Below, in pieces: positions 1-64,000 of a stretch of DNA of 64,000 nucleotides. The notes under the pieces are model-generated. The model was not told the origin of the DNA. It searched no databases and saw only the letters and a program-made list of their open reading frames with translations. Positions within the stretch are counted from its first letter, which is position 1. The number at the start of each line of letters is the position of its first letter. Origin of the DNA: Puccinia triticina (lineage: Eukaryota > Basidiomycota > Pucciniomycetes > Pucciniales > Pucciniaceae); contig NC_070568.1 of the NCBI RefSeq assembly GCF_026914185.1, positions 434,001-498,000 on the forward strand, read 5' to 3'. The translations under genes were made by a program, and so were the position numbers.

Positions 1-359
1 ATCTACGCCGCGCCACCCCTGTCACACGCCCCTGTTTCCACGTTAAATACACGCCTCATTGCTGCTACCCCGCCGTCCTCCTTGCCAAGCTTCTGCCTTT
101 TCTGGGACAGGTTCCTCCAGATCCAGCCTGGCCAAACAGTGGTCGGGGCTGTGAAGAGCAGTGATGCTTGAAATGACCCCAAACGCCAACCTGTCACATA
201 TGTACATGACTCAAAGATGAAAATTAATAGTCGGCGTTGTCAAAATGGTGGCTGAAAATGAGACCCCATGGCAGGCTCTTGTACCGCTCATTGAGATCCC
301 CCCAATGCCGGCACCCACTCCTCATTGATAGGAGTCCATTCATTGAACCTCCTCTTGAT
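1..359. other. Left edge, no gene recognised
   Basis: No convincing coding region, RNA gene or repeat end is visible. Short open frames exist on both strands but share no domain or composition with a known family. Words of the hairpin minisatellite (CATTGAG, CCATCAAGG) begin to appear from about 285. Confidence 0.4.
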
Positions 360-906
360 GGCCAGATGTACAGGCCATCAAGGAGAGTATGTACATCTTT
401 TGCTGAACGCTGTGTTCCAGTCATCAAGGGGAGTACCTCCCTTGATGACTGGAGCAATCCAGTTCTCAATGAACACTGTTCCAGTCATCAAGGGGAGTAC
501 AATTGTCTTGATGACCAGAACAATGCAGCCATCAAGGGTAGTACACTCCTCTCAATGACCAGAACAATCCAGTCATTGAGGGGAGTACACTTGTCTCAAT
601 GACCGGATCAATCCAGTCATCCAGAGGAGTACACTCCTCTCAATTACTGGAACAATCCAGTCATTGAGGGGAGTACACCCGTCTTGATGACCAGAACAAT
701 GCAGCCATTGAGGGGAGTAAACTCCTCTCAATGACCGGAACAATGCGGTCATCAAGGGGAGTACACTCCTCTTGATGACCGGAACAATCCAGTCATTGAG
801 GGGGGTACACTCCTCTCAATGACAGGATCAATCCAGTCATCGAGGGGAGTACACTCCTCTTGATGACCGGAACAATCCAGTCTTTGAGGGGAGTACACTC
901 CTCCCA
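360..906. repeat. Hairpin minisatellite I, 44-bp unit
   Basis: About ten tandem units of about 44 bp. Each has the plan GTCATTGAG, a GGGAGTACACTCC core, then CTCAATGAC and a short GGAACAATCCA linker, so each unit is an imperfect inverted repeat that could fold into a hairpin. The stem comes in alternative versions (TTGAG/CTCAA and TCAAG/CTTGA), and both arms usually change together. Open frames across the array on both strands are repeat translations, not genes. The array stops at the hAT element and resumes on its far side. Confidence 0.85.
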
Positions 907-1275
907 ACAACAGTGGGTTGATACAATTCAATACGATATTGGGCGCAATTTTGTATTGAATCGATCCCTGTTACCCAGCTACTCCGTTACCAATAGCAGT
1001 AACGGCCTTTTCTGTGGCCAGTGGGTACCGTAGCGAGAGAAAGTTTTTTTTGGGAGGAGATTTGAGTACCGAAACGCCCCGTATTGGGCGGTAACGGCGC
1101 ATAATGGGTGGTAACGCCCTGCAACACATTTCACCCCTGTTGACGGGCGGTAGCGCGCTATGTCATGTTTCACCCCTGTGTCCATGCTTTAGTCCCCCGG
1201 TTTTTTTTGTGCCACAGCAGCCATCACCTCTTTTATTGTTGCCCCTCCACCCTTTAAATTTCCAAACAATCAAAA

Positions 1276-4200
1276 ATGCCTCCAAACACTCAAACTACTG
1301 CCAACAGTACCGAAGATGCTAACGCCAGCAGATATGCGACCGACCAGTCTCAACTCCGCCGTTCAAATCGAGCTTCGTCTGCGGTTGTTGAACCAGGCAT
1401 GGTGCCAACTGGCTCGGACTCCCGGGCCAGATTAACCAAACCAGCTGGAGAGGTGACGGCCCCTTCTTCGGAATCTGGCCGTGCAACGGGCCCCAAAGGC
1501 AAGCGGCAGCCCAGGAAAAAAAGGGTGATCAAAGAGGATTCGTCTGCGACAGACACCCGCACTGTTGCTATTGTCAAAAAGAAGAAAAACCCGAAGAAGG
1601 TAACCAAAAAGGCCTTGGAAAGTCAGGAGGTGCGTGTAGACTAGAAGAAGAATGTAATCACATGAGAATTTTTATTGAGGTAAATTACAAACCTGTGTGG
1701 TATTTAGGTGAACGCAACCGGCGAAGCCCATGACTTCAGTCAGGATACCAATGAATCCATTGAGATCGGTCCAAGGGAAGCCAAAAAAAGCTTGAAAAAG
1801 AGTACGATGATATTCTAGATTTCTTCGAACCACCTTTTCGAAAGAAAGAAGACAAAGGAAACGCTCAGATTAATTATAAATGCAAGTGGTGTGGAGAGAT
1901 TTATCGTGCGCACGCGACATCTAGAGGAAACTTGAAGGTACACCGTGACGGTTCAACTCAGTCAGAGAAGAAAAGCCACGGCTGTGTGAATCGAGCAAAG
2001 GCAAAGGAGTCGGGTGCAAAGTTACCCCCGACAGTTGCTGAGCGCAATCTTGCCCAAGCCCATGGCGGCGGTGATGCTAAGCAAATGGTCATCAACAGCT
2101 TTCTTCAGAACAAGCAAAATTTTGTCAATTGGGTTCTAAACCAATTGATTATGCTATAGCAGATCCGACAAGCGCTGCCATGGTCTCGAATTGAAGACGA
2201 GATACTTCGTGCGGCTCTTCAATACGCAAACCCAAAGGCTTTTCTATTTGGTCAAAGGTGGTCGGCCGATGAGTCAAAAAAGTTGTACTCAATGCTAAAG
2301 AAGACAGTCTTTGACGAGTTGAATGTACGTTCAAATTCTAGTTACTTCTGAGGATGTGACTGCTTAACTGATGCTCGTTTTTCTTGATGAAGAACCTTGA
2401 CACCAAGTTCACCCTGATCCATGATGTATGGACGACAAAGGGGAACCGGTTTGCCTTCATTGGTGCCTCAGTGGCTTACATTGATTCGGACTGGCAGTAT
2501 ACGGTCCGACATTTGACACTCAAAATGATTCCATGGAAACATTTTGGACACTTACTTGCACGGCCCATCGCAAGACTCCTCAACAAGAAGAAGTTATTTA
2601 ATAAGATGCTGGCACAGACCACTGACTCTGGCTCAAACAACAATACAATGGCCGAAGAGATGTATCTTTTATTATATTCCAATGAGCCACCCACCGCAGG
2701 CTCGTGGGATCCTATGACTATGCACATCCGGTGCTTCTGTCACAAGCTGGCATTGATTGCAAATGCCGGCCTCAATTCCTTATCACTCAAAACTCTCCCT
2801 CCTGAAAAAACGAAGCAGTCTGTGTTGGGATTCTTCCCTATTCTGGGTAGAATCACTGAGGAGGATGAGGACCTCGACGGCGCGGCGGGATCGGCAGTCC
2901 GTTCAGAACCAACGGCTATTGCTACTAGTACGGCCCTTGACGTGGACGATGATTACGCTTCCCAAAGCGACTACGGAAATGCGGACGATGAACTCTCCAA
3001 TGAGGATACCAGCAAGTCTCGCAACAATGAAACGGCTGGAGGAGCCGGTTCGGAAAAGCACAAGAAGACCAATGAGATCCAGGTGCTTATAAACAAGCTC
3101 AATACTGTGATCAAACAGATCACCCAATCTGCTGCTCAGCGAGGTAGTTTTACTCGTATGGCTGAAAGGATGGGCGTAAAGGTAGCCCCATTGATAGCCG
3201 GTTACGGCATTCGATGGAACATCAGATACGAAAGCCACCAAAAAGCCATCGATGCCCGAGAAGTCATTGATCAACTGCTGAAGGAGGATCAACAGCAGAA
3301 CAATGGAGTTTTCAATGATATTCTGTTTTCTCCTCGCGATTGGAAAAAGATTGACAACTTGAATCGCGAGCTGGAGGTATGTGTCCTCAATACACAAGTA
3401 CTCCTTCCGCTGTCTTACTGAACCCACAATCATCACTAAAAGAATATTGATTTGTGAATTGAGACCTAAATAAAACCGACACACTAGAGTAAAAGAACAA
3501 TTAGAAAGAAAGAACACTTGAAGTTTTTAGAGAGATTGAGAAGAGGATAGAAACTAACGTTGGGACAAGCAGAGACGTGTGAGATATGGCAATTGAGAGA
3601 TGGAGAACAGGATAGGAAGTTGAGAGGAGCAGACACTGAGAACAAAGAGTTAGTTGAGTTGATTTGTTGGGATGATTGAGAAGACTGAGGGTAAGATCTC
3701 ACCAGACAATTTGAAGGAAGAAGAAAGAGGAAAGTAGAAGAAATAGAGGTGAGAGTGAGGAGTGAGCGATGAGGTTGGAGTGATCGACGAGTTGAGATGA
3801 GTCGCCGTAGGGTGGAATTGAGGTTCTTGAAGTTGTTGATTTGAAGTAAGGTTGAGGAGTGAGTTTAAAGAAGAGAAGTCGAGAGTGCGAGAGGGGAAGA
3901 AATAAAAAGAGGAATAGAGTTCAAGCGAGTACTGGAGAGAAGAGAGTCATGTCACAGATGTGACAGGAAGGTGATTTTTACAATCACCAGGTTTTTGTCA
4001 AACTAACCTCCCAAATGGAAGGGAATCAAGGGACCGGCGCGCATGTTATACCTAAATATCTCGAGCTTAAAGATCAACTCTCCAGCAAATTAGACCGGTC
4101 AGAAGAGACCGACATGCTGTATCCAATGTACCACTCAATGCTCGAGCGCGTTGAGAAGTATTTGGCTGAAGCTATGGAGTGTGAGACACTCAAGCTGGCC

Positions 4201-4812
4201 ACTGTTCTACATCCATGCTACCGGATGCATGTCTTTGAACTTGTCTACGGATCGGACAGTGCCGAGGTCAAGGAGTGCATCAAACTTCTGAATTTGTGAT
4301 TCTTGGAATACAAGGAACAGCCACTGTCAGCCGTCTCTGCCCCGGAAGCAGATATCACTATCCTTGGAGAATCAAGGCCCCCGGAGGCGGACACATCCTT
4401 GTTTATGGCTTGCCTGGCATCCCGAATGAATCAGAAGCCCTCAACTCCGCATGCAAACAAAGTTGAAACCTTCCTCAAGGCAGATCTTGTTTTCACAAGT
4501 AAGGAGATAAACGACAAGTCAACTCCGTTGACGTGGTGGAAGGCAAACTGTAAAACCTATCCATCACTCTCTCGGATGGCCCGGGCATACCTTGGTTGCT
4601 CAGGGAGTTCGTGCGCAGTCGAGCGCTTGTTCTCAGCTGCTTCCGACGTTTGCAGCAGTAGACGAGGCGGCCTACTCCCTTCAACCATGTCTCGCTGCGT
4701 CAGCAGTTTGATGTGGTTGAGGGAGCAGGTTCCTCTCACCGGCGACTTTGAGGAAGCAGGTAAAGTTTTGGCATCTCTGGTGCGTGCACCCCAGAAAAAT
4801 GCGGGCACTTGA
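1276..4812 (+). pseudogene. hAT transposase, multi-exon and disrupted
   Basis: Cut-and-paste transposase that would act in the nucleus on the surrounding inverted repeats. Exon 1 (1276-1628) starts at ATG and has a basic KKKKNPKK-type stretch, probably a nuclear signal. The next exon (from 1708) encodes a BED finger (CKWCGEIY..HATSRGNLKVH). Predicted introns are 1629-1707, 2325-2392 (GTACGT...AAG) and 3377-3990. The exon at 2393-3376 holds the catalytic-core motif TTDSGSNNNTM and HIRCFCHKLALI. The last exon (3991-4812) encodes the conserved hAT C-terminus (CAVERLFSAASDV..RRGGLL). Breaks: a frame change in an A-rich run near 1785, another near 2150, and an in-frame TGA at 4297. It is therefore almost certainly inactive. 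The family call is firm; the exon ends are my reading. Confidence 0.8.
3377..3990 (+). other. Long purine-rich intron or insertion in the hAT transposase
   Basis: A 614-bp segment starts with GTATGT and ends with CACCAG. It separates codons for RELE from codons for VFVKLTSQMEGN, which read as a continuous hAT protein once it is removed. Its middle is almost pure A/G (GAGAGATTGAGAAGAGG-type). Its last 60 bases hold two small palindromes (TGTCACAGATGTGACA and GGTGATTTTTACAATCACC). It may be a genuine long intron or an old insertion that is spliced out. Confidence 0.5.
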
Positions 4813-5055
4813 ATGGCAGCCTTGCTATGTACATATATTTTGTTACTAGTTCTGAGTAACGAACCCTCTTCATCTATTGTATTGAAAAAAATAATGCCCT
4901 CTGCGACAAAAATATATCGTATCGTGCCCCTCAAAAAAATCAGGAGAACACCAAAGTAGCGGTAGCGCACCGCCGTTACCAGTAACAGCAACAGTAACAC
5001 ACCACAACACGATACGGTACCGTTACGATACCATTGCTGGTATCGTAACTACCCT

Positions 5056-5250
5056 GTGTTGCTCTTGATGACCGGAAAGATCCGGTCATTGAGGGGAGGA
5101 TGTATTTCTCTCAATGAAAGCTCTGTCCCAGTCATTGAGGGGAGTAAAATTCCCTTGATAAACAGAAAAGAGCGGCCATCAAGGGGAGTGTTTACTTCTC
5201 CTGATGACCAGAACAAACCGGCCATTGATGTACTCTTAATGACCAGTGTG
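5056..5250. repeat. Hairpin minisatellite I, right portion
   Basis: Three to four more units of the array seen at 360-906 (GGTCATTGAGGGGAG... and CGGCCATCAAGGGGAG...). They begin exactly at the right end of the hAT element, which shows the transposon landed in a pre-existing array. Confidence 0.75.
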
Positions 5251-6289
5251 GAACTTCTCTTTGGGATGAATAGAGCTGGAGAGGGAATGGTGCTTTAATG
5301 TGCTGCCTCTCTGGGAACAAGAAAAAGATATAAGAGTGTGGACTCTTATGGAAAGGTGCAGCTATAGAGGATTCTTGAGGTATGTCTTGAGGGTTACTTT
5401 TCTACTAATCTAATATTTTGTACACAGATATCAAGCTTGTATAATCTGATTTATTGGCATAAGCAAGGCTATTGATAGGTGACCAGTGATCTGAATTACT
5501 TTGACAGGATCTGATGGGGAACAAATGAAGAGGAAAACAACCAAGTTTATATACACAAGAAAGAGGAGCCATGAGGAAACAAGGATAACCTGAAGAGAAG
5601 CATAGAACATTCTACTTCTATAGGATGAAACAGCCATGTGGTCAGAGCAGTGGGTCAAGGAGTCACATGATGGTGTAATAGTGGGTGGAGATGATGCCAT
5701 CTTCTGGGGGCTATGGTGCAATCTTCCTAGTTGGAGGAGGGGATATGTGAGACATAACAGGGGTAGAATATTCTATGATCTAAGATGGGAGGAGTTATGA
5801 GTTTCAGGAAGTGTTTCAGGAAGAAGTAAGCTAGGGATCTAAGATAGGAGGATTCAGGTGTTTCAGGAACAAGTAATCTAGGGATCTAAGATAGGAGGAG
5901 TCAGGTGTTTCAGGAAGTGTTTCAGCAAGTAACAATCTAGGTGGGGTTTGGGGCTATGTCTAGTATAATGTGTATCATTTTGGGTTTGGAGGGTGAATGG
6001 TTTCAAGGGTGCTTATACATCTTTGAGCACATGGTTCTAAGGAAAAACTAGAAGAAGGGGGTAAAATGTGATCTGGGTAGATGTTTGAGACTAGGGAGAG
6101 GGTTTATCCAAGAGAGGGGGAGTGTGAGAAGAGAGAATAATCCAGGGTATGACCATTGAGTGGGGATGTTGAGGGCCTTGGGCTTTGCTGACAAGGGGGC
6201 CAGAGGTATGGGATTTAGTTTTGAGGTGTGACAGCCTTGTGATTGATGGTTGCTGGTTTTCTGGGTAGATCAGGATTGGCTTACCACAC
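5251..6289. other. No gene recognised; short tandem repeat at 5770-5935
   Basis: No coding region with recognisable features. Between 5770 and 5935 the phrase GATCTAAGATAGGAGGA, followed by TCAGGTGTTTCAGGA, occurs about three times at roughly 55-65 bp spacing. The stretch is A/G-rich on the plus strand and may be old transposon DNA. Confidence 0.4.
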
Positions 6290-6532
6290 CGGTTTACTCC
6301 GTTCATTGAGAGGAGTAAAAACTGCCCCGATGTCTGGAACAAATTGGTCATTGAGGTGAGTTTTTACTTCTCTCCATGTCTGGAAGAAACTACAGCAAGG
6401 CCAGGAAAGCTTGCGGGTCCGGCAGCCTGGCTGCTGGACCCGCAAGCTTTCCTGGCCTTGCTGTAACAAGCTCCTCTCAATGCCCACAACAGAGCTACAG
6501 CAAGGCCAGGAAAGCTTGCGGGTCCGGCAGCC
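6290..6532. repeat. Foldback repeat inside minisatellite I remnants
   Basis: Arms 6391-6427 and 6429-6465 are inverted copies of a 37-bp sequence beginning TACAGCAAGGCCAGGAAAGC. They differ at one position and are separated by one base, so they could form an extremely stable cruciform. A third copy, in direct orientation, lies at 6496-6532. The flanks (6290-6390 and 6470-6490) contain GTCATTGAG and CTCCTCTCAATG words of minisatellite I. Confidence 0.8.
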
Positions 6533-6660
6533 AGAATATACACCAAACGGACCTTCCAAACCTTCCCCCTTCTTCCACCTTTGTCCGTCCCATTCCCCCC
6601 CCCCCCCTCCAGCAAAAATGCCCCCCAACCCAATTCCTGTAGAGACTGTAAAATGAAGAT

Positions 6661-6743
6661 GTGTCTGGTGAGAGTCAAACTCACAACCTCAGCTATGCTG
6701 AGACACATACTAGAGTGCTGCCTTTACCAACTGGGCTACAGAC
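6661..6743 (-). tRNA. tRNA-like sequence, perhaps SINE head or pseudogene
   Basis: Read on the minus strand, a TGTCTG acceptor half is followed by TA, a D-arm (GCCCAGTTGGTAAAGGC), a central part and a good T-arm (GTGAG TTTGACT CTCAC) leading to CAGACA. This pairs with the start over six bases. The middle is longer than normal: either there is an intron or the GTATGTGTCTCAGCATAGCTGAG segment is a long arm, and I could not fix the anticodon. It could be a tRNA with an intron, a tRNA pseudogene or the head of a SINE. A covariance-model scan would decide. Confidence 0.5.
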
Positions 6744-7042
6744 ATTTGTGGCTGCCTGGTTGGTTGGTAGTGCTCATGGGTCAATCCAACAGCCCTCCAT
6801 ACTGTGGTGATGCATCATGGTAGCAGACTAACAGACAACTCAACACCCCCCCTTGCTAAATGATGAGAAGTGGGGATTGAACCCAAGATAGAGAGTGGGA
6901 ATGAGATCCAGGAAAGATGATCAGTGTAGGGATTGAATACATGATCTAAATGTAGGCTTATAGGGGTTTGCATGGTCTTACAAGTAAGCATTCACAACTT
7001 CATCAGGTCTCTATTGTAAGCAAGTAGCACTCAGGTAGCCCT
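6744..7042. other. No gene recognised
   Basis: Mixed sequence between the tRNA-like element and a minus-strand Copia LTR. Part of it may be internal sequence of the Copia remnant whose primer site lies at 7043-7054. No open frame with recognisable content. Confidence 0.35.
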
Positions 7043-7401
7043 GGGCTCATAACCTGATGAGCTGAACTGGGCTGAGAACAGCAGGCACAATGCGGGTCGG
7101 TGTTCAAGGTTTGTGGAAGGATGATAATATTGCATGTTAGACTAAAACATCAATATAGAGGAGAGAAAGGAAAAGAGGAAAATATAAAGGGTAGAAAGGG
7201 AAAACTAAAACCTACCTGAGAACAGCAGGCACAATGCGGGGCAATGTTTGAGGTTTGTGGAAGGATGATGAAAGGAATCCTTCCATGCCTGCTGCCTCAA
7301 GTAGTCTACATACAACATGTAACAGGGCTGTGAAAAGTCTAGACAAGAGTGAAATGTGAGAAGAATACAAAAGAAACAAAACCTGAGTATAATACTCAAC
7401 A
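7043..7401 (-). mobile_element. Copia-type LTR with primer-binding site (remnant)
   Basis: On the minus strand the LTR runs from 7401 (TGTTGAGTATTATACTCAGG) to 7055 (...GCTCATCA), 347 bp. It is followed at once by GGTTATGAGCCC (7054-7043). Layout and ends match the LTR of Copia A, including an internal duplication (7071-7138 and 7210-7270) around a pyrimidine-rich spacer. The internal coding part is missing. The next bases on the plus strand (7402 on) are C-rich. Confidence 0.75.
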
Positions 7402-7531
7402 ATTCCCCCTCCCCGCCCAACTGGACCCACCCACAATCCCGCCAGCCAGCCAGCCGGCCACGCGCCAAACCAAAAAAAATTTGTGCTACTGGTGAGCAGC
7501 CGTGATCCACTCCGCCCCCATTCCCACCCGT

Positions 7532-8463
7532 TGTGGTGCTCCATTCCAAACCATAAGTAGTATTTTATTGCTTTCTTTTACATATATTCATCATTACATT
7601 GAACATTTCCCCATAAACCTTCACAAATACCTCATTATTATTGCATATTCAGATTCTACATCAAATTTCACATATAGTCATTCCTACATAGTACCCCCTT
7701 ATCTTCAATGGTTCAGTAGTTATAGAGGATATAAGACTTACAGATAATCTACAGTCTTCATTAGTTACAATACTCAATTCATTAGTAACTTACTTGAATC
7801 ATTACAGTACATTACTTTTACATAATTACTTTCACATACTAAACCCTTTACATACATTCCTCATTATGTACTATGGCTATTGTACACATTACATCATTAG
7901 ATCTGTGCTTACCTCTTTCAGTAGTGCTCATCATTACAAGTAGTTACTATGTTCTCATCACTTTTCCCCATTAGTACATTCTTTTATTCCCATAACCAGC
8001 ATTCCCTTTTCAGCATTGCTCATCATTACATACTGTTACTATGTTCACATCACTCTTCCTCATTTGTACAACCTTAATTCTCATAGCCAGAACTCTTCAT
8101 TGTCTGTGCTCATCCCTCCTTACTATAAGAATTGTCTTCCCCCCCCTCACTTGTACCTCATGCAGAGAAATATATACAGAATTTATAGATAATTTTGGAT
8201 ACAGAAATTATAAGTTCCCCACTCTCATCAATCCTCCATCTCTCTTACCCTCAGTAGTCAGTAGTTAAAGCTCATAGTACTAGCTCCTAAGATCAAGCAG
8301 AAATCAGCCACACCTTTTCTTCTTTTTTCTTAGTGTTACTCTCATCCCCTCAGCATTAGTCAGGAAGGCAGCCTCATCAGCACCCTTGCATAGCTTACAT
8401 TAGTACTAGTGTTGCTATCCATTTACCTTCCAAGCTCTATTCTCCCCTTTGAGTAGTTCCACA
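7532..8463 (+). repeat. Gypsy A1 5' LTR (932 bp)
   Basis: Starts TGTGGTGCTCCATTCC and ends GAGTAGTTCCACA. Matches the 3' LTR at 22733-23663 almost base for base (one C/A difference near 8088 and one extra A near 8268). AT-rich and non-coding; it should hold promoter and polyadenylation signals, but I cannot point to a clear TATA box. Confidence 0.93.
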
Positions 8464-8484
8464 AGTGGTGTCCCAACAGTGGCC
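8464..8484 (+). promoter_or_regulatory. Primer-binding site of Gypsy A1
   Basis: Just after the LTR comes TGGTGTCCCAACAGTGGC. Its complement ends in ...GGGACACCA, the CCA end expected of a tRNA 3' terminus. The same sequence follows the 5' LTR of copy 2 (45225-45245). I could not assign the tRNA. Confidence 0.7.
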
Positions 8485-8677
8485 TTTCTATACTTCAGAT
8501 ATCTTCAGCTCTAGTAACACTTTTACCATCAGCTACATACTACTTCACCTACACTCCTCATACTCCTCTCTTTACAAATCAACTCCCTGCTTTTAGAATC
8601 AACTTCAACCAACAGTAACACTATCAGCACCTTCATTATCAATCTTCAGATTCAGATTCAACTTACTTGTTTCAATC

Positions 8678-11122
8678 ATGTCTGCCCAAGGATCTCCCAA
8701 CGCCAATGTTGCCCCCCGTCTTTACCCTCCAGTGGATCCTTCCAGTAATGCTACAGTTCAGGACTCCACCACTTCCAACACTGGTAAGACTCAGGTTCCT
8801 CTCAATGGTCCAGGTCACCAATCTTCTTCTACTGGTCCAGGTCCTCAGGCTCCTTCCAATGCTCCAGATCCACAGGGTTCTTCTATTCCACAGGCCAACT
8901 CCAGTTCTTGCAGACCTCCTCCTAGACCTCAGACTTCCAGTGCTCCTAGATTCACAGGATACAGGGATACCAATCAGCCATCAGATGATTCAGAGGATTT
9001 AAATGTTCCACCACCCCGCTTTTCCAGATTCCAGTGCCAAAGGGATCATTCAACTCACTCTACCAGGTCCAACACCCACTTCTTGAACAGAGAACCAGCC
9101 ATGCCAAGGTACCAGGATCCAGTCAGCAGAGGAGTTAAGATCAAACCCATGGAAAAAGAGCTCTTCTTTGATGGAACCAACATGCCTGTGGAGAAATTCA
9201 TTAGAAGGTATGAAAGTGCTGGAAGAGATGATGGTGCTAACTCTAAGGAACTGGCTGGACAAATCATTTCTTTTATCAAAGGATTGGACCTAAAGGATGA
9301 AGTGGAAGACATGTCAGGCCATGAAAACTTGGATTGGGAAACCCTGAAGAAACAGCTACTCACCAAGTTTGGAACTTCTCAGCCATTGGTCAGATATACC
9401 AGGGAGGATCTCAGGAAACTAGTCTACAAATCTGCCCAGGATGGAGGAATCAGCACCTTGGAAACCTTCAACACATTCAGAAACTAGTTTGAAACCATCA
9501 CTCACTACTTGGTAAGGATGGGGTACAGTACTAGCCTGGAGGAATTCAGACACCTACTTTTGGAAACTCTTCACAAGGATCTGGATCAAAGAGTTACTAG
9601 GAGCTTGATGAGGGACAATCAAATGCTAGCCTCAAAGGATGGAGGTGATATCTTGCCAGACACTGAAACTCTTCTTACCTACATTCACCAGGAAGTTTAC
9701 TCAAGATCAGTGGTCAACAGAAGGACTGAATGGAGGGCAGAAGAGAAATTCACTTTGGACAACTCACCTAGGACCTCCAAACCTACACCTGCTACTCAGG
9801 GAACTGCTCCTACTGCTTCTATTTCTCTGGACAAACAAGTGGAACTCCTTACCAAACAACTTGCATCTCTCACTGCTGGCAAAGGACTACCTCCCCACAT
9901 GGACAAACCTGCTAGGACCTGGCCATTCAAATGCTATTATTGTCATCAGGAAACCCATGGAACCAACAGCTGCTCTCAACTTGCCCAGGACATGTCTAGT
10001 GGTGCTGTTATCAAGGACAGAAGAGATTACAGACTTCCAGACAAATCAGTTATTCCCTGGATTCCAAGCAGACCAATCAGAACCCCAGTGGAAGAGTACT
10101 CTAAAACTAAGCTCACATCTTCTTTTGGCCAACTAGAGGAGGACCCAGTCTATTATCAAGCCCATAGTTATGAAGCAGACCTTGGAAAGAGGACTAGAAA
10201 CAACTCTAAGGATCAGGATGAAGAGGAATCAGCCAAGGCAGACAAAAGGATCAGGAAGGAGAAACAGGACCTAATGGACATGGATACAGAGGACTTACTT
10301 CACATGACACAGCCCCCTACTCCTAGTGCTTCCAAATCCCCTACTTCAAAAGGCTCCCCTCAGGTCAGATTCCAGGATAAGGACAAGGATTCAACCACTG
10401 CACCTAAGGACAAACCAGTTAAGAAAACCTATTTGGAAAAGACTTTGGCCAAGGAGTACCCAGGAATTGAAGAGGAAGTGGCTAGTAGGATGTTGACTGC
10501 AGGAAAGATGGAGTTGGCCTTTGGAGAAATCTTTGCTATATCACCAGGAGTTACTGACTGTATCAGGAAGAAGATAACCAACAGAAGGGTCCCATTGGAT
10601 GGTGTCAAATCAGCAAACTTCACAGACATGGAGGATGAAGAAGAACCAGCACAGGAGCAACCCACTACTCACTACTCCTGCCCCCTTGGATACATCACCA
10701 TCACTATTGGAGGAGAGAAACATCAAGCACTCTTGGATACTGGCTCTATGGTCAACATTATTCCTGAAACTCTTGCACATAAACTTGGATTGGTACTCAC
10801 TGCTAAATCTATGAAGCTCAAAGGAATTGGAGGCCACCTTACTGATATACCTGGAATTGCTGAAGATGTGGAGGTAACCATTGGGAAAGTAGTCAGGACA
10901 GTTCATTTCTGGGTAGCCAAAGGACCAGTTCAGATGATTATTGGAAAGCCTTTCTCGATGGATGTCTCAGCTAACATCAACTACAATGGAGCCAGAGGAG
11001 AAGCACTTTCAATCATGGATTCAGCTGGTCAGACTTTTTTGGTTCCAATCATACTCCCCAGTAATCAGAAGTGGGAAACCAGCATACCTTCCAATTCTGG
11101 ACTGGTAAATTTTTTAGATTGA
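8678..11122 (+). pseudogene. Gypsy A1 gag-protease with one nonsense codon
   Basis: Capsid/nucleocapsid polyprotein with the protease at its C-terminus. The start ATG matches copy 2. The N-terminal third is rich in Pro, Ser and Gln. A retrotransposon capsid region follows (FFDGTNMPVEKFIRRYE). Near residue 418 lies a perfect CX2CX4HX4C knuckle (CYYCHQETHGTNSC), and near residue 688 the aspartic protease motif LLDTGSMVNIIP. At 9485-9487 a TAG replaces the AAG of copy 2 (45454-47925), cutting the protein after about 269 residues. The rest of the frame is open to the TGA at 11120. Translation beyond the TAG would need readthrough or help from another copy. Confidence 0.9.
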
Positions 11123-14100
11123 GACCAGGTTTTCAGTTCCCTTCCCTTACAACTGCAACCCTGGAAAATAACCAAAAGCAACAAACTGTAGACACTCATT
11201 CAGCAAAATATAAATCAACTCTAAAAAAAATAAAACCAGTAAACCAACCAATGCCATTATCTCTCAATCCCCCATTATCAAGGCCACCACTCTCCAGAGA
11301 TCCTTACCTCACTCCTTTGAGCCCTTTTCCTCCACCATTCACTCCTACCTCTAAGATTACTCAAGAAAGGCTGGACCTCATCAACTTTGGACCTCCTGGA
11401 TGGCTCTCTCCTCAAGAATATCTCCTGCTGGTATGGGTAATTGTGATTAGACAAGGTGCTTTGGCTTTTGTGGAAACAGAAAGAGGCCTTCTTAAACACA
11501 CCTATGGAAAGCCTTATATTATTCCAGTCATTCCCCATGAACCTTGGCAACAGAAACCAATTCCAATCCCTGCACCCATCAAAGACCAGGTTATAGAATT
11601 GGTAAGGGAAAGACTCAGCACTGGCCTCTATGAACAATCCTTTTCCAGTTATTCCAGCCCTATATTTTGTGTAAAGAAGCAGGATGGTAAGCTCAGAATT
11701 GTACATGACCTTCAGAAACTCAACAAAGTCACCATTAAGGACGCTGGACTACCACCAAAGACAGAGGAACTCATTGAATCATTCACTGGAAGGGCTTGCT
11801 ATGGACTAGGTGATATTATGGGAGGATATGATGAAAGAGAATTAGCTCCAGAATCCAGACCTCTGACCACCTTTGAAACACCCCTTGGAAGATTTCAACT
11901 TACCAGATTACCCCAAGGAGCCACCAATTCAGTTGCAGTTTACCAGGCCCAAATGATGTGGATACTCCAGGATGAACTACCTCAACATATGGGAATCTTT
12001 GTGGATGATGGAGGTATAAAAGGACCAACCTCTGACTACAATGAAGAAACTCTAAAGGACAACCCCCAGATCAGAAGATTTATCTATGAATATGCCATTA
12101 CTCTGGAAAGGATTCTTTTCAGGATTGAAGAAGCTGGACTCACCATCTCTGGGAAGAAATTTGCTTGCTGTGTACCTGCTCTGGATCTGGTAGGCCATGT
12201 GGTTTGTAAGGAAGGCAGAAGGATATCCATCAAGAAGCTCAACAAAATTGAAACCTGGCCAACTCCCACCACTCCTTCAGATGTCAGAGGATTCCTAGGT
12301 ATCTGTGTATATGTTAGAATGTTCATTAAAAATTACTCAACCCTCACTGCTCCACTCAGAAGACTCACCAGGAAGGACTCCTCTTGGGATTGGACTGAAG
12401 ATTGCCAGGATGCCTTTGAGGACCTTAAAAGGATTGTTGGAACTGATATCACCCTAAAGAAATTGGACTATGGACCTGATGCTGGCTTAATCAAACTCTC
12501 AGTGGACTCCAGTGTTATTGCTGCAGGTGCTGTTCTTACTCAACAGGATTCTGATGGATTGGATAGGCCTGTGTTATATGAGTCAGTAGTCTTTTCACCC
12601 ACGGAATCAAAATACTCACAATCCAAATTAGAACTCTGTGGTGTTGCCAAGATCCTCAAGAAACTTCAAACCAAACTGTGGGGCCAACATTTTCAACTCA
12701 GAGTGGATGCCCAGTGCCTTATTGGAATGATCAACAACCCTTCACTTCCCAATGCCCCTATGAACAGATGGATTGGATTTATTCAGTTATTCTCCTATGA
12801 CCTTGTTCACACTCCTGGAAAAACTTTCACCTTACCTGATGGACTTTCAAGAAGACCCCCTGATTCTGATGAAGATGATTGTCCTAGCTTTGATGAAGAT
12901 GAAACCTGGATCAAACTTCACCCTGGATTTGGAACTAAACATTCTTCTTTTGGCCTGCTTCTGGGGACATCAGCTAAGTTGGGGGAGGGGGTAAGTAACT
13001 TGCAGCAAGGAATTTGGAAGCACCTCCAGGAATACCTTTCAACCATGAACAAACCTCCAGGATGCAGCAGCCTGGAATTCAAGCAAATTTTGCACAAATC
13101 AGCCAACTTCTTCCTTTCCAATGGAGTCTTGCACAGGATCAACAAACCATTCTCCCATATAGTAGTCACCTCCTCTTCAGCTCAGAATTCCATCCTCAGT
13201 TCCCTTCATGAATCCTTAGGCCACAGAGGTATTGCTGAAACCTACAGAAGGATTAAACTCAGATTTTGGTGGCCAAGTCTCAAGAGAGGTGTTACCAAGT
13301 GGGTCCAGTCTTGTGAAGCTTGCCAGAAGAGGAGTTCAAAATTTCCAATGGAACCCAAGAAACCTACAGGAGCAGCAACCATCTTTGGAAGAGTCAGTTT
13401 GGATACAGTTCACATCAAAGCTGGCAAATGGAAATACCTGGTAATTGCAAGAGATGACCTTTCTGGATGGGTAGAGGCAGTTGGACTAGAAAAGATTCAA
13501 GCAAAGAAAATCTCTCAGTGGTTCTTGGACAACTGGATCTACAGATATGGAGCCCCTTGGTCAGTCACAGTGGATGGAGGATCTGAATTTGGACAACAAT
13601 TTCAAAAATCCCTTCTGGAATCTGGAATCAAAATCAAAGTCACCACCCCTTATTATCCTGAAGCAAATGGTATGGTAGAAAGAGGACATCAGGCAATTAA
13701 GGATACCTTGGTCAAGCTCTGTGGAAAAGAAGGCAAGAAGTGGAGGAATTATTTACCTTTAGTTTTATTTGCAGACAGAATTTCCACCAAAAGATCAACT
13801 GGTTACTCACCTTATGAATTAGTTCTTGGACAGCCCCCCATCTTCCCCATTGACCTAGAATTGGAAACCTTCTTTGGAGTGGATTGGTCAAAGGTAGAAT
13901 CAACTCAGGATCTTTTATTGGCTAGGACTCAGCAGCTTGAAAACAGGGATACCATCTTGCAGCAAGCACACCAGCAGCTTATGGATTCCAGGAAGAACTC
14001 TGTGGACTATTGGAACAAGAAGAAAACATCAAGGCAGCCACTAAAGAAAGGTCAATTAGTAGTAGTGTATAACAAATCTTTGGACTCTCAGTTTGGCAAG

Positions 14101-14241
14101 CTCTTTGAAAATAAATGGAATGGCCCTTACAGAATCAAAGCTCAAAACCCAGGAGGATCTTACATCTTGGAAGAATTGGATGGCACAGAATTAGCCAGAA
14201 GGTTTGCTGCAACTCATGTCAAGGAATACCACTCCAGGTAA
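11071..14241 (+). CDS. Gypsy A1 pol: RT, RNase H, integrase (intact)
   Basis: Frame -1 relative to gag, overlapping its last 52 bases, so it is most likely made as a Gag-Pol fusion by frameshifting at 11110-11116. The ATG at 11071 is probably incidental. Domains: RT with the active site FVDDGG near residues 310-315; RNase H starting near residue 470 (LSVDSSVIAAGAVLTQ); integrase with the zinc HHCC (HESLGHRG...CEACQKR) near 713-755, catalytic Asp near 777, Asp in TVDGGSEF near 835 and Glu in MVERGH near 870; and a C-terminal GPY/F-type motif (WNGPYRI) near 1018. All key residues are present and no stop occurs. It differs from copy 2 mainly in integrase. Confidence 0.93.
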   Translation: MGNQHTFQFWTGKFFRLRPGFQFPSLTTATLENNQKQQTVDTHSAKYKSTLKKIKPVNQPMPLSLNPPLSRPPLSRDPYLTPLSPFPPPFTPTSKITQERLDLINFGPPGWLSPQEYLLLVWVIVIRQGALAFVETERGLLKHTYGKPYIIPVIPHEPWQQKPIPIPAPIKDQVIELVRERLSTGLYEQSFSSYSSPIFCVKKQDGKLRIVHDLQKLNKVTIKDAGLPPKTEELIESFTGRACYGLGDIMGGYDERELAPESRPLTTFETPLGRFQLTRLPQGATNSVAVYQAQMMWILQDELPQHMGIFVDDGGIKGPTSDYNEETLKDNPQIRRFIYEYAITLERILFRIEEAGLTISGKKFACCVPALDLVGHVVCKEGRRISIKKLNKIETWPTPTTPSDVRGFLGICVYVRMFIKNYSTLTAPLRRLTRKDSSWDWTEDCQDAFEDLKRIVGTDITLKKLDYGPDAGLIKLSVDSSVIAAGAVLTQQDSDGLDRPVLYESVVFSPTESKYSQSKLELCGVAKILKKLQTKLWGQHFQLRVDAQCLIGMINNPSLPNAPMNRWIGFIQLFSYDLVHTPGKTFTLPDGLSRRPPDSDEDDCPSFDEDETWIKLHPGFGTKHSSFGLLLGTSAKLGEGVSNLQQGIWKHLQEYLSTMNKPPGCSSLEFKQILHKSANFFLSNGVLHRINKPFSHIVVTSSSAQNSILSSLHESLGHRGIAETYRRIKLRFWWPSLKRGVTKWVQSCEACQKRSSKFPMEPKKPTGAATIFGRVSLDTVHIKAGKWKYLVIARDDLSGWVEAVGLEKIQAKKISQWFLDNWIYRYGAPWSVTVDGGSEFGQQFQKSLLESGIKIKVTTPYYPEANGMVERGHQAIKDTLVKLCGKEGKKWRNYLPLVLFADRISTKRSTGYSPYELVLGQPPIFPIDLELETFFGVDWSKVESTQDLLLARTQQLENRDTILQQAHQQLMDSRKNSVDYWNKKKTSRQPLKKGQLVVVYNKSLDSQFGKLFENKWNGPYRIKAQNPGGSYILEELDGTELARRFAATHVKEYHSR
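11110..11164 (+). promoter_or_regulatory. Predicted -1 ribosomal frameshift signal (gag-pol, copy 1)
   Basis: The heptamer T TTT TTA (11110-11116) lies in the correct gag frame (codons AAT TTT TTA). After an 8-base spacer (11117-11124) a stem-loop can form: CCAG/CTGG, GTT/AAC and CAGTT/AACTG around a 12-base loop, 11125-11164. The gag stop follows the slip site by one codon. The geometry is that of classic retroviral -1 frameshift sites. Confidence 0.75.
12975..12991 (+). promoter_or_regulatory. Central polypurine tract candidate, copy 1
   Basis: TAAGTTGGGGGAGG inside pol, between RNase H and integrase, repeats exactly the 14 bases of the 3' polypurine tract (22718-22731). A GGGGACA lies just upstream in both places. 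This is where retroviruses with a central tract carry theirs. It also codes for KLGEGV, so part of the sequence is constrained by protein. Confidence 0.6.
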
Positions 14242-14407
14242 AAACAAATAAGGAATAATCAATTCATTTCTTTCCTCTTTTCTCTTTCTCATCTTCTTAC
14301 ACAATAACATAATAACAAAATAAAATCAAATCTATAAAACAAATCAGAAATAAATCAATATAAATCAGTCTCAAAACACTCTCAAATAAAATAACTAAAT
14401 ATAAAAA

Positions 14408-15197
14408 TCAAAAGCTCACCTCTTCTTCTTTTATCACTACATCACCCTCTTCCATTTCACTTTCCTCCTTCTCCTTCTCTTTTCCCTTCTCCTTATCTAA
14501 AAAAATAAAAAAAAATAAAAAAAATAAAAAGACATCAAAAGAAAATTAAAGCATAACATTAGTAAAAATCCTCAATAAAGAATAAAAATAGAACTTACCC
14601 TCAGCTCTTATCCTCTCCATTTCTGCTTCTACCCTCCAACCATCTTCCTCCTCTTCCACTTGGTCCCTCATCCTTAATAATTCCAGGGCATTCCTCTCCT
14701 CAGTTTCCTCTATCATGGCATCTATTATGGAATGAGTATCCATCTAAAAATCAAAATAGAAACAGGAAAAAATATCAGTATTATAATCAATCTTCTTTCT
14801 TTTCAAATTCTTATTCATATACATACGAAATCCATTCGACATACATGTGTAAAAGCGTCGTGGAACCGGCTATACAATTTAAGGCGTGCGTTTCGTGCGG
14901 CAACCGGGTCGTCGAGGTCTTCACGAGCAAAGGCGAGGAGTCCTTGTTGGATATAGTGACGCAAGGCATCGACTTCTTCAGGTTTAAAAGAATCTCTCAT
15001 ACCGGCGTTGTACGCGTGAATGTTGTCGACGAACGAGTGCGCTCTACGAATAGAAAAGGTATTTCGTAAGAGGGGCTAATGACGGCCTCTTCGTCAAGCT
15101 GCGAAGATGATATGGACGTTTTTGAAGAATAATCTAATGAGTTATCGAGGTTTTCTTTCGGCGAAGAAGGCGTGGAAGTGGCGCTGGAGGCAAACAT
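14408..15197 (-). pseudogene. Antisense spliced gene in Gypsy A1 (one-base deletion)
   Basis: Minus-strand gene with three exons: 15197-14845, 14743-14599 and 14496-14408. Introns have GTATGT...TTTTAG and GTAAGT...TTTTAG ends. The predicted product (about 195 residues) has a Ser/Thr-rich N-terminus, a helical middle (VDALRHYIQQGLLAFARED), a Glu-rich coiled-coil-like segment (IEETEERNALELLR) and a Lys/Glu tail. No family recognised. Exon 1 is 353 bases against 354 in copy 2: one base is missing near 15050, which breaks this copy. A TATCTATAAG box lies about 55 bases upstream of the ATG and is conserved in copy 2. Confidence 0.6.
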
Positions 15198-16315
15198 TAC
15201 GGATATTGAATGCGATAACGGAACTTTTCCATTGGCCAACGACCAGGGGCCTTATAGATACTCATTTTTTTCTTCATTTTATGACGTCACTATGGACGCC
15301 TTCACCGCTCAGAATCGTGTGGCGCGGATTCTCTTTCATTTTCTTAATGTTGACTCTGGTGTTCGACCCAGCTTAATTAAATTCTTGGAACGCTTTCACG
15401 TCATTCTTTTCGCCTATAACTTTTTCCAATCGATCGGCCAGCTTCAGGAGTCTAATTGGACAGCTCCTTCGCGTTACCTTAAGAGTATTTCATCATGTAT
15501 TCATCTCCCTTCAACTCCTATACGATGGAAACCGCGGAAAATCATAATAAAGCTTTAATCGCTCGAATAATCGGTCGGCCGGCTTCAAATTTAATATTGA
15601 TCATTACAGCCTTCATAAATGCGATCTTGCCTTTCATTTGAACTTGGTTCTGGACGATTCTATCGAGCCGTTTAGAAGTTATAACCCCTCAAAGTTTCCC
15701 TAGGATTTACGCGGCCCCGCGGGTGCCATTCATTAAACGTTTACGGCGACCTATCGGCCGAGAGGAATCTCAATATCAATCTATTCTAGTTTCATCTCCT
15801 CCTTCTTGCCTTTCAAATGAGCTCGTAATTAAAAAATTTCATCGACGGGTTTTTGAGTTATATCTGGAGGAAGTGGTCTCTTAATCTGCACGGCTTTACT
15901 ACTACGCGCGCCCGCGGGTCTTGCTTGGATCTTTAACCGGCCCTACACAATCGATACTCAACCCTTAAAAATAACCAGTATATACCATTTTAATCTGCAG
16001 AATCGCCTCTTTCGGATGAACTTGGTTTCAAGAATTTTCATCGAGCCGTTCCGGAGATACAGGTCGATCAATTTCTATTTTTCTTTTCGTCATTCCGCAC
16101 GCGCGCCTCCTGCTTAGAGCCCCCGCTCAGACAACTGGACCCCTCTTTCGACAGCACGCGCGCATGGACACATGTTCCATTCCTCATCTGTACAAAAATT
16201 AACGCTTTTTTTCGTAGTGGACATGGGGAAATTAAAAGGAGTCAAGTACTCAAGAATAATGGGAAAAAGGAAAAGGAAAGAAGAAAAACCATCATCATGG
16301 AAAAGGAATTCATTC

Positions 16316-16450
16316 TGGAATCATCAATCAATTCAATCCATCAATCAATCCATCCATCCATCATGATTCCTTACCATCTAATATCAATTATGGATCAATC
16401 AATTCAATCATCCATCAATCAATCCATCCATCCATCATTATTCCTTACCA
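16316..16450 (+). repeat. CAATCCATC simple repeats
   Basis: Two copies of a 65-bp low-complexity block made of ATCAATCAATCC and ATCCATCC words, in the 3' region of Gypsy A1 just before the Copia A insertion. No coding content. Confidence 0.7.
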
Positions 16451-16509
16451 TCCCATAGCAATTACTGGACATCCAACCACCACCATATTGGAATTTTCTT
16501 CATCATCTT

Positions 16510-16862
16510 TGTTGAGTTATGGTTCTCAGGTTTTCTTTGTTCTTTTTCTGCTTTACACATTTCATCCACATGTTACACCTAGTTTCACATGTATGTAGTA
16601 TACCTGGGCCCAGCGGACGTGGAAGGACTCTTTCCTCATCCTTCCACTACCATCTCCACTCGACCCGCATCGTGTCTGCTGGTCTCAGGTACAGTAGTCT
16701 CATCTTTCCTTTGTTTCTCTCTCTCTTCTTTGCTCTTTCTCTTTCTTTTCTTTTCTTTCTTATGTTCTATCCATATCTGATGTGCAATGATACCATCCTT
16801 CCACTACCATCTCCACTCGACCCGCATCGTGTCCGCTGGTCTCAGCTCTGTCTAGCTCATCA
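16510..16862 (+). repeat. Copia A 5' LTR (353 bp)
   Basis: Contains two copies of a 55-bp segment (CCTTCCACTACCATC...GGTCTCAG) separated by about 110 bp of pyrimidine-rich DNA that begins GTACAG. Ends GCTCATCA. Confidence 0.93.
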
Positions 16863-16878
16863 GGTTATGAGCCCGCGC
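16863..16878 (+). promoter_or_regulatory. Primer-binding site, half initiator tRNA-Met type
   Basis: GGTTATGAGCCC directly after the LTR is the exact complement of GGGCTCATAACC, the anticodon arm of fungal initiator tRNA-Met. This implies priming by a tRNA cut in the anticodon loop, as described for Drosophila copia. A GCGC that follows resembles the complement of the next tRNA bases. Confidence 0.8.
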
Positions 16879-16993
16879 TAGGCTCCAGCTCCACAATCGA
16901 CCAAGCACGTTAAATATCGGTCTTCTTCGAGTGAAATCTTACAAGTGGACTATCAAAAAGGATCAAAATACTCTCGTCGTCTTGCTCTTAGCT

Positions 16994-19900
16994 ATGTCTG
17001 ACGATAAGAAACTCTCAACCTCGGGCAAAGCCCCCGCATCCTCCGTTGGTGCGACTGTGACCATCAACAATGACTCTTCGGCAGCCTCCTCTCAAAAATC
17101 GGCTGCCGCTCGTCTCCCCATTCTCACGGAACCCGGCCCAGACTCAAACTTCCCGGACTGGGACCTCGTGATGACCTCCTATTTCGACGCCGTCAACTTG
17201 GACTATGTCATCAAAAAGCCGATGCCCGAACATCCGCCAGCCTCGTGGGTAGCAGACAACAAAACAATCTGCGCTATCCTCACGCAAACAGTCGTAGGTT
17301 CGAACTTACTCACTGTCCGACCCTACAAGAAGAACGCATACGGCATGTGGCAGGCGCTTGTTCGCTCTCACCTGGACTCGTCCACAGGCGGCAGAGTCTA
17401 CTGGCTTCGCAAGCTCCTTCTCGCGAAAATGGAAGGTGACGACCTTCTCTCGCATCTTAACACCATGGCGAAGGCATACGATCGCCTCAACGCTCTCATC
17501 ACTCCGGATAAACCTCTCACTCCATCCGATGTACACGCCGCCGCGCTCTTAAGTTCAATTCCGGACGACTGGATGGCCTGCGTTTCCCATCTCATGAATC
17601 AAGATGGTGTACAGTCCGAGGCGATTGTCTTAGCTCTGAAAAACGAGCACACCCGACGACAGTCTCAAACCGAGGTTGTCCCCTCGGCCTTGTCGGCAAA
17701 GGCCAGACCCCGATCTGACAAACGACCAGGTGATCGCACTCGTAAGCCGCTTCACTGCGATTTCTGTAACGCAGATGGCCACGATCTCAATCGGTGCAAC
17801 AACACTCGCAAGATTCTCGCCGAGCATAAGGCAAACCAACAACCCCGGGTGGATCCCAAGGATCAAGGCCAAAGCAAGCCGGCCGCACGAGCTGGTCGAA
17901 CCTCTGCAGCCACTCTCGGCCAATCGTCTCATACCTACGAAGAAGATGAAGAATCCGACTACTCTGGTTCCCAGATCAACGTTGTCGCTGGTAACGCGGT
18001 TGCCGCTCTCTCAGCTTCCTTCGGCGCGTTTACTGCCGGAGATGCAAACCTGGACTCTGGATGCTCCATGTCAATGACACCGGACCTCGCCACCGTCGAA
18101 AACCCCAAGCCGGACCACACTCCTGTCCGCCTTGCCGACCACTCTGTGGTCGAAGCCACTCACAAGGGCACGGCCAGACTTCCAATAGGCGGCGATGTCA
18201 AGGTCAAAACTCTAGTCGTCCCCTCTCTTCATGAACCGCTCCTCTCCATCGCTGCCATGTGCGACGCGGGCGTTACTGCTGTTTTCACCAAATCCTCCTG
18301 CGATCTCTACCGATCGGACTCCATCCACATCACTGGCTCGCTTTCCGGTCGTGGTTATCGGCGAGGAAATCTCTATTACCTGTCCTCTGAGCCTGTGAGC
18401 TCATATTCCTCTGATCCCATTATTTCTCCACCTGTTGACAACTCTTTGCTTGCATACCACTATCGACTCTCTTACATCGGCCTCAAACCCCTCAAAGCCT
18501 TTCTGAATCGTCACAATATCCACCCGTCAACGATGAACGAGATTGAGGTGCAAAAATGCCCCATCTGTGTCCAATCAAAAATGCCCCGCAACGCTTTTCG
18601 ATCTCAAACTCTTCATCGATCTTCAACCCCGGGCGAGCTAATTCACTCGGATGTTTGCTCCTATGAGGTCGTCTCTCGGGAGGGCTATAAGTACTTTATC
18701 ACCTTTATAGACGATTGTTCCAAGTTTCTCCAAGTTTTTCCCATGAAATTAAAAAGCGATTCGTTCGCCTGTTTCAAAACTTTTCGTGCATTCTTTGAGA
18801 AGAAGGGTTCCCACAAGATTCTTGCTCTCCGCACAGACAACGGCGGAGAGTACTTGTCAAGTCAGTTCACTTCGTACTTGTCCTCCGCAGGCATTAAGCA
18901 CGAACCGGGTCCTCCTCATTCGCCGGAATTGAACGGGGTCGCCAAACGAACCAATCGAACAATCAGCAATCTGGTGAGGTCATCTCTCCTGCAAGCCAAG
19001 CTTCCGAAATCATTCTGGGCCGATGCCCTCAGACACTCGATCTTCCCATACAACTCAATCCCTTGCAAAACCCCGCAAGGTTTTCTCTCACCATCCTCGA
19101 TAATGCAACATCAAGAGATCGACATTGAGCGGCTACATCCTTTTGGATGCCTTGTTTGGTACAAGGTACCTGAGGCAAACTGTAAGAAAATCGATCAAAA
19201 GGGACGGGCCTCCATTCTTCTCTCCTACCTCTGTGACGGGAATGGGTTCCGCCTGTGGGACCTAGAAAACCGCTCGGTTGTCAAGTCGCGTGATGTTATG
19301 TTTGTTGATTCAACTTTCCCTTACGGCGCAAAACTGAACACTCCATCTGATCCAATCACAGTGGAGATGCCGTGGTCCCAACTCAAAAAGATTCCTCCGT
19401 CTAGGGATCTCTCTCCCCTCAAGATTACTCAACCGAGTCGGGACGTCAACAACCTGCACCCACCAGCTCCAGATGCGTCTTCCCCTATTGATCATTCTTC
19501 TCCCACCCCATCTCCACCACCTCGGGTAGCCACACCGGATCGCCCGCCACTTGACGTTCCCCTCAAACCTTGCTTTGATAGGCGCTTGGCAGCCTCAATC
19601 CATGCCCCAGGCAACGCTCCTCGCTCTGTAGAGTCAATTCCATCAGATTCAGACTCTTCCCGACACTCCCCGCTGTCATCTCCCTCGCTGCTCTCCCCGG
19701 ACATCTCCATCATTTCTCTCCCCCCACTCCCTGCGTCTCCGTCTCCCCCTCTCCCCCCCCGCGTCCCCTCGACTCCTCCCCCTTCCTCTCCGGCAAAAGC
19801 TGAATCGCCAAATTCTCCATCTCTTCCTCCGCCAAAGATTCCGTCGCCGAAGCCTGCACCACCGCCTCCACGCCGCCAATCAACACGAGAACGCAAAGCG

Positions 19901-21493
19901 CCGGAGCGCTACGGTCAATGGTCAAAGAACGCATCTGCTGGTGGCGATGTTGACACACCAAAGACTTGGCGTCAGCTTCTGAAATCCCCAAATAAACACC
20001 GTTGGATGAAGGCCGCCGAAGACGAATTTGCATCACTGTTGGGAATGCAAACCTGGAAACTCGTACCGCGCCCAGAAAAGAGGCGGATTATCAAATCTAA
20101 ATGGGTCTTCAAAGTCAAACGTCGACCCGATCAAACCATTCAGAAGTTGAAAGCACGCCTGGTAGCCATGGGCTATTCTCAGATCCAGGGACTCGACTAT
20201 GATGAGGTTTTCTCCCCAACGCTACGCTTGGAAACACTCAGACTAATATTCTCTCTTCTTGCCAGTCGTAGTTGGAAAGGCCGTCAAGTAGATTTCAAGA
20301 CGGCATTCCTTAACGGACACCTTGACAAGCCCATCTACATGGAACAGCCACCGGGCTTTGAAGACCCGCAACATGCCGATTGGGTCTGCGAGGTGAGCCG
20401 CTCACTCTACGGCTTGAAACAATCTCCTCGCCAGTGGAACATTGAACTCCACAAGGCGCTCCTAGGCCTAGGCCTGAAAAACTCGAAGTACGATCCCACC
20501 CTATATTTCAAACTGGACAACGGCAAACTCTCGGGTGCCCTTACAACTCACGTTGACAATCTTGCTATTGTTGGCGAGCCATCCTTTGTTGATTCTCTTA
20601 TTTCCTCAATCGGCCGACAATTCAAAATAGGAGCCGATGAAGACCTCAACCACTTTCTATCTTTGAAGATTACGCATGACGTACCCGCCCGATATGTCTA
20701 TCTCAATCAAGGACACTACATCTCGGATCTCAATGATCGCTTCCTCGCCGGTACTCACGTGTCTGTTCCAACACCAACTGACGTCAACTTCAAAAATCTT
20801 ACTCATCGTCAACCGAAAGACTCCCCGTCGCCTGGACCATATCCACAGCTCATCGGTGCACTGCTCTGGGTCTCACAGTGCACCCGCCCAGACATTTCCT
20901 TTGCAGTCAACCGTCTGTCTCAATACCTTCGCGATCCTTCCGCCTCCCACTGGTACGCCGCCGTACGAGTTCTCAACTATCTCATCTCCACCAAAGACCT
21001 GAAGCTACGCCTCGGTGGGGATCTCTCATGCTCTGGATATTCTGACTCAGACTGGGCTGAAGATCGTGATGATCGCCGTTCAACCTCAGCCTACACGTAT
21101 CGCTTAGGGGATGGCGCAATCTCCTGGAAATCCAGAAAACAAGCAACCGTCTCGCTTTCAAGCACCGAAGCCGAATACAAAGCCTTGTCTGATTCGTGCA
21201 AGGAGGCCCTCTGGCTCAGACATCTTCTGACGGAACTTCGCCTTCGCCCGGACACCGCGATTCCCCTTCACGTTGACAATGAGGGTGCGGAAGCACTCGC
21301 AAAGAACCCTGAACATCACGCCCGCACGAAACATATCCACGCCCGATATCATTTTATCCGAGAATGTGTCAAAGAAGGAGACGTCTCACTCCTTCATGTG
21401 TCGACAAAGGATATGGTCGCCGATATGCTGACCAAACCTCTGCCTCGTGTTGCCCTTGAAAGACATAGGACCCTGTTTGGAATTGTTGGATGA
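16994..21493 (+). CDS. Copia A gag-pol polyprotein, open but with altered catalytic residues
   Basis: Single frame of about 1,499 codons from the ATG of MSDDKK. Order: gag; knuckle CDFCNADGHDLNRC (CX2CX4HX4C) near residue 255; protease LDSGCSMSMT near 354; integrase; Pro/Ser-rich linker; RT; RNase H. Although no stop interrupts it, key sites are changed. The integrase zinc motif reads HYRLSY where LGH is usual. The DDE glutamate position reads NGVAKR rather than NGVAER (residue 651, AAA). The RT box reads HVDN instead of YVDD (residue 1189, AAT). RNase H looks normal (SDSDWAED, TEAEY, HVDNEGA). The encoded enzymes are therefore probably inactive in integration, perhaps also in polymerisation, and recent insertion implies help in trans. 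Confidence 0.92.
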   Translation: MSDDKKLSTSGKAPASSVGATVTINNDSSAASSQKSAAARLPILTEPGPDSNFPDWDLVMTSYFDAVNLDYVIKKPMPEHPPASWVADNKTICAILTQTVVGSNLLTVRPYKKNAYGMWQALVRSHLDSSTGGRVYWLRKLLLAKMEGDDLLSHLNTMAKAYDRLNALITPDKPLTPSDVHAAALLSSIPDDWMACVSHLMNQDGVQSEAIVLALKNEHTRRQSQTEVVPSALSAKARPRSDKRPGDRTRKPLHCDFCNADGHDLNRCNNTRKILAEHKANQQPRVDPKDQGQSKPAARAGRTSAATLGQSSHTYEEDEESDYSGSQINVVAGNAVAALSASFGAFTAGDANLDSGCSMSMTPDLATVENPKPDHTPVRLADHSVVEATHKGTARLPIGGDVKVKTLVVPSLHEPLLSIAAMCDAGVTAVFTKSSCDLYRSDSIHITGSLSGRGYRRGNLYYLSSEPVSSYSSDPIISPPVDNSLLAYHYRLSYIGLKPLKAFLNRHNIHPSTMNEIEVQKCPICVQSKMPRNAFRSQTLHRSSTPGELIHSDVCSYEVVSREGYKYFITFIDDCSKFLQVFPMKLKSDSFACFKTFRAFFEKKGSHKILALRTDNGGEYLSSQFTSYLSSAGIKHEPGPPHSPELNGVAKRTNRTISNLVRSSLLQAKLPKSFWADALRHSIFPYNSIPCKTPQGFLSPSSIMQHQEIDIERLHPFGCLVWYKVPEANCKKIDQKGRASILLSYLCDGNGFRLWDLENRSVVKSRDVMFVDSTFPYGAKLNTPSDPITVEMPWSQLKKIPPSRDLSPLKITQPSRDVNNLHPPAPDASSPIDHSSPTPSPPPRVATPDRPPLDVPLKPCFDRRLAASIHAPGNAPRSVESIPSDSDSSRHSPLSSPSLLSPDISIISLPPLPASPSPPLPPRVPSTPPPSSPAKAESPNSPSLPPPKIPSPKPAPPPPRRQSTRERKAPERYGQWSKNASAGGDVDTPKTWRQLLKSPNKHRWMKAAEDEFASLLGMQTWKLVPRPEKRRIIKSKWVFKVKRRPDQTIQKLKARLVAMGYSQIQGLDYDEVFSPTLRLETLRLIFSLLASRSWKGRQVDFKTAFLNGHLDKPIYMEQPPGFEDPQHADWVCEVSRSLYGLKQSPRQWNIELHKALLGLGLKNSKYDPTLYFKLDNGKLSGALTTHVDNLAIVGEPSFVDSLISSIGRQFKIGADEDLNHFLSLKITHDVPARYVYLNQGHYISDLNDRFLAGTHVSVPTPTDVNFKNLTHRQPKDSPSPGPYPQLIGALLWVSQCTRPDISFAVNRLSQYLRDPSASHWYAAVRVLNYLISTKDLKLRLGGDLSCSGYSDSDWAEDRDDRRSTSAYTYRLGDGAISWKSRKQATVSLSSTEAEYKALSDSCKEALWLRHLLTELRLRPDTAIPLHVDNEGAEALAKNPEHHARTKHIHARYHFIRECVKEGDVSLLHVSTKDMVADMLTKPLPRVALERHRTLFGIVG

Positions 21494-21617
21494 TCTTCTC
21501 TTCTCTTCCCTTATTCCCTCTCTCTCTGATTCCCTAATATTTTGTTTTCTTTCTTTCTTTATTTCCTCCTCTTTCTTTTCTTTCTTTCTTGTTCTTCATG
21601 TGTGCAGCAAGGGGGGG

Positions 21618-21984
21618 TGTTGAGTTATGGTTCTCAGGTTTTCTTTGTTCTTTTTCTGCTTTACACATTTCATCCACATGTTACACCTAGTTTCACATGT
21701 ATGTAGTATACCTGGGCCCAGCGGACGTGGAAGGACTCTTTCCTCATCCTTCCACTACCATCTCCACTCGACCCGCATCGTGTCCGCTGGTCTCAGGTAC
21801 AGTAGTCTCATCTTTCCTTTGTTTCTCTCTCTCTTCTTTGCTCTTTCTCTTTCTTTTCTTTTCTTTCTTATGTTCTATCCATATCTGATGTGCAATGATA
21901 CCATCCTTCCACTACCATCTCCACTCGACCCGCATCGTGTCCGCTGGTCTCAGTCCGCTGGTCTCAGCTCTGTCTAGCTCATCA
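21618..21984 (+). repeat. Copia A 3' LTR (367 bp)
   Basis: Preceded by AAGGGGGGG. Nearly identical to the 5' LTR except for one T/C change near 21783 and an extra TCCGCTGGTCTCAG near the 3' end. Confidence 0.93.
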
Positions 21985-22379
21985 ATCTTCACCCTGTATT
22001 CTAGGAATTATTCAACCAACAAATCAATCACTCATTCATTCATCATTATAATCAATTTCTTCCAACACATTGCAGCTCAGAAACCACCCAACTTGAGCAA
22101 GAATATTCTTTGGACAGCTTATCAACCTCTCTGGACTTCAAATTCTCTTCACTGAACTTTACATTATATACTCAGAAACTCAGAAATCCAGTCATTCAAT
22201 TCCAAATCATTCACACCCTTCAGAAATTACAATTATCAACCTCATCAATCAATCAATCAATCATCATCAATCATTGCATTCTTCCTTAGCCTCAGTTAGG
22301 CGGGAAAATTATTCTCCAGAGTGGAAATTAGTCTAATATGTGTCTGTCTCAAGGATATTGCCTTCAGCAGAGTTAGATC

Positions 22380-22717
22380 TTCTTAAACATTCAACCCTCA
22401 TTGATAATTGGACCTTCTTTTGGATACTGGACTCTTTGGATTGGATACTGGACTATGGATACTCTGGATACATAGGACTATTGGACTTTGGATTGGACTT
22501 GGATACCTTGGACTCAGATATACTGGACTTGGATTATACTTGGATTCTAATTGGCTTTGGAAGCTGGACTCTCTGGATTTGGACTGCTACTCAGGACTTT
22601 GGATTTCACCTTTTGGAGGAAGAACACTGGACTTTGGACTTTGGACTCTTGGACTCAACATTCTTCAACTCTTTCTGGATCACTCTTCTCTTTGGTGCAT
22701 TGCCTGGGGACAGACAA
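22380..22717 (+). repeat. TGGA/TTGGAC-rich low-complexity tract, copy 1
   Basis: Dense repetition of TTGGACT, TGGATACT and related words before the polypurine tract; conserved in copy 2 (53570-53850). All three forward frames stay open because the repeat lacks stops. The resulting Leu/Asp/Trp-rich frames are not believable proteins. Confidence 0.7.
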
Positions 22718-22732
22718 TAAGTTGGGGGAGGA
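22718..22732 (+). promoter_or_regulatory. 3' polypurine tract of Gypsy A1
   Basis: TAAGTTGGGGGAGGA immediately precedes the TGTGG start of the 3' LTR; plus-strand primer for reverse transcription. A 14-base copy lies in pol at 12975. Confidence 0.8.
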
Positions 22733-23663
22733 TGTGGTGCTCCATTCCAAACCATAAGTAGTATTTTATTGCTTTCTTTTACATATATTCATCATTACAT
22801 TGAACATTTCCCCATAAACCTTCACAAATACCTCATTATTATTGCATATTCAGATTCTACATCAAATTTCACATATAGTCATTCCTACATAGTACCCCCT
22901 TATCTTCAATGGTTCAGTAGTTATAGAGGATATAAGACTTACAGATAATCTACAGTCTTCATTAGTTACAATACTCAATTCATTAGTAACTTACTTGAAT
23001 CATTACAGTACATTACTTTTACATAATTACTTTCACATACTAAACCCTTTACATACATTCCTCATTATGTACTATGGCTATTGTACACATTACATCATTA
23101 GATCTGTGCTTACCTCTTTCAGTAGTGCTCATCATTACAAGTAGTTACTATGTTCTCATCACTTTTCCCCATTAGTACATTCTTTTATTCCCATAACCAG
23201 CATTCCCTTTTCAGCATTGCTCATCATTACATACTGTTACTATGTTCACATCACTCTTCCTCATTTGTACAACCTTCATTCTCATAGCCAGAACTCTTCA
23301 TTGTCTGTGCTCATCCCTCCTTACTATAAGAATTGTCTTCCCCCCCCTCACTTGTACCTCATGCAGAGAAATATATACAGAATTTATAGATAATTTTGGA
23401 TACAGAAATTATAAGTTCCCCACTCTCATCAATCCTCCATCTCTCTTACCCTCAGTAGTCAGTAGTTAAGCTCATAGTACTAGCTCCTAAGATCAAGCAG
23501 AAATCAGCCACACCTTTTCTTCTTTTTTCTTAGTGTTACTCTCATCCCCTCAGCATTAGTCAGGAAGGCAGCCTCATCAGCACCCTTGCATAGCTTACAT
23601 TAGTACTAGTGTTGCTATCCATTTACCTTCCAAGCTCTATTCTCCCCTTTGAGTAGTTCCACA
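22733..23663 (+). repeat. Gypsy A1 3' LTR (931 bp)
   Basis: Same sequence as 7532-8463 with about two differences; ends ...GTTCCACA and is followed by the target duplication CCGT. Confidence 0.93.
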
Positions 23664-23680
23664 CCGTCCACAGCTGATCT

Positions 23681-24043
23681 GGGCTCATAACCTCTTGGGC
23701 TGAGATCAGCGTACACAAGGCGGGGCGAGTGGACAGTGTTGTGGAAGGATTATCATTGCACAAGATCAGCCACACACAAGAAGGGAGAGATAGAGCACGG
23801 AGAGAGAACAAGAGAAAAAGGAAGAACAAAAGAGCTGAGAACTCTACCTGAGATCAGCGTACACGAGGCAGGGTGAGTGGACGGTGTTGTGGAAGGATGA
23901 GGAAAGGGGACTTCCACATGCGCTGACTCAGGTAGACTAACAATGTGTGACAGGTGATGTGAAATGAGAAAAAGAGGTGAAAGACATGTGGGAAGCAGAG
24001 AAAGAAGAATCAAGAAAGGAAACAACAGTTGACTAACTTAACA
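23681..24043 (-). mobile_element. Copia-type LTR with primer site (remnant)
   Basis: On the minus strand the LTR runs from 24043 (TGTTAAGTTAGTCAAC) to about 23693, then GGTTATGAGCCC at 23692-23681. Its last bases read AAGA instead of the expected ...CA, a sign of decay. It has the same duplicated-segment layout as Copia A (CTTCCACAAC...TGATCTCAG twice). Gypsy A1 inserted just inside its internal region, since only 17 bp separate them. Confidence 0.7.
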
Positions 24044-25294
24044 ACCCCCCCTGACCCCTGCGCTCTGTTCCCCCTGCTTCCTTTTCCCGGAATCCAGACC
24101 CACACGAGCCCTTTGACTGCACCGCCAACAATTTTGCTTTTGTTAATTCTTATTTGGAAAAACTGGTCTGTCCTCTCCCCCCCCCCAACCTTAGTCTGGC
24201 GCTGACTGACCTCCTTGGTCCTTCCGATCAGACGATGCCAAACAAAGTTCCAACCAACACTTGATTCACCCTCACCCACAGGACTTTGAAGCCGCTGCCT
24301 TTCTCAAACGTGCCCGGCAAGACCCAGGAGTCCTACCTTGGGCCCTCCCAGCCCCGGACTCGCAGGCTGTAGACTGTAAGTTATTTTACAAGGGATTGCC
24401 CACCCCACCCAACTCCTCTATTGATGCAACTGGTGCCGCTAGTGCTACAAACCACCCCTCCAGCCACGGAACATCCACATTGAGCACTGCCTCTTTCAGC
24501 CTACGGTTTAAAGAATGTCAAGTGGTACCCGGCACCGCTTGGCGGGTACCCCATGCGTCTGCCTGGTACCTTCCAGGCGGTGCTGGGTGTGCTGCCGGTT
24601 GCCTGCTTTTTGGGGGAAAGGTGGTGTGGTACCCGGGTACCGCTGCAAATACTGCTCAGCAGATATCATGGCTCTGCAGCCGCATATGGGTTGGGGGAAT
24701 CACAGGCACTAGGGATGAAACTGGATCAGGTTTGGGTTGGAAAACAGTGCCCGAACCCAACCCGCAAATAATTCCGGGTCAGGGCAGGTTGGGTCACATT
24801 TTGGTTAACACTGCCTGAACACGACCCGGCTTTTGATCAATTTGGGTTCAGTTAACTTCAGGTCGGGTTGGGTCTTGGGTCAGAGATTGGGTCAATACAT
24901 TGGCAGCCCAGCGGGAGCACCGCGCAATTTATGTAGCCTGGGAGCGTCGGGAACAGGAATCAGCAGGATGTTAAATGGCTACTGTCAGCCTTAGAGTCAA
25001 CGCAGTTGACCTAAAACTGCCTTCTATCTCCATTCTATACCTAAATGTGTTTATATCTTTTTAACCTTAAGACTTAAGGTTGCTTTGACTTCAGATTCTG
25101 ATTTCTCATGCAATTTTACCCCTAGTTACAACTTATCATTTCTTTGTAACTCTACTCCTTCCCTGAGTTCTTGTGTCAGCCTTAGATTCAGCGCAGCTGA
25201 CCTAAAAGTCTGCCTTTTCTACATCTCAAATTATTTGAGCACAATACATATAAACAAAATGTTGATCCGCAAGCTCTAACTTACTAATTTCCTC
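24044..25294. other. No gene recognised
   Basis: A frame of about 185 codons at 24261-24818 has no family signature and contains repeated GGTACC words, so I do not call it. At 24709-24890 GGGTTGGGTC-type words recur. Two related 45-bp phrases (TGTCAGCCTTAGA... and GCTGACCTAAAAGTCTGCC) occur at 24985-25030 and 25165-25215. Confidence 0.4.
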
Positions 25295-25743
25295 CAATTG
25301 GGTACTGCGACTCAATGAATCAGGTTTAATCTGCCAAGTGTGTAAACTATTGGTTCCCGCGACTCAATGAGAGTTATGGCGCGCATGCGCAGTTGTGACG
25401 TGGCAGCGCTACCAGGCGCGCCAACCACAGCAACTCAATGAATTAGGTTTAATCTGCCAAGTGTGTAAACTATTGGGTCCCGCGGTTCAATGAATTCTGA
25501 TTGGGTCCCGCGACTCAATGAGAGTTATGGCGTGCATGCGCAGTTGTGATGTGGCAGCGCTACCAGGCGCGCCAACCACATCTTGTACACGTGGTTGGTG
25601 CGCCTGGTAGCGTCAACCACATCTTGTACATGTGGTTGGTGCGCCTGGTAGCGTTGTACATGTGGTTGGCGCGCCTGGTAGCGCTGCCACGTCACAACTG
25701 CGCATGCGCGCCATAACTCTCATTGAGTCGCGGTACCCAATTG
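25295..25743. mobile_element. Foldback / MITE-like element
   Basis: The ends are inverted repeats: CAATTGGGTACTGCGACTCA on the left, and the same with one change (C for T) at the right end on the other strand. Inside, a block of about 70 bp (CGACTCAATGAGAGTTATGG...GGCGCGCCAACCACA) occurs directly at 25359-25429 and 25509-25580, and inverted at 25661-25735. The loop holds three copies of a GTGGTTGGTGCGCCTGGTAGCG phrase. It is non-coding and presumably moved by a transposase in trans; no clear target duplication beyond the palindromic CAATTG. Confidence 0.7.
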
Positions 25744-27057
25744 TAATTCACCCCATTGGGAGTTCCACAGTTTTTGCCTCTTGCTCCTCAACCCAGCGGG
25801 GATCACCCTTCAACCCACCAGCAATAACAATGGCTCCAAACCGCAAAAGGCAACAAGAAAAACAAAAGGAAAGTGATTGAGTTGGACAACGATTGATCTA
25901 TGCCTAACACATAAAAAATATTTGCTTGATTTATTTTTTTGATATGTATGCCTGCCATAATATGAAATTAGATAAGTTCCAATTATATTAGAATAGTAAA
26001 TAAATAGTTAGCAAAGTATAAAAAATTGTACGTGTGCATGGAAAAAAAGGTCTGTAAAACCAATCTCCCACATGAGTTTCTGAACCTTTTTTGCTCTAAT
26101 TTACATTTCTGGGATGGCTTAAGCTGTCCCCTTCTTTCTACATTTTTTTCTCATCCTCAACTCCTCTGGTTGAGCTGCAATCATAGTTTTAACATTATCA
26201 ATTTCAGATTCCGTACAGTGCAAAATGTGGACTGGAATGCACAATGAAGTGGACACTTTTCAGTCACAAGAAAGGAATTCATGGGGCACCCAAGGCCCCA
26301 AAAAATTTGTAAAATACGTACAAAGGAACTCCATGATGTTGTGCACATTTTTCTCCTCCAAACATTTATTGCCTGATGGCAAATGAAGCGTCCAGAGGGG
26401 ATTGAAAAAAAGCATGTTTCTAATTCTCTACTGCCACGGGGTTGAAATAGCACATAAGTCCCTCCTTTAGAGGGTCCCTGTGGGATGGTGTCCCCCCTCC
26501 AATAGAGGGACTTAGTTAAGTTAGGCAACAGAGTGGCCATTTATAACGTGATGAGTGGCTGGTACAACTTTCCAGCCAACACAAGAGCTGGTCCATGTTG
26601 ATTCCAGGCTTGTGTTGGCCATAAAGAGGCAGGTATTGCTCCCCCTTGATGTGCTGTCTGGCCATTGAGAGAGTGGTTAGGTGTCAAATGTGGTTACTTG
26701 TAGTTAATGAAAGTCACTATGGTCATCAAGAAGCTGCATGGTGCAGTCAACATCAATTTCTGTAGTGTTTGCATGCTGTGTGGACCTGCTGGTGTTATTC
26801 TCCCTGCAGGTTTTCATCCAAACTTCAACTGGCGCCCTGTTGCACAGGTACCCAAACTTTTTTTCCTGATTTAAGACCTAAGCTCCATAGTTTATTGGCC
26901 CAAATTCTTGAAGTGAGATCATGTGGTTGCCAGCATGACTCTTGCAAACACATGTAATCTTTTAAGTTCCTAAAAACTAACAGTTGATCTATTTCCACTT
27001 GATGGATTTTTGTGTGCTTGTTATAAATCTTTGTGATGAGCAAGAGCGGGCGGTGAG
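25744..27057. other. No gene recognised
   Basis: AT-rich. A short inverted repeat (AAGTCCCTC ... GAGGGACTT, about 26454-26514) may be a decayed DNA-transposon end. No supported coding region or RNA. Confidence 0.35.
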
Positions 27058-27245
27058 ACTGAGAACAGCAGGCACAATGTGGGGCGGTGTTCAACGATCG
27101 TGGAAGGATGAGAGAGGAGTCCTTCCACGCCTGCTGCCTCAGGTAGCCTACATACAACATGTAACATGAGAGTGAAATGTGAGAAAGGAAGTGACATTTG
27201 AGAAGCAGAAAGAAGAAAAACAAAACCTGAGTATAATACTCAACA
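27058..27245 (-). mobile_element. Truncated Copia-type LTR
   Basis: On the minus strand, starts TGTTGAGTATTATACTCAGG at 27245, exactly like the LTR at 7401, and is cut off near 27058 inside CTGTTCTCAG. No primer site or internal region is attached. Confidence 0.7.
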
Positions 27246-29420
27246 CTTTGGACTCCCAATTTTCTGCAAGGTTCAGTTGTGCATGTGCAAGCTTGAAAAT
27301 GTTCCAAGATGTAAGACAAAAACTACGGCTGCAAAATTTCTGCTGTGAATGTAGCAGCCAAAAACCTACTTATTCACTTTATGACCTCAGCACCTGAAGC
27401 TTTGTTGCTGACCAAGCTAATTTGGCTGAGAAATTAATGAATTTCCAAAACCAACAGACAGCACTCCAGTACATAAACCAGCAGCAGTCACCATCACTAG
27501 ATTTGAACTGTCTTAATAAAACCAAGATTGGGCCAGCTACACCAATGACATTAGTGTGTCCTGAAGTAGAAAAATTCTGATCTGAACTTTTAGTGTAGCA
27601 AATTTCTTCTTGATGTGTGCTAGCACTACATGCACACACAAAATAGCAATAGCTCCCACTACGCTGCGCTGTAGAGTTATTCAGTGGTTTTTCATCACTA
27701 AAGGTGCTTGAGAGTACCAAAAAGCAGCTTAGAAGCTCTAACACTACAGACTCACATGTGGCAATGCTATCACTAGATTCCCCTTTAGCATATGTAGTGT
27801 AGTGTAGAGGCCCAGTGGTGATACAATAAAATATTCCATATATTTGTGTGTAGGACTAGGAAATAAAATTCAGGGATGTTGTCTTTTTTATTGGATAAAA
27901 TACACCCATTTCAAGTTCTTGTGTGTTGGCAAATCAACACAATTAGCAGTTTAACATTAAGCGGACCGACACGCGCCAACCAATTTTCTTTGGCAGCATT
28001 CCTCCCCCTCTGACTTTCCAACAAACTACAGGTACAAAATGACCTGGATTGCTTGGCTCTTTAAGCAATTGGCGCCAAGCAAGAGCCAAGCGATGACCTG
28101 CAATCATGTACAGGCCGTGTGCTTTTATACTTTTTCCCCACACCTTAATTCATTGTGAAGACTCACCGGTCTTCCCTTTTCCGGTACCTTATTTTAGGCC
28201 ACCCAATGGCATCTCCTCTGCCTGCTCTCGGGCTCTCATCTTATTCCTAGCCGCTCTTGGCTATTACTCTTCTTTTATCTCTGCTCTCATCTCATTCCCA
28301 GCTGCTCTTGGCTATTACTCTTCTTTTCTCTCCCATATTGGTCTTATCCAACTAGCTTCTCTACTCAGCAGCCGCTCTCGGCTGCCTACATATATACCTT
28401 ATTACTCTAACCGGCGCTCTCGCCCATGTTGTATCTTGTCTACTCAAATAATCAATAACGCTTATTTTTGGGCTCAATTGAATTTTCCATGTTTTTCCCT
28501 GCAAGGTCCTCGCCCTCACTTGGATTAATCCACCAAGCGGCAACCGCGGTGCCATCCTTCCACCACCCCCAAGTAGGAACAGCAGTCCTGCGAGACCTGG
28601 AAGGAGTTCATTGAATTTTTGCATCTACTCCTCCCAATTCACATTGTGCTTATGTCTTTTGAATGTTGTGTAAAGCGTCCGGTGGACTGGCAGTGCACGG
28701 GCTTCTTCATCCATCCCTTCTTTGGCAGCTGAAGCTGAGCAACAGGTTGGGACATTACAATTTGAAAAAATTAATGCTGTGATTGCCCTGACCGCGCATG
28801 AAGTTGCATCTGTTGGCGCGGTCGGCCCAAGTGGCTCTCCACCGGAAGTAGTCCAAGTGACTGGGGATTCTCCTACAGTACAACATCTCGAAAAAGAGCT
28901 AAAGCTCCTGCCAGAGATTCTCAAAAGAAAAGAAGAGATGGCCAATAGGAGTTGTCTGCGTACTTTTTGACCTGGTTAGATCTGCTGACATTGAATCTTG
29001 AGTTTTTTTTCCCCTCTACAAGGAATTCTTATTTTGGCAACGCTTAGCCTCACTTTATGATCCTTTCCCCTTGCCATGTGTGACAATTACCCTAAGCAGT
29101 AATAGGTCTACCTTTCCCCTAGATTTGATCAAATGTTCCCACAAATCCTGTATCCGCTAATATCATCTCTTAGCATGTCTCCCAACTTATGGAACTTCCA
29201 GCGCTTGCCTTGAGCAAATGGGCTGACCTCTCCAATAAAAGCTCCATTAAAAATCTTGTTGAATCTTGTTCTACAATGTGGTCATAATTATTTGTGAAGA
29301 GTTGTTAGTAGAAAACAGCCCTCAACTAAGGCTGGTGTTGCTTTAATGTTTTCCTTCAGTCATATACCACTAGGTTTCAAGCAGAAGGGTAACCACAACC
29401 ATATCATGGAACTTCTTTGC
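27246..29420. other. No gene recognised
   Basis: Several short frames, none with a family signature. Between 28120 and 28550 the repeated phrase GCTCTTGGCTATTACTCTTC, pyrimidine-rich tracts and a late AATAATCAATAA suggest an old LTR, but I cannot find its ends. Confidence 0.35.
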
Positions 29421-29906
29421 CTTAATTAATGGGTTGCTATAATTTTACAGTACATATGGTTTGTAATTCAGAAGAAATGTAAAATTAAATAAAGTTGCCC
29501 TAATATGTAAATTTACAACACATACCCCCAAAAATTAGCTTGCAAATTGGAAGGTTTGCAAGACTACTTTTTCAAAATCCAACCCTAGATGTCCAATATC
29601 TAATTTTGCAATCCATCCTTCATGCACCTTATGGTTTGTAAAATAAAAGTTATGTCAAATGGCATTTCAGGCGCAAATCTTACAATTTTGCACCTCATTC
29701 ACCCACAAACCTTTATGAGCTGCAAATAATGTATTGCAAAACTGTGAATCAGACCTCAAAAATAGAATTTTGCAAACCATAATTTGCAACCCTCAAAGCA
29801 AACCTCTGGCATTGATTTCTGGAGGAGTCACATAAGTATAAATTCACAAAAAAAAAGATAAAAATACGTGTATTTATTTTGCAGTCACAGGGACATAAGA
29901 ACTGGA

Positions 29907-29965
29907 AAAAAGAGCGGAAAAAACACGGAAACAAGTGGAAAAAACACGGAAACAAGTGTAAAAGG
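29907..29965 (+). repeat. Short tandem repeat AAAAAACACGGAAACAAGTG
   Basis: Two to three near copies of a 20-23 bp A-rich unit just downstream of the 3' end of the minus-strand pseudogene. Confidence 0.6.
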
Positions 29966-30852
29966 CCGGAAAAAAATGAAAACTACACCCTACACAACTT
30001 TCCTGATCCTGCTAGAGCGCCTGGATACTTGCGGGCTTGGTTTTGGTTCTTTCGGAGCCGTGAACTTCAACTTCAAACGAAGAGGCGCCTTTGACGGAGC
30101 CATTTGACACAAATCTTGCTTTTCTTCCGCGCCTTTGGGAAGGGATGCAGCCGCTTGTGGCTGGGTGCGACCTTCTGATTGATCCACGGTTTGATTTGTG
30201 AGGATAGAATCATCCGGAAGGAAAGATTTGTCTGGATTGCGCGCTTTAGAGGGTTCTGGCTTCCGAGCTTTGGAGGGGTCATCCTCCAGGAACAAGAAGT
30301 CTAGATTGGCTGAGTGATCTACAAGGAATGATTCATCCTCTTCAAGGATATCATCGGCTTCCTTGTTGATTTCTGCAATTCCTGATTCACCGCTTTCCGA
30401 TTCAGAGTCTTCTTTGATTTGTGCCTTTCTGTTTCTTGTTGTTACCGATGAGGATTTTCCTATTTTTTTGCTTGTTTCCTTACTTTTTGCTTGCGGAGGC
30501 TCCTGATGAGCGATTGAAGTTGAGTTGTGAGAGACGTTCAAAATTGACTTCAAGTCTCTGAAGGGGATGTCGCCACTAGCATCAGGATTATCTTGCTTGA
30601 TCCTATCAATGGCCTTCTCAACGTACTCTTCCTCCGAAGGGGTCCACACGCGAGAATAGAAGACCCAACTGGTGAATGGATCTGCTCTGGCAATCGAACT
30701 TGGGACCCGGTTGATTTGTTGCGCAAAACTGTCATTTGCGGCGTTGTTATGAAGCCAAACAGCAGTCAAACTGCCCTTATTGGCGGAGATATTCGCACTT
30801 TGCAATACCTTACACCAATAATGGTTATCTTTCCAGTAGCCTCAAGATATTA

Positions 30853-31171
30853 TGTAAAACCCCCGCCTCGCGGGTTTCACAACACCTTTCACAAGACTCA
30901 ATTTGGTCTACATAGCTTGTCCTTTCTCCCTCTCCTAGCTCAGCAGACACCCGGCCCCAACTGACTTGTCTCCCTGAGCTAGGTATGTTCCTTTTCTCTA
31001 TCTTTCTTCTTTTCCTCTCCTCAGTTGTACACAGCAGACACCCGGCCCCAACTGACTTGTCTCCCTGAGCTAGATGCAATAAAGACCCCAAAATTGGCAT
31101 CAGAACCCCTTGAGACTCTTGTCTCCTCTGAGTGCCAGCGCCTAGCCCAGTGAAGAGCTTCGACTCTTACA
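30853..31171 (+). repeat. Element D 5' LTR
   Basis: Opens with a hairpin (CCCCCGCCTCGCGGG). A 42-bp segment (CAGCAGACACCC...GAGCTAG) is present twice, at 30941-30982 and 31032-31073, with a 52-bp intron-like spacer GTATGT...ACACAG between. A run of T follows the LTR. Confidence 0.9.
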
Positions 31172-31563
31172 CTTTTTTTTTTCTGATCCCAACAAAGGAT
31201 TTTTTTTTCTCAACTCACTCCGAACTTGATTGCAACAGACCCGCTTGACTGACGACGGGATCTTGACTACTCCGTTGTGTGGACTACACAAACTACACAA
31301 ACTCACAAACTGCCCTCACCTCCTTTTCCTGAACTCACGACCTTCCAAACTTAGAATACGAACCTCCCACCCTTTGCCCCAACACCTCCTTTTTCTTTGA
31401 CGGAACGACTGAGGGATTGACAACTGATCACTCATCGGCCCCTTGTCCTTTTGTTTGCTCGAACATCCGGCCAGAACGACCGCCAAGCAATCCACGTGCC
31501 GGTACGATGCTCGCGACCCAGGCAACTCGCAGGCACAAAGAGAGGATCTGACACCTGGAGGCC

Positions 31564-33459
31564 GTGGTACAGTTCCTTTTGTTGAAGGCAGACCCCATCC
31601 AAGTTCCGTTTGCTCCAGCAGCCTCACCTAACGTTGATAGGTTCCGATACTCGACTGGTCAAGGGCTTGAGCCTATTGTATCCGAGGAGACAGCGCGGTC
31701 CTTGATAGCCGGCTGGCAATGTGGACGACTAAGATGTCCGGGAGAGAAGTCACCTTCCCCTGCAGCATGCCCCACCACCTTTGCCAGCGATAACACCAGT
31801 CTCCCCGTGACAACTCTCGCCTCAAGCTCCCCTCAGGCAGAATTGTGGCAGCCTCAACCGACCCTTCCTCCTCGACCACGGGCCACCACCCTGACGCTTA
31901 TCCACCCACACTCGGAGGCCCAGCCAGCACCCTCCACGCCGGCCTCCTCAGCGTCCTGGCCCTCGCCACCCCCCCTCGCGAACGGCCAGCCCCGCCGGAC
32001 CAGCCCGTCCTCTTCGCCTCCCCCCAGGCCGTCAAACGCCGCTGCAGCGTGGACAAGCCGCTCGGCACCAATCTTCCCAGGCTCGGGCTTGCCCAACTCG
32101 ACTACCACAACGCCCTCGCCATCCTCCCCATCGACCTCCGCCTTTCCACCCAGCTCAGCCACCTTGCCGCCGCCGAACTCCGCCCGCTCCTCGAGCCCTT
32201 TGGACCCCACGTCCAGCCCAGCCTCACCTCCACCGCTACACCACACTCGCCGCAGCCCAACTCCTCCTCCAGCCAGAAGCTCTAAGCCCATTCTCGCCTG
32301 CACATTCAAACCACCCCCTGGCACTCGCGCGACATCCCAAGCGCCAGCTGCCCAACCAGACCGGAAGCACCCCGCCGGAGCCAATCGCAGCGTAGAGCCC
32401 ACCAAGACCACCCCGCCGACCGATCCGGCCGATTGCCCCGCTCCGATACCGCACCCTCTCCTCCCTGGCCCAACCCTCGAGCAGCCCGAGCTCCCACCGG
32501 ACCACCGACGAGCTCAGCAGCCAGCCCCCGCCTCTTCCCTCACACAACCCCCACCTCTTCCCTTACAAGCACCAACACCTCCCACTCCGCCAGCCTCTCC
32601 GCCGACCGGCCAGCCCTCTCGACCCCTCGCGAGCGCAGGAGCCTCGATCAGCTCGCGCGCGCCCTCGCCTCCCCTCCATCCCCTTGCCAACCCAGCCCCC
32701 ATCGAGAAAGGCCAGCCCAGCCTCCCCGCGCCCCGCGAACCCCTCAATGAAGTCCCTGGTTCTTCACCGCCAGAGATCCCCCCAGCTTCTGGATTTACCC
32801 CCAGGCATGCACAAGCCCAACCACCCTGCCCGTCCAGCCTAACTATGTCCTTCCGCCCCGCGCCGGCCTCTCCACCTCACTCGCCCTCCTGCTCCCCGCA
32901 CAACTTGCACCATTCTCCGTCAGCTCCTGCAACCTCCGGCACACACTCGGTCGCACCCTCTGCCTTCAGCACCCTCTCCTCTCCATCCACCCCGGCTATC
33001 CCAACCATCACGGCCCCAGCAGACTCCTGCTCTGTTGATGAAGAATACCGCAAGGCCCACAATGAAGCTCTTGACGCGTTTAACGACAAGCAAGAAAGAC
33101 TTTACAGCTTACGGTGCCCTGCCCATCCCAACTGCCTTACCCACCTCACTGCGCTGCCACCCGCCCAACCTGAATGTTATGAGACAGTTGCAATAGGATC
33201 CATCACAGTCCTCAAGGACGAAGACATTCCGCTTGACTCCCAACTTGCCCCAGACTTCTCCCCCTCGACCCAGCATTACTACAACAACATCAATAAATAC
33301 CTCAAACTCCTTGCAGAATACGAAGCAGATGAATTGCGCAACGCAGAAGCTGTGATGAACCCGTCCCCCTCTAGTGTTGCTGATTTACCAGCTGCCCCAT
33401 CTACCAGCACTTCAAACTCCTCAAAGAAAAATAAGAAGAAGAAGAAGAAGAAACTTTGA
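31564..33459 (+). CDS. Pro/Ser-rich ORF of element D, function unknown
   Basis: A 631-codon open frame with no ATG before about 32845. The first two thirds are extremely C-rich and read as Pro, Ser, Thr and Ala. A second frame (31845-32285, continuing at 32433-32750) gives a more protein-like sequence (LPRLGLAQLDYHNALAILPI), so the true frame upstream is uncertain. The last 160 residues look more constrained (VDEEYRKAHNEALDAFNDKQ, a CPAHPNC motif) and end in poly-Lys. No gag or pol motif is found. It may be a captured host segment or a degenerate gag replacement; I do not recognise it. Confidence 0.4.
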   Translation: MVQFLLLKADPIQVPFAPAASPNVDRFRYSTGQGLEPIVSEETARSLIAGWQCGRLRCPGEKSPSPAACPTTFASDNTSLPVTTLASSSPQAELWQPQPTLPPRPRATTLTLIHPHSEAQPAPSTPASSASWPSPPPLANGQPRRTSPSSSPPPRPSNAAAAWTSRSAPIFPGSGLPNSTTTTPSPSSPSTSAFPPSSATLPPPNSARSSSPLDPTSSPASPPPLHHTRRSPTPPPARSSKPILACTFKPPPGTRATSQAPAAQPDRKHPAGANRSVEPTKTTPPTDPADCPAPIPHPLLPGPTLEQPELPPDHRRAQQPAPASSLTQPPPLPLQAPTPPTPPASPPTGQPSRPLASAGASISSRAPSPPLHPLANPAPIEKGQPSLPAPREPLNEVPGSSPPEIPPASGFTPRHAQAQPPCPSSLTMSFRPAPASPPHSPSCSPHNLHHSPSAPATSGTHSVAPSAFSTLSSPSTPAIPTITAPADSCSVDEEYRKAHNEALDAFNDKQERLYSLRCPAHPNCLTHLTALPPAQPECYETVAIGSITVLKDEDIPLDSQLAPDFSPSTQHYYNNINKYLKLLAEYEADELRNAEAVMNPSPSSVADLPAAPSTSTSNSSKKNKKKKKKKL

Positions 33460-33767
33460 CTTCCCCCAACACTGCTTCATTCCACAAAAGTTTCCCCTAT
33501 TGAGAACCATGCCGACACATCAAGATTTTCTCCCACCCTTCCATTTCTTCCATCCTCCTACCACGATCCTGCCATTTCCATCCCTCATAACCTCTCACTC
33601 TATTTCCTCCTCCCTTCTCTCCTTGTTACACTCCAAAAATTCTCAACATTGACTTCTTTAACCTGCTTCTCCACAAACTCCTTCCAGTAGACCATTGGCA
33701 ACTTCAAGTACCTATCAACTTACTCAGTCTACTAGTTATACTTCTTTTCTTTTATAGGAGGGGAGAC

Positions 33768-34086
33768 TGTAAAACCCCCGCCTCGCGGGTTTCACAACAC
33801 CTTTCACAAGACTCAATTTGGTCTACATAGCTTGTCCTTTCTCCCTCTCCTAGCTCAGCAGACACCCAGCCCCAACTGACTTGTCTCCCTGAGCTAGGTA
33901 TGTTCCTTTTCTCTATCTTTCTTCTTTTCCTCTCCTCAGTTGTACACAGCAGACACCCGGCCCCAACTGACTTGTCTCCCTGAGCTAGATGCAATGAAGA
34001 CCCCAACGTTGGCATCAGAACCCCTTGAGACTCTTGTCTCCTCTGAGTGCCAGCGCCTAGCCCAGTGAAGAGCTTTGACTCTTACA
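33768..34086 (+). repeat. Element D 3' LTR
   Basis: Same length as the 5' LTR with about five substitutions (for example CCCAGCCCC against CCCGGCCCC). Followed directly by the TATTA duplication. Confidence 0.9.
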
Positions 34087-35240
34087 TATTAGCGTGTAGA
34101 TATGCCCTCCAACAGTCAACTTGAATGGCCAATTGGTTGTTGCCATGAATTTGAGTCGGTGAGCGTCGCCAGTGCTGCCGGTGAATTTGATGTGAAAATG
34201 CAGATGAAGAGGTGCTGGATGATCTTTGTTGAACTCTAGCTTCGATCGGTCAATGATGTAGTGAGAAAGATTTGTGTGATTAGCCACAATGGCGATTTTG
34301 GACAAGACCTTCGACAGTTTTGGGGCTTTTCTGGGGGCGGTTTGGGCTCTTCAGGACTTTGGTTTGGGATTTCTTCGTGTCTTGAGAGGAATGCTTGACG
34401 TGAAAATGAGGCATCTTAGTAGCATCAGAATCGGAAGAATTTGAGCTGAGTGGGGGGATGAGAGACTGTGAAAAGCGCGGATGGGATCGGATTCTCTGGG
34501 AGAGGGTGAGGGAATGGGACTGGAGGGAGGGAGTGAAGTCATTGGGCTTGTTGGGCTAGATGGCGGATTGAACAACCAAGGGCTTGTTCGATTCATTGTA
34601 GTTGGTGTCATGCACTAGTTGGGTTTGTCGTGGGAGATGGGGGAGCCGGGTGAGTAGCTGTCATTGCGGCGGCGGGATCCTGGAGGGGCCGTTTGTGTTT
34701 GTAGTGGGGGTATTGGGGAGGTTGGTTGCATGGTGTTGTCGGGCTGATGTCATTTGTTTGATATCATTGTTGTCTGTTAGTAGAATCTTGATGTCTGTTG
34801 GTTGAATCTTGATGTTAGTTGAATCTTGATGTGCGTTGAACATTTTGCTTGATCAATTGCAAATGCCGGGCTGTTGTATTGTAAATTTATATCCCACAGC
34901 AGCCAAATGTATATTTACATACATATTTTTACAATACATCAACGCTTGCAAGACTATGGGTTGTAAAGTTATACTTTTAAATATGATTATGTAGTTACAC
35001 AACCTTGCCTTGCAAGACATGCAAGGTATAGCCTGTGAATATCTGGTATAAGCGCATCTGATGAAATTTTACAAACCTTTATTTACAGTAGTTTTATTTA
35101 CATACCTCCAATTTAGGATGATGGTTTGTAAAATTATATTACACCCCAGCCCTAGTGGATGTTTGCGCCCCTCCGTATTTGCGGCACATATGTGCCGCAA
35201 AATATGGTTTGTAAAATTCTCTTCACGGTTAATTAATGCT

Positions 35241-37090
35241 TTGTCATGTGACAGCGTCATAACAGTACTCTAGGGGCAAGGATAAATTCATCTCTGCAAA
35301 GTGCACTCCTTCAAGTGGAACAAAGATATTTCCTATAACAATCCATTGTATTCAATCACGTTTTATAGTAACATGTGAGGACAAACAATAGGTGTCAGCT
35401 TGACATGGTTAAAGCGGCAGGGTCTGAATGAAGTTCAAACCAACACTTTCTCTTGCACTTAAAAATAGATGAATAACAAAAGGGTTGCTTGGAGGAGGGG
35501 TTAAATGATTGTTTGAGGAGGAAAAGGATGAAGCAACATATATGAAGCTTTTTCACGAGTGATGTGTCCTAACAATTTGGCTGTTTACAGCCAGGAAACC
35601 CCCTGTAAATGGGGGTAATGAAAATGTATGGTTTTTTTGGCAAAACCCATAATGGTAGGCACAAAAATGGTATGAATGGGCTTTCTTGGCCTCATTTGTA
35701 AGGACTTCAAGTGGATGAATTTTTTCCTGGGTAAGGGAGGGTAGCAACTAAGATGTATGAAATTCCTGAGAATGCACCAGAAAAGCCCCCTCCCCCTCCC
35801 CAGAAGCACACCTTGGCTTACTTTTGGTGCCCCCAGTTTTTTTCTTTTATTACACCATTAGTCACAGGGTGGCGGAGCCACCCATGAACCCTAGTACAAA
35901 TAATTGGTCCAATATTTTGTTGTGTTGTGTCAGTTTTACAATTGAGTGTTGCAACTGAGCCTAGGGTTTGCAGCGGCGAAGCCGCCTTGGCCTCTAGTCA
36001 ACAAAAAAAAATTTACAACAAAAAAAAATACAACTATAACCTGCAACCAGCAAGCTGATGCACCGTGGCACACTGTACATCCCTGTCTAGCAGGGTTAAA
36101 AAACAGTGAGAGGATGACCCCCAGCGCGCCGCATTGAAGGCAATATGCAAAGGGGGCCAAAAAGTTCAGCCCCTCAAACTGAGCAAGTGCAACAGCGGAG
36201 GGGGTGAGGACAAACCGCACGCTGGAAGTACAGTGGCAGAGGACGCCCTGGGGGTATAGCACTCACAACCCCCTTGTTTATATACCCATTGGACTCAACC
36301 GTCCAGCTGTTGCCTCCTCTCTCCCACTCTTGCCCAAACCCACCCTCAATGCTACAGCCTGGTCAACAACGCCACCGCCACGTCCCTGCCTCACATCTGA
36401 TCAAGCGATCCCGCCATTTAATCCCTGCGCCATGCTACCCATTGCTTAGACACTGGCAATAAACAACAAAACATATCTGTTGCTACTGGTTACTCCATCC
36501 CCTGCGCCACTCTGAACAGTATAGAGCAGTAAGTTACATCACCCCCTCATTGCTCGGCCATCCGGCACTGGCCACTGCTGTACATTTGTTTATATTAGCC
36601 TGTTGGATTGGTTCAGCCTTTAGATTCAACTCTGCTCTCTTGTTCAACAATCCCTTGATGCACGTCTGGTTCGGGGGCTTATTGCCAACTGATAATCCTA
36701 AGAACACCAGATTTTCAATCAACTAATTTTAGTCTGCTCCTTTCATCTCCCTTCTTTTTTTTGACCCATGCTGATTGGTTCCGAGTTGTTCCTTAGTCAC
36801 CAGCATTGGACTTGGAGTGTGGACGGAATAAATGCGTGAACATGTCAAACAAGCACCACAGTGAGCTCAGATATCAAAGATCTCAACCCACGCTTGTAAC
36901 ATACTGACTTTTATGGCGTCTTATTGACTGTTTACAGATTGATAATGGCTAAGCTACACGAGTTGGACGCCGCGGACTCTTCAGACGATGACAATTCAAG
37001 CTCGCACATCTCATAGATCTCGTCGACTGACTCGAGTGACTTGGACTCAGATTTGAGCAGGTCTGGCCGCTCAAGCAATTCTCAAGACCG
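35241..37090. other. No gene recognised
   Basis: Contains A-runs near 36003 and 36020, a small GC hairpin (GCGGCGAAGCCGCC, 35970) and scattered short frames with no family features. No LTR ends could be fixed. Confidence 0.35.
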
Positions 37091-37336
37091 GTGGGGCGGT
37101 GGGAATGGACAGCGCCGCGGAAGGGATTCTTTGTCTTCTTCATCTGGTCACGGCGGGGCTTGCCTGGAAGACGCCATGACTCGCCGTCGCCTGTCAGACG
37201 CCGTGACTCGCGAGTGACTGTGAGACGCCGTAACTCCCGCTCTCCTCCTGGGGGAGGACAAGACTCAAGATCTCCTCCTGGGAGAGGCCAGGACTCTAGG
37301 TCTCCTCCGGTCATGTACATAACCAGGCTACAATAG
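37091..37336 (+). other. Ser/Arg-type coding repeat (left of Gypsy C)
   Basis: Repeats of CAGACGCCGTGACTC and GTCTCCTCCTGGG encode SPSPVRRRDS- and SRSPPG-like phrases. A matching block with GTCAGACGCCG words lies at 58120-58340, beyond Gypsy C. It may be a fragment of an SR-protein-like gene or just a minisatellite with an open frame; no start or splice structure can be shown. Confidence 0.4.
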
Positions 37337-37378
37337 AAGGGGCCTGACAGGTCCCGGTAGCCAAGACCTGACAGGTCC

Positions 37379-37747
37379 TGTGAAGCCCCGCACGCCTTGC
37401 GGGGTTCACCAGGTGTCACACCACCTATCACATAAGATCATGAGCAAAGTTATAGTCTTGACTGCTCCCCCTCCTTCCTAGCTTGGCAGAGACCCCAGAC
37501 CCTTCGACACTCTCTCTGCTGTGCTAGGTGAGTTCCTTCATTTCCCTTCTTGATCTCTTCCGATCTTCCTCAAGACCAGCTGTACATAGACTAACACAGA
37601 GACCCCGGACCCTTCGACACTCTCTCTGCCGTGCTAGCTGCAATACAGACCCCCTGAGGACGTTGGAACTAGAAGTTCCTCAGGCTTTTGGCCCTGTCCC
37701 CTCCGCGCCCAAGCCTCCGACCAGTGAAGGGTCTTCTGACCCTTACA
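37379..37747 (+). repeat. Gypsy C 5' LTR (369 bp)
   Basis: Begins with the hairpin GCCCCGCACGCCTTGCGGGG. A 41-43 bp segment (GCAGAGACCCC...GTGCTAG) occurs at 37485-37527 and 37597-37637 with an intron-like spacer GTGAGT...CTAACACAG between. Followed by a T-run, not by an obvious tRNA-complementary site. Confidence 0.92.
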
Positions 37748-37904
37748 CTTTTTTTTTCTAGTCTTACCAACCTCTAGGCATTTCCGGTACACCCCGCACT
37801 GTCCTTTTTTTTTTTTTTTTTCCTCTTGATTTGGGTCATTCACCTCAATCTGCGCTCCCCTCAAACCGTCTGTCTGCCCATTCATCCGAACCTCTGTCCA
37901 TTCC

Positions 37905-37985
37905 GTCCGTCCGCCCAACATCCGTCCGTCCGTCCGCCCAACATCCGTCCGTCCGTCCGTCCATACTCTTCCCTCCGTCCGTCCA
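37905..37985 (+). repeat. (CCGT)n microsatellite in the Gypsy C leader
   Basis: Interrupted CCGT tetranucleotide repeats with CGCCCAACAT interruptions, between the 5' LTR and the gag start. Confidence 0.8.
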
Positions 37986-39081
37986 AACATCTATCCAGTC
38001 AAGCTGCTCGGTCCTCCGCAGTCTTCCTTTGAGCTTCAAACTACTTGGACCATCGGCGGCCACTCAATCTATCATTCAGTCCATGTCCACGAGAAGAAAC
38101 ATGGCTCCTGAAGATATCACCCCCATTTCCGATCCCGACGCCATCATCCGGGCAGCCAACGCAAAGAAGCGCCTTCTGAAACAGCTGGTATTGTCGAGTG
38201 ACGCGGCCCTCGAATTAAGCGACTCCGACCCCACTAGCTCATCGTTGCCCAACGACACTGTCAGACCATTCATCCCGCCGACCGTTGAACAACCAGCGGA
38301 CGAGTCAACTTCATACAGCGCCAACACTAACCCACTCCCTCCGTTATCTGCACCACCCGCCCCACGCGCACCCCCGCTCCCTTCTTGCTTGCCACACGAA
38401 AAACCACAGCCCAGTAATCCCTCACTCATGGACCAGCCGCAGCGGGACCAAGGGGGAAACCCCCCGCCAGACTACATGAAGATGCTGGTTGACGCGCAGT
38501 TGGCAACGGTCGAGCAGGCCCGCAAGGATTGGCATGCAGCCCGGGAAGAGCGGGAAGCCAACGCAAAACGTATGGCAAGAATGGAGGAAGCCACTCTTGC
38601 ACTCATTGAATTGGTTTGACAAACCCCCGCTCCGCTGGCCCCAATGGTCCGATCCGCTGAGACAGAACTTCCGCGTATCAGGACTTCTGATGGACCTCGA
38701 TATGTTGGTCCGGCCCAAGCCGTCGAGCCCTTCCTGAAATGGATCCATGGGGTACAAGTTTTCTTCGCCACAAAGGCAATTGAGTCTGACATCAACAAGA
38801 TTCGAATAGTCGGGAGCTTCATCGACAAAACCAACCTCCTGTCAGTCTACGCCAACGAGGTCGACTCGTACGTTGGGAATTTGTGGCAGGAGTTCAAAGA
38901 CCGCCTTTTCGAGGTGGCAATCACTCCAGAATGGCGGGAGGAACTATACGAGCAGATCGTCAAGCTGAAGATGCTTGACTCGGAGGACTTTCTAGGCTAC
39001 AGCATCCGCGCCCAAACGCTCCAGCGCATGGTTAACTTTGACAAACCGCCCCACTTGGACCCATCAGCCTTGGGTGACCTG

Positions 39082-39204
39082 TGTTGTGACATGTAGGTAG
39101 TACTTGACAGAGACAACTGTCACAGACTATTTTGTAGATAGTATTAGTTATGATTTTACTACATAGTAATAAAATCACATATCCTGCAAGCTACCACTCT
39201 AACA
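39082..39204 (+). repeat. Copia B 5' LTR (123 bp)
   Basis: Unusually short LTR. Contains ACAGAGACAACTGTCACAG (a partial palindrome) and TTACTACATAGTAATAAAAT, which may serve as a polyadenylation region. Confidence 0.92.
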
Positions 39205-39216
39205 GGTTATGAGCCT
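39205..39216 (+). promoter_or_regulatory. Copia B primer-binding site, half initiator tRNA-Met type
   Basis: GGTTATGAGCC follows the LTR directly, as in Copia A and the two minus-strand Copia remnants. It matches the complement of the initiator tRNA-Met anticodon arm. Confidence 0.75.
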
Positions 39217-42200
39217 ATCTTGCTAGAGTAGCTCGTTTTTTTTCTTTCTCCATCATCACTAGTAGCCGGCAAAGGACGAGTAACCACAATTGTAGTCCGA
39301 CATTCGGACGAGTCTAGTAGTCAAACCCTGACGAGCATCTGTAGTCAGCCGGTGAGAATATTTTTTTTCTTCCCTTCTCTCATCTCCTCTGAATATCCGG
39401 ATTATCTACCTCCGATTGTCACTCCCCATCAACTCAAACACCCTAAACATCCCATTCAACTATAGACAGGTGCCGTAACTACCGCTCAAGAGTTTTTGCG
39501 TTTAGTCAGAGCTAGCAGATCCGAACCTTGTATCGTCGGGCAAACACCCTGCAAGTGTTTATGTTGGTCTGATCAACCATAACCGCACGAACAAGGTGAA
39601 GTTTGGCAAAACTTAAAGCTTAAAAATAAGAGACTGAAGAGTCGGTTGGGGCCTGTTTATCTTTCAAATCCGCAACTCTGACGATTGATCCAACCAAACT
39701 CTCACCCTGATCTCCCTCACTCTATTATCCCCAATTCTCAACTTTTTTTTCTTCCCCTTCTTTTTTCTCTCCTCCAACTCTCTCCCATCATACATAACCC
39801 CATGTCCGACACCAAAACCCCCTCCGGTCGCTTTGTACCTTGACCTACAAATCGGCCCATCCCTGGTCTTCAAACACTTGACAGGACGACTCCGACAATG
39901 AAGTCTTTTCTGGGACCTCAAATATCGACCACTGATTACTTCAGGAAAAGATTGAACCAAGCTCCCGCGGCCGCAGGACCCAGTCACGATGGCCCTTCTT
40001 CTTTTTTCGGTCTCGACAAGGGCAAAGGCCGCGATCTGTCTGAAGAACCACCAGAGGAGACCACTTTCCAACCCCGTATCACTGGCCGAACCATCGGCTC
40101 GTCAGCAGCTAATTGGCGTCGTACGGAACCAGCTCCCCACCAGACAACTTTCGCCGGCAGTCAGTCCCCAGCGCCAGAAAACAGAGCGAGCGAACATCAA
40201 ACCGGTGTCCAGCTCGACCTTGCCAACCTAGTCAACGAGCTCCATCTCCAACGCCAATCTGAAGAGGCTAGACGACAAGATGACCGCGCTCGCAAGGACG
40301 CCGAGGAGGCCCGAATGCAGGCACGCTGGAGTCTTGACGAAGACTCGAAAATCTCCTCCATCATATCCGCGGCGGTCAAAGATTTCGCTGCAGAAGATTT
40401 ACTCAAGCCCAATGGGTCCAACATCAGGCAATGGGAACAAGCCCTTCGGACTACGGCGGCCAAACGCTTCCGCAATGCTGATTTCTTCACCCCGGGAGAA
40501 GACAAAGCCGTGATTCCCTACCATGAGAAAATAGCGCTCGGTATCATCCAGTCCTTGGTACACAGTGAACTATCCTTTGACTTACTGGATTTTGATAACT
40601 CAGCCGACGTTTTCGCCCATCTGATCTCAAAATTTCGAATCATCAACCGCGCCAGAAAATTGCAGGCGTGGGAGAAATTGAAGAGCATCTCTCTCTCTGA
40701 TTACAACAGCGCCGCAGAAGTACTCGCAGAATTCGACCAATGCGCTCGTACGTTCGTCGAGCAGGGCGTCGATCTCACGTGGGACGCAATCAGGAGTTTT
40801 GTACTTCAAGGCAACCTTTGCGACCATCTCCGGTTGACTGTTGACCAGAAGGTTGACCTGTTCATGGAGACCCACGACTCCATGGCGCCAGGCCCCATTG
40901 ACATTTTGCGTTATTAGGATGCAGCGCGCACTGAACATCGACTCGCTGAAGAAATGGGACGAAACTCGACTTCCGTTTTGAATTTGAATCTAGCTAGCCG
41001 GGCCGAGACTGGCGTTTCAGGAGACGTTTCAGGACCCGTCTCAGGAGCTAGTTCCGAAAGTCAAGACGCAGGCGACATCTCTGCGATGGCAATCAACAAG
41101 ACCCCTCGCTGCTACATCTGCAAGAAGCTCGGTCACATGTCGTCAAGTTGTCCAACGAGCAGGAAGAACAACTCTGATGCTCGTCAGCCGTTGCAACAAG
41201 CGCCGGCAAACCCGAGTTTCCCCCCATGCTCTGCAACCTACAATTTCGACCGGTTGCCCTACATCAAACCGATCCAACCAGATCACCGACCGACCGGGGC
41301 ATCACCAGCGCCATACCGACCCCCCCACCTGTCTCAGCCCAAGACCGCCAATCCCACCCACACCACCAAACAAGTCAACACGCGACAAATCAATGCCGAC
41401 CTGTTCGCGGAAGAGGAGGACGAAGTTGAATACGTCCTTGAAAATGAGAATCTGTCCGCTGAACCCACCGGTCATTGCTTCAACCTTTGCAAAATGACCG
41501 TCAACCGCGATGGTCAGGAGGTCATATGGGACTCGGGTGCCTCCGATAATGTGACTGGGGATAGGTACGCCCTATTTGACTTCAAAACTCTAGAGCAGCC
41601 TATTGCCGTCAAAGTGGCAACTGACACCGCATGCGATTTCATCACAGGCACGGGTACTTTGAGATTCTGCGCAATGAACGGGGTGACGGTCGCTGTGAAG
41701 AAAGTCTATTACTGTGAGCGGGCTAGATCGACTCTTCTATCGATCGCAGCTTTCAAACAAGCAGGCGCGCTTTTCAGAGTCAACGGGAATTTTGACACTA
41801 TTGATTTGATTTCTAGCGACGGACAGCTGCTTCTTCACAGCAAATTTGACCCAGTAAAAAACACGTGGCCTCTTCATCAACCAAAGCGAGCACTTATCGC
41901 ACCCACATCCTGTATTACTGCCAATTGTTTTCCTTATCTTCCTCATGAAATCAAAGCCAATTCTGTTTTCAAGTCGCCCGCAATTGTTGAACACAGCCAG
42001 TTTACCTGGAATGCGGAAGATCTCACAGCTGATGAAAAGACTTTGCTGTTCTGGCATTGTCTTTTTGGCCATGCAAGTCTGAGAAAAATAAGAAGACTAG
42101 TGAAATTACAGCTAGGCTATGGGTTACCTACAACAATGCCCGGTGGGTCGATAAAATGCCCTGTCTGTTCGATTTGCAAGGCAACTAGGACTTCTGCACT

Positions 42201-43360
42201 AGGTCCGTCTGAGTGAGTGTTGGATAGATTGTCGGTGGTCTGTGTCGACCTGATGGGTCCGTTTGATACAGCTACACTAACCGGCGGGAAATATGCGCTT
42301 ACCATTCAAGACGTATTCACCTCTTACAGTGAAGTTAAGGTACTGAAGACGAAGGCAGAGGCAGCTGGGGTCCTGATGGATACCATCCTCCGTTGGGAGA
42401 CACAAACCAACATCAGGTTGAAAATTCTGAGATCAGACAACGGCGGTGAATTTGATTCTAAGGTCCTAGGGAAGTTTCTTACTGACAAGGGTATCATGGC
42501 TGAACGTTCTCTGCCATACCATCATTTTCAGAACGGCGCAGCAGAACACTACAACAGAACTGTTTCTGATATGGGCCGGAGCGTACTCTACGACAGCGAG
42601 TTGGGGCGCGAATTTTGGGGTTACGCCTTCCTATGGGCAGCGTGGACCATCAACAGGATCCCAAACCGCATCACCAAGGACAAGACGCCGTACGAATGTT
42701 TCTTTGGTGAGAAGCCACAGTTAGACAGGACTAGAGTTTTTGGCGCACGAGCATACGTACTAGTTGCCCCTGAGAAGCGAAAGAAACTTGAGGACCGCGC
42801 AGTGGAAGGACTAGTCGTTGGACACCTCCCGGAATCCAAAGGTTGGAATTTTTGGTTGCCGGCGTCAAAGAAGCTAGTTTCCTCCGAATGGGCTGATTTT
42901 GGACGCAACACGCTTCCGCCTGCAAAAGCGCAAGATTTGACTGAAGAACATCCTCCAGCGTGCGATCGTGTTCAATCGACTGAGTCCAAACGTCTAGAAC
43001 TGAATGATTTCACAGAAGAGCTCAAGGTGGCTTCACAGGAAGCTTTAGTGGATGCGGCTCAGGAAAGCTGTACTGATGATTCCGGCAATGTACCTACAAC
43101 CTTTCGAGCAGCTATGAGATCCAAGGATTCTGAACACTGGAAGAAAGCGATTGATACCGAGCTAGAGAACCTCCGACGTAAGAATGTGTGGGAAATACGC
43201 AAGTTACCTGCGAAGCACCGCAAACTTGGAGCCCGCTGGGTATTTGCTAAGAAGATCAATAGTGACGGATCTATCAAATACAAAGCGCGGTACGTCGCGA
43301 AAGGCTTCAACCAAAAGGAAGGAACAGATTTTGCACATACTTTTGCGCCCACTGCTACGT

Positions 43361-45224
43361 TGTGGTGCTCCATTCCAAACCATAAGTAGTATTTTATTGC
43401 TTCTTTTTACATATATTCATCATTACATAGCCCATCTCCCCTTCACCCTTCACAAATACCTCATTATTATTACATATTCAGATTCTACGCCAAATTTCAC
43501 ATATAGTCACTCCTACATAGTACCCCCTTATCTTCAATGGTTCAGTAGTTATAGAGGATATAAGACTTACAGACAACCTACAGTCTTCATTAGTTACAAT
43601 ACTCAATTCATTAGTAACTTACTTGAATCATTACAGTACATTCCTTTTACATAATTACTTTCAAATACTAAACCCTTTACATACATTTCTCATTATGTAC
43701 TATGGCTATTGTATACATTACATCATTTGGATTTGTGTATACATTACATCATTTGGATTTGTGCTTACCCTTTCCAGGAGTGCTCATCATTACAAGTTGT
43801 TACTATGTTCACATCACTTTTCCCTATTTGTACAACCTTTCTTCCCATAGCCAGAACTCTTCATTGTCTGTGCTCATCCTTCCTTCATATAAGAACTGTC
43901 TTTCCCCCCCTCACTTGTACGTTATGTGTCAGCCACAGAGTACATGTAACAGTACCTTACACGTACCAAGTACCTGCAATTGTTCACATCACATATAGTA
44001 CATTCCTTTTTACGCCTTTATTACATATGTATATCATTAGATACAAGCTTAAGAATGTACTCCTGTTATACATTACATTACAGATAACCATAGTTAAATA
44101 CAGTTACCATAATGTACTGCTGTTATGAGAGTTAAGTTACGTGCAACAGTAAGATTACAATACATTGTAACATTACTGTACACGTGAAATACACCAAGAC
44201 AGGTATCACTCATTTATCCCCTGTTACGCCTCAGTACCTATTTACATAACATATTGGTTATGATATAAATACATAAACAATACATGATGTAATCCAATTG
44301 AAAGAGCACTGAATGGAATCAATGATTGGTTATGATCAGCTAGTGTACACAGCTACTGATCCAGGATCAGTACTGATCATTACACTGCCCTGATCATTTC
44401 CAATGTTGATCCTCATGAGGATCTGCTTCCCTTGAGCGCTTCCAGTTCCCCCCTGGTCCTGAAGCGCCTCCAAGCGCCTCATGTTCCCTCCTGCTCATTC
44501 CCCTCTATATAAACACGCCCCCCAGGACTGTTTATCCCTCAGAATATTATTATAGCAAGGTTTAACACATACATAGTTAAACAGTGCCTTCATTCTCAAC
44601 CATCATTCAATTCAGGAATACTCTCAACTCTTGATTACCCTTACCTTTCTGTAGGTAAAACCACGAACCCAAGTTGAGTTATTCCTTGGATGCCTATTAA
44701 CACCCTGTGTTGATCTGGATGCGCCTTAATTGAGCAAGCCTCTCAGTCAAGATTACTGATAGAGTGAAACCTTTTACAGGTCTTACCACGAACCCATTGG
44801 CCCATCCTTGGCATCTTACACCATCATCTTGATAGTAACAACCCTCTCAGACACGGTTAGTTACATACAGGCTGACATTATGCAGAATTCTATATACAGA
44901 AATTATAAGTTAGAAATTACCCATTGATATCAGTGCAGTTGCTCCTGAACCCATTGCTATTGAACCTTGCCATTGCATTCCCCACTCTCATCACTCCTCC
45001 AACTCTCTTACCCTCAGTAGTCAGTAGTTAAGCTCATAGTACTAGCTCCTAAGATCAAGCAGAAATCAGCCACACCTTTTCTTCTTTTTCTTAGTGTTAC
45101 TCTCATCCCCTCAGCATTAGTCAGGAAGGCAGCCTCATCAGCACCCTTGCATAGCTTACATTAGTACTATTGTTGCTATCCATTTCCCTTCCAAGCTCTA
45201 TTCTCCCCTTTGAGTAGTTCCACA
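43361..45224 (+). repeat. Gypsy A2 5' LTR, interrupted
   Basis: Matches the 3' LTR 53888-54776 apart from the inserted solo LTR (43927-44877 plus duplicated TTATG) and a duplicated TATACATTACATCATTTGGA phrase near 43712-43763. Confidence 0.92.
43927..44877 (+). mobile_element. Solo LTR of a separate family (951 bp)
   Basis: Ends are inverted TGTCAGCC...GGCTGACA with the duplication TTATG at 43922-43926 and 44878-44882. The empty site is seen in the 3' LTR near 54422 (TGTACCTTATGCAG). CTCTATATAAACACGCC at about 44510 is a good TATA box. No internal sequence, so the rest of the element was lost by LTR-LTR recombination. Strand is taken from the TATA box. Confidence 0.92.
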
Positions 45225-45229
45225 AGTGG

Positions 45230-45245
<16 letters not shown>
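45225..45245 (+). promoter_or_regulatory. Primer-binding site of Gypsy A2
   Basis: TGGTGTCCCAACAGTGGC after the LTR, identical to copy 1. Confidence 0.7.
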
Positions 45246-45265
<20 letters not shown>

Positions 45266-45453
45266 ATCTTCAGCTCTAGTAACACTCTTACCATCAGCTA
45301 CATACTACTTTTACCTACACTCCTCATACTCCTTTCTTTATAAATCAACTCCCTGCTTTTAGCATCAACTTCAACCAACAGTAACACTATCAGCATCTCC
45401 ACTATCAACCTTCAACACCCTTCAGGTTTAGATTCAACTTATCTGCTTCAATC

Positions 45454-47925
45454 ATGTCTGCCCAAGGATCTCCCAACACCAATGTTGCTCCCAGTCTTTA
45501 CCCTCCAGTGGATCCTTCCAGTAATGCTGCAGTTCAGGACTCCACCACTTCCAATGCTGGTCAGACTCAGGTTCCTCCCACTGGTCCAGGTTACCAACCT
45601 TCTTCTACTGGTCCAGGTCCACAGGCTTCTTCCAATGCTCCAGGTCCACAGGCTTCTTCCAATGCTCCAGATCCCCAGGGTTCTTCTACTCCACAAGTCA
45701 ACTCCAGTTCTTACAGACCTCCACCTGGACCTCAGACTTCCAGTATCCCTAAGTACACAGGATATAGAGATACCAATCAGCCTTCAGAAGATTCAGAAGA
45801 TTTAGATGCACCACCACCCCGCTTTCCCAGGTTCCAGCGCCAAAGGGACAACTCAACACACTCCACCAGGTCCAACACTCACTTTTTAAATAAGGAACCA
45901 GCTATGCCTAGGTATCAGGATCCGGTCAGCAGAGGAGTAAAGATCAAACCCATGGACAAAGAGCTCTTCTTTGATGGAACCAACATGCCTGTGGAGAAAT
46001 TCATTAGAAGGTATGAAAGTGCTGGAAGAGATGATGGTGCTAACTCTAAGGAACTGGCTGGACAAATCATTGCTTTTATCAAAGGGTTGGACCTTAAGGA
46101 TGAAGTGGAAGACATGTCAGGCCATGAAAACTTGGATTGGGAAACACTGAAGAAACAGCTACTCACCAGGTTTGGAACTTCTCAGCAATTGGTCAGATAT
46201 ACCAGGGAGGATCTCAGGAAACTAGTCTACAAATCTGCCCAGGATGGAGGAATCAGCACCTTGGAAACCTTCAACACATTCAGAAACAAGTTTGAAACCA
46301 TCACTCACTACTTGGTAAGAATGGGGTACAGTACCAGCCTGGAGGAATTCAGACACCTTCTTTTGGAAACTCTTCACAAGGATCTGGATCAAAGGGTTAC
46401 TAGGAGCTTGATGAAGGACAATCAAATGCTAGCCTCAAAGGACGGAGGTGATATCTTGCCAGACACTGAAACTCTTCTTACCTACATTCACCAGGAAGTT
46501 TACTCAAGATCAGTGGTCAACAGAAGGACTGAATGGAGGGCAGAAGAGAAATTCACTTTGGACAACTCACCTAGGACCTCCAAACCCACACCTGCTACTC
46601 AGGGAGCTGCCCCTACTGCTTCTACTTCTCTGGACAAACAAGTGGAACTCCTTACCAAACAACTTGCATTTCTTACTGCTGGCAAAGGACTACATCCCCA
46701 CATGGACAAACCTGCTAGGACCTGGCCATTCAAATGCTATTATTGTCATCAGGAAACCCATGGAACCAACAGCTGCTCTCAACTTGCCCAGGACATGTCT
46801 AGTGGTGCTGTTATCAAGGATGGAAGAGATTACAAACTTCCAGACAAATCAGTTATTCCATGGATTCCAAGCAGACCAATCAGAACCCCAGTGGAAGAGT
46901 ACTCTAAAACTAAGCTCACATCTTCTTTTGGCCAACTAGAGGAGGACCCAGTCTATTATCAAACCCATAGTTATGAAGCAGACCTTGGAAAGAGGACCAG
47001 AAACAACTCTAAGGATCAGGATGAAGAGGAATCAGCCAAGTCAGACAAAAGGATCAGAAAGGAAAAACAGGACCTAATGGACATGGATACAGAGGACTTA
47101 CTTCACATGACACAGCCCCCCACTCCTAGTGCTTCCAAATCCCCTACTTCAAAAGGCTCCCCTCAAGTCAGATTCCAGGATAAGGACAAGGATTCAACCA
47201 CTGCACCTAAGGACAAACCAGTTAAGAAAACCTATTTGGAAAAGACTTTGGCCAAGGAGTACCCAGGAATTGAAGAGGAAGTGGCTAGTAGGATGTTGAC
47301 TGCAGGAAAGATGGAGTTGGCCTTTGGAGAAATCTTTGCTATATCACCAGGAGTTACTGACTGTATCAGGAAGAAGATAACCAACAGAAGGGTCCCATTG
47401 GATGGTGTCAAATCAGCAAACTTCACAGACATGGAGGATGAAGAAGAACCAGCACAGGAGCAACCCACTACTCACTACTCCTGCCCCCTTGGATACATCA
47501 CCATCACTATTGGAGGAGAGAAACATCAAGCACTCTTGGATACTGGCTCTATGGTCAACATTATTCCTGAAACTCTTGCACATAAACTTGGATTGGTACT
47601 CACTGCTAAATCTATGAAGCTCAAAGGAATTGGAGGCCACCTTACTGATATACCTGGAATTGCTGAAGATGTGGAGGTAACCATTGGGAAAGTAGTCAGG
47701 ACAGTTCATTTCTGGGTAGCCAAAGGACCAGTTCAGATGATTATTGGAAAGCCTTTCTCGATGGATGTCTCAGCTAACATCAACTACAATGGAGCCAGAG
47801 GAGAAGCACTTTCAATCATGGATTCAGCTGGTCAGACTTTTTTGGTTCCAATCATACTCCCCAGTAATCAGAAGTGGGAAACCAGCATACCTTCCAATTC
47901 TGGACTGGTAAATTTTTTAGATTGA
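45454..47925 (+). CDS. Gypsy A2 gag-protease, intact
   Basis: Uninterrupted 823-codon frame. The N-terminus is rich in Pro/Ser/Gln and has one extra PGPQASSNA-type repeat relative to copy 1. The capsid region (FFDGTNMPVEKFIRRYE) is followed by the knuckle CYYCHQETHGTNSC (CX2CX4HX4C), a Lys/Asp-rich linker (KDQDEEESAKSDKRIRKEKQ) and the protease motif LLDTGSMVNIIPETLA. The position that is a stop in copy 1 is AAG here. Ends TGA at 47923, one codon after the slippery site. Gag forms the particle; the protease would cleave Gag and Gag-Pol. Confidence 0.93.
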   Translation: MSAQGSPNTNVAPSLYPPVDPSSNAAVQDSTTSNAGQTQVPPTGPGYQPSSTGPGPQASSNAPGPQASSNAPDPQGSSTPQVNSSSYRPPPGPQTSSIPKYTGYRDTNQPSEDSEDLDAPPPRFPRFQRQRDNSTHSTRSNTHFLNKEPAMPRYQDPVSRGVKIKPMDKELFFDGTNMPVEKFIRRYESAGRDDGANSKELAGQIIAFIKGLDLKDEVEDMSGHENLDWETLKKQLLTRFGTSQQLVRYTREDLRKLVYKSAQDGGISTLETFNTFRNKFETITHYLVRMGYSTSLEEFRHLLLETLHKDLDQRVTRSLMKDNQMLASKDGGDILPDTETLLTYIHQEVYSRSVVNRRTEWRAEEKFTLDNSPRTSKPTPATQGAAPTASTSLDKQVELLTKQLAFLTAGKGLHPHMDKPARTWPFKCYYCHQETHGTNSCSQLAQDMSSGAVIKDGRDYKLPDKSVIPWIPSRPIRTPVEEYSKTKLTSSFGQLEEDPVYYQTHSYEADLGKRTRNNSKDQDEEESAKSDKRIRKEKQDLMDMDTEDLLHMTQPPTPSASKSPTSKGSPQVRFQDKDKDSTTAPKDKPVKKTYLEKTLAKEYPGIEEEVASRMLTAGKMELAFGEIFAISPGVTDCIRKKITNRRVPLDGVKSANFTDMEDEEEPAQEQPTTHYSCPLGYITITIGGEKHQALLDTGSMVNIIPETLAHKLGLVLTAKSMKLKGIGGHLTDIPGIAEDVEVTIGKVVRTVHFWVAKGPVQMIIGKPFSMDVSANINYNGARGEALSIMDSAGQTFLVPIILPSNQKWETSIPSNSGLVNFLD

Positions 47926-47967
47926 GACCAGGTTTTCAGTTCCCTTCCCTTACAACTGCAACCCTGG
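47913..47967 (+). promoter_or_regulatory. Predicted -1 frameshift signal (gag-pol, copy 2)
   Basis: T TTT TTA at 47913-47919 in the gag frame, an 8-base spacer and the same stem-loop at 47928-47967 as in copy 1. Confidence 0.75.
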
Positions 47968-49777
47968 AAAATAACCAAAAGCAACAAACTGTAGACACTC
48001 ATTCAGCAAAATATAAATCAACTCTAAAAAAAATAAAACCAGTAAACCAACCAATGCCATTATCTCTCAATCCCCCATTATCAAGGCCACCACTCTCCAG
48101 AGATCCTTACCTCACTCCTTTGAGCCCTTTTCCTCCACCATTCACTCCTACCTCTAAGATTACTCAAGAAAGGCTGGACCTCATCAACTTTGGACCTCCT
48201 GGATGGCTCTCTCCTCAAGAATATCTCCTGCTGGTATGGGTAATTGTGATTAGACAAGGTGCTTTGGCTTTTGTGGAAACAGAAAGAGGCCTTCTTAAAC
48301 ACACCTATGGAAAGCCTTATATTATTCCAGTCATTCCCCATGAACCTTGGCAACAGAAACCAATTCCAATCCCTGCACCCATCAAAGACCAGGTTATAGA
48401 ATTGGTAAGGGAAAGACTCAGCACTGGCCTCTATGAACAATCCTTTTCCAGTTATTCCAGCCCTATATTTTGTGTAAAGAAGCAGGATGGTAAGCTCAGA
48501 ATTGTACATGACCTTCAGAAACTCAACAAAGTCACCATTAAGGACGCTGGACTACCACCAAAGACAGAGGAACTCATTGAATCATTCACTGGAAGGGCTT
48601 GCTATGGACTAGGTGATATTATGGGAGGATATGATGAAAGAGAATTAGCTCCAGAATCCAGACCTCTGACCACCTTTGAAACACCCCTTGGAAGATTTCA
48701 ACTTACCAGATTACCCCAAGGAGCCACCAATTCAGTTGCAGTTTACCAGGCCCAAATGATGTGGATACTCCAGGATGAACTACCTCAACATATGGGAATC
48801 TTTGTGGATGATGGAGGTATAAAAGGACCAACCTCTGACTACAATGAAGAAACTCTAAAGGACAACCCCCAGATCAGAAGATTTATCTATGAATATGCCA
48901 TTACTCTGGAAAGGATTCTTTTCAGGATTGAAGAAGCTGGACTCACCATCTCTGGGAAGAAATTTGCTTGCTGTGTACCTGCTCTGGATCTGGTAGGCCA
49001 TGTGGTTTGTAAGGAAGGCAGAAGGATATCCATCAAGAAGCTCAACAAAATTGAAACCTGGCCAACTCCCACCACTCCTTCAGATGTCAGAGGATTCCTA
49101 GGTATCTGTGTATATGTTAGAATGTTCATTAAAAATTACTCAACCCTCACTGCTCCACTCAGAAGACTCACCAGGAAGGACTCCTCTTGGGATTGGACTG
49201 AAGATTGCCAGGATGCCTTTGAGGACCTTAAAAGGATTGTTGGAACTGATATCACCCTAAAGAAATTGGACTATGGACCTGATGCTGGCTTAATCAAACT
49301 CTCAGTGGACTCCAGTGTTATTGCTGCAGGTGCTGTTCTTACTCAACAGGATTCTGATGGATTGGATAGGCCTGTGTTATATGAGTCAGTAGTCTTTTCA
49401 CCCACGGAATCAAAATACTCACAATCCAAATTAGAACTCTGTGGTGTTGCCAAGATCCTCAAGAAACTTCAAACCAAACTGTGGGGCCAACATTTTCAAC
49501 TCAGAGTGGATGCCCAGTGCCTTATTGGAATGATCAACAACCCTTCACTTCCCAATGCCCCTATGAACAGATGGATTGGATTTATTCAGTTATTCTCCTA
49601 TGACCTTGTTCACACTCCTGGAAAAACTTTCACCTTACCTGATGGACTTTCAAGAAGACCCCCTGATTCTGATGAAGATGATTGTCCTAGCTTTGATGAA
49701 GATGAAACCTGGATCAAACTTCACCCTGGATTTGGAACTAAACATTCTTCTTTTGGCCTGCTTCTGGGGACATCAGC

Positions 49778-49794
49778 TAAGTTGGGGGAGGGGG
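49778..49794 (+). promoter_or_regulatory. Central polypurine tract candidate, copy 2
   Basis: TAAGTTGGGGGAGG inside pol, identical to the 3' tract at 53873-53886. Confidence 0.6.
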
Positions 49795-51174
49795 TAAGTA
49801 ACTTGCAGCAAGGAATTTGGAAGCACCTCCAGGAATACCTTTCAACCATGAACAAACCTCCAGGATGCAGCAGCCTGGAATTCAAGCAAATTTTGCACAA
49901 ATCAGCCAACTTCTTCCTTTCCAATGAAGTCTTTTCCCAGATAGTAGTCACCTCTCCTTCAGCTCAGAAATCCATCCTCAATTCCCTTCATGAATCCTCA
50001 GGCCACAGAGGTATTGCTGAAACCTACAGAAGGATTAAACTCAGATTTTGGTGGCCAGGTCTCAAGAGAGGTGTTACCAAGTGGGTCCAGTCTTGTGAAA
50101 CTTGCCAGAAGAGGAGCTCAAAATTGCCAATGGAACCCAAGAAACCTACAGGAGCAGCAACCATCTTTGGAAGAGTCAGTTTGGATACAGTTCACATCAA
50201 AGCTGGCAAATGGAAGTACCTGGTAATTGCAAGAGATGACCTTTCTGGATGGGTAGAGGCAGTTGGACTGGAAAAGATTCAGGCAAAGAAAATCTCTCAG
50301 TGGTTCTTGGACAACTGGATCTACAGATATGGAGCCCCTTGGTCAGTCACAGTGGATGGAGGCTCTGAATTTGGACAGCAATTTAAAAATCCCTTCTGGA
50401 ATCTGGAATCAAAATCAAAGTCACCACTCCTTATTATCCTGAAGCGAATGGTATGGTAGAAAGAGGACATCAGGCAATTAAGGATACCTTGGTCAAGCTC
50501 TGTGGAAAAGAAGGCAAGAAGTGGAGGAATTATTTACCTTTAGTTTTATTTGCAGACAGGATTTCCACCAAGAGATCAACTGGGTACTCACCTTATGAAC
50601 TAGTTCTTGGACAGCCCCCCATCTTACCCATTGATTTAGAATTGGAAACCTTCTTTGGAGTGGATTGGTCAAAGGTAGAATCAACTCAGGATCGTTTATT
50701 GGCTAGGACTCGGCAGCTTGAAAACAGGGATACCATCTTGCAGCAAGCACACCAGCAGCTCATGGATTCCAGGAAAAACTCTGTGGATTATTGGAACAAG
50801 AAGAAAACATCAAGGCAGCCACTAAAGAAAGGTCAATTAGTAGTAGTGTATAACAAATCTTTGGACTCTCAGTTTGGCAAGCTCTTTGAAAATAAATGGA
50901 ATGGCCCTTACAGAATCAAGGCTCAAAATCCAGAAGGGTCTTACATCTTGGAAGAATTGGATGGCACAGAATTGGCCAGAAGGTTTGCTGCAACTCATGT
51001 CAAGGAATACCACTCCAGGTAAAAACAATAAATAAGGAATAATCAATTCATTTCTCTGCTCTTTTCTCTTTCTCATCTTCTTACACAATAACATAAAAAA
51101 AAAAAAAAATCAAATCTATAAAATCAGAAACAAATCAATATAAATCAGCTTCAAATACACTCAAATAAAAATAA

Positions 51175-51965
51175 CTAAAATAAAGTCAAGCTCACCTCTT
51201 CTTCTTTTATCACTACATCATCTTCTTCCATTTCTCCTTCTTCTCCATCTTTCTTTTTCTCTTTTCCCTTCTTCTTATCTGAAAATAAAAATTAAAATAC
51301 ATAAAAGAAAATTAAAGCATAGCATTAGTAAAATTCTAAATAAAGAAAAAAAAAAAAAAAAAAAAATAGAACTTACCCTCAGCTCTTATCCTCTCCATTT
51401 CTGCTTCTACTCTCCAACCATCTTCCTCTTCTTCCACTTGGTCCCTCACCCTTAATAATTCCAGGGCATTCCTTTCCTCAGTTTCCTCTATCATGGCATC
51501 TATGATTGAATGGGTATCCATCTATAGAAACAGGGAAAAATATCAGTATTATAATCAATCTTCTTTTTTTCAAATTCTTATTCATATACATACAGAATCC
51601 ATTTGACATACATGCGTAAAAGCGTTGTGGAACCGGCTATACAATTTCAGGCGTGCGTTTCGTGCGGCAACCGGGTCGTCGAGGTCCTCACGAGCGAAGG
51701 CGAGGAGTCCTTGTTGGATATAGTGGCGCAAGGCATCGACTTCTTTGGGCTTAAAAGAGTCTCTCATACCGGCGTTGTACGCATGAACGTTGTCGACGAA
51801 CGAGTGCGCTCTGCGAATGGAGAATGGGATTTTGTAGGAAGGCCTAATAGCGGCCTCTTCGTCAAGTTGAGATGAAGTTATGGATGTGTTTGACGAATAA
51901 TCTAATGAGTTATCAAGGTTCTCTTTCGGTGACAAGGGCGTGGAAGTGGCGCTGGAGGAAAACAT
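51175..51965 (-). CDS. Antisense spliced gene of Gypsy A2, unknown function
   Basis: Three exons on the minus strand: 51965-51612 (354 nt), 51521-51377 (145 nt), 51278-51175 (104 nt); 603 nt in all, 200 residues. Introns begin GTATGT and GTAAGT and end CTATAG and TTTCAG. The N-terminus is Ser/Thr-rich (MFSSSATST). The middle is predicted helical (HSFVDNVHAYNAGMRD; VDALRHYIQQGLLAFARED). A Glu/Arg segment resembles a coiled coil (IEETEERNALELLRVRDQVE). The tail is Lys/Glu-rich (KKKGKEKKKDGEEGEMEEDD). No transmembrane segment, signal peptide or known family. Exon lengths match copy 1 (353/145/89) apart from that copy's one-base loss and in-frame differences in exon 3. TCTATAAGG lies about 55 bases upstream of the ATG. 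Role unknown; regulation of the element is one possibility. Confidence 0.6.
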
Positions 51966-53569
51966 TACGGATAACAAACAGCAATAACGGGAACTTTCTG
52001 TTGACCAATGACCTAGACCTTATAGAAACTATTCCTTCCTCACTTCATGACGTCACTATGGACGCATTCACCTTTCAGAATTGGTTGGCGCGGTTATTCT
52101 TTCATTTCTTTAATTTTGACTCTGGTGTTTGACCCAGTTTAATCTACCTTTTCCGATATCTCTTGGCGCGTAAATACCGCGATCATTTCATCTAACACCC
52201 TCTTCAGACGATTGGCCAGCCTCAGGAGTCCATTTGGACAGTCCCTCGGCGGTACCTTTGGTTCATTTCATTATGTATCCCTTGGATTTCAAACTTCTTT
52301 GCGGCGGAAACCGCGGAAATCGTAATGAAACTTTGGAGCGTTTCAATAACAATTCGGCTGGCCTCAAAATTCATATTACACCTTTCCAGTTTCATCTTTC
52401 CAATCTTGGCTTTCGTTTGAACTTGGTTGTAGCCGATTCTATTGAGCGGTGTTGGAATTATAAGCGCTCAAAGCTTTGTTAGGATTTACGCGGTCTCATT
52501 TACGGTTTTCATTCAGCGTTCACGGCCGCCCATTGGCCGAATTAATCTTTCATAATGATCGGTTTTCGTTTCATCTCCTCCTTCTTGCCTTTCTAATTAA
52601 CTCAGAATCAGAACTTTTAATCAACGGAAAGCCGAGTTATACCCAAAAACATATTGCCTTCTATTTACGCGGTGTTATTACTACGCGCACCTGCGGATCT
52701 CGCTTGGATTCTTAACCTACCCTACACAATCAAAACTAAATAAGTAGTATATACCATTTTAATCTACGGAATCGGCCCTTTCGAATGAGCTCGGTTTCAA
52801 GAAAATTCATCGAGCCGTTCCGAAGATACAGGTCGACCATTTCCTTTCTTTTTTTTGGCGTTCCGCACGCGCGCCCCCCGCTTGGAGCCCCCGCTCAGAC
52901 AACAGGACCCCTCTTTTGGCATTACACGCGCATGGACACATGTTCCATTCCCCATCTGGACAAAATTAAGGCTTTTTTTTCGTCGAAATGGTGAATTCCA
53001 AAGTGCCCAGTACTGAACAGAAACCAAGAAACATTCATTCCCCAGCCATTGATCCATCCAGTCATTCATTGAATTCCTCGATCATCATCATCATCATCCT
53101 AAAAATCATTCTTTCTGAAAAAATAATCATTTATTCATTCCTGAACAATCAATCATTCCTCCATCATCATCTTCACCCTGTATTCTAGGAATTCTTCAGC
53201 CAACAAACCAATTCACCATTATAATCAATTTCTTCCAACACATTGCAGCTCAGAAACCACCCAATTAGAGCAAGAATATTCTTTTGTACAGCTTATCAGC
53301 TTCCCTGGACTTCAAATTCTCTTCACAGAACTCTACATTATATACTCAGATACTCAGAAATTCAGCCATTCAACCCCAAATCATTCACAACCTTCAGAAA
53401 CTACAATTATCAACCCCATCATTCATCATCAATCATTGCATTCTTCCATTGGCCTCAGTTAGGCAGGAAAATTATTGTATTCTTCAGAGTGGAATTTAGT
53501 CTAATATGTGTCTGTCTCAAGGATATTGCCTTCAGCAGAGTTAGATCTTCTTAAACATTCACCCCTCAT

Positions 53570-53850
53570 TGATAATTGGACCTTCTTTTGGATACTGGAC
53601 TCTTTGGATTGGATACTGGACTATGGATACTCTGGATACATAGGACTATTGGACTTTGGATTGGACTTGGATACCTTGGACTCAGATATACTGGACTTGG
53701 ATTATACTTGGATTCTATTGGCTTTGGACACTGGACTCTGGATTTGGACTACTACTCAGTACTTTGGACTTCACCTTCTGGAGAAACACTGGACTTTGGA
53801 CTCTTGGACTCAACATTCTTCAACTCTTTCTGGATCACTCTTCTCTTTGG
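53570..53850 (+). repeat. TGGA/TTGGAC-rich low-complexity tract, copy 2
   Basis: Same tract as in copy 1, shorter by small deletions; non-coding by appearance. Confidence 0.7.
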
Positions 53851-53872
53851 TGCATTGCCTGGGGACAGAAAA

Positions 53873-53887
53873 TAAGTTGGGGGAGGA
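53873..53887 (+). promoter_or_regulatory. 3' polypurine tract of Gypsy A2
   Basis: TAAGTTGGGGGAGGA abuts the 3' LTR start at 53888. Confidence 0.8.
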
Positions 53888-54776
53888 TGTGGTGCTCCAT
53901 TCCAAACCATAAGTAGTATTTTATTGCTTCTTTTTACATATATTCATCATTACATAGCCCATCTCCCCTTCACCCTTCACAAATACCTCATTATTATTAC
54001 ATATTCAGATTCTACGCCAAATTTTACATATAGTCACTCCTACATAGTACCCCCTTATCTTCAATGGTTCAGTAGTTATAGAGGATATAAGACTTACAGA
54101 CAACCTACAGTGTTCATTAGTTACAATACTCAATTCATTAGTAACTTACTTGAATCATTACAGTACATTCCTTTTACATAATTACTTTCACATACTAAAC
54201 CCTTTACATACATTTCTCATTATGTACTATGGCTATTGTATACATTACATCATTTGGATTTGTGCTTGCCCTTTCCAGGAGTGCTCATCATTACAAGTTG
54301 TTACTATGTTCACATCACTTTTCCCTATTTGTACAACCTTTCTTCCCACAGCCAGAACTCTTCATTGTCTGTGCTCATCCTTCCTTCATATAAGAACTGT
54401 CTTTCCCCCCCTCACTTGTACCTTATGCAGAATTCTATATACAGAAATTATAAGTTAGAAATTACTCATCACCCATTGATATCAGTGCAGTTGCTCCTGA
54501 ACCCATTTCTATTGAACCTTGCCATTGCATTCCCCACTCTCATCACTCGTCCAACTCTCTTACCCTCAGTAGTCAGTAGTTAAGCTCATAGTACTAGCTC
54601 CTAAGATCAAGCAGAAATCAGCCACACCTTTTCTTCTTTTTCTTAGTGTTACTCTCATCCCCTCAGCATTAGTCAGGAAGGCAGCCTCATCAGCACCCTT
54701 GCATAGCTTACATTAGTACTATTGTTGCTATCCATTTCCCTTCCAAGCTCTATTCTCCCCTTTGAGTAGTTCCACA
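53888..54776 (+). repeat. Gypsy A2 3' LTR (889 bp)
   Basis: TGTGGTGCTCC...GTAGTTCCACA, followed by ACGT and then Copia B sequence. Lacks the solo LTR seen in the 5' LTR. Confidence 0.93.
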
Positions 54777-56150
54777 ACGTTCACATCGATGAGAGTCCTA
54801 CTCACGATTGCCGCAAAAAACAATTGGCCCATCTATAATTTTGACTTCGTTGCAGCATACCTCAACGCCCCTATTGATGAGGAGGTATGGGTACAGGCAC
54901 CAGAGGGTCTGGACGTCAATTTGGGAGAAGCGTGTCTGTTGCGAAGAGCGCTCTACGGGACGAAGCAGGCGGCTCGCTGCTGGTGGAAACACCTCAGCAA
55001 GACTCTTTCGGACCTCGGATACACCTCCAGCTACTACGACTCAAGTGTCTATACACTAAGCAACAAGACAGATAGATCTATTATCTGGGTGCACGTCGAC
55101 AACGGAATAGTCACCGGATCCTCAGATGCAGCACTCAAACAACTAGAGAAACAACTGAAAGGTTCTTTAGAGATCAAATGGGAAGAAGGCTTGACGAGTA
55201 TGGTCGGGGTCAAGATCAAACAAACACCACAAGGTTTTGAATTGACCCAACCAAACCTCGTCAAGAAAATCTTGAAAGACCACTGGGATGGCTTCGGGCT
55301 GAACTTCAACCCTCTGCCGGAAGGTTATGTTGCGAACTCTGAAGATCGCGAAGCTGGTATCAACAGCACAGCCTACTTATCAACCATTGGGAGTTTAAGC
55401 TATGTGACAGTAGGCACCCGTCCAGACATCGCGTATAGCGTTAACTATCTAGCAAGATTTTCAGCCAGGCCGTCAACACTACATTGGAAAGGGCTTCGAC
55501 ACCTACTAGGCTATCTTGCACATACTAGGGACACGCCACTACTTATCCACCCCTCTGGCGATGACTCCGCACCAGTAGAATGTTATGTGGATGCGAACTG
55601 GGGCGGACCAAACTCAAGATCGTCGTATGGTGTCCTATTACGCCTGTATGGCGCACCAATCATGTGGGTTTTGCGCAGACTGGTTACGGTCGCTAGCTCG
55701 ACGTGCCAAGCTGAGTACATGGCGCTGGGACACGCGACTAGACATGCACTCTGGATCCGAAATCTGTTGTCCGACATCCTGGGCGCAGAATTCAAGGTCA
55801 AAATCCTCTGCAACAATCAGTCGGCAGTGAGAATAGGCTGCGAAGATGCCTCTAACAAGAGGACGCACCACATAGAAAGAGATTTCTATGTGACTAACCA
55901 GGCGTTGTTTGAGAAGAAAACAACCCTGGAGTGGATTCCAGGTAAGGATCAAATAGCTGATGTTCTGACCAAAGCTCTGGGAAATTCAGCTCATGGAAAT
56001 TGCGGTAAGACAGTTCAAGGTTTTCCTGGCTGATTGTCTCCTTTCTATTTTATTTTGCTATTATTGTTATTTTTTTTTCTCTTCAAATCCTTTTATTTTG
56101 TTTTTTTTTCTTTTGTTTAGTAGTTGCCAGTTTCTTGTCGAGGGGGGGGA

Positions 56151-56273
56151 TGTTGTGACATGTAGGTAGTACTCGACAGAGACAACTGTCACAGACTATT
56201 TTGTAGATAGTATTAGTTATGATTTTACTACATAGTAATAAAATCACATATCCTGCGAGCTACCACTCTAACA
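56151..56273 (+). repeat. Copia B 3' LTR (123 bp)
   Basis: Identical to 39082-39204 apart from two A/G or C/T differences; followed by ACCTG and Gypsy C gag. Confidence 0.92.
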
Positions 56274-57370
56274 ACCTGGAACTTGCTCGTCTTGTGATGT
56301 TCGGTATGCCAGACGACCTCAAGGCAATGGTGAAGAACTTCAAGCTCCTCAAGGCGACACCCTTCAAATACGGGGATTTTGAGATGAGTACCAACGGGTA
56401 CTTCCAGTTGCTCCCCAGACGACAAACCTTCCGCCCCCGAGTCACAACACCTTTGGTCAACCAAACACCCTTGGGATCCACAAACGAAACAGTCTGGCGG
56501 GTCCATGCATTCTTGGACTCGCAAGGCCGCTGCCATTTCTGCAAAAAACGCTGCGGGAGCGCACCCGGGGCGTGCACCAACCCCATCAACAGATCATTCA
56601 TCCAGATCCCCGACTCCTTCGTTGCCCCGCCAAAACCGGCGGATTACCGCCGTCCAGCGGCTTTGGGCCCCTTGGGTCCAACCCCGGGGAGGGCAACGCA
56701 ACCACCGGCAGGCCGTCCAGGGCCTCGGGCGGCATCAGTGGCCGCAGCGTCCGAGGTATAGGGGGGGGATGATCACCCGTCAAACCTCTTTCCGGATAAC
56801 CTCGGACTCAACAAGGGCCAAGTGTTGGCCTTGGCGGAGATCCGAGAGGAGGAGCTCCTCAAAGAGTGGGATAACGGGCCCCATGCACCCGAATTCGAAG
56901 CAAGCTCGGTGGCATTGTATGCGCAGCTAGCCGGGATGAGTTTAAGGTGCGTTCCGACACCGGTGCCAAAACTTAACCATTTCCGGCCGGCTGCGTGCTT
57001 ACAACGGTGGATTGTTTCAGCTTTGAAGATGAATCTGACAGTGGAGCGGTTACTCAACCGGGCCCGATCCCGATGGACACTGCCGATCCGGGAGACTCTG
57101 CCGACCCAAGATTCTCAGCAAGCGCCGACACCAACTCCCGAGGCGCTAGCAACATCTGAGCCCCCCACAAACGACCACGATCGCAAGCTATCGACCGCCT
57201 CAAAAGCTCCACCAAGACAATCGACCCCAGGGACAAAGTCACACGACCACCACCGGCCAATGAACCCTTCCCCATTGTTTTCCCTGCTCGTCTTGTCACT
57301 TCTCCCCCAATCCACATTCCAGTTTCTGTAACTTCTCCCCCTTCTTTTATCTTTTTATAGGGGGGGAGAC

Positions 57371-57739
57371 TGTGAAGCCCCGCACGCCTTGCGGGGTTCA
57401 CCAGGTGTCACACCACCTATCACATAAGATCATGAGCAAAGTTATAGTCTTGACTGCTCCCCCTCCTTCCTAGCTCGGCAGAGACCCCGGACCCTTCAAC
57501 ACTCTCTCTGCCGTGCTAGGTGAGTTCCTTCATTTCCCTTCTTGATCTCTTCCGATCTTCCTCAAGACCAGTTGTACATAGACTAACACAGAGACCCCGG
57601 ACCCTTCGACACTCTCTCTGCCGTGCTAGCTGCAATACAGACCCCCCAAGGACGTTGGAACTAGAAGTTCCTCAGGCTTTTGGCCTTGTCCCCTCCGCGC
57701 CCAAGCCTCCGACCAGTGAAGGGTCTTCTGACCCTTACA
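57371..57739 (+). repeat. Gypsy C 3' LTR (369 bp)
   Basis: Matches 37379-37747 with few substitutions; followed by GGTCC. Confidence 0.92.
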
Positions 57740-57744
57740 GGTCC

Positions 57745-59168
57745 CGGACACGTTACAACACCCAGGGGGGTTCGTGAGGCATACTTTACAATGGTACGCC
57801 TCACGTACTCCTGTTATGTTACATTTCATATGTCTCTCTTTAGACGCTCTCTAGCGCATGTATTCTTTCAAATGTCTCAGTCTTAAAGACATCATTTCAT
57901 TTCTGTCTTATTGTCATTGGCAGTATTTCATATATTTGTTTTAGTCAGGGACCGGTATAAAACCAGGTCCCCTCTTGTATGGGTTCAGCCCCCAGTCATC
58001 TTCAGTCTTTGTCAAAATCATACAATTTACCCAGCCTTCTCCATCACATATACTGTGACCCCTAAGCCTCCTCTTGAGTCTGTGTAGCGCCCAGGCACAG
58101 TCACACACCACGACTCTTGATTGCCGGGTAGACATTGCGGTTTACCGTTGCCTGTCAGACGCAGAGGCTCACCGTCTCCTGTTAGAAGCCATAGATCCCC
58201 TTCCCTTGTCCCTTGTCAGACGCCGTAGATCACCTTCCCCCGTCATGGGTCCAGGCTCCCCTTCTCCTGTCAGACGCCGAGGCTCCCCACCTCCTGGCCA
58301 GTAGACACTGCGATTCACCTTCTCCCGTCAGACGCCGACCTTCACCCGTACTCATAGTTGCTTGTTCCTATTTCTGAAGTCTCATTCCTTGCGCATCATC
58401 CATTCTTCATTTACTCTTGACTTGCTTCTTCCAAAGACTCTTTAGTGTCATCACCCTTGCTCTTAGGTAAGAGCAACGATTGTTTCTCAGTTACTTTTCT
58501 TAATTACTTGTTCAAGACTCTAATGAAATAAATGCTCTTATGAATTCTCACAATCCTCACCCAAGCCTTGCGACTCAATGCCCTACTCACCGGCCCTTTC
58601 TTGAGGAGCAAGCTGTTCAAGATTGTCCTTGGCCAGGCCTTCAAGCCCTGGTGAATACTTGTGGGCAATGGTCTGCATGTTGTCAAAATTACACTTTTAA
58701 TTCATTGCAGGATGGGTTTCATAACTTTTAACCATTCTGCCTCACAAGACATACTTGATTTTTAGCTGTAAACATACCTTCAACATAGTCATATGTACTT
58801 TTAAATTAATTAAAATGGGATTGAAATTCACACTTGATTTTCAATAGCATAAGGAAAATGATAAGAATATTCTCTATGAGTGATAGGATTTTAGAGAAAT
58901 GAATTTTTGGCTGTTTTGATGCTTGTTGGAAGCTTTTTAAAAGAAATGATTTAGGCCAGTCCAGAAAACCCGGCATCCAAGACATAACCCGCTTGACTAG
59001 CTGAAGTGAGTTACTCCCTAGCTGGATGCCGGTAGTTATAAAAAATGCTGATTTGGTTTCTTCTTAAACATTCTATTTTCTTCATTATTGTTAGGTTCTG
59101 ATGCCAAGACTGATTTCACACTATTGGTGCTTAGATCCTTTTGATTATCCCATCCTTGTCCTTGACCA
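57745..59168. other. LTR-like fragment and Ser/Arg repeats; no complete gene
   Basis: GGTATAAAACCAGGTCCCC near 57953 is a TATA-like promoter and GTGAGGC...GCCTCAC near 57774-57808 a small hairpin, which suggests an old LTR. From 58120 to 58340, GTCAGACGCCG repeats encode SPSPVRRRGS-type phrases like those at 37091-37336. From 58730 to 59168 I see only AT-rich sequence. Confidence 0.4.
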
Positions 59169-59591
59169 GTTCAAGCAACAATGGGAAGTTACTTACGTTA
59201 CGTTATCCAGCGGGATTTTTGTAACGTAACTTCCCACCGTTACCAGATAACACGTTATTGTTATCTGGTGAAATGTTTCTGCGCTTGTTTGGATAAAGTA
59301 ACAGAGGGGACTTTCCGCCTTGATGCAGCAAAAAATAACGCCAATAACACGCTAACCGCGTTATCTGGCGTAAAAGCACCGTAAAATTGGCAAAAAACCC
59401 GCGTTATCCGCACATTATCCTCCTCAGATTGCGGGGGATAATGTAACGAGTCTAATAAAACAGAAAAAAAAAACAAAAAAAAACGTAACTAAAACAACGC
59501 TGCCGTTAGCGCAACAATAACGGCACCAATTCAGTTACGTTATCTGTTACTTTTTGTTACAGATAACGTAACTTCCCATTGTTGGTTCGAG
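59169..59591. mobile_element. hAT-type MITE
   Basis: Inverted ends CAACAATGGGAAGTTAC (59176 on; 59584 back on the other strand), flanked by GTTCAAG (59169-59175) and GTTCGAG (59585-59591), a 7-8 bp duplication with one change. About 409 bp, no coding capacity, rich in GTAACG/CGTTAC and GATAAC words like the ends of the hAT element at 908-5061. Probably moved by a hAT transposase in trans. Confidence 0.75.
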
Positions 59592-60159
59592 CAACAATGG
59601 GCCACTACGCTACGCTAAGCTACGGGCCAATATCCGTTAGTGTATCCATGGTTATTTGGCGAGACAAATGTTGTTATCCCCAATTACAGCCCAATACACT
59701 AAAAGTTAGTGTATCCAAAGTTTCTCATTGAATATCTTGGGTCTTGTTATCCAGGATACACACATAATACACTAACAGGTAGTGTATTTCTTTTGGATAA
59801 CCAAGATTTCACTGAGATTTAGTGTATCAGAGTTAGTATAAAAATCTTCTGCACTACAGTATCTGTTATTTCATGGTTTTTGGCCTCTAGAAAATGATTC
59901 TCAAAACATTATGTCCTACATTTATTCTTTGAAAATCAATACCAACTTGCACAAGGAAGAATTTCAGGTCAAATGGGGGCAGGTGACGTGAAGGCATCTC
60001 CAGTTCAGTCTCCATTCCAACTCCACTCGGCCCACCACTTGTACTGCTCATGCAATGAGCTCGTTTCATGTTCAGCTAGTCTGCTCACCTCCATGTATGT
60101 ACTTGGTTAGCACAGCTCATCAACACATCAGGCCATATTATGCTCAGAACATGTACATA
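59592..60159. other. Non-coding, perhaps a second MITE remnant
   Basis: Begins with another CAACAATGGG-like end (CAACAATGGGCCACTACGC) and contains several TTAGTGTATCC words in both orientations up to about 59840. No right end or gene found. Confidence 0.4.
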
Positions 60160-60452
60160 CATGTATGTATGTATGTATGTATGTATGTATGTATGTATGT
60201 ATGTATGTATGTATGTATGTATGTATGTATGTATGTATGTATGTATGTATGTATGTATGTATGTATGTATGTATGTATGTATGTATGTATGTATGTATGT
60301 ATGTATGTATGTATGTATGTATGTATGTATGTATGTATGTATGTATGTATGTATGTATGTATGTATGTATGTATGTATGTATGTATGTATGTATGTATGT
60401 ATGTATGTATGTATGTATGTATGTATGTATGTATGTATGTATGTATGTATGT
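60160..60452. repeat. (ATGT)n microsatellite, about 290 bp
   Basis: Near-perfect GTAT tetranucleotide repeat of over 70 units. All frames are open on both strands (Met-Tyr-Val-Cys or His-Thr-Tyr-Ile repeats); these are not genes. Confidence 0.97.
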
Positions 60453-60589
60453 ACATACATATATACAAATGAGCTGGGCTTTCCCCTTCTCTGGTCATCC
60501 AGCTGGGGCTTCCCTTCACTTGATGGCACAGCTCTGATACAGGGGCCTCGTGGCCAAGCCCTTGCATTGAGGAGGACAACACAGGGCCG

Positions 60590-61640
60590 GTGTATATGGG
60601 CCATTGAGCAGAGGCAAGCCCCTGCTGGATTGCCGGTGTGTATGGGCCATTGAGCAGAGGCAAGCCCCTGCTTGACGGCCAGTGTGTATGGGCCATTGAG
60701 CAGAGGCAAGCCCCTGCTCGATATGGGCCATCGAGCAGAGGCAAGCCCCTGCTCGATATGGGCCATCGAGCAGAGTGAAGCCCCTGCTCGATATGGGCCA
60801 TTGAGCAGAGGGAAGCCCCTGCTCAATATGGGCCATCGAGCAGAGGGAAGCCCCTGCTTGATATGGGCCATTGAGCAGAAGGAAGCCCCTGCTTGATATG
60901 GGCCATCGAGCAGAGGGAAGCCCCTGCTCAATATGGGCCATTGAGCAGAGGGAAGCCCCTGCTCGATATGGGCCATCGAGCAGAGGGAAGCCCCTGCTCG
61001 ATGGCCGGTATGTATGGGCCATTGAGTAGAGCAAAGCCCTTGCTCAATGGCCGGTGTGTATGGGCCATTGAGCAGAGCAAAGCCCTTGCTCAATGGCCGG
61101 TGTGCATGGGCCATCAAGCAGAGCAAAGCCCCTGCTTGATGGCCGGTGTGTATGGGCCATTGAGCAGAGGCAAGCCCCTGCTCAATGGCCGGTATGTATG
61201 GGCCATCAAGCAGAGCGAAGCCCCTGCTTGATGGCCAGTGTGTATGGGCCATCAAGCAGAGCGAAGCCCCTGCTTGATGGCCGGTGTGTATGGGCCATCG
61301 AGCAGAGCGGAGCCCCTGCTTGATGGCCGGTGTGTATGGGCCATTGAGCAGAGCGGAGCCCCTGCTTGATGGCCGGTGTGTATGGGCCATTGAGCAGAGG
61401 CAAGCCCCTGCTCAATGGCCGGTATGTATTGGCCATTGAGCAGAGCAAAGCCCCTGCTCAATGGCCGGTGTGTATGGGCCATCCAGCAGAGGCAAGCCCC
61501 TGCTCGATGGCCGGTGTGTATGGGCTATCCATCAGAGGCAAGCCCCTGCTCAATGGCCAGTGTGTATGGGCCATCCAGCAGAGGCAAGCCCCTGCTCAAT
61601 GGCCGGTGTGTATGGGCCATTGAGCAGAGGCAAGCCTCCC
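60590..61640. repeat. Hairpin minisatellite II, 35- and 46-bp units
   Basis: About 25 units built on GGGCCATTGAGCAGAGG-CAAGCCCCTGCTCAATGGCC. From 60725 to about 61000 the unit is 35 bp (hairpins back to back). From there to 61640 a GGTGTGTAT linker makes it 46 bp. The stem comes as TTGAG/CTCAA, TCGAG/CTCGA and TCAAG/CTTGA. Long open frames on both strands (for example 60128-61390 minus) are repeat translations. Confidence 0.9.
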
Positions 61641-62088
61641 TGGATCACTGGATGGTGGACATGTGTACCAGTCATCAAGCAAAGCCCTGCTGGATGGCCA
61701 GTATGTACGGGCCATCGAGCGAGCTTAACAAAGCCTCACTGTGAGAGCCCCGCAGGGTCTCTGTCTCACAGAGAGGCTTACCTGCAAAAACCTGTACCTG
61801 GCCTGAGAGCCCCAGGAATATCAGCCTGTATCAGGCTTTTTTTCACTCTTTTCATTTTTAAACATCAACCCTTGGCCCGTTGAGGTTGCCCTTCTGGACT
61901 TAAGAAGTGCTTGGAAGTTTGCTTCTTCTGATGCAATTTGGACCTTGTAGCTGCTGATATAATGCCTGATCCTCCCGGTTGAAATTTCCAATCATGGAGG
62001 AAAAGTGGCCGTGTAGGGAGTGAGATTTACTGTACAGAACTGTGCAACTCTATTAGTCATCTCAAAGGATTCTCGGAAAGTGAGCTCC
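61641..62088. other. No gene; possible LTR remnant
   Basis: TGTGAGAGCCCCGCAGGGTCTC at about 61740 resembles the TGTGAAGCCCCGC start of the Gypsy C LTR, but no matching end or duplication is visible. Confidence 0.35.
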
Positions 62089-62417
62089 TGTGAAGCCCCC
62101 CTCGACACTGGGACTTCACACGAGGGGCTATGGGATCACCTAACCCCAAACCCCCCGCGGACTCGAGTACTTGGACTCGAGCCCACGCTTCCCTAGTTGA
62201 GCAGAGATCTAATCTCTCTCGACTAGGTGAGCCCCTGTTTCCTTTTTCCCTTTTCTCCCCTTCTCATGATTGTATCTAGCCAAGAGAGATCTAATCTCTC
62301 TCGACTAGTCTTTGAAATTATAGCCCCACGTTTGGAACTAGAACTCCAAAGGCTCTTTCGCCTCGCTCCCGTGCCATTTCGTCGTTGTCACCAGTGAGGG
62401 TTCATAGAACCCTTACA
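62089..62417 (+). repeat. Element E 5' LTR (329 bp)
   Basis: TGTGAAGCCCCCC...CCTTACA. Contains a duplicated AGAGATCTAATCTCTCTCGACTAG segment (about 62202-62226 and 62284-62307) around an intron-like GTGAGC...CAAG spacer, the same plan as Gypsy C and element D. Confidence 0.85.
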
Positions 62418-62463
62418 CTTTTTTTTTCTTGTTCCAAACAGCCAGGATCAGTCGGATCCCCCT

Positions 62464-62592
62464 CAGGATCGTTTCTCGCCGGTCAATCGTGACCCCTCGT
62501 TCTCGCAACCGGTCAATCGTGACCATCGAATCTCGCCGGTCAATCGTGACCCCTCGTTTTCGCAACCGGTCAATCGTGACCATCGAATCTTC
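62464..62592 (+). repeat. Tandem GGTCAATCGTGACC repeats
   Basis: Four units of CGCCGGTCAATCGTGACCNNTCG in the leader of element E, between LTR and gag. The core GGTCAATCGTGACC is nearly palindromic. Confidence 0.75.
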
Positions 62593-62652
62593 CAACTCAT
62601 TGCACTTCCCTGGAACAAATTCCTGCTCCTATCTCGGTGGCCAAACAAGCCC

Positions 62653-64000
62653 ATGACAACCTGTAACACAAACAACGAACCCCTCTTGCCCATTACTGAC
62701 CCCGAGGAAATCCTCCGAGCAGCTCGCCGCAGGGCTCGCCTTGACGCTGCGCTGACTGCAGCAAACCCGATCTCCGTTCCCCTCCCGTGCTCGCCGCCAC
62801 CTTCTCACAACGCTAGCCTACCTATAGTCGCCCCACAGGCGGACCCGAGGTTACCTGACATCTTTCCTCGACAGACCGCCCTGACCGATCCCAGCACCAT
62901 AAAACACTCGGAAGAACCAAACCTACCTGGTCCCTCGACCTCATCAAACCAGGAGGCCAAGGGTGAAATGAGCATCACTGACTGCTTCAAAACACTCTTG
63001 ACCATTCAGAAGAACACGGCAGTGCAATTCCAAGCAGCCCAACTCCAAGCCAAACAAGCCCAAACGCAAGCTGATGAGCAGCGTCGCCGTGACGCCAAAC
63101 GGATCGCCGCCATCGAGGAGCAACGGCGATTGGACAACAAACGGTTCGTGGAGCTCCGCCGCCTTGATGCAGACCGGATTGCCGCCATGGACGAGCAGCG
63201 CAGACTGGACATTGAAAGGATGGTTGAACAACGCCGGCTAGACGCCGAGAAGCTTGCCCTTTTGGAAGAGATAGCCGTGAACAGCGCCAACAGACAGGAG
63301 CCGACACAACATTCAAGCATGCGTACAGATGGTCGCATCGATCTCACGCGTTTTTGAACCTCAGATGGGCCACAGTTCAAGGGCCCTTTCCAGGAAGTTG
63401 AACCTTTCCTCACTTGGATGCAAGGAGTTACAATCTTCTACTCTACTCGCAATGTCACCCACCCAGACGACAAACGATTGATACTCGGCGCCTTGATCTC
63501 AGAGACAAACCTATTGTCCTATTATTCGAACGTATCTTCCACATTCAACGGCAAGTCGTGGGATGAATTTCGAGCCTGCCTATTCAAATTCTGTCTACCG
63601 GAGGACTGGCGCACGGAACTTCGTCAAGCAATTCAACACCTCGAAATGGCGAACACAGAATCATTCATGGAGTTCTCGGGACGCGCACGCACTCTCCAAA
63701 GCCTAGTGAACTTTGAGAAGGCCTCTATCTCTGACTTCAATCTCGCTGAATTTGTTATGTTTGGATTACCCCACGCGCTCAAGACCAAAGTCAAGGACTT
63801 TCAACTACTCTTGGTTGCAAACTTCAGCTACAGCAACTTTGAAAGCCGCACTAACGGATTCTATGCCACCTTACCCCGTACAAGACCCACCGCCAGCCGA
63901 AGCTCGAATGGCCCGCCTGGAACCGGAAGCCTACTTATGGCGCCTTTTCTCGTACCTCGACTCGATCGGGAAATGTCATTTCTGCAAACAACACTGCGGA
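62653..64000 (+). pseudogene. Element E gag-like gene, partial
   Basis: The ATG at 62653 opens a frame with the same start pattern as Gypsy C (LLPITDPEEILRAARRRARL). A long Gln/Arg coiled-coil-like stretch repeats RRLDADRIAAMDEQRRLD units at about residues 135-215. An in-frame TGA (63355) is followed in frame by the capsid domain (TSDGPQFKGPFQEVEPFLTW; WDEFRACLFKFCL). Near 63880 the frame shifts again, and the conserved KCHFCKQHCG motif ends at the window edge. The call rests on similarity to 38083-57331. Confidence 0.75.

Follow-up and report, generated by a model that had tools for sequence, protein, structure and literature searches.

Does a Ty3/gypsy retrotransposon of a rust fungus carry, on the strand opposite gag-pol, a gene of its own with introns, and what could such a gene do for the element? 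The question is raised by a window of 64,000 nucleotides of Puccinia triticina (contig NC_070568.1, positions 434,001 to 498,000), in which an earlier note had described a spliced antisense gene in two copies of one element, Gypsy A, each time between pol and the 3' LTR; the gene is indeed present there in both copies. What antisense accessory genes do for the retroelements that carry them is a puzzle that keeps returning, and little of it is settled outside HTLV. The reading favored here, with a probability of about 0.8, is that each element carries its own antisense transcription unit, predicted from the DNA to consist of a four-exon gene under selection, an internal promoter and a protein product.

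The gypsy copies and the antisense gene model

Both copies are complete Ty3/gypsy insertions as judged by their ends, which were read off the printed sequence. In copy 1 the 5' LTR (7532-8463, plus strand) shows one mismatch to the 3' LTR (22733-23663, plus) over 931 aligned positions, and CCGT flanks both LTRs on the outside; pol (11251-14241, plus) is a single frame of 996 codons, in which Pfam finds RT, RNase H and integrase. Copy 2 is bounded by a 5' LTR (43361-45224, plus; TGTGG...CCACA) and a 3' LTR (53888-54776, plus), with ACGT outside both; about 1 kb of extra sequence at 43927-44899 lies within the 5' LTR and is missing from the 3' LTR. The gag-protease frame and pol of this copy extend over 45454-51022 (plus), the protease being found by Pfam. 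According to the list of open reading frames, neither copy has all its frames whole: the gag-protease of copy 1 is spread over two ORFs, and pol of copy 2 is broken into two frames (48054-50459 and 50453-51022). The two copies have a block of 2760 bp in common without a single difference (10364-13123 = 47167-49926), which covers the 3' portion of the gag-protease frame and a large part of pol; its sides diverge by 1-32% per 400 sites, a pattern that suggests very recent gene conversion or template switching. Copy 1 also contains a nested second LTR element (16510-21917), with repeats 5108 bp apart and a 1499-aa ORF at 16994-21493 that is copia-like by eye, located in the stretch that separates the antisense gene from the 3' LTR; elsewhere in the window, tandem arrays of 8-bp and 46-bp units occupy 60069-61726.

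In copy 2 the antisense gene runs from 51965 to 51110 on the minus strand, between the pol stop at 51022 and the 3' LTR that begins at 53888, which is the position and the orientation that characterize the genes named aORF-3R. Exon 1 (51612..51965, minus) starts with the ATG at 51965 and contains 118 codons in 354 nt; it is followed by intron 1 (51522..51611, minus; GTATGT...CTATAG), exon 2 (51377..51521, minus; 145 nt) and intron 2 (51279..51376, minus; GTAAGT...TTTCAG). The junctions and exon lengths listed in the earlier note (354/145/104 nt in copy 2 and 353/145/89 nt in copy 1, with GTATGT and GTAAGT donors and AG acceptors) can all be read in the sequence, and the first two introns stand; its three-exon structure does not, four exons being most likely. 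The TAG at 51175, at which exon 3 had been ended, is replaced by a third splice: the revised exon 3 (51196..51278, minus; 83 nt) ends earlier, in the GAG that precedes the donor GTGAGC (GAG|GTGAGC at 51196), intron 3 (51116..51195, minus; GTGAGC...TTTATAG) had been missed, and the coding part of exon 4 (51110..51115, minus) consists of ATT and the stop TGA (TTTATAG|ATT TGA at 51116), with an untranslated tail beyond. The end of exon 3 is placed at 51196, and at 14420 in copy 1, and the C-termini of public Puccinia triticina models agree with this third splice. PTTG_07521 (195 aa; 79% identity at 98% query coverage) has ...KGEEI at its C-terminus and PTTG_28437 has ...KEEEI; splicing of copy 2 at this site predicts ...KEEEI, from which PTTG_07521 differs by one substitution.

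The exons are found in copy 1 as well: exon 1 at 14845..15197 (353 nt), exon 2 at 14599..14743 (145 nt) and, read from the sequence with the four-exon model, exon 3 at 14420..14496 (77 nt) and the coding part of exon 4 at 14326..14331 (ATT TGA), all on the minus strand. However, at 353 nt exon 1 of copy 1 is shifted in frame by one base, and this copy is a broken one that cannot encode the product. The pattern is by no means confined to the two copies, about 118 places carrying matches to the exon-1 protein genome-wide.

Genomic copies and selection on the reading frame

The genome (122.8 Mb in 18 contigs) was searched with the exon-1 protein, which gave 128 match rows (E up to 10) at about 118 places, since some places are split over several rows. 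Seventy of the rows were aligned as copies and three more places were inspected singly; the 70 copies were found through the gene itself, and the counts refer to elements of the family that carry it. Their exon 1 is 73-100% identical at the DNA level; it measures 354 nt in 68 of 70 copies, including copies as low as 73% identity, and exon 2 measures 145 nt in 66. The splice sites are nearly fixed: donor 1 is GTATGT in 70/70 copies and acceptor 1 AG in 69/70, donor 2 is GTAAGT in 66/70 and acceptor 2 AG in 68/70, with an intron 2 of 72-128 nt between them, and donor 3 is GTGAGC in 66/70 and acceptor 3 TAG in 64/70. Exon 4 reads ATTTGA in 43/70 copies and varies in the others; the exact stop end falls within the exon-4 slice in just 38/70, because the T-rich tail varies there. 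The pattern that had been proposed from two copies, introns of freely changing length and an exon 3 that changes by whole codons, extends to the whole set: where exon-3 length departs from the mode, it does so by multiples of three in 31 of 33 cases, against 7/43, 20/63 and 16/49 for introns 1, 2 and 3. The frame is open through exon 3 in 61 copies, 55 of which have all six splice dinucleotides (GC being allowed at donors 2 and 3), and a stop precedes the exon 3 end in the remaining 9/70; when random substitution at 0.15 per site was simulated, 8% of exon 1+2 frames stayed stop-free.

Among the more unusual places, L071 (G000:C16:3737900-3739900) is very divergent and degenerate, with 34% identity in exon 1 and 56% in exon 2. 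Its exons 1 and 2 are still separated by about 80 bp, and since this gap is retained intron 1 probably predates the copies sampled. At G000:C13:5464160-5474899 four exon-1 matches recur every 3462 bp, each with one TAA, an arrangement suggestive of part of the element repeated in tandem.

For dN/dS and codon positions, L008 and L022, which have a frameshifted exon 1, were dropped, leaving 68 of the 70 copies. Over this set dN/dS, which the earlier note had proposed to measure across many copies, is 0.17 in exon 1 and 0.15 in exon 2 for the gene frame, versus 1.36 and 2.12 (exon 1) and 0.94 and 2.01 (exon 2) for the other frames of the same strand; the gene frame is open in 66/68 copies for exon 1 and in 68/68 for exon 2. 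Decay of CpG as the source of the synonymous excess is ruled out, since the ratios are 0.12 and 0.13 without codons that touch a CpG. Exon-1 dN/dS is 0.34 for closely related pairs and drops to 0.14 for distant ones, the trend that selection on the replicating lineage together with decay after insertion would produce. In both exons the third codon position is two to four times as variable as the first and the second (0.286 versus 0.116 and 0.074 in exon 1; 0.134 versus 0.048 and 0.036 in exon 2). The frame of the opposite strand that mirrors these codon positions has dN/dS of 0.30 in exon 1 and 0.37 in exon 2, and contains stops in 68/68 and 49/68 copies, respectively. Coding on the sense strand was considered as a cause of the exon-1 constraint and is ruled out, no sense frame being open in any of the 68 copies: sense frame 2 of exon 1, the one with dN/dS 0.30, has a mean of 3.99 stops per copy. 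The short sense frames 1 and 2 of exon 2 are open in 36/68 and 19/68 copies, with dN/dS of 1.85 and 0.37.

A complete piece of pol beside the gene could be compared in 47 of the 50 copies tried, 45 after removal of L008 and L022. This piece is also under selection (dN/dS 0.05), and the ratio for the gene is about three times as high (0.15 vs 0.05); the constraint on the antisense gene is weaker than that on pol.

Exons evolving like the flanking non-coding DNA had been named in the earlier note as part of what would refute a gene. Raw divergence complicates the picture: over 70 copies it is 0.157 in exon 1, 0.138 in intron 1, 0.071 in exon 2, 0.099 in intron 2 and 0.119 in intron 3, and in a set of 30 copies 0.075 in exon 1 versus 0.039 in intron 1. 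Exon 1 is not below the introns, and its constraint is visible in codon-aware measures only. Its pS of 0.395 exceeds the values of the introns or of the 150 nt upstream (0.10-0.17); one way to account for this high synonymous divergence would be recombination that joined blocks differing in age. The copies are related, and with an exon-1 divergence at or above that of the introns they might be taken for chance open frames and splice-like sites that are alike through recent common descent; this is scarcely credible, as the third positions are the most variable and the 354 nt are kept down to 73% identity.

Taken together, the codon statistics, the indels by whole codons, the constancy of the splice sites and the public models bear out the earlier proposal of a protein-coding, spliced antisense gene, and at the level of DNA comparison they establish that it is kept protein-capable by purifying selection; conservation of the protein by selection (dN/dS 0.17 and 0.15) is a further property of aORF-3R genes. 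It is very unlikely that the antisense transcript itself is the functional product, as a source of dsRNA or by interference with gag-pol RNA, with the protein incidental. Antisense RNA of retroelements is described as able to feed silencing (PMC7264820), and the unit runs toward the 3' end of pol; however, the codon-specific constraint, the whole-codon indels and the 61/70 open frames show that the protein is selected. The two roles could coexist.

Putative promoter, predicted product and possible role

The selected gene appears to come with its own promoter. In the 150-300 nt examined upstream of each copy, the TATA-like site that had been placed about 55 bases before the ATG corresponds to CTATAAGG at -60 to -53 in both window copies (L001, L022), with coordinates 52018..52025 (minus) in copy 2; TATAA occurs at -55 to -60 in 69/70 copies and the exact CTATAAGG in 56/70. 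Further upstream lies an ATF/CREB-type palindrome (CRE), TGACGTCA, at 52048..52055 in copy 2 (-90 to -83) and at 15282..15289 before the gene of copy 1, neither assigned to a strand; it is exact at -82 to -93 in 61/70 copies, and the exact forms of both elements occur together in 49/70. bZIP factors bind TGACGTCA. The palindrome is present three times in the window against 0.58 expected, a count matched by 3 of 100 shuffles, and its weight lies in its conserved position, not in this count. The TATA of copy 2 is about 1.86 kb from the 3' LTR, and thus outside it. CRE and TATA at near-fixed spacing suggest an internal promoter. When the 150 nt upstream are divided into 143 8-mer windows and these are ranked by conservation, the CRE comes 5th and the TATA 8th. 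The best rank falls at ATGAAAGA (52098..52105, minus; -140 to -133), one of the two lowest-entropy 8-mers of this stretch; near -140 and at homologous places this block is conserved above both CRE and TATA. Stop-to-stop frames of at least 60 codons are listed in the 1.8 kb upstream of the antisense gene in both copies.

On this model, RNA polymerase II would start about 30 nt upstream of the ATG from the internal promoter, independently of the LTR, and three short introns would be removed from the antisense transcript. In the sense genomic RNA the same introns would read backwards, so they would be unspliceable and would survive retrotransposition; the gene could therefore persist through copying of the sense strand. 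A search of the genome for the joined exon1/exon2 junction, the one junction looked for, found none within two mismatches, in agreement with unspliceable antisense introns; the two junction half-patterns fit 69/70 copies with at most one mismatch. Laboratory retrotransposition reporters place an intron antisense to the element, and the rust gene is a natural counterpart of such constructs. The introns also enable a clean RNA test, a spliced read being inherently strand-specific.

The product would be an acidic protein of about 195 residues (pI 4.85 for copy 2 without the last residue), with a Ser/Thr-rich N-terminus, a helical middle and a charged, helical C-terminal part. A [VIL]K.E motif, similar in sequence to a SUMO-acceptor consensus, is found close to the end in 61/61 open copies. 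Structure prediction, which had been suggested as a check, gave limited guidance: AlphaFold2 on PTTG_07521 (6 rows) returned a mean pLDDT of 47.5, with a mostly helical model after residue 70. The earlier statement that the product matches no family was borne out in Pfam, among solved structures and in two protein searches: Pfam gave no match above cut-off and the solved structures no convincing one, the weak hits to FBO_C (E 0.047) and MerR (0.13) and, among the structure chains, to 3pvs (E 0.23) and nitrophorin (0.42 or more) being taken as chance. No homolog outside P. triticina appeared in the two protein searches; all protein matches are from Puccinia triticina 1-1 BBBD, and the profile search, which required shared 5-residue words, retained just 4 P. 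triticina proteins among 5487 candidates scored. The four public models of the product are all named hypothetical proteins, which suggests that searches for single ORFs can miss such a gene family.

Relatives of the element's pol are found in P. striiformis, P. coronata and Austropuccinia, whereas the product is matched only in P. triticina; the gene was therefore gained, or it diverged past the reach of the searches. A gain could have been the capture of a host gene, carried as a passenger that is kept for its use to the fungus or is simply transported, without a part in the element cycle. A captured genomic segment would bring along ordinary short introns and its own promoter, and the 2.0 kb examined at L071 and the 1.35 kb at L073 contain no significant match to pol; but no clean single-copy cellular relative was found among the three divergent places inspected, L071 and L073 being broken and L072 adjoining pol, and selection across many element copies fits a function for the element better than one for the host. 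Overall, a captured passenger is improbable.

For a gene that serves the element, the most likely function, proposed tentatively by analogy, is that of a small regulatory protein tuning expression, copying or copy number; the models are gene23 of Grande, for which such a role was proposed, and HBZ and APH-2, for which it is known. Neither Pfam nor the solved structures nor the low-confidence model provide a fold or family in support of regulation. An envelope-like or structural accessory protein is likewise very unlikely as the product: env-like frames of other elements are described between pol and the 3' LTR, but the rust gene lies in antisense and not in sense behind pol, and its product has no Pfam match above cut-off and no long hydrophobic segment by eye.

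If the protein is regulatory, its control may be modular. Among 47 copies, clustering at a distance of 0.08 separates 5 groups for exon 1, 8 for the 150 nt upstream and 3 for exon 2 to intron 3, pol forms 2 clusters at 0.03, and the distances between blocks are weakly correlated (r 0.23-0.43). Promoter and exon-1 types thus appear to be shuffled over similar pol backbones, a picture compatible with recombination passing type-specific control modules from one element to another; unequal evolution rates of the blocks would also contribute to the differing cluster numbers.

Comparison with known antisense genes

HBZ has a bZIP domain and APH-2 reportedly lacks a classic one; no bZIP or other Pfam match above cut-off is found in the rust product. 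Like the rust gene as modeled here, HBZ of HTLV-1 and APH-2 of HTLV-2 are described as antisense genes with a spliced transcript (PMC9822710). According to that account both start, without a TATA box, at several sites of the 3' LTR, whereas the rust gene has a TATAA near -60 in 69/70 copies, outside the LTR. A full fungal counterpart of HBZ, an antisense regulator that is driven by the CRE of its own promoter, is spliced several times and restrains or tunes its own family, is an unlikely reading.

Antisense frames between pol and the 3' LTR are known from plants and from the Boty elements of Botrytis and Sclerotinia (PMC7264820). The plant gypsy aORFs (Grande gene23, RIRE2, Retand TRP28 and PvRetro13) have the position and orientation of the rust gene, and they are reported to be kept in most copies, gene23 being transcribed from a promoter upstream of itself (PMC7264820). 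TRP28 of Retand is a PF04195 protein, and the rust product has no PF04195 match at E up to 1; moreover, two plant aORF papers never mention the word intron, whereas the rust gene has three.

Spliceosomal introns are reported for an antisense gene of another kind of mobile element, a homing endonuclease gene within a group I intron of nuclear rDNA (PMC9548176); this shares with the rust gene an antisense orientation and an intron, but element and protein are unrelated and a single intron of 47 nt is described there, against three. A brown-alga gene opposite a transposase was set aside as a parallel, being described in a DNA transposon and not in an LTR element.

The nearest case is brtn, the antisense gene of Boty-like gypsy elements in Botrytis cinerea (PMC7264820, PMC8365987, PMC4227169), which, like the rust gene, belongs to a fungal gypsy element and is placed in PMC7264820 among the frames that follow pol and precede the 3' LTR. 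The gag-pol of Boty is described with a CHROMO domain, and Pfam finds none in the rust pol. The earlier note had thought that an antisense gene with introns would be new in a fungal gypsy element; brtn shows that an antisense gene as such is not, and brtn may itself have introns, but the literature searched, mostly outside subscription papers, gave no description of a fungal LTR element whose antisense gene has several introns. The rust gene is unusually well marked, with roughly a hundred or more copies, a promoter-like CRE and TATA, three introns and selection at the codon level. Thus, an antisense accessory gene in a fungal gypsy element is of a known kind, and its multiple introns are what seems new.
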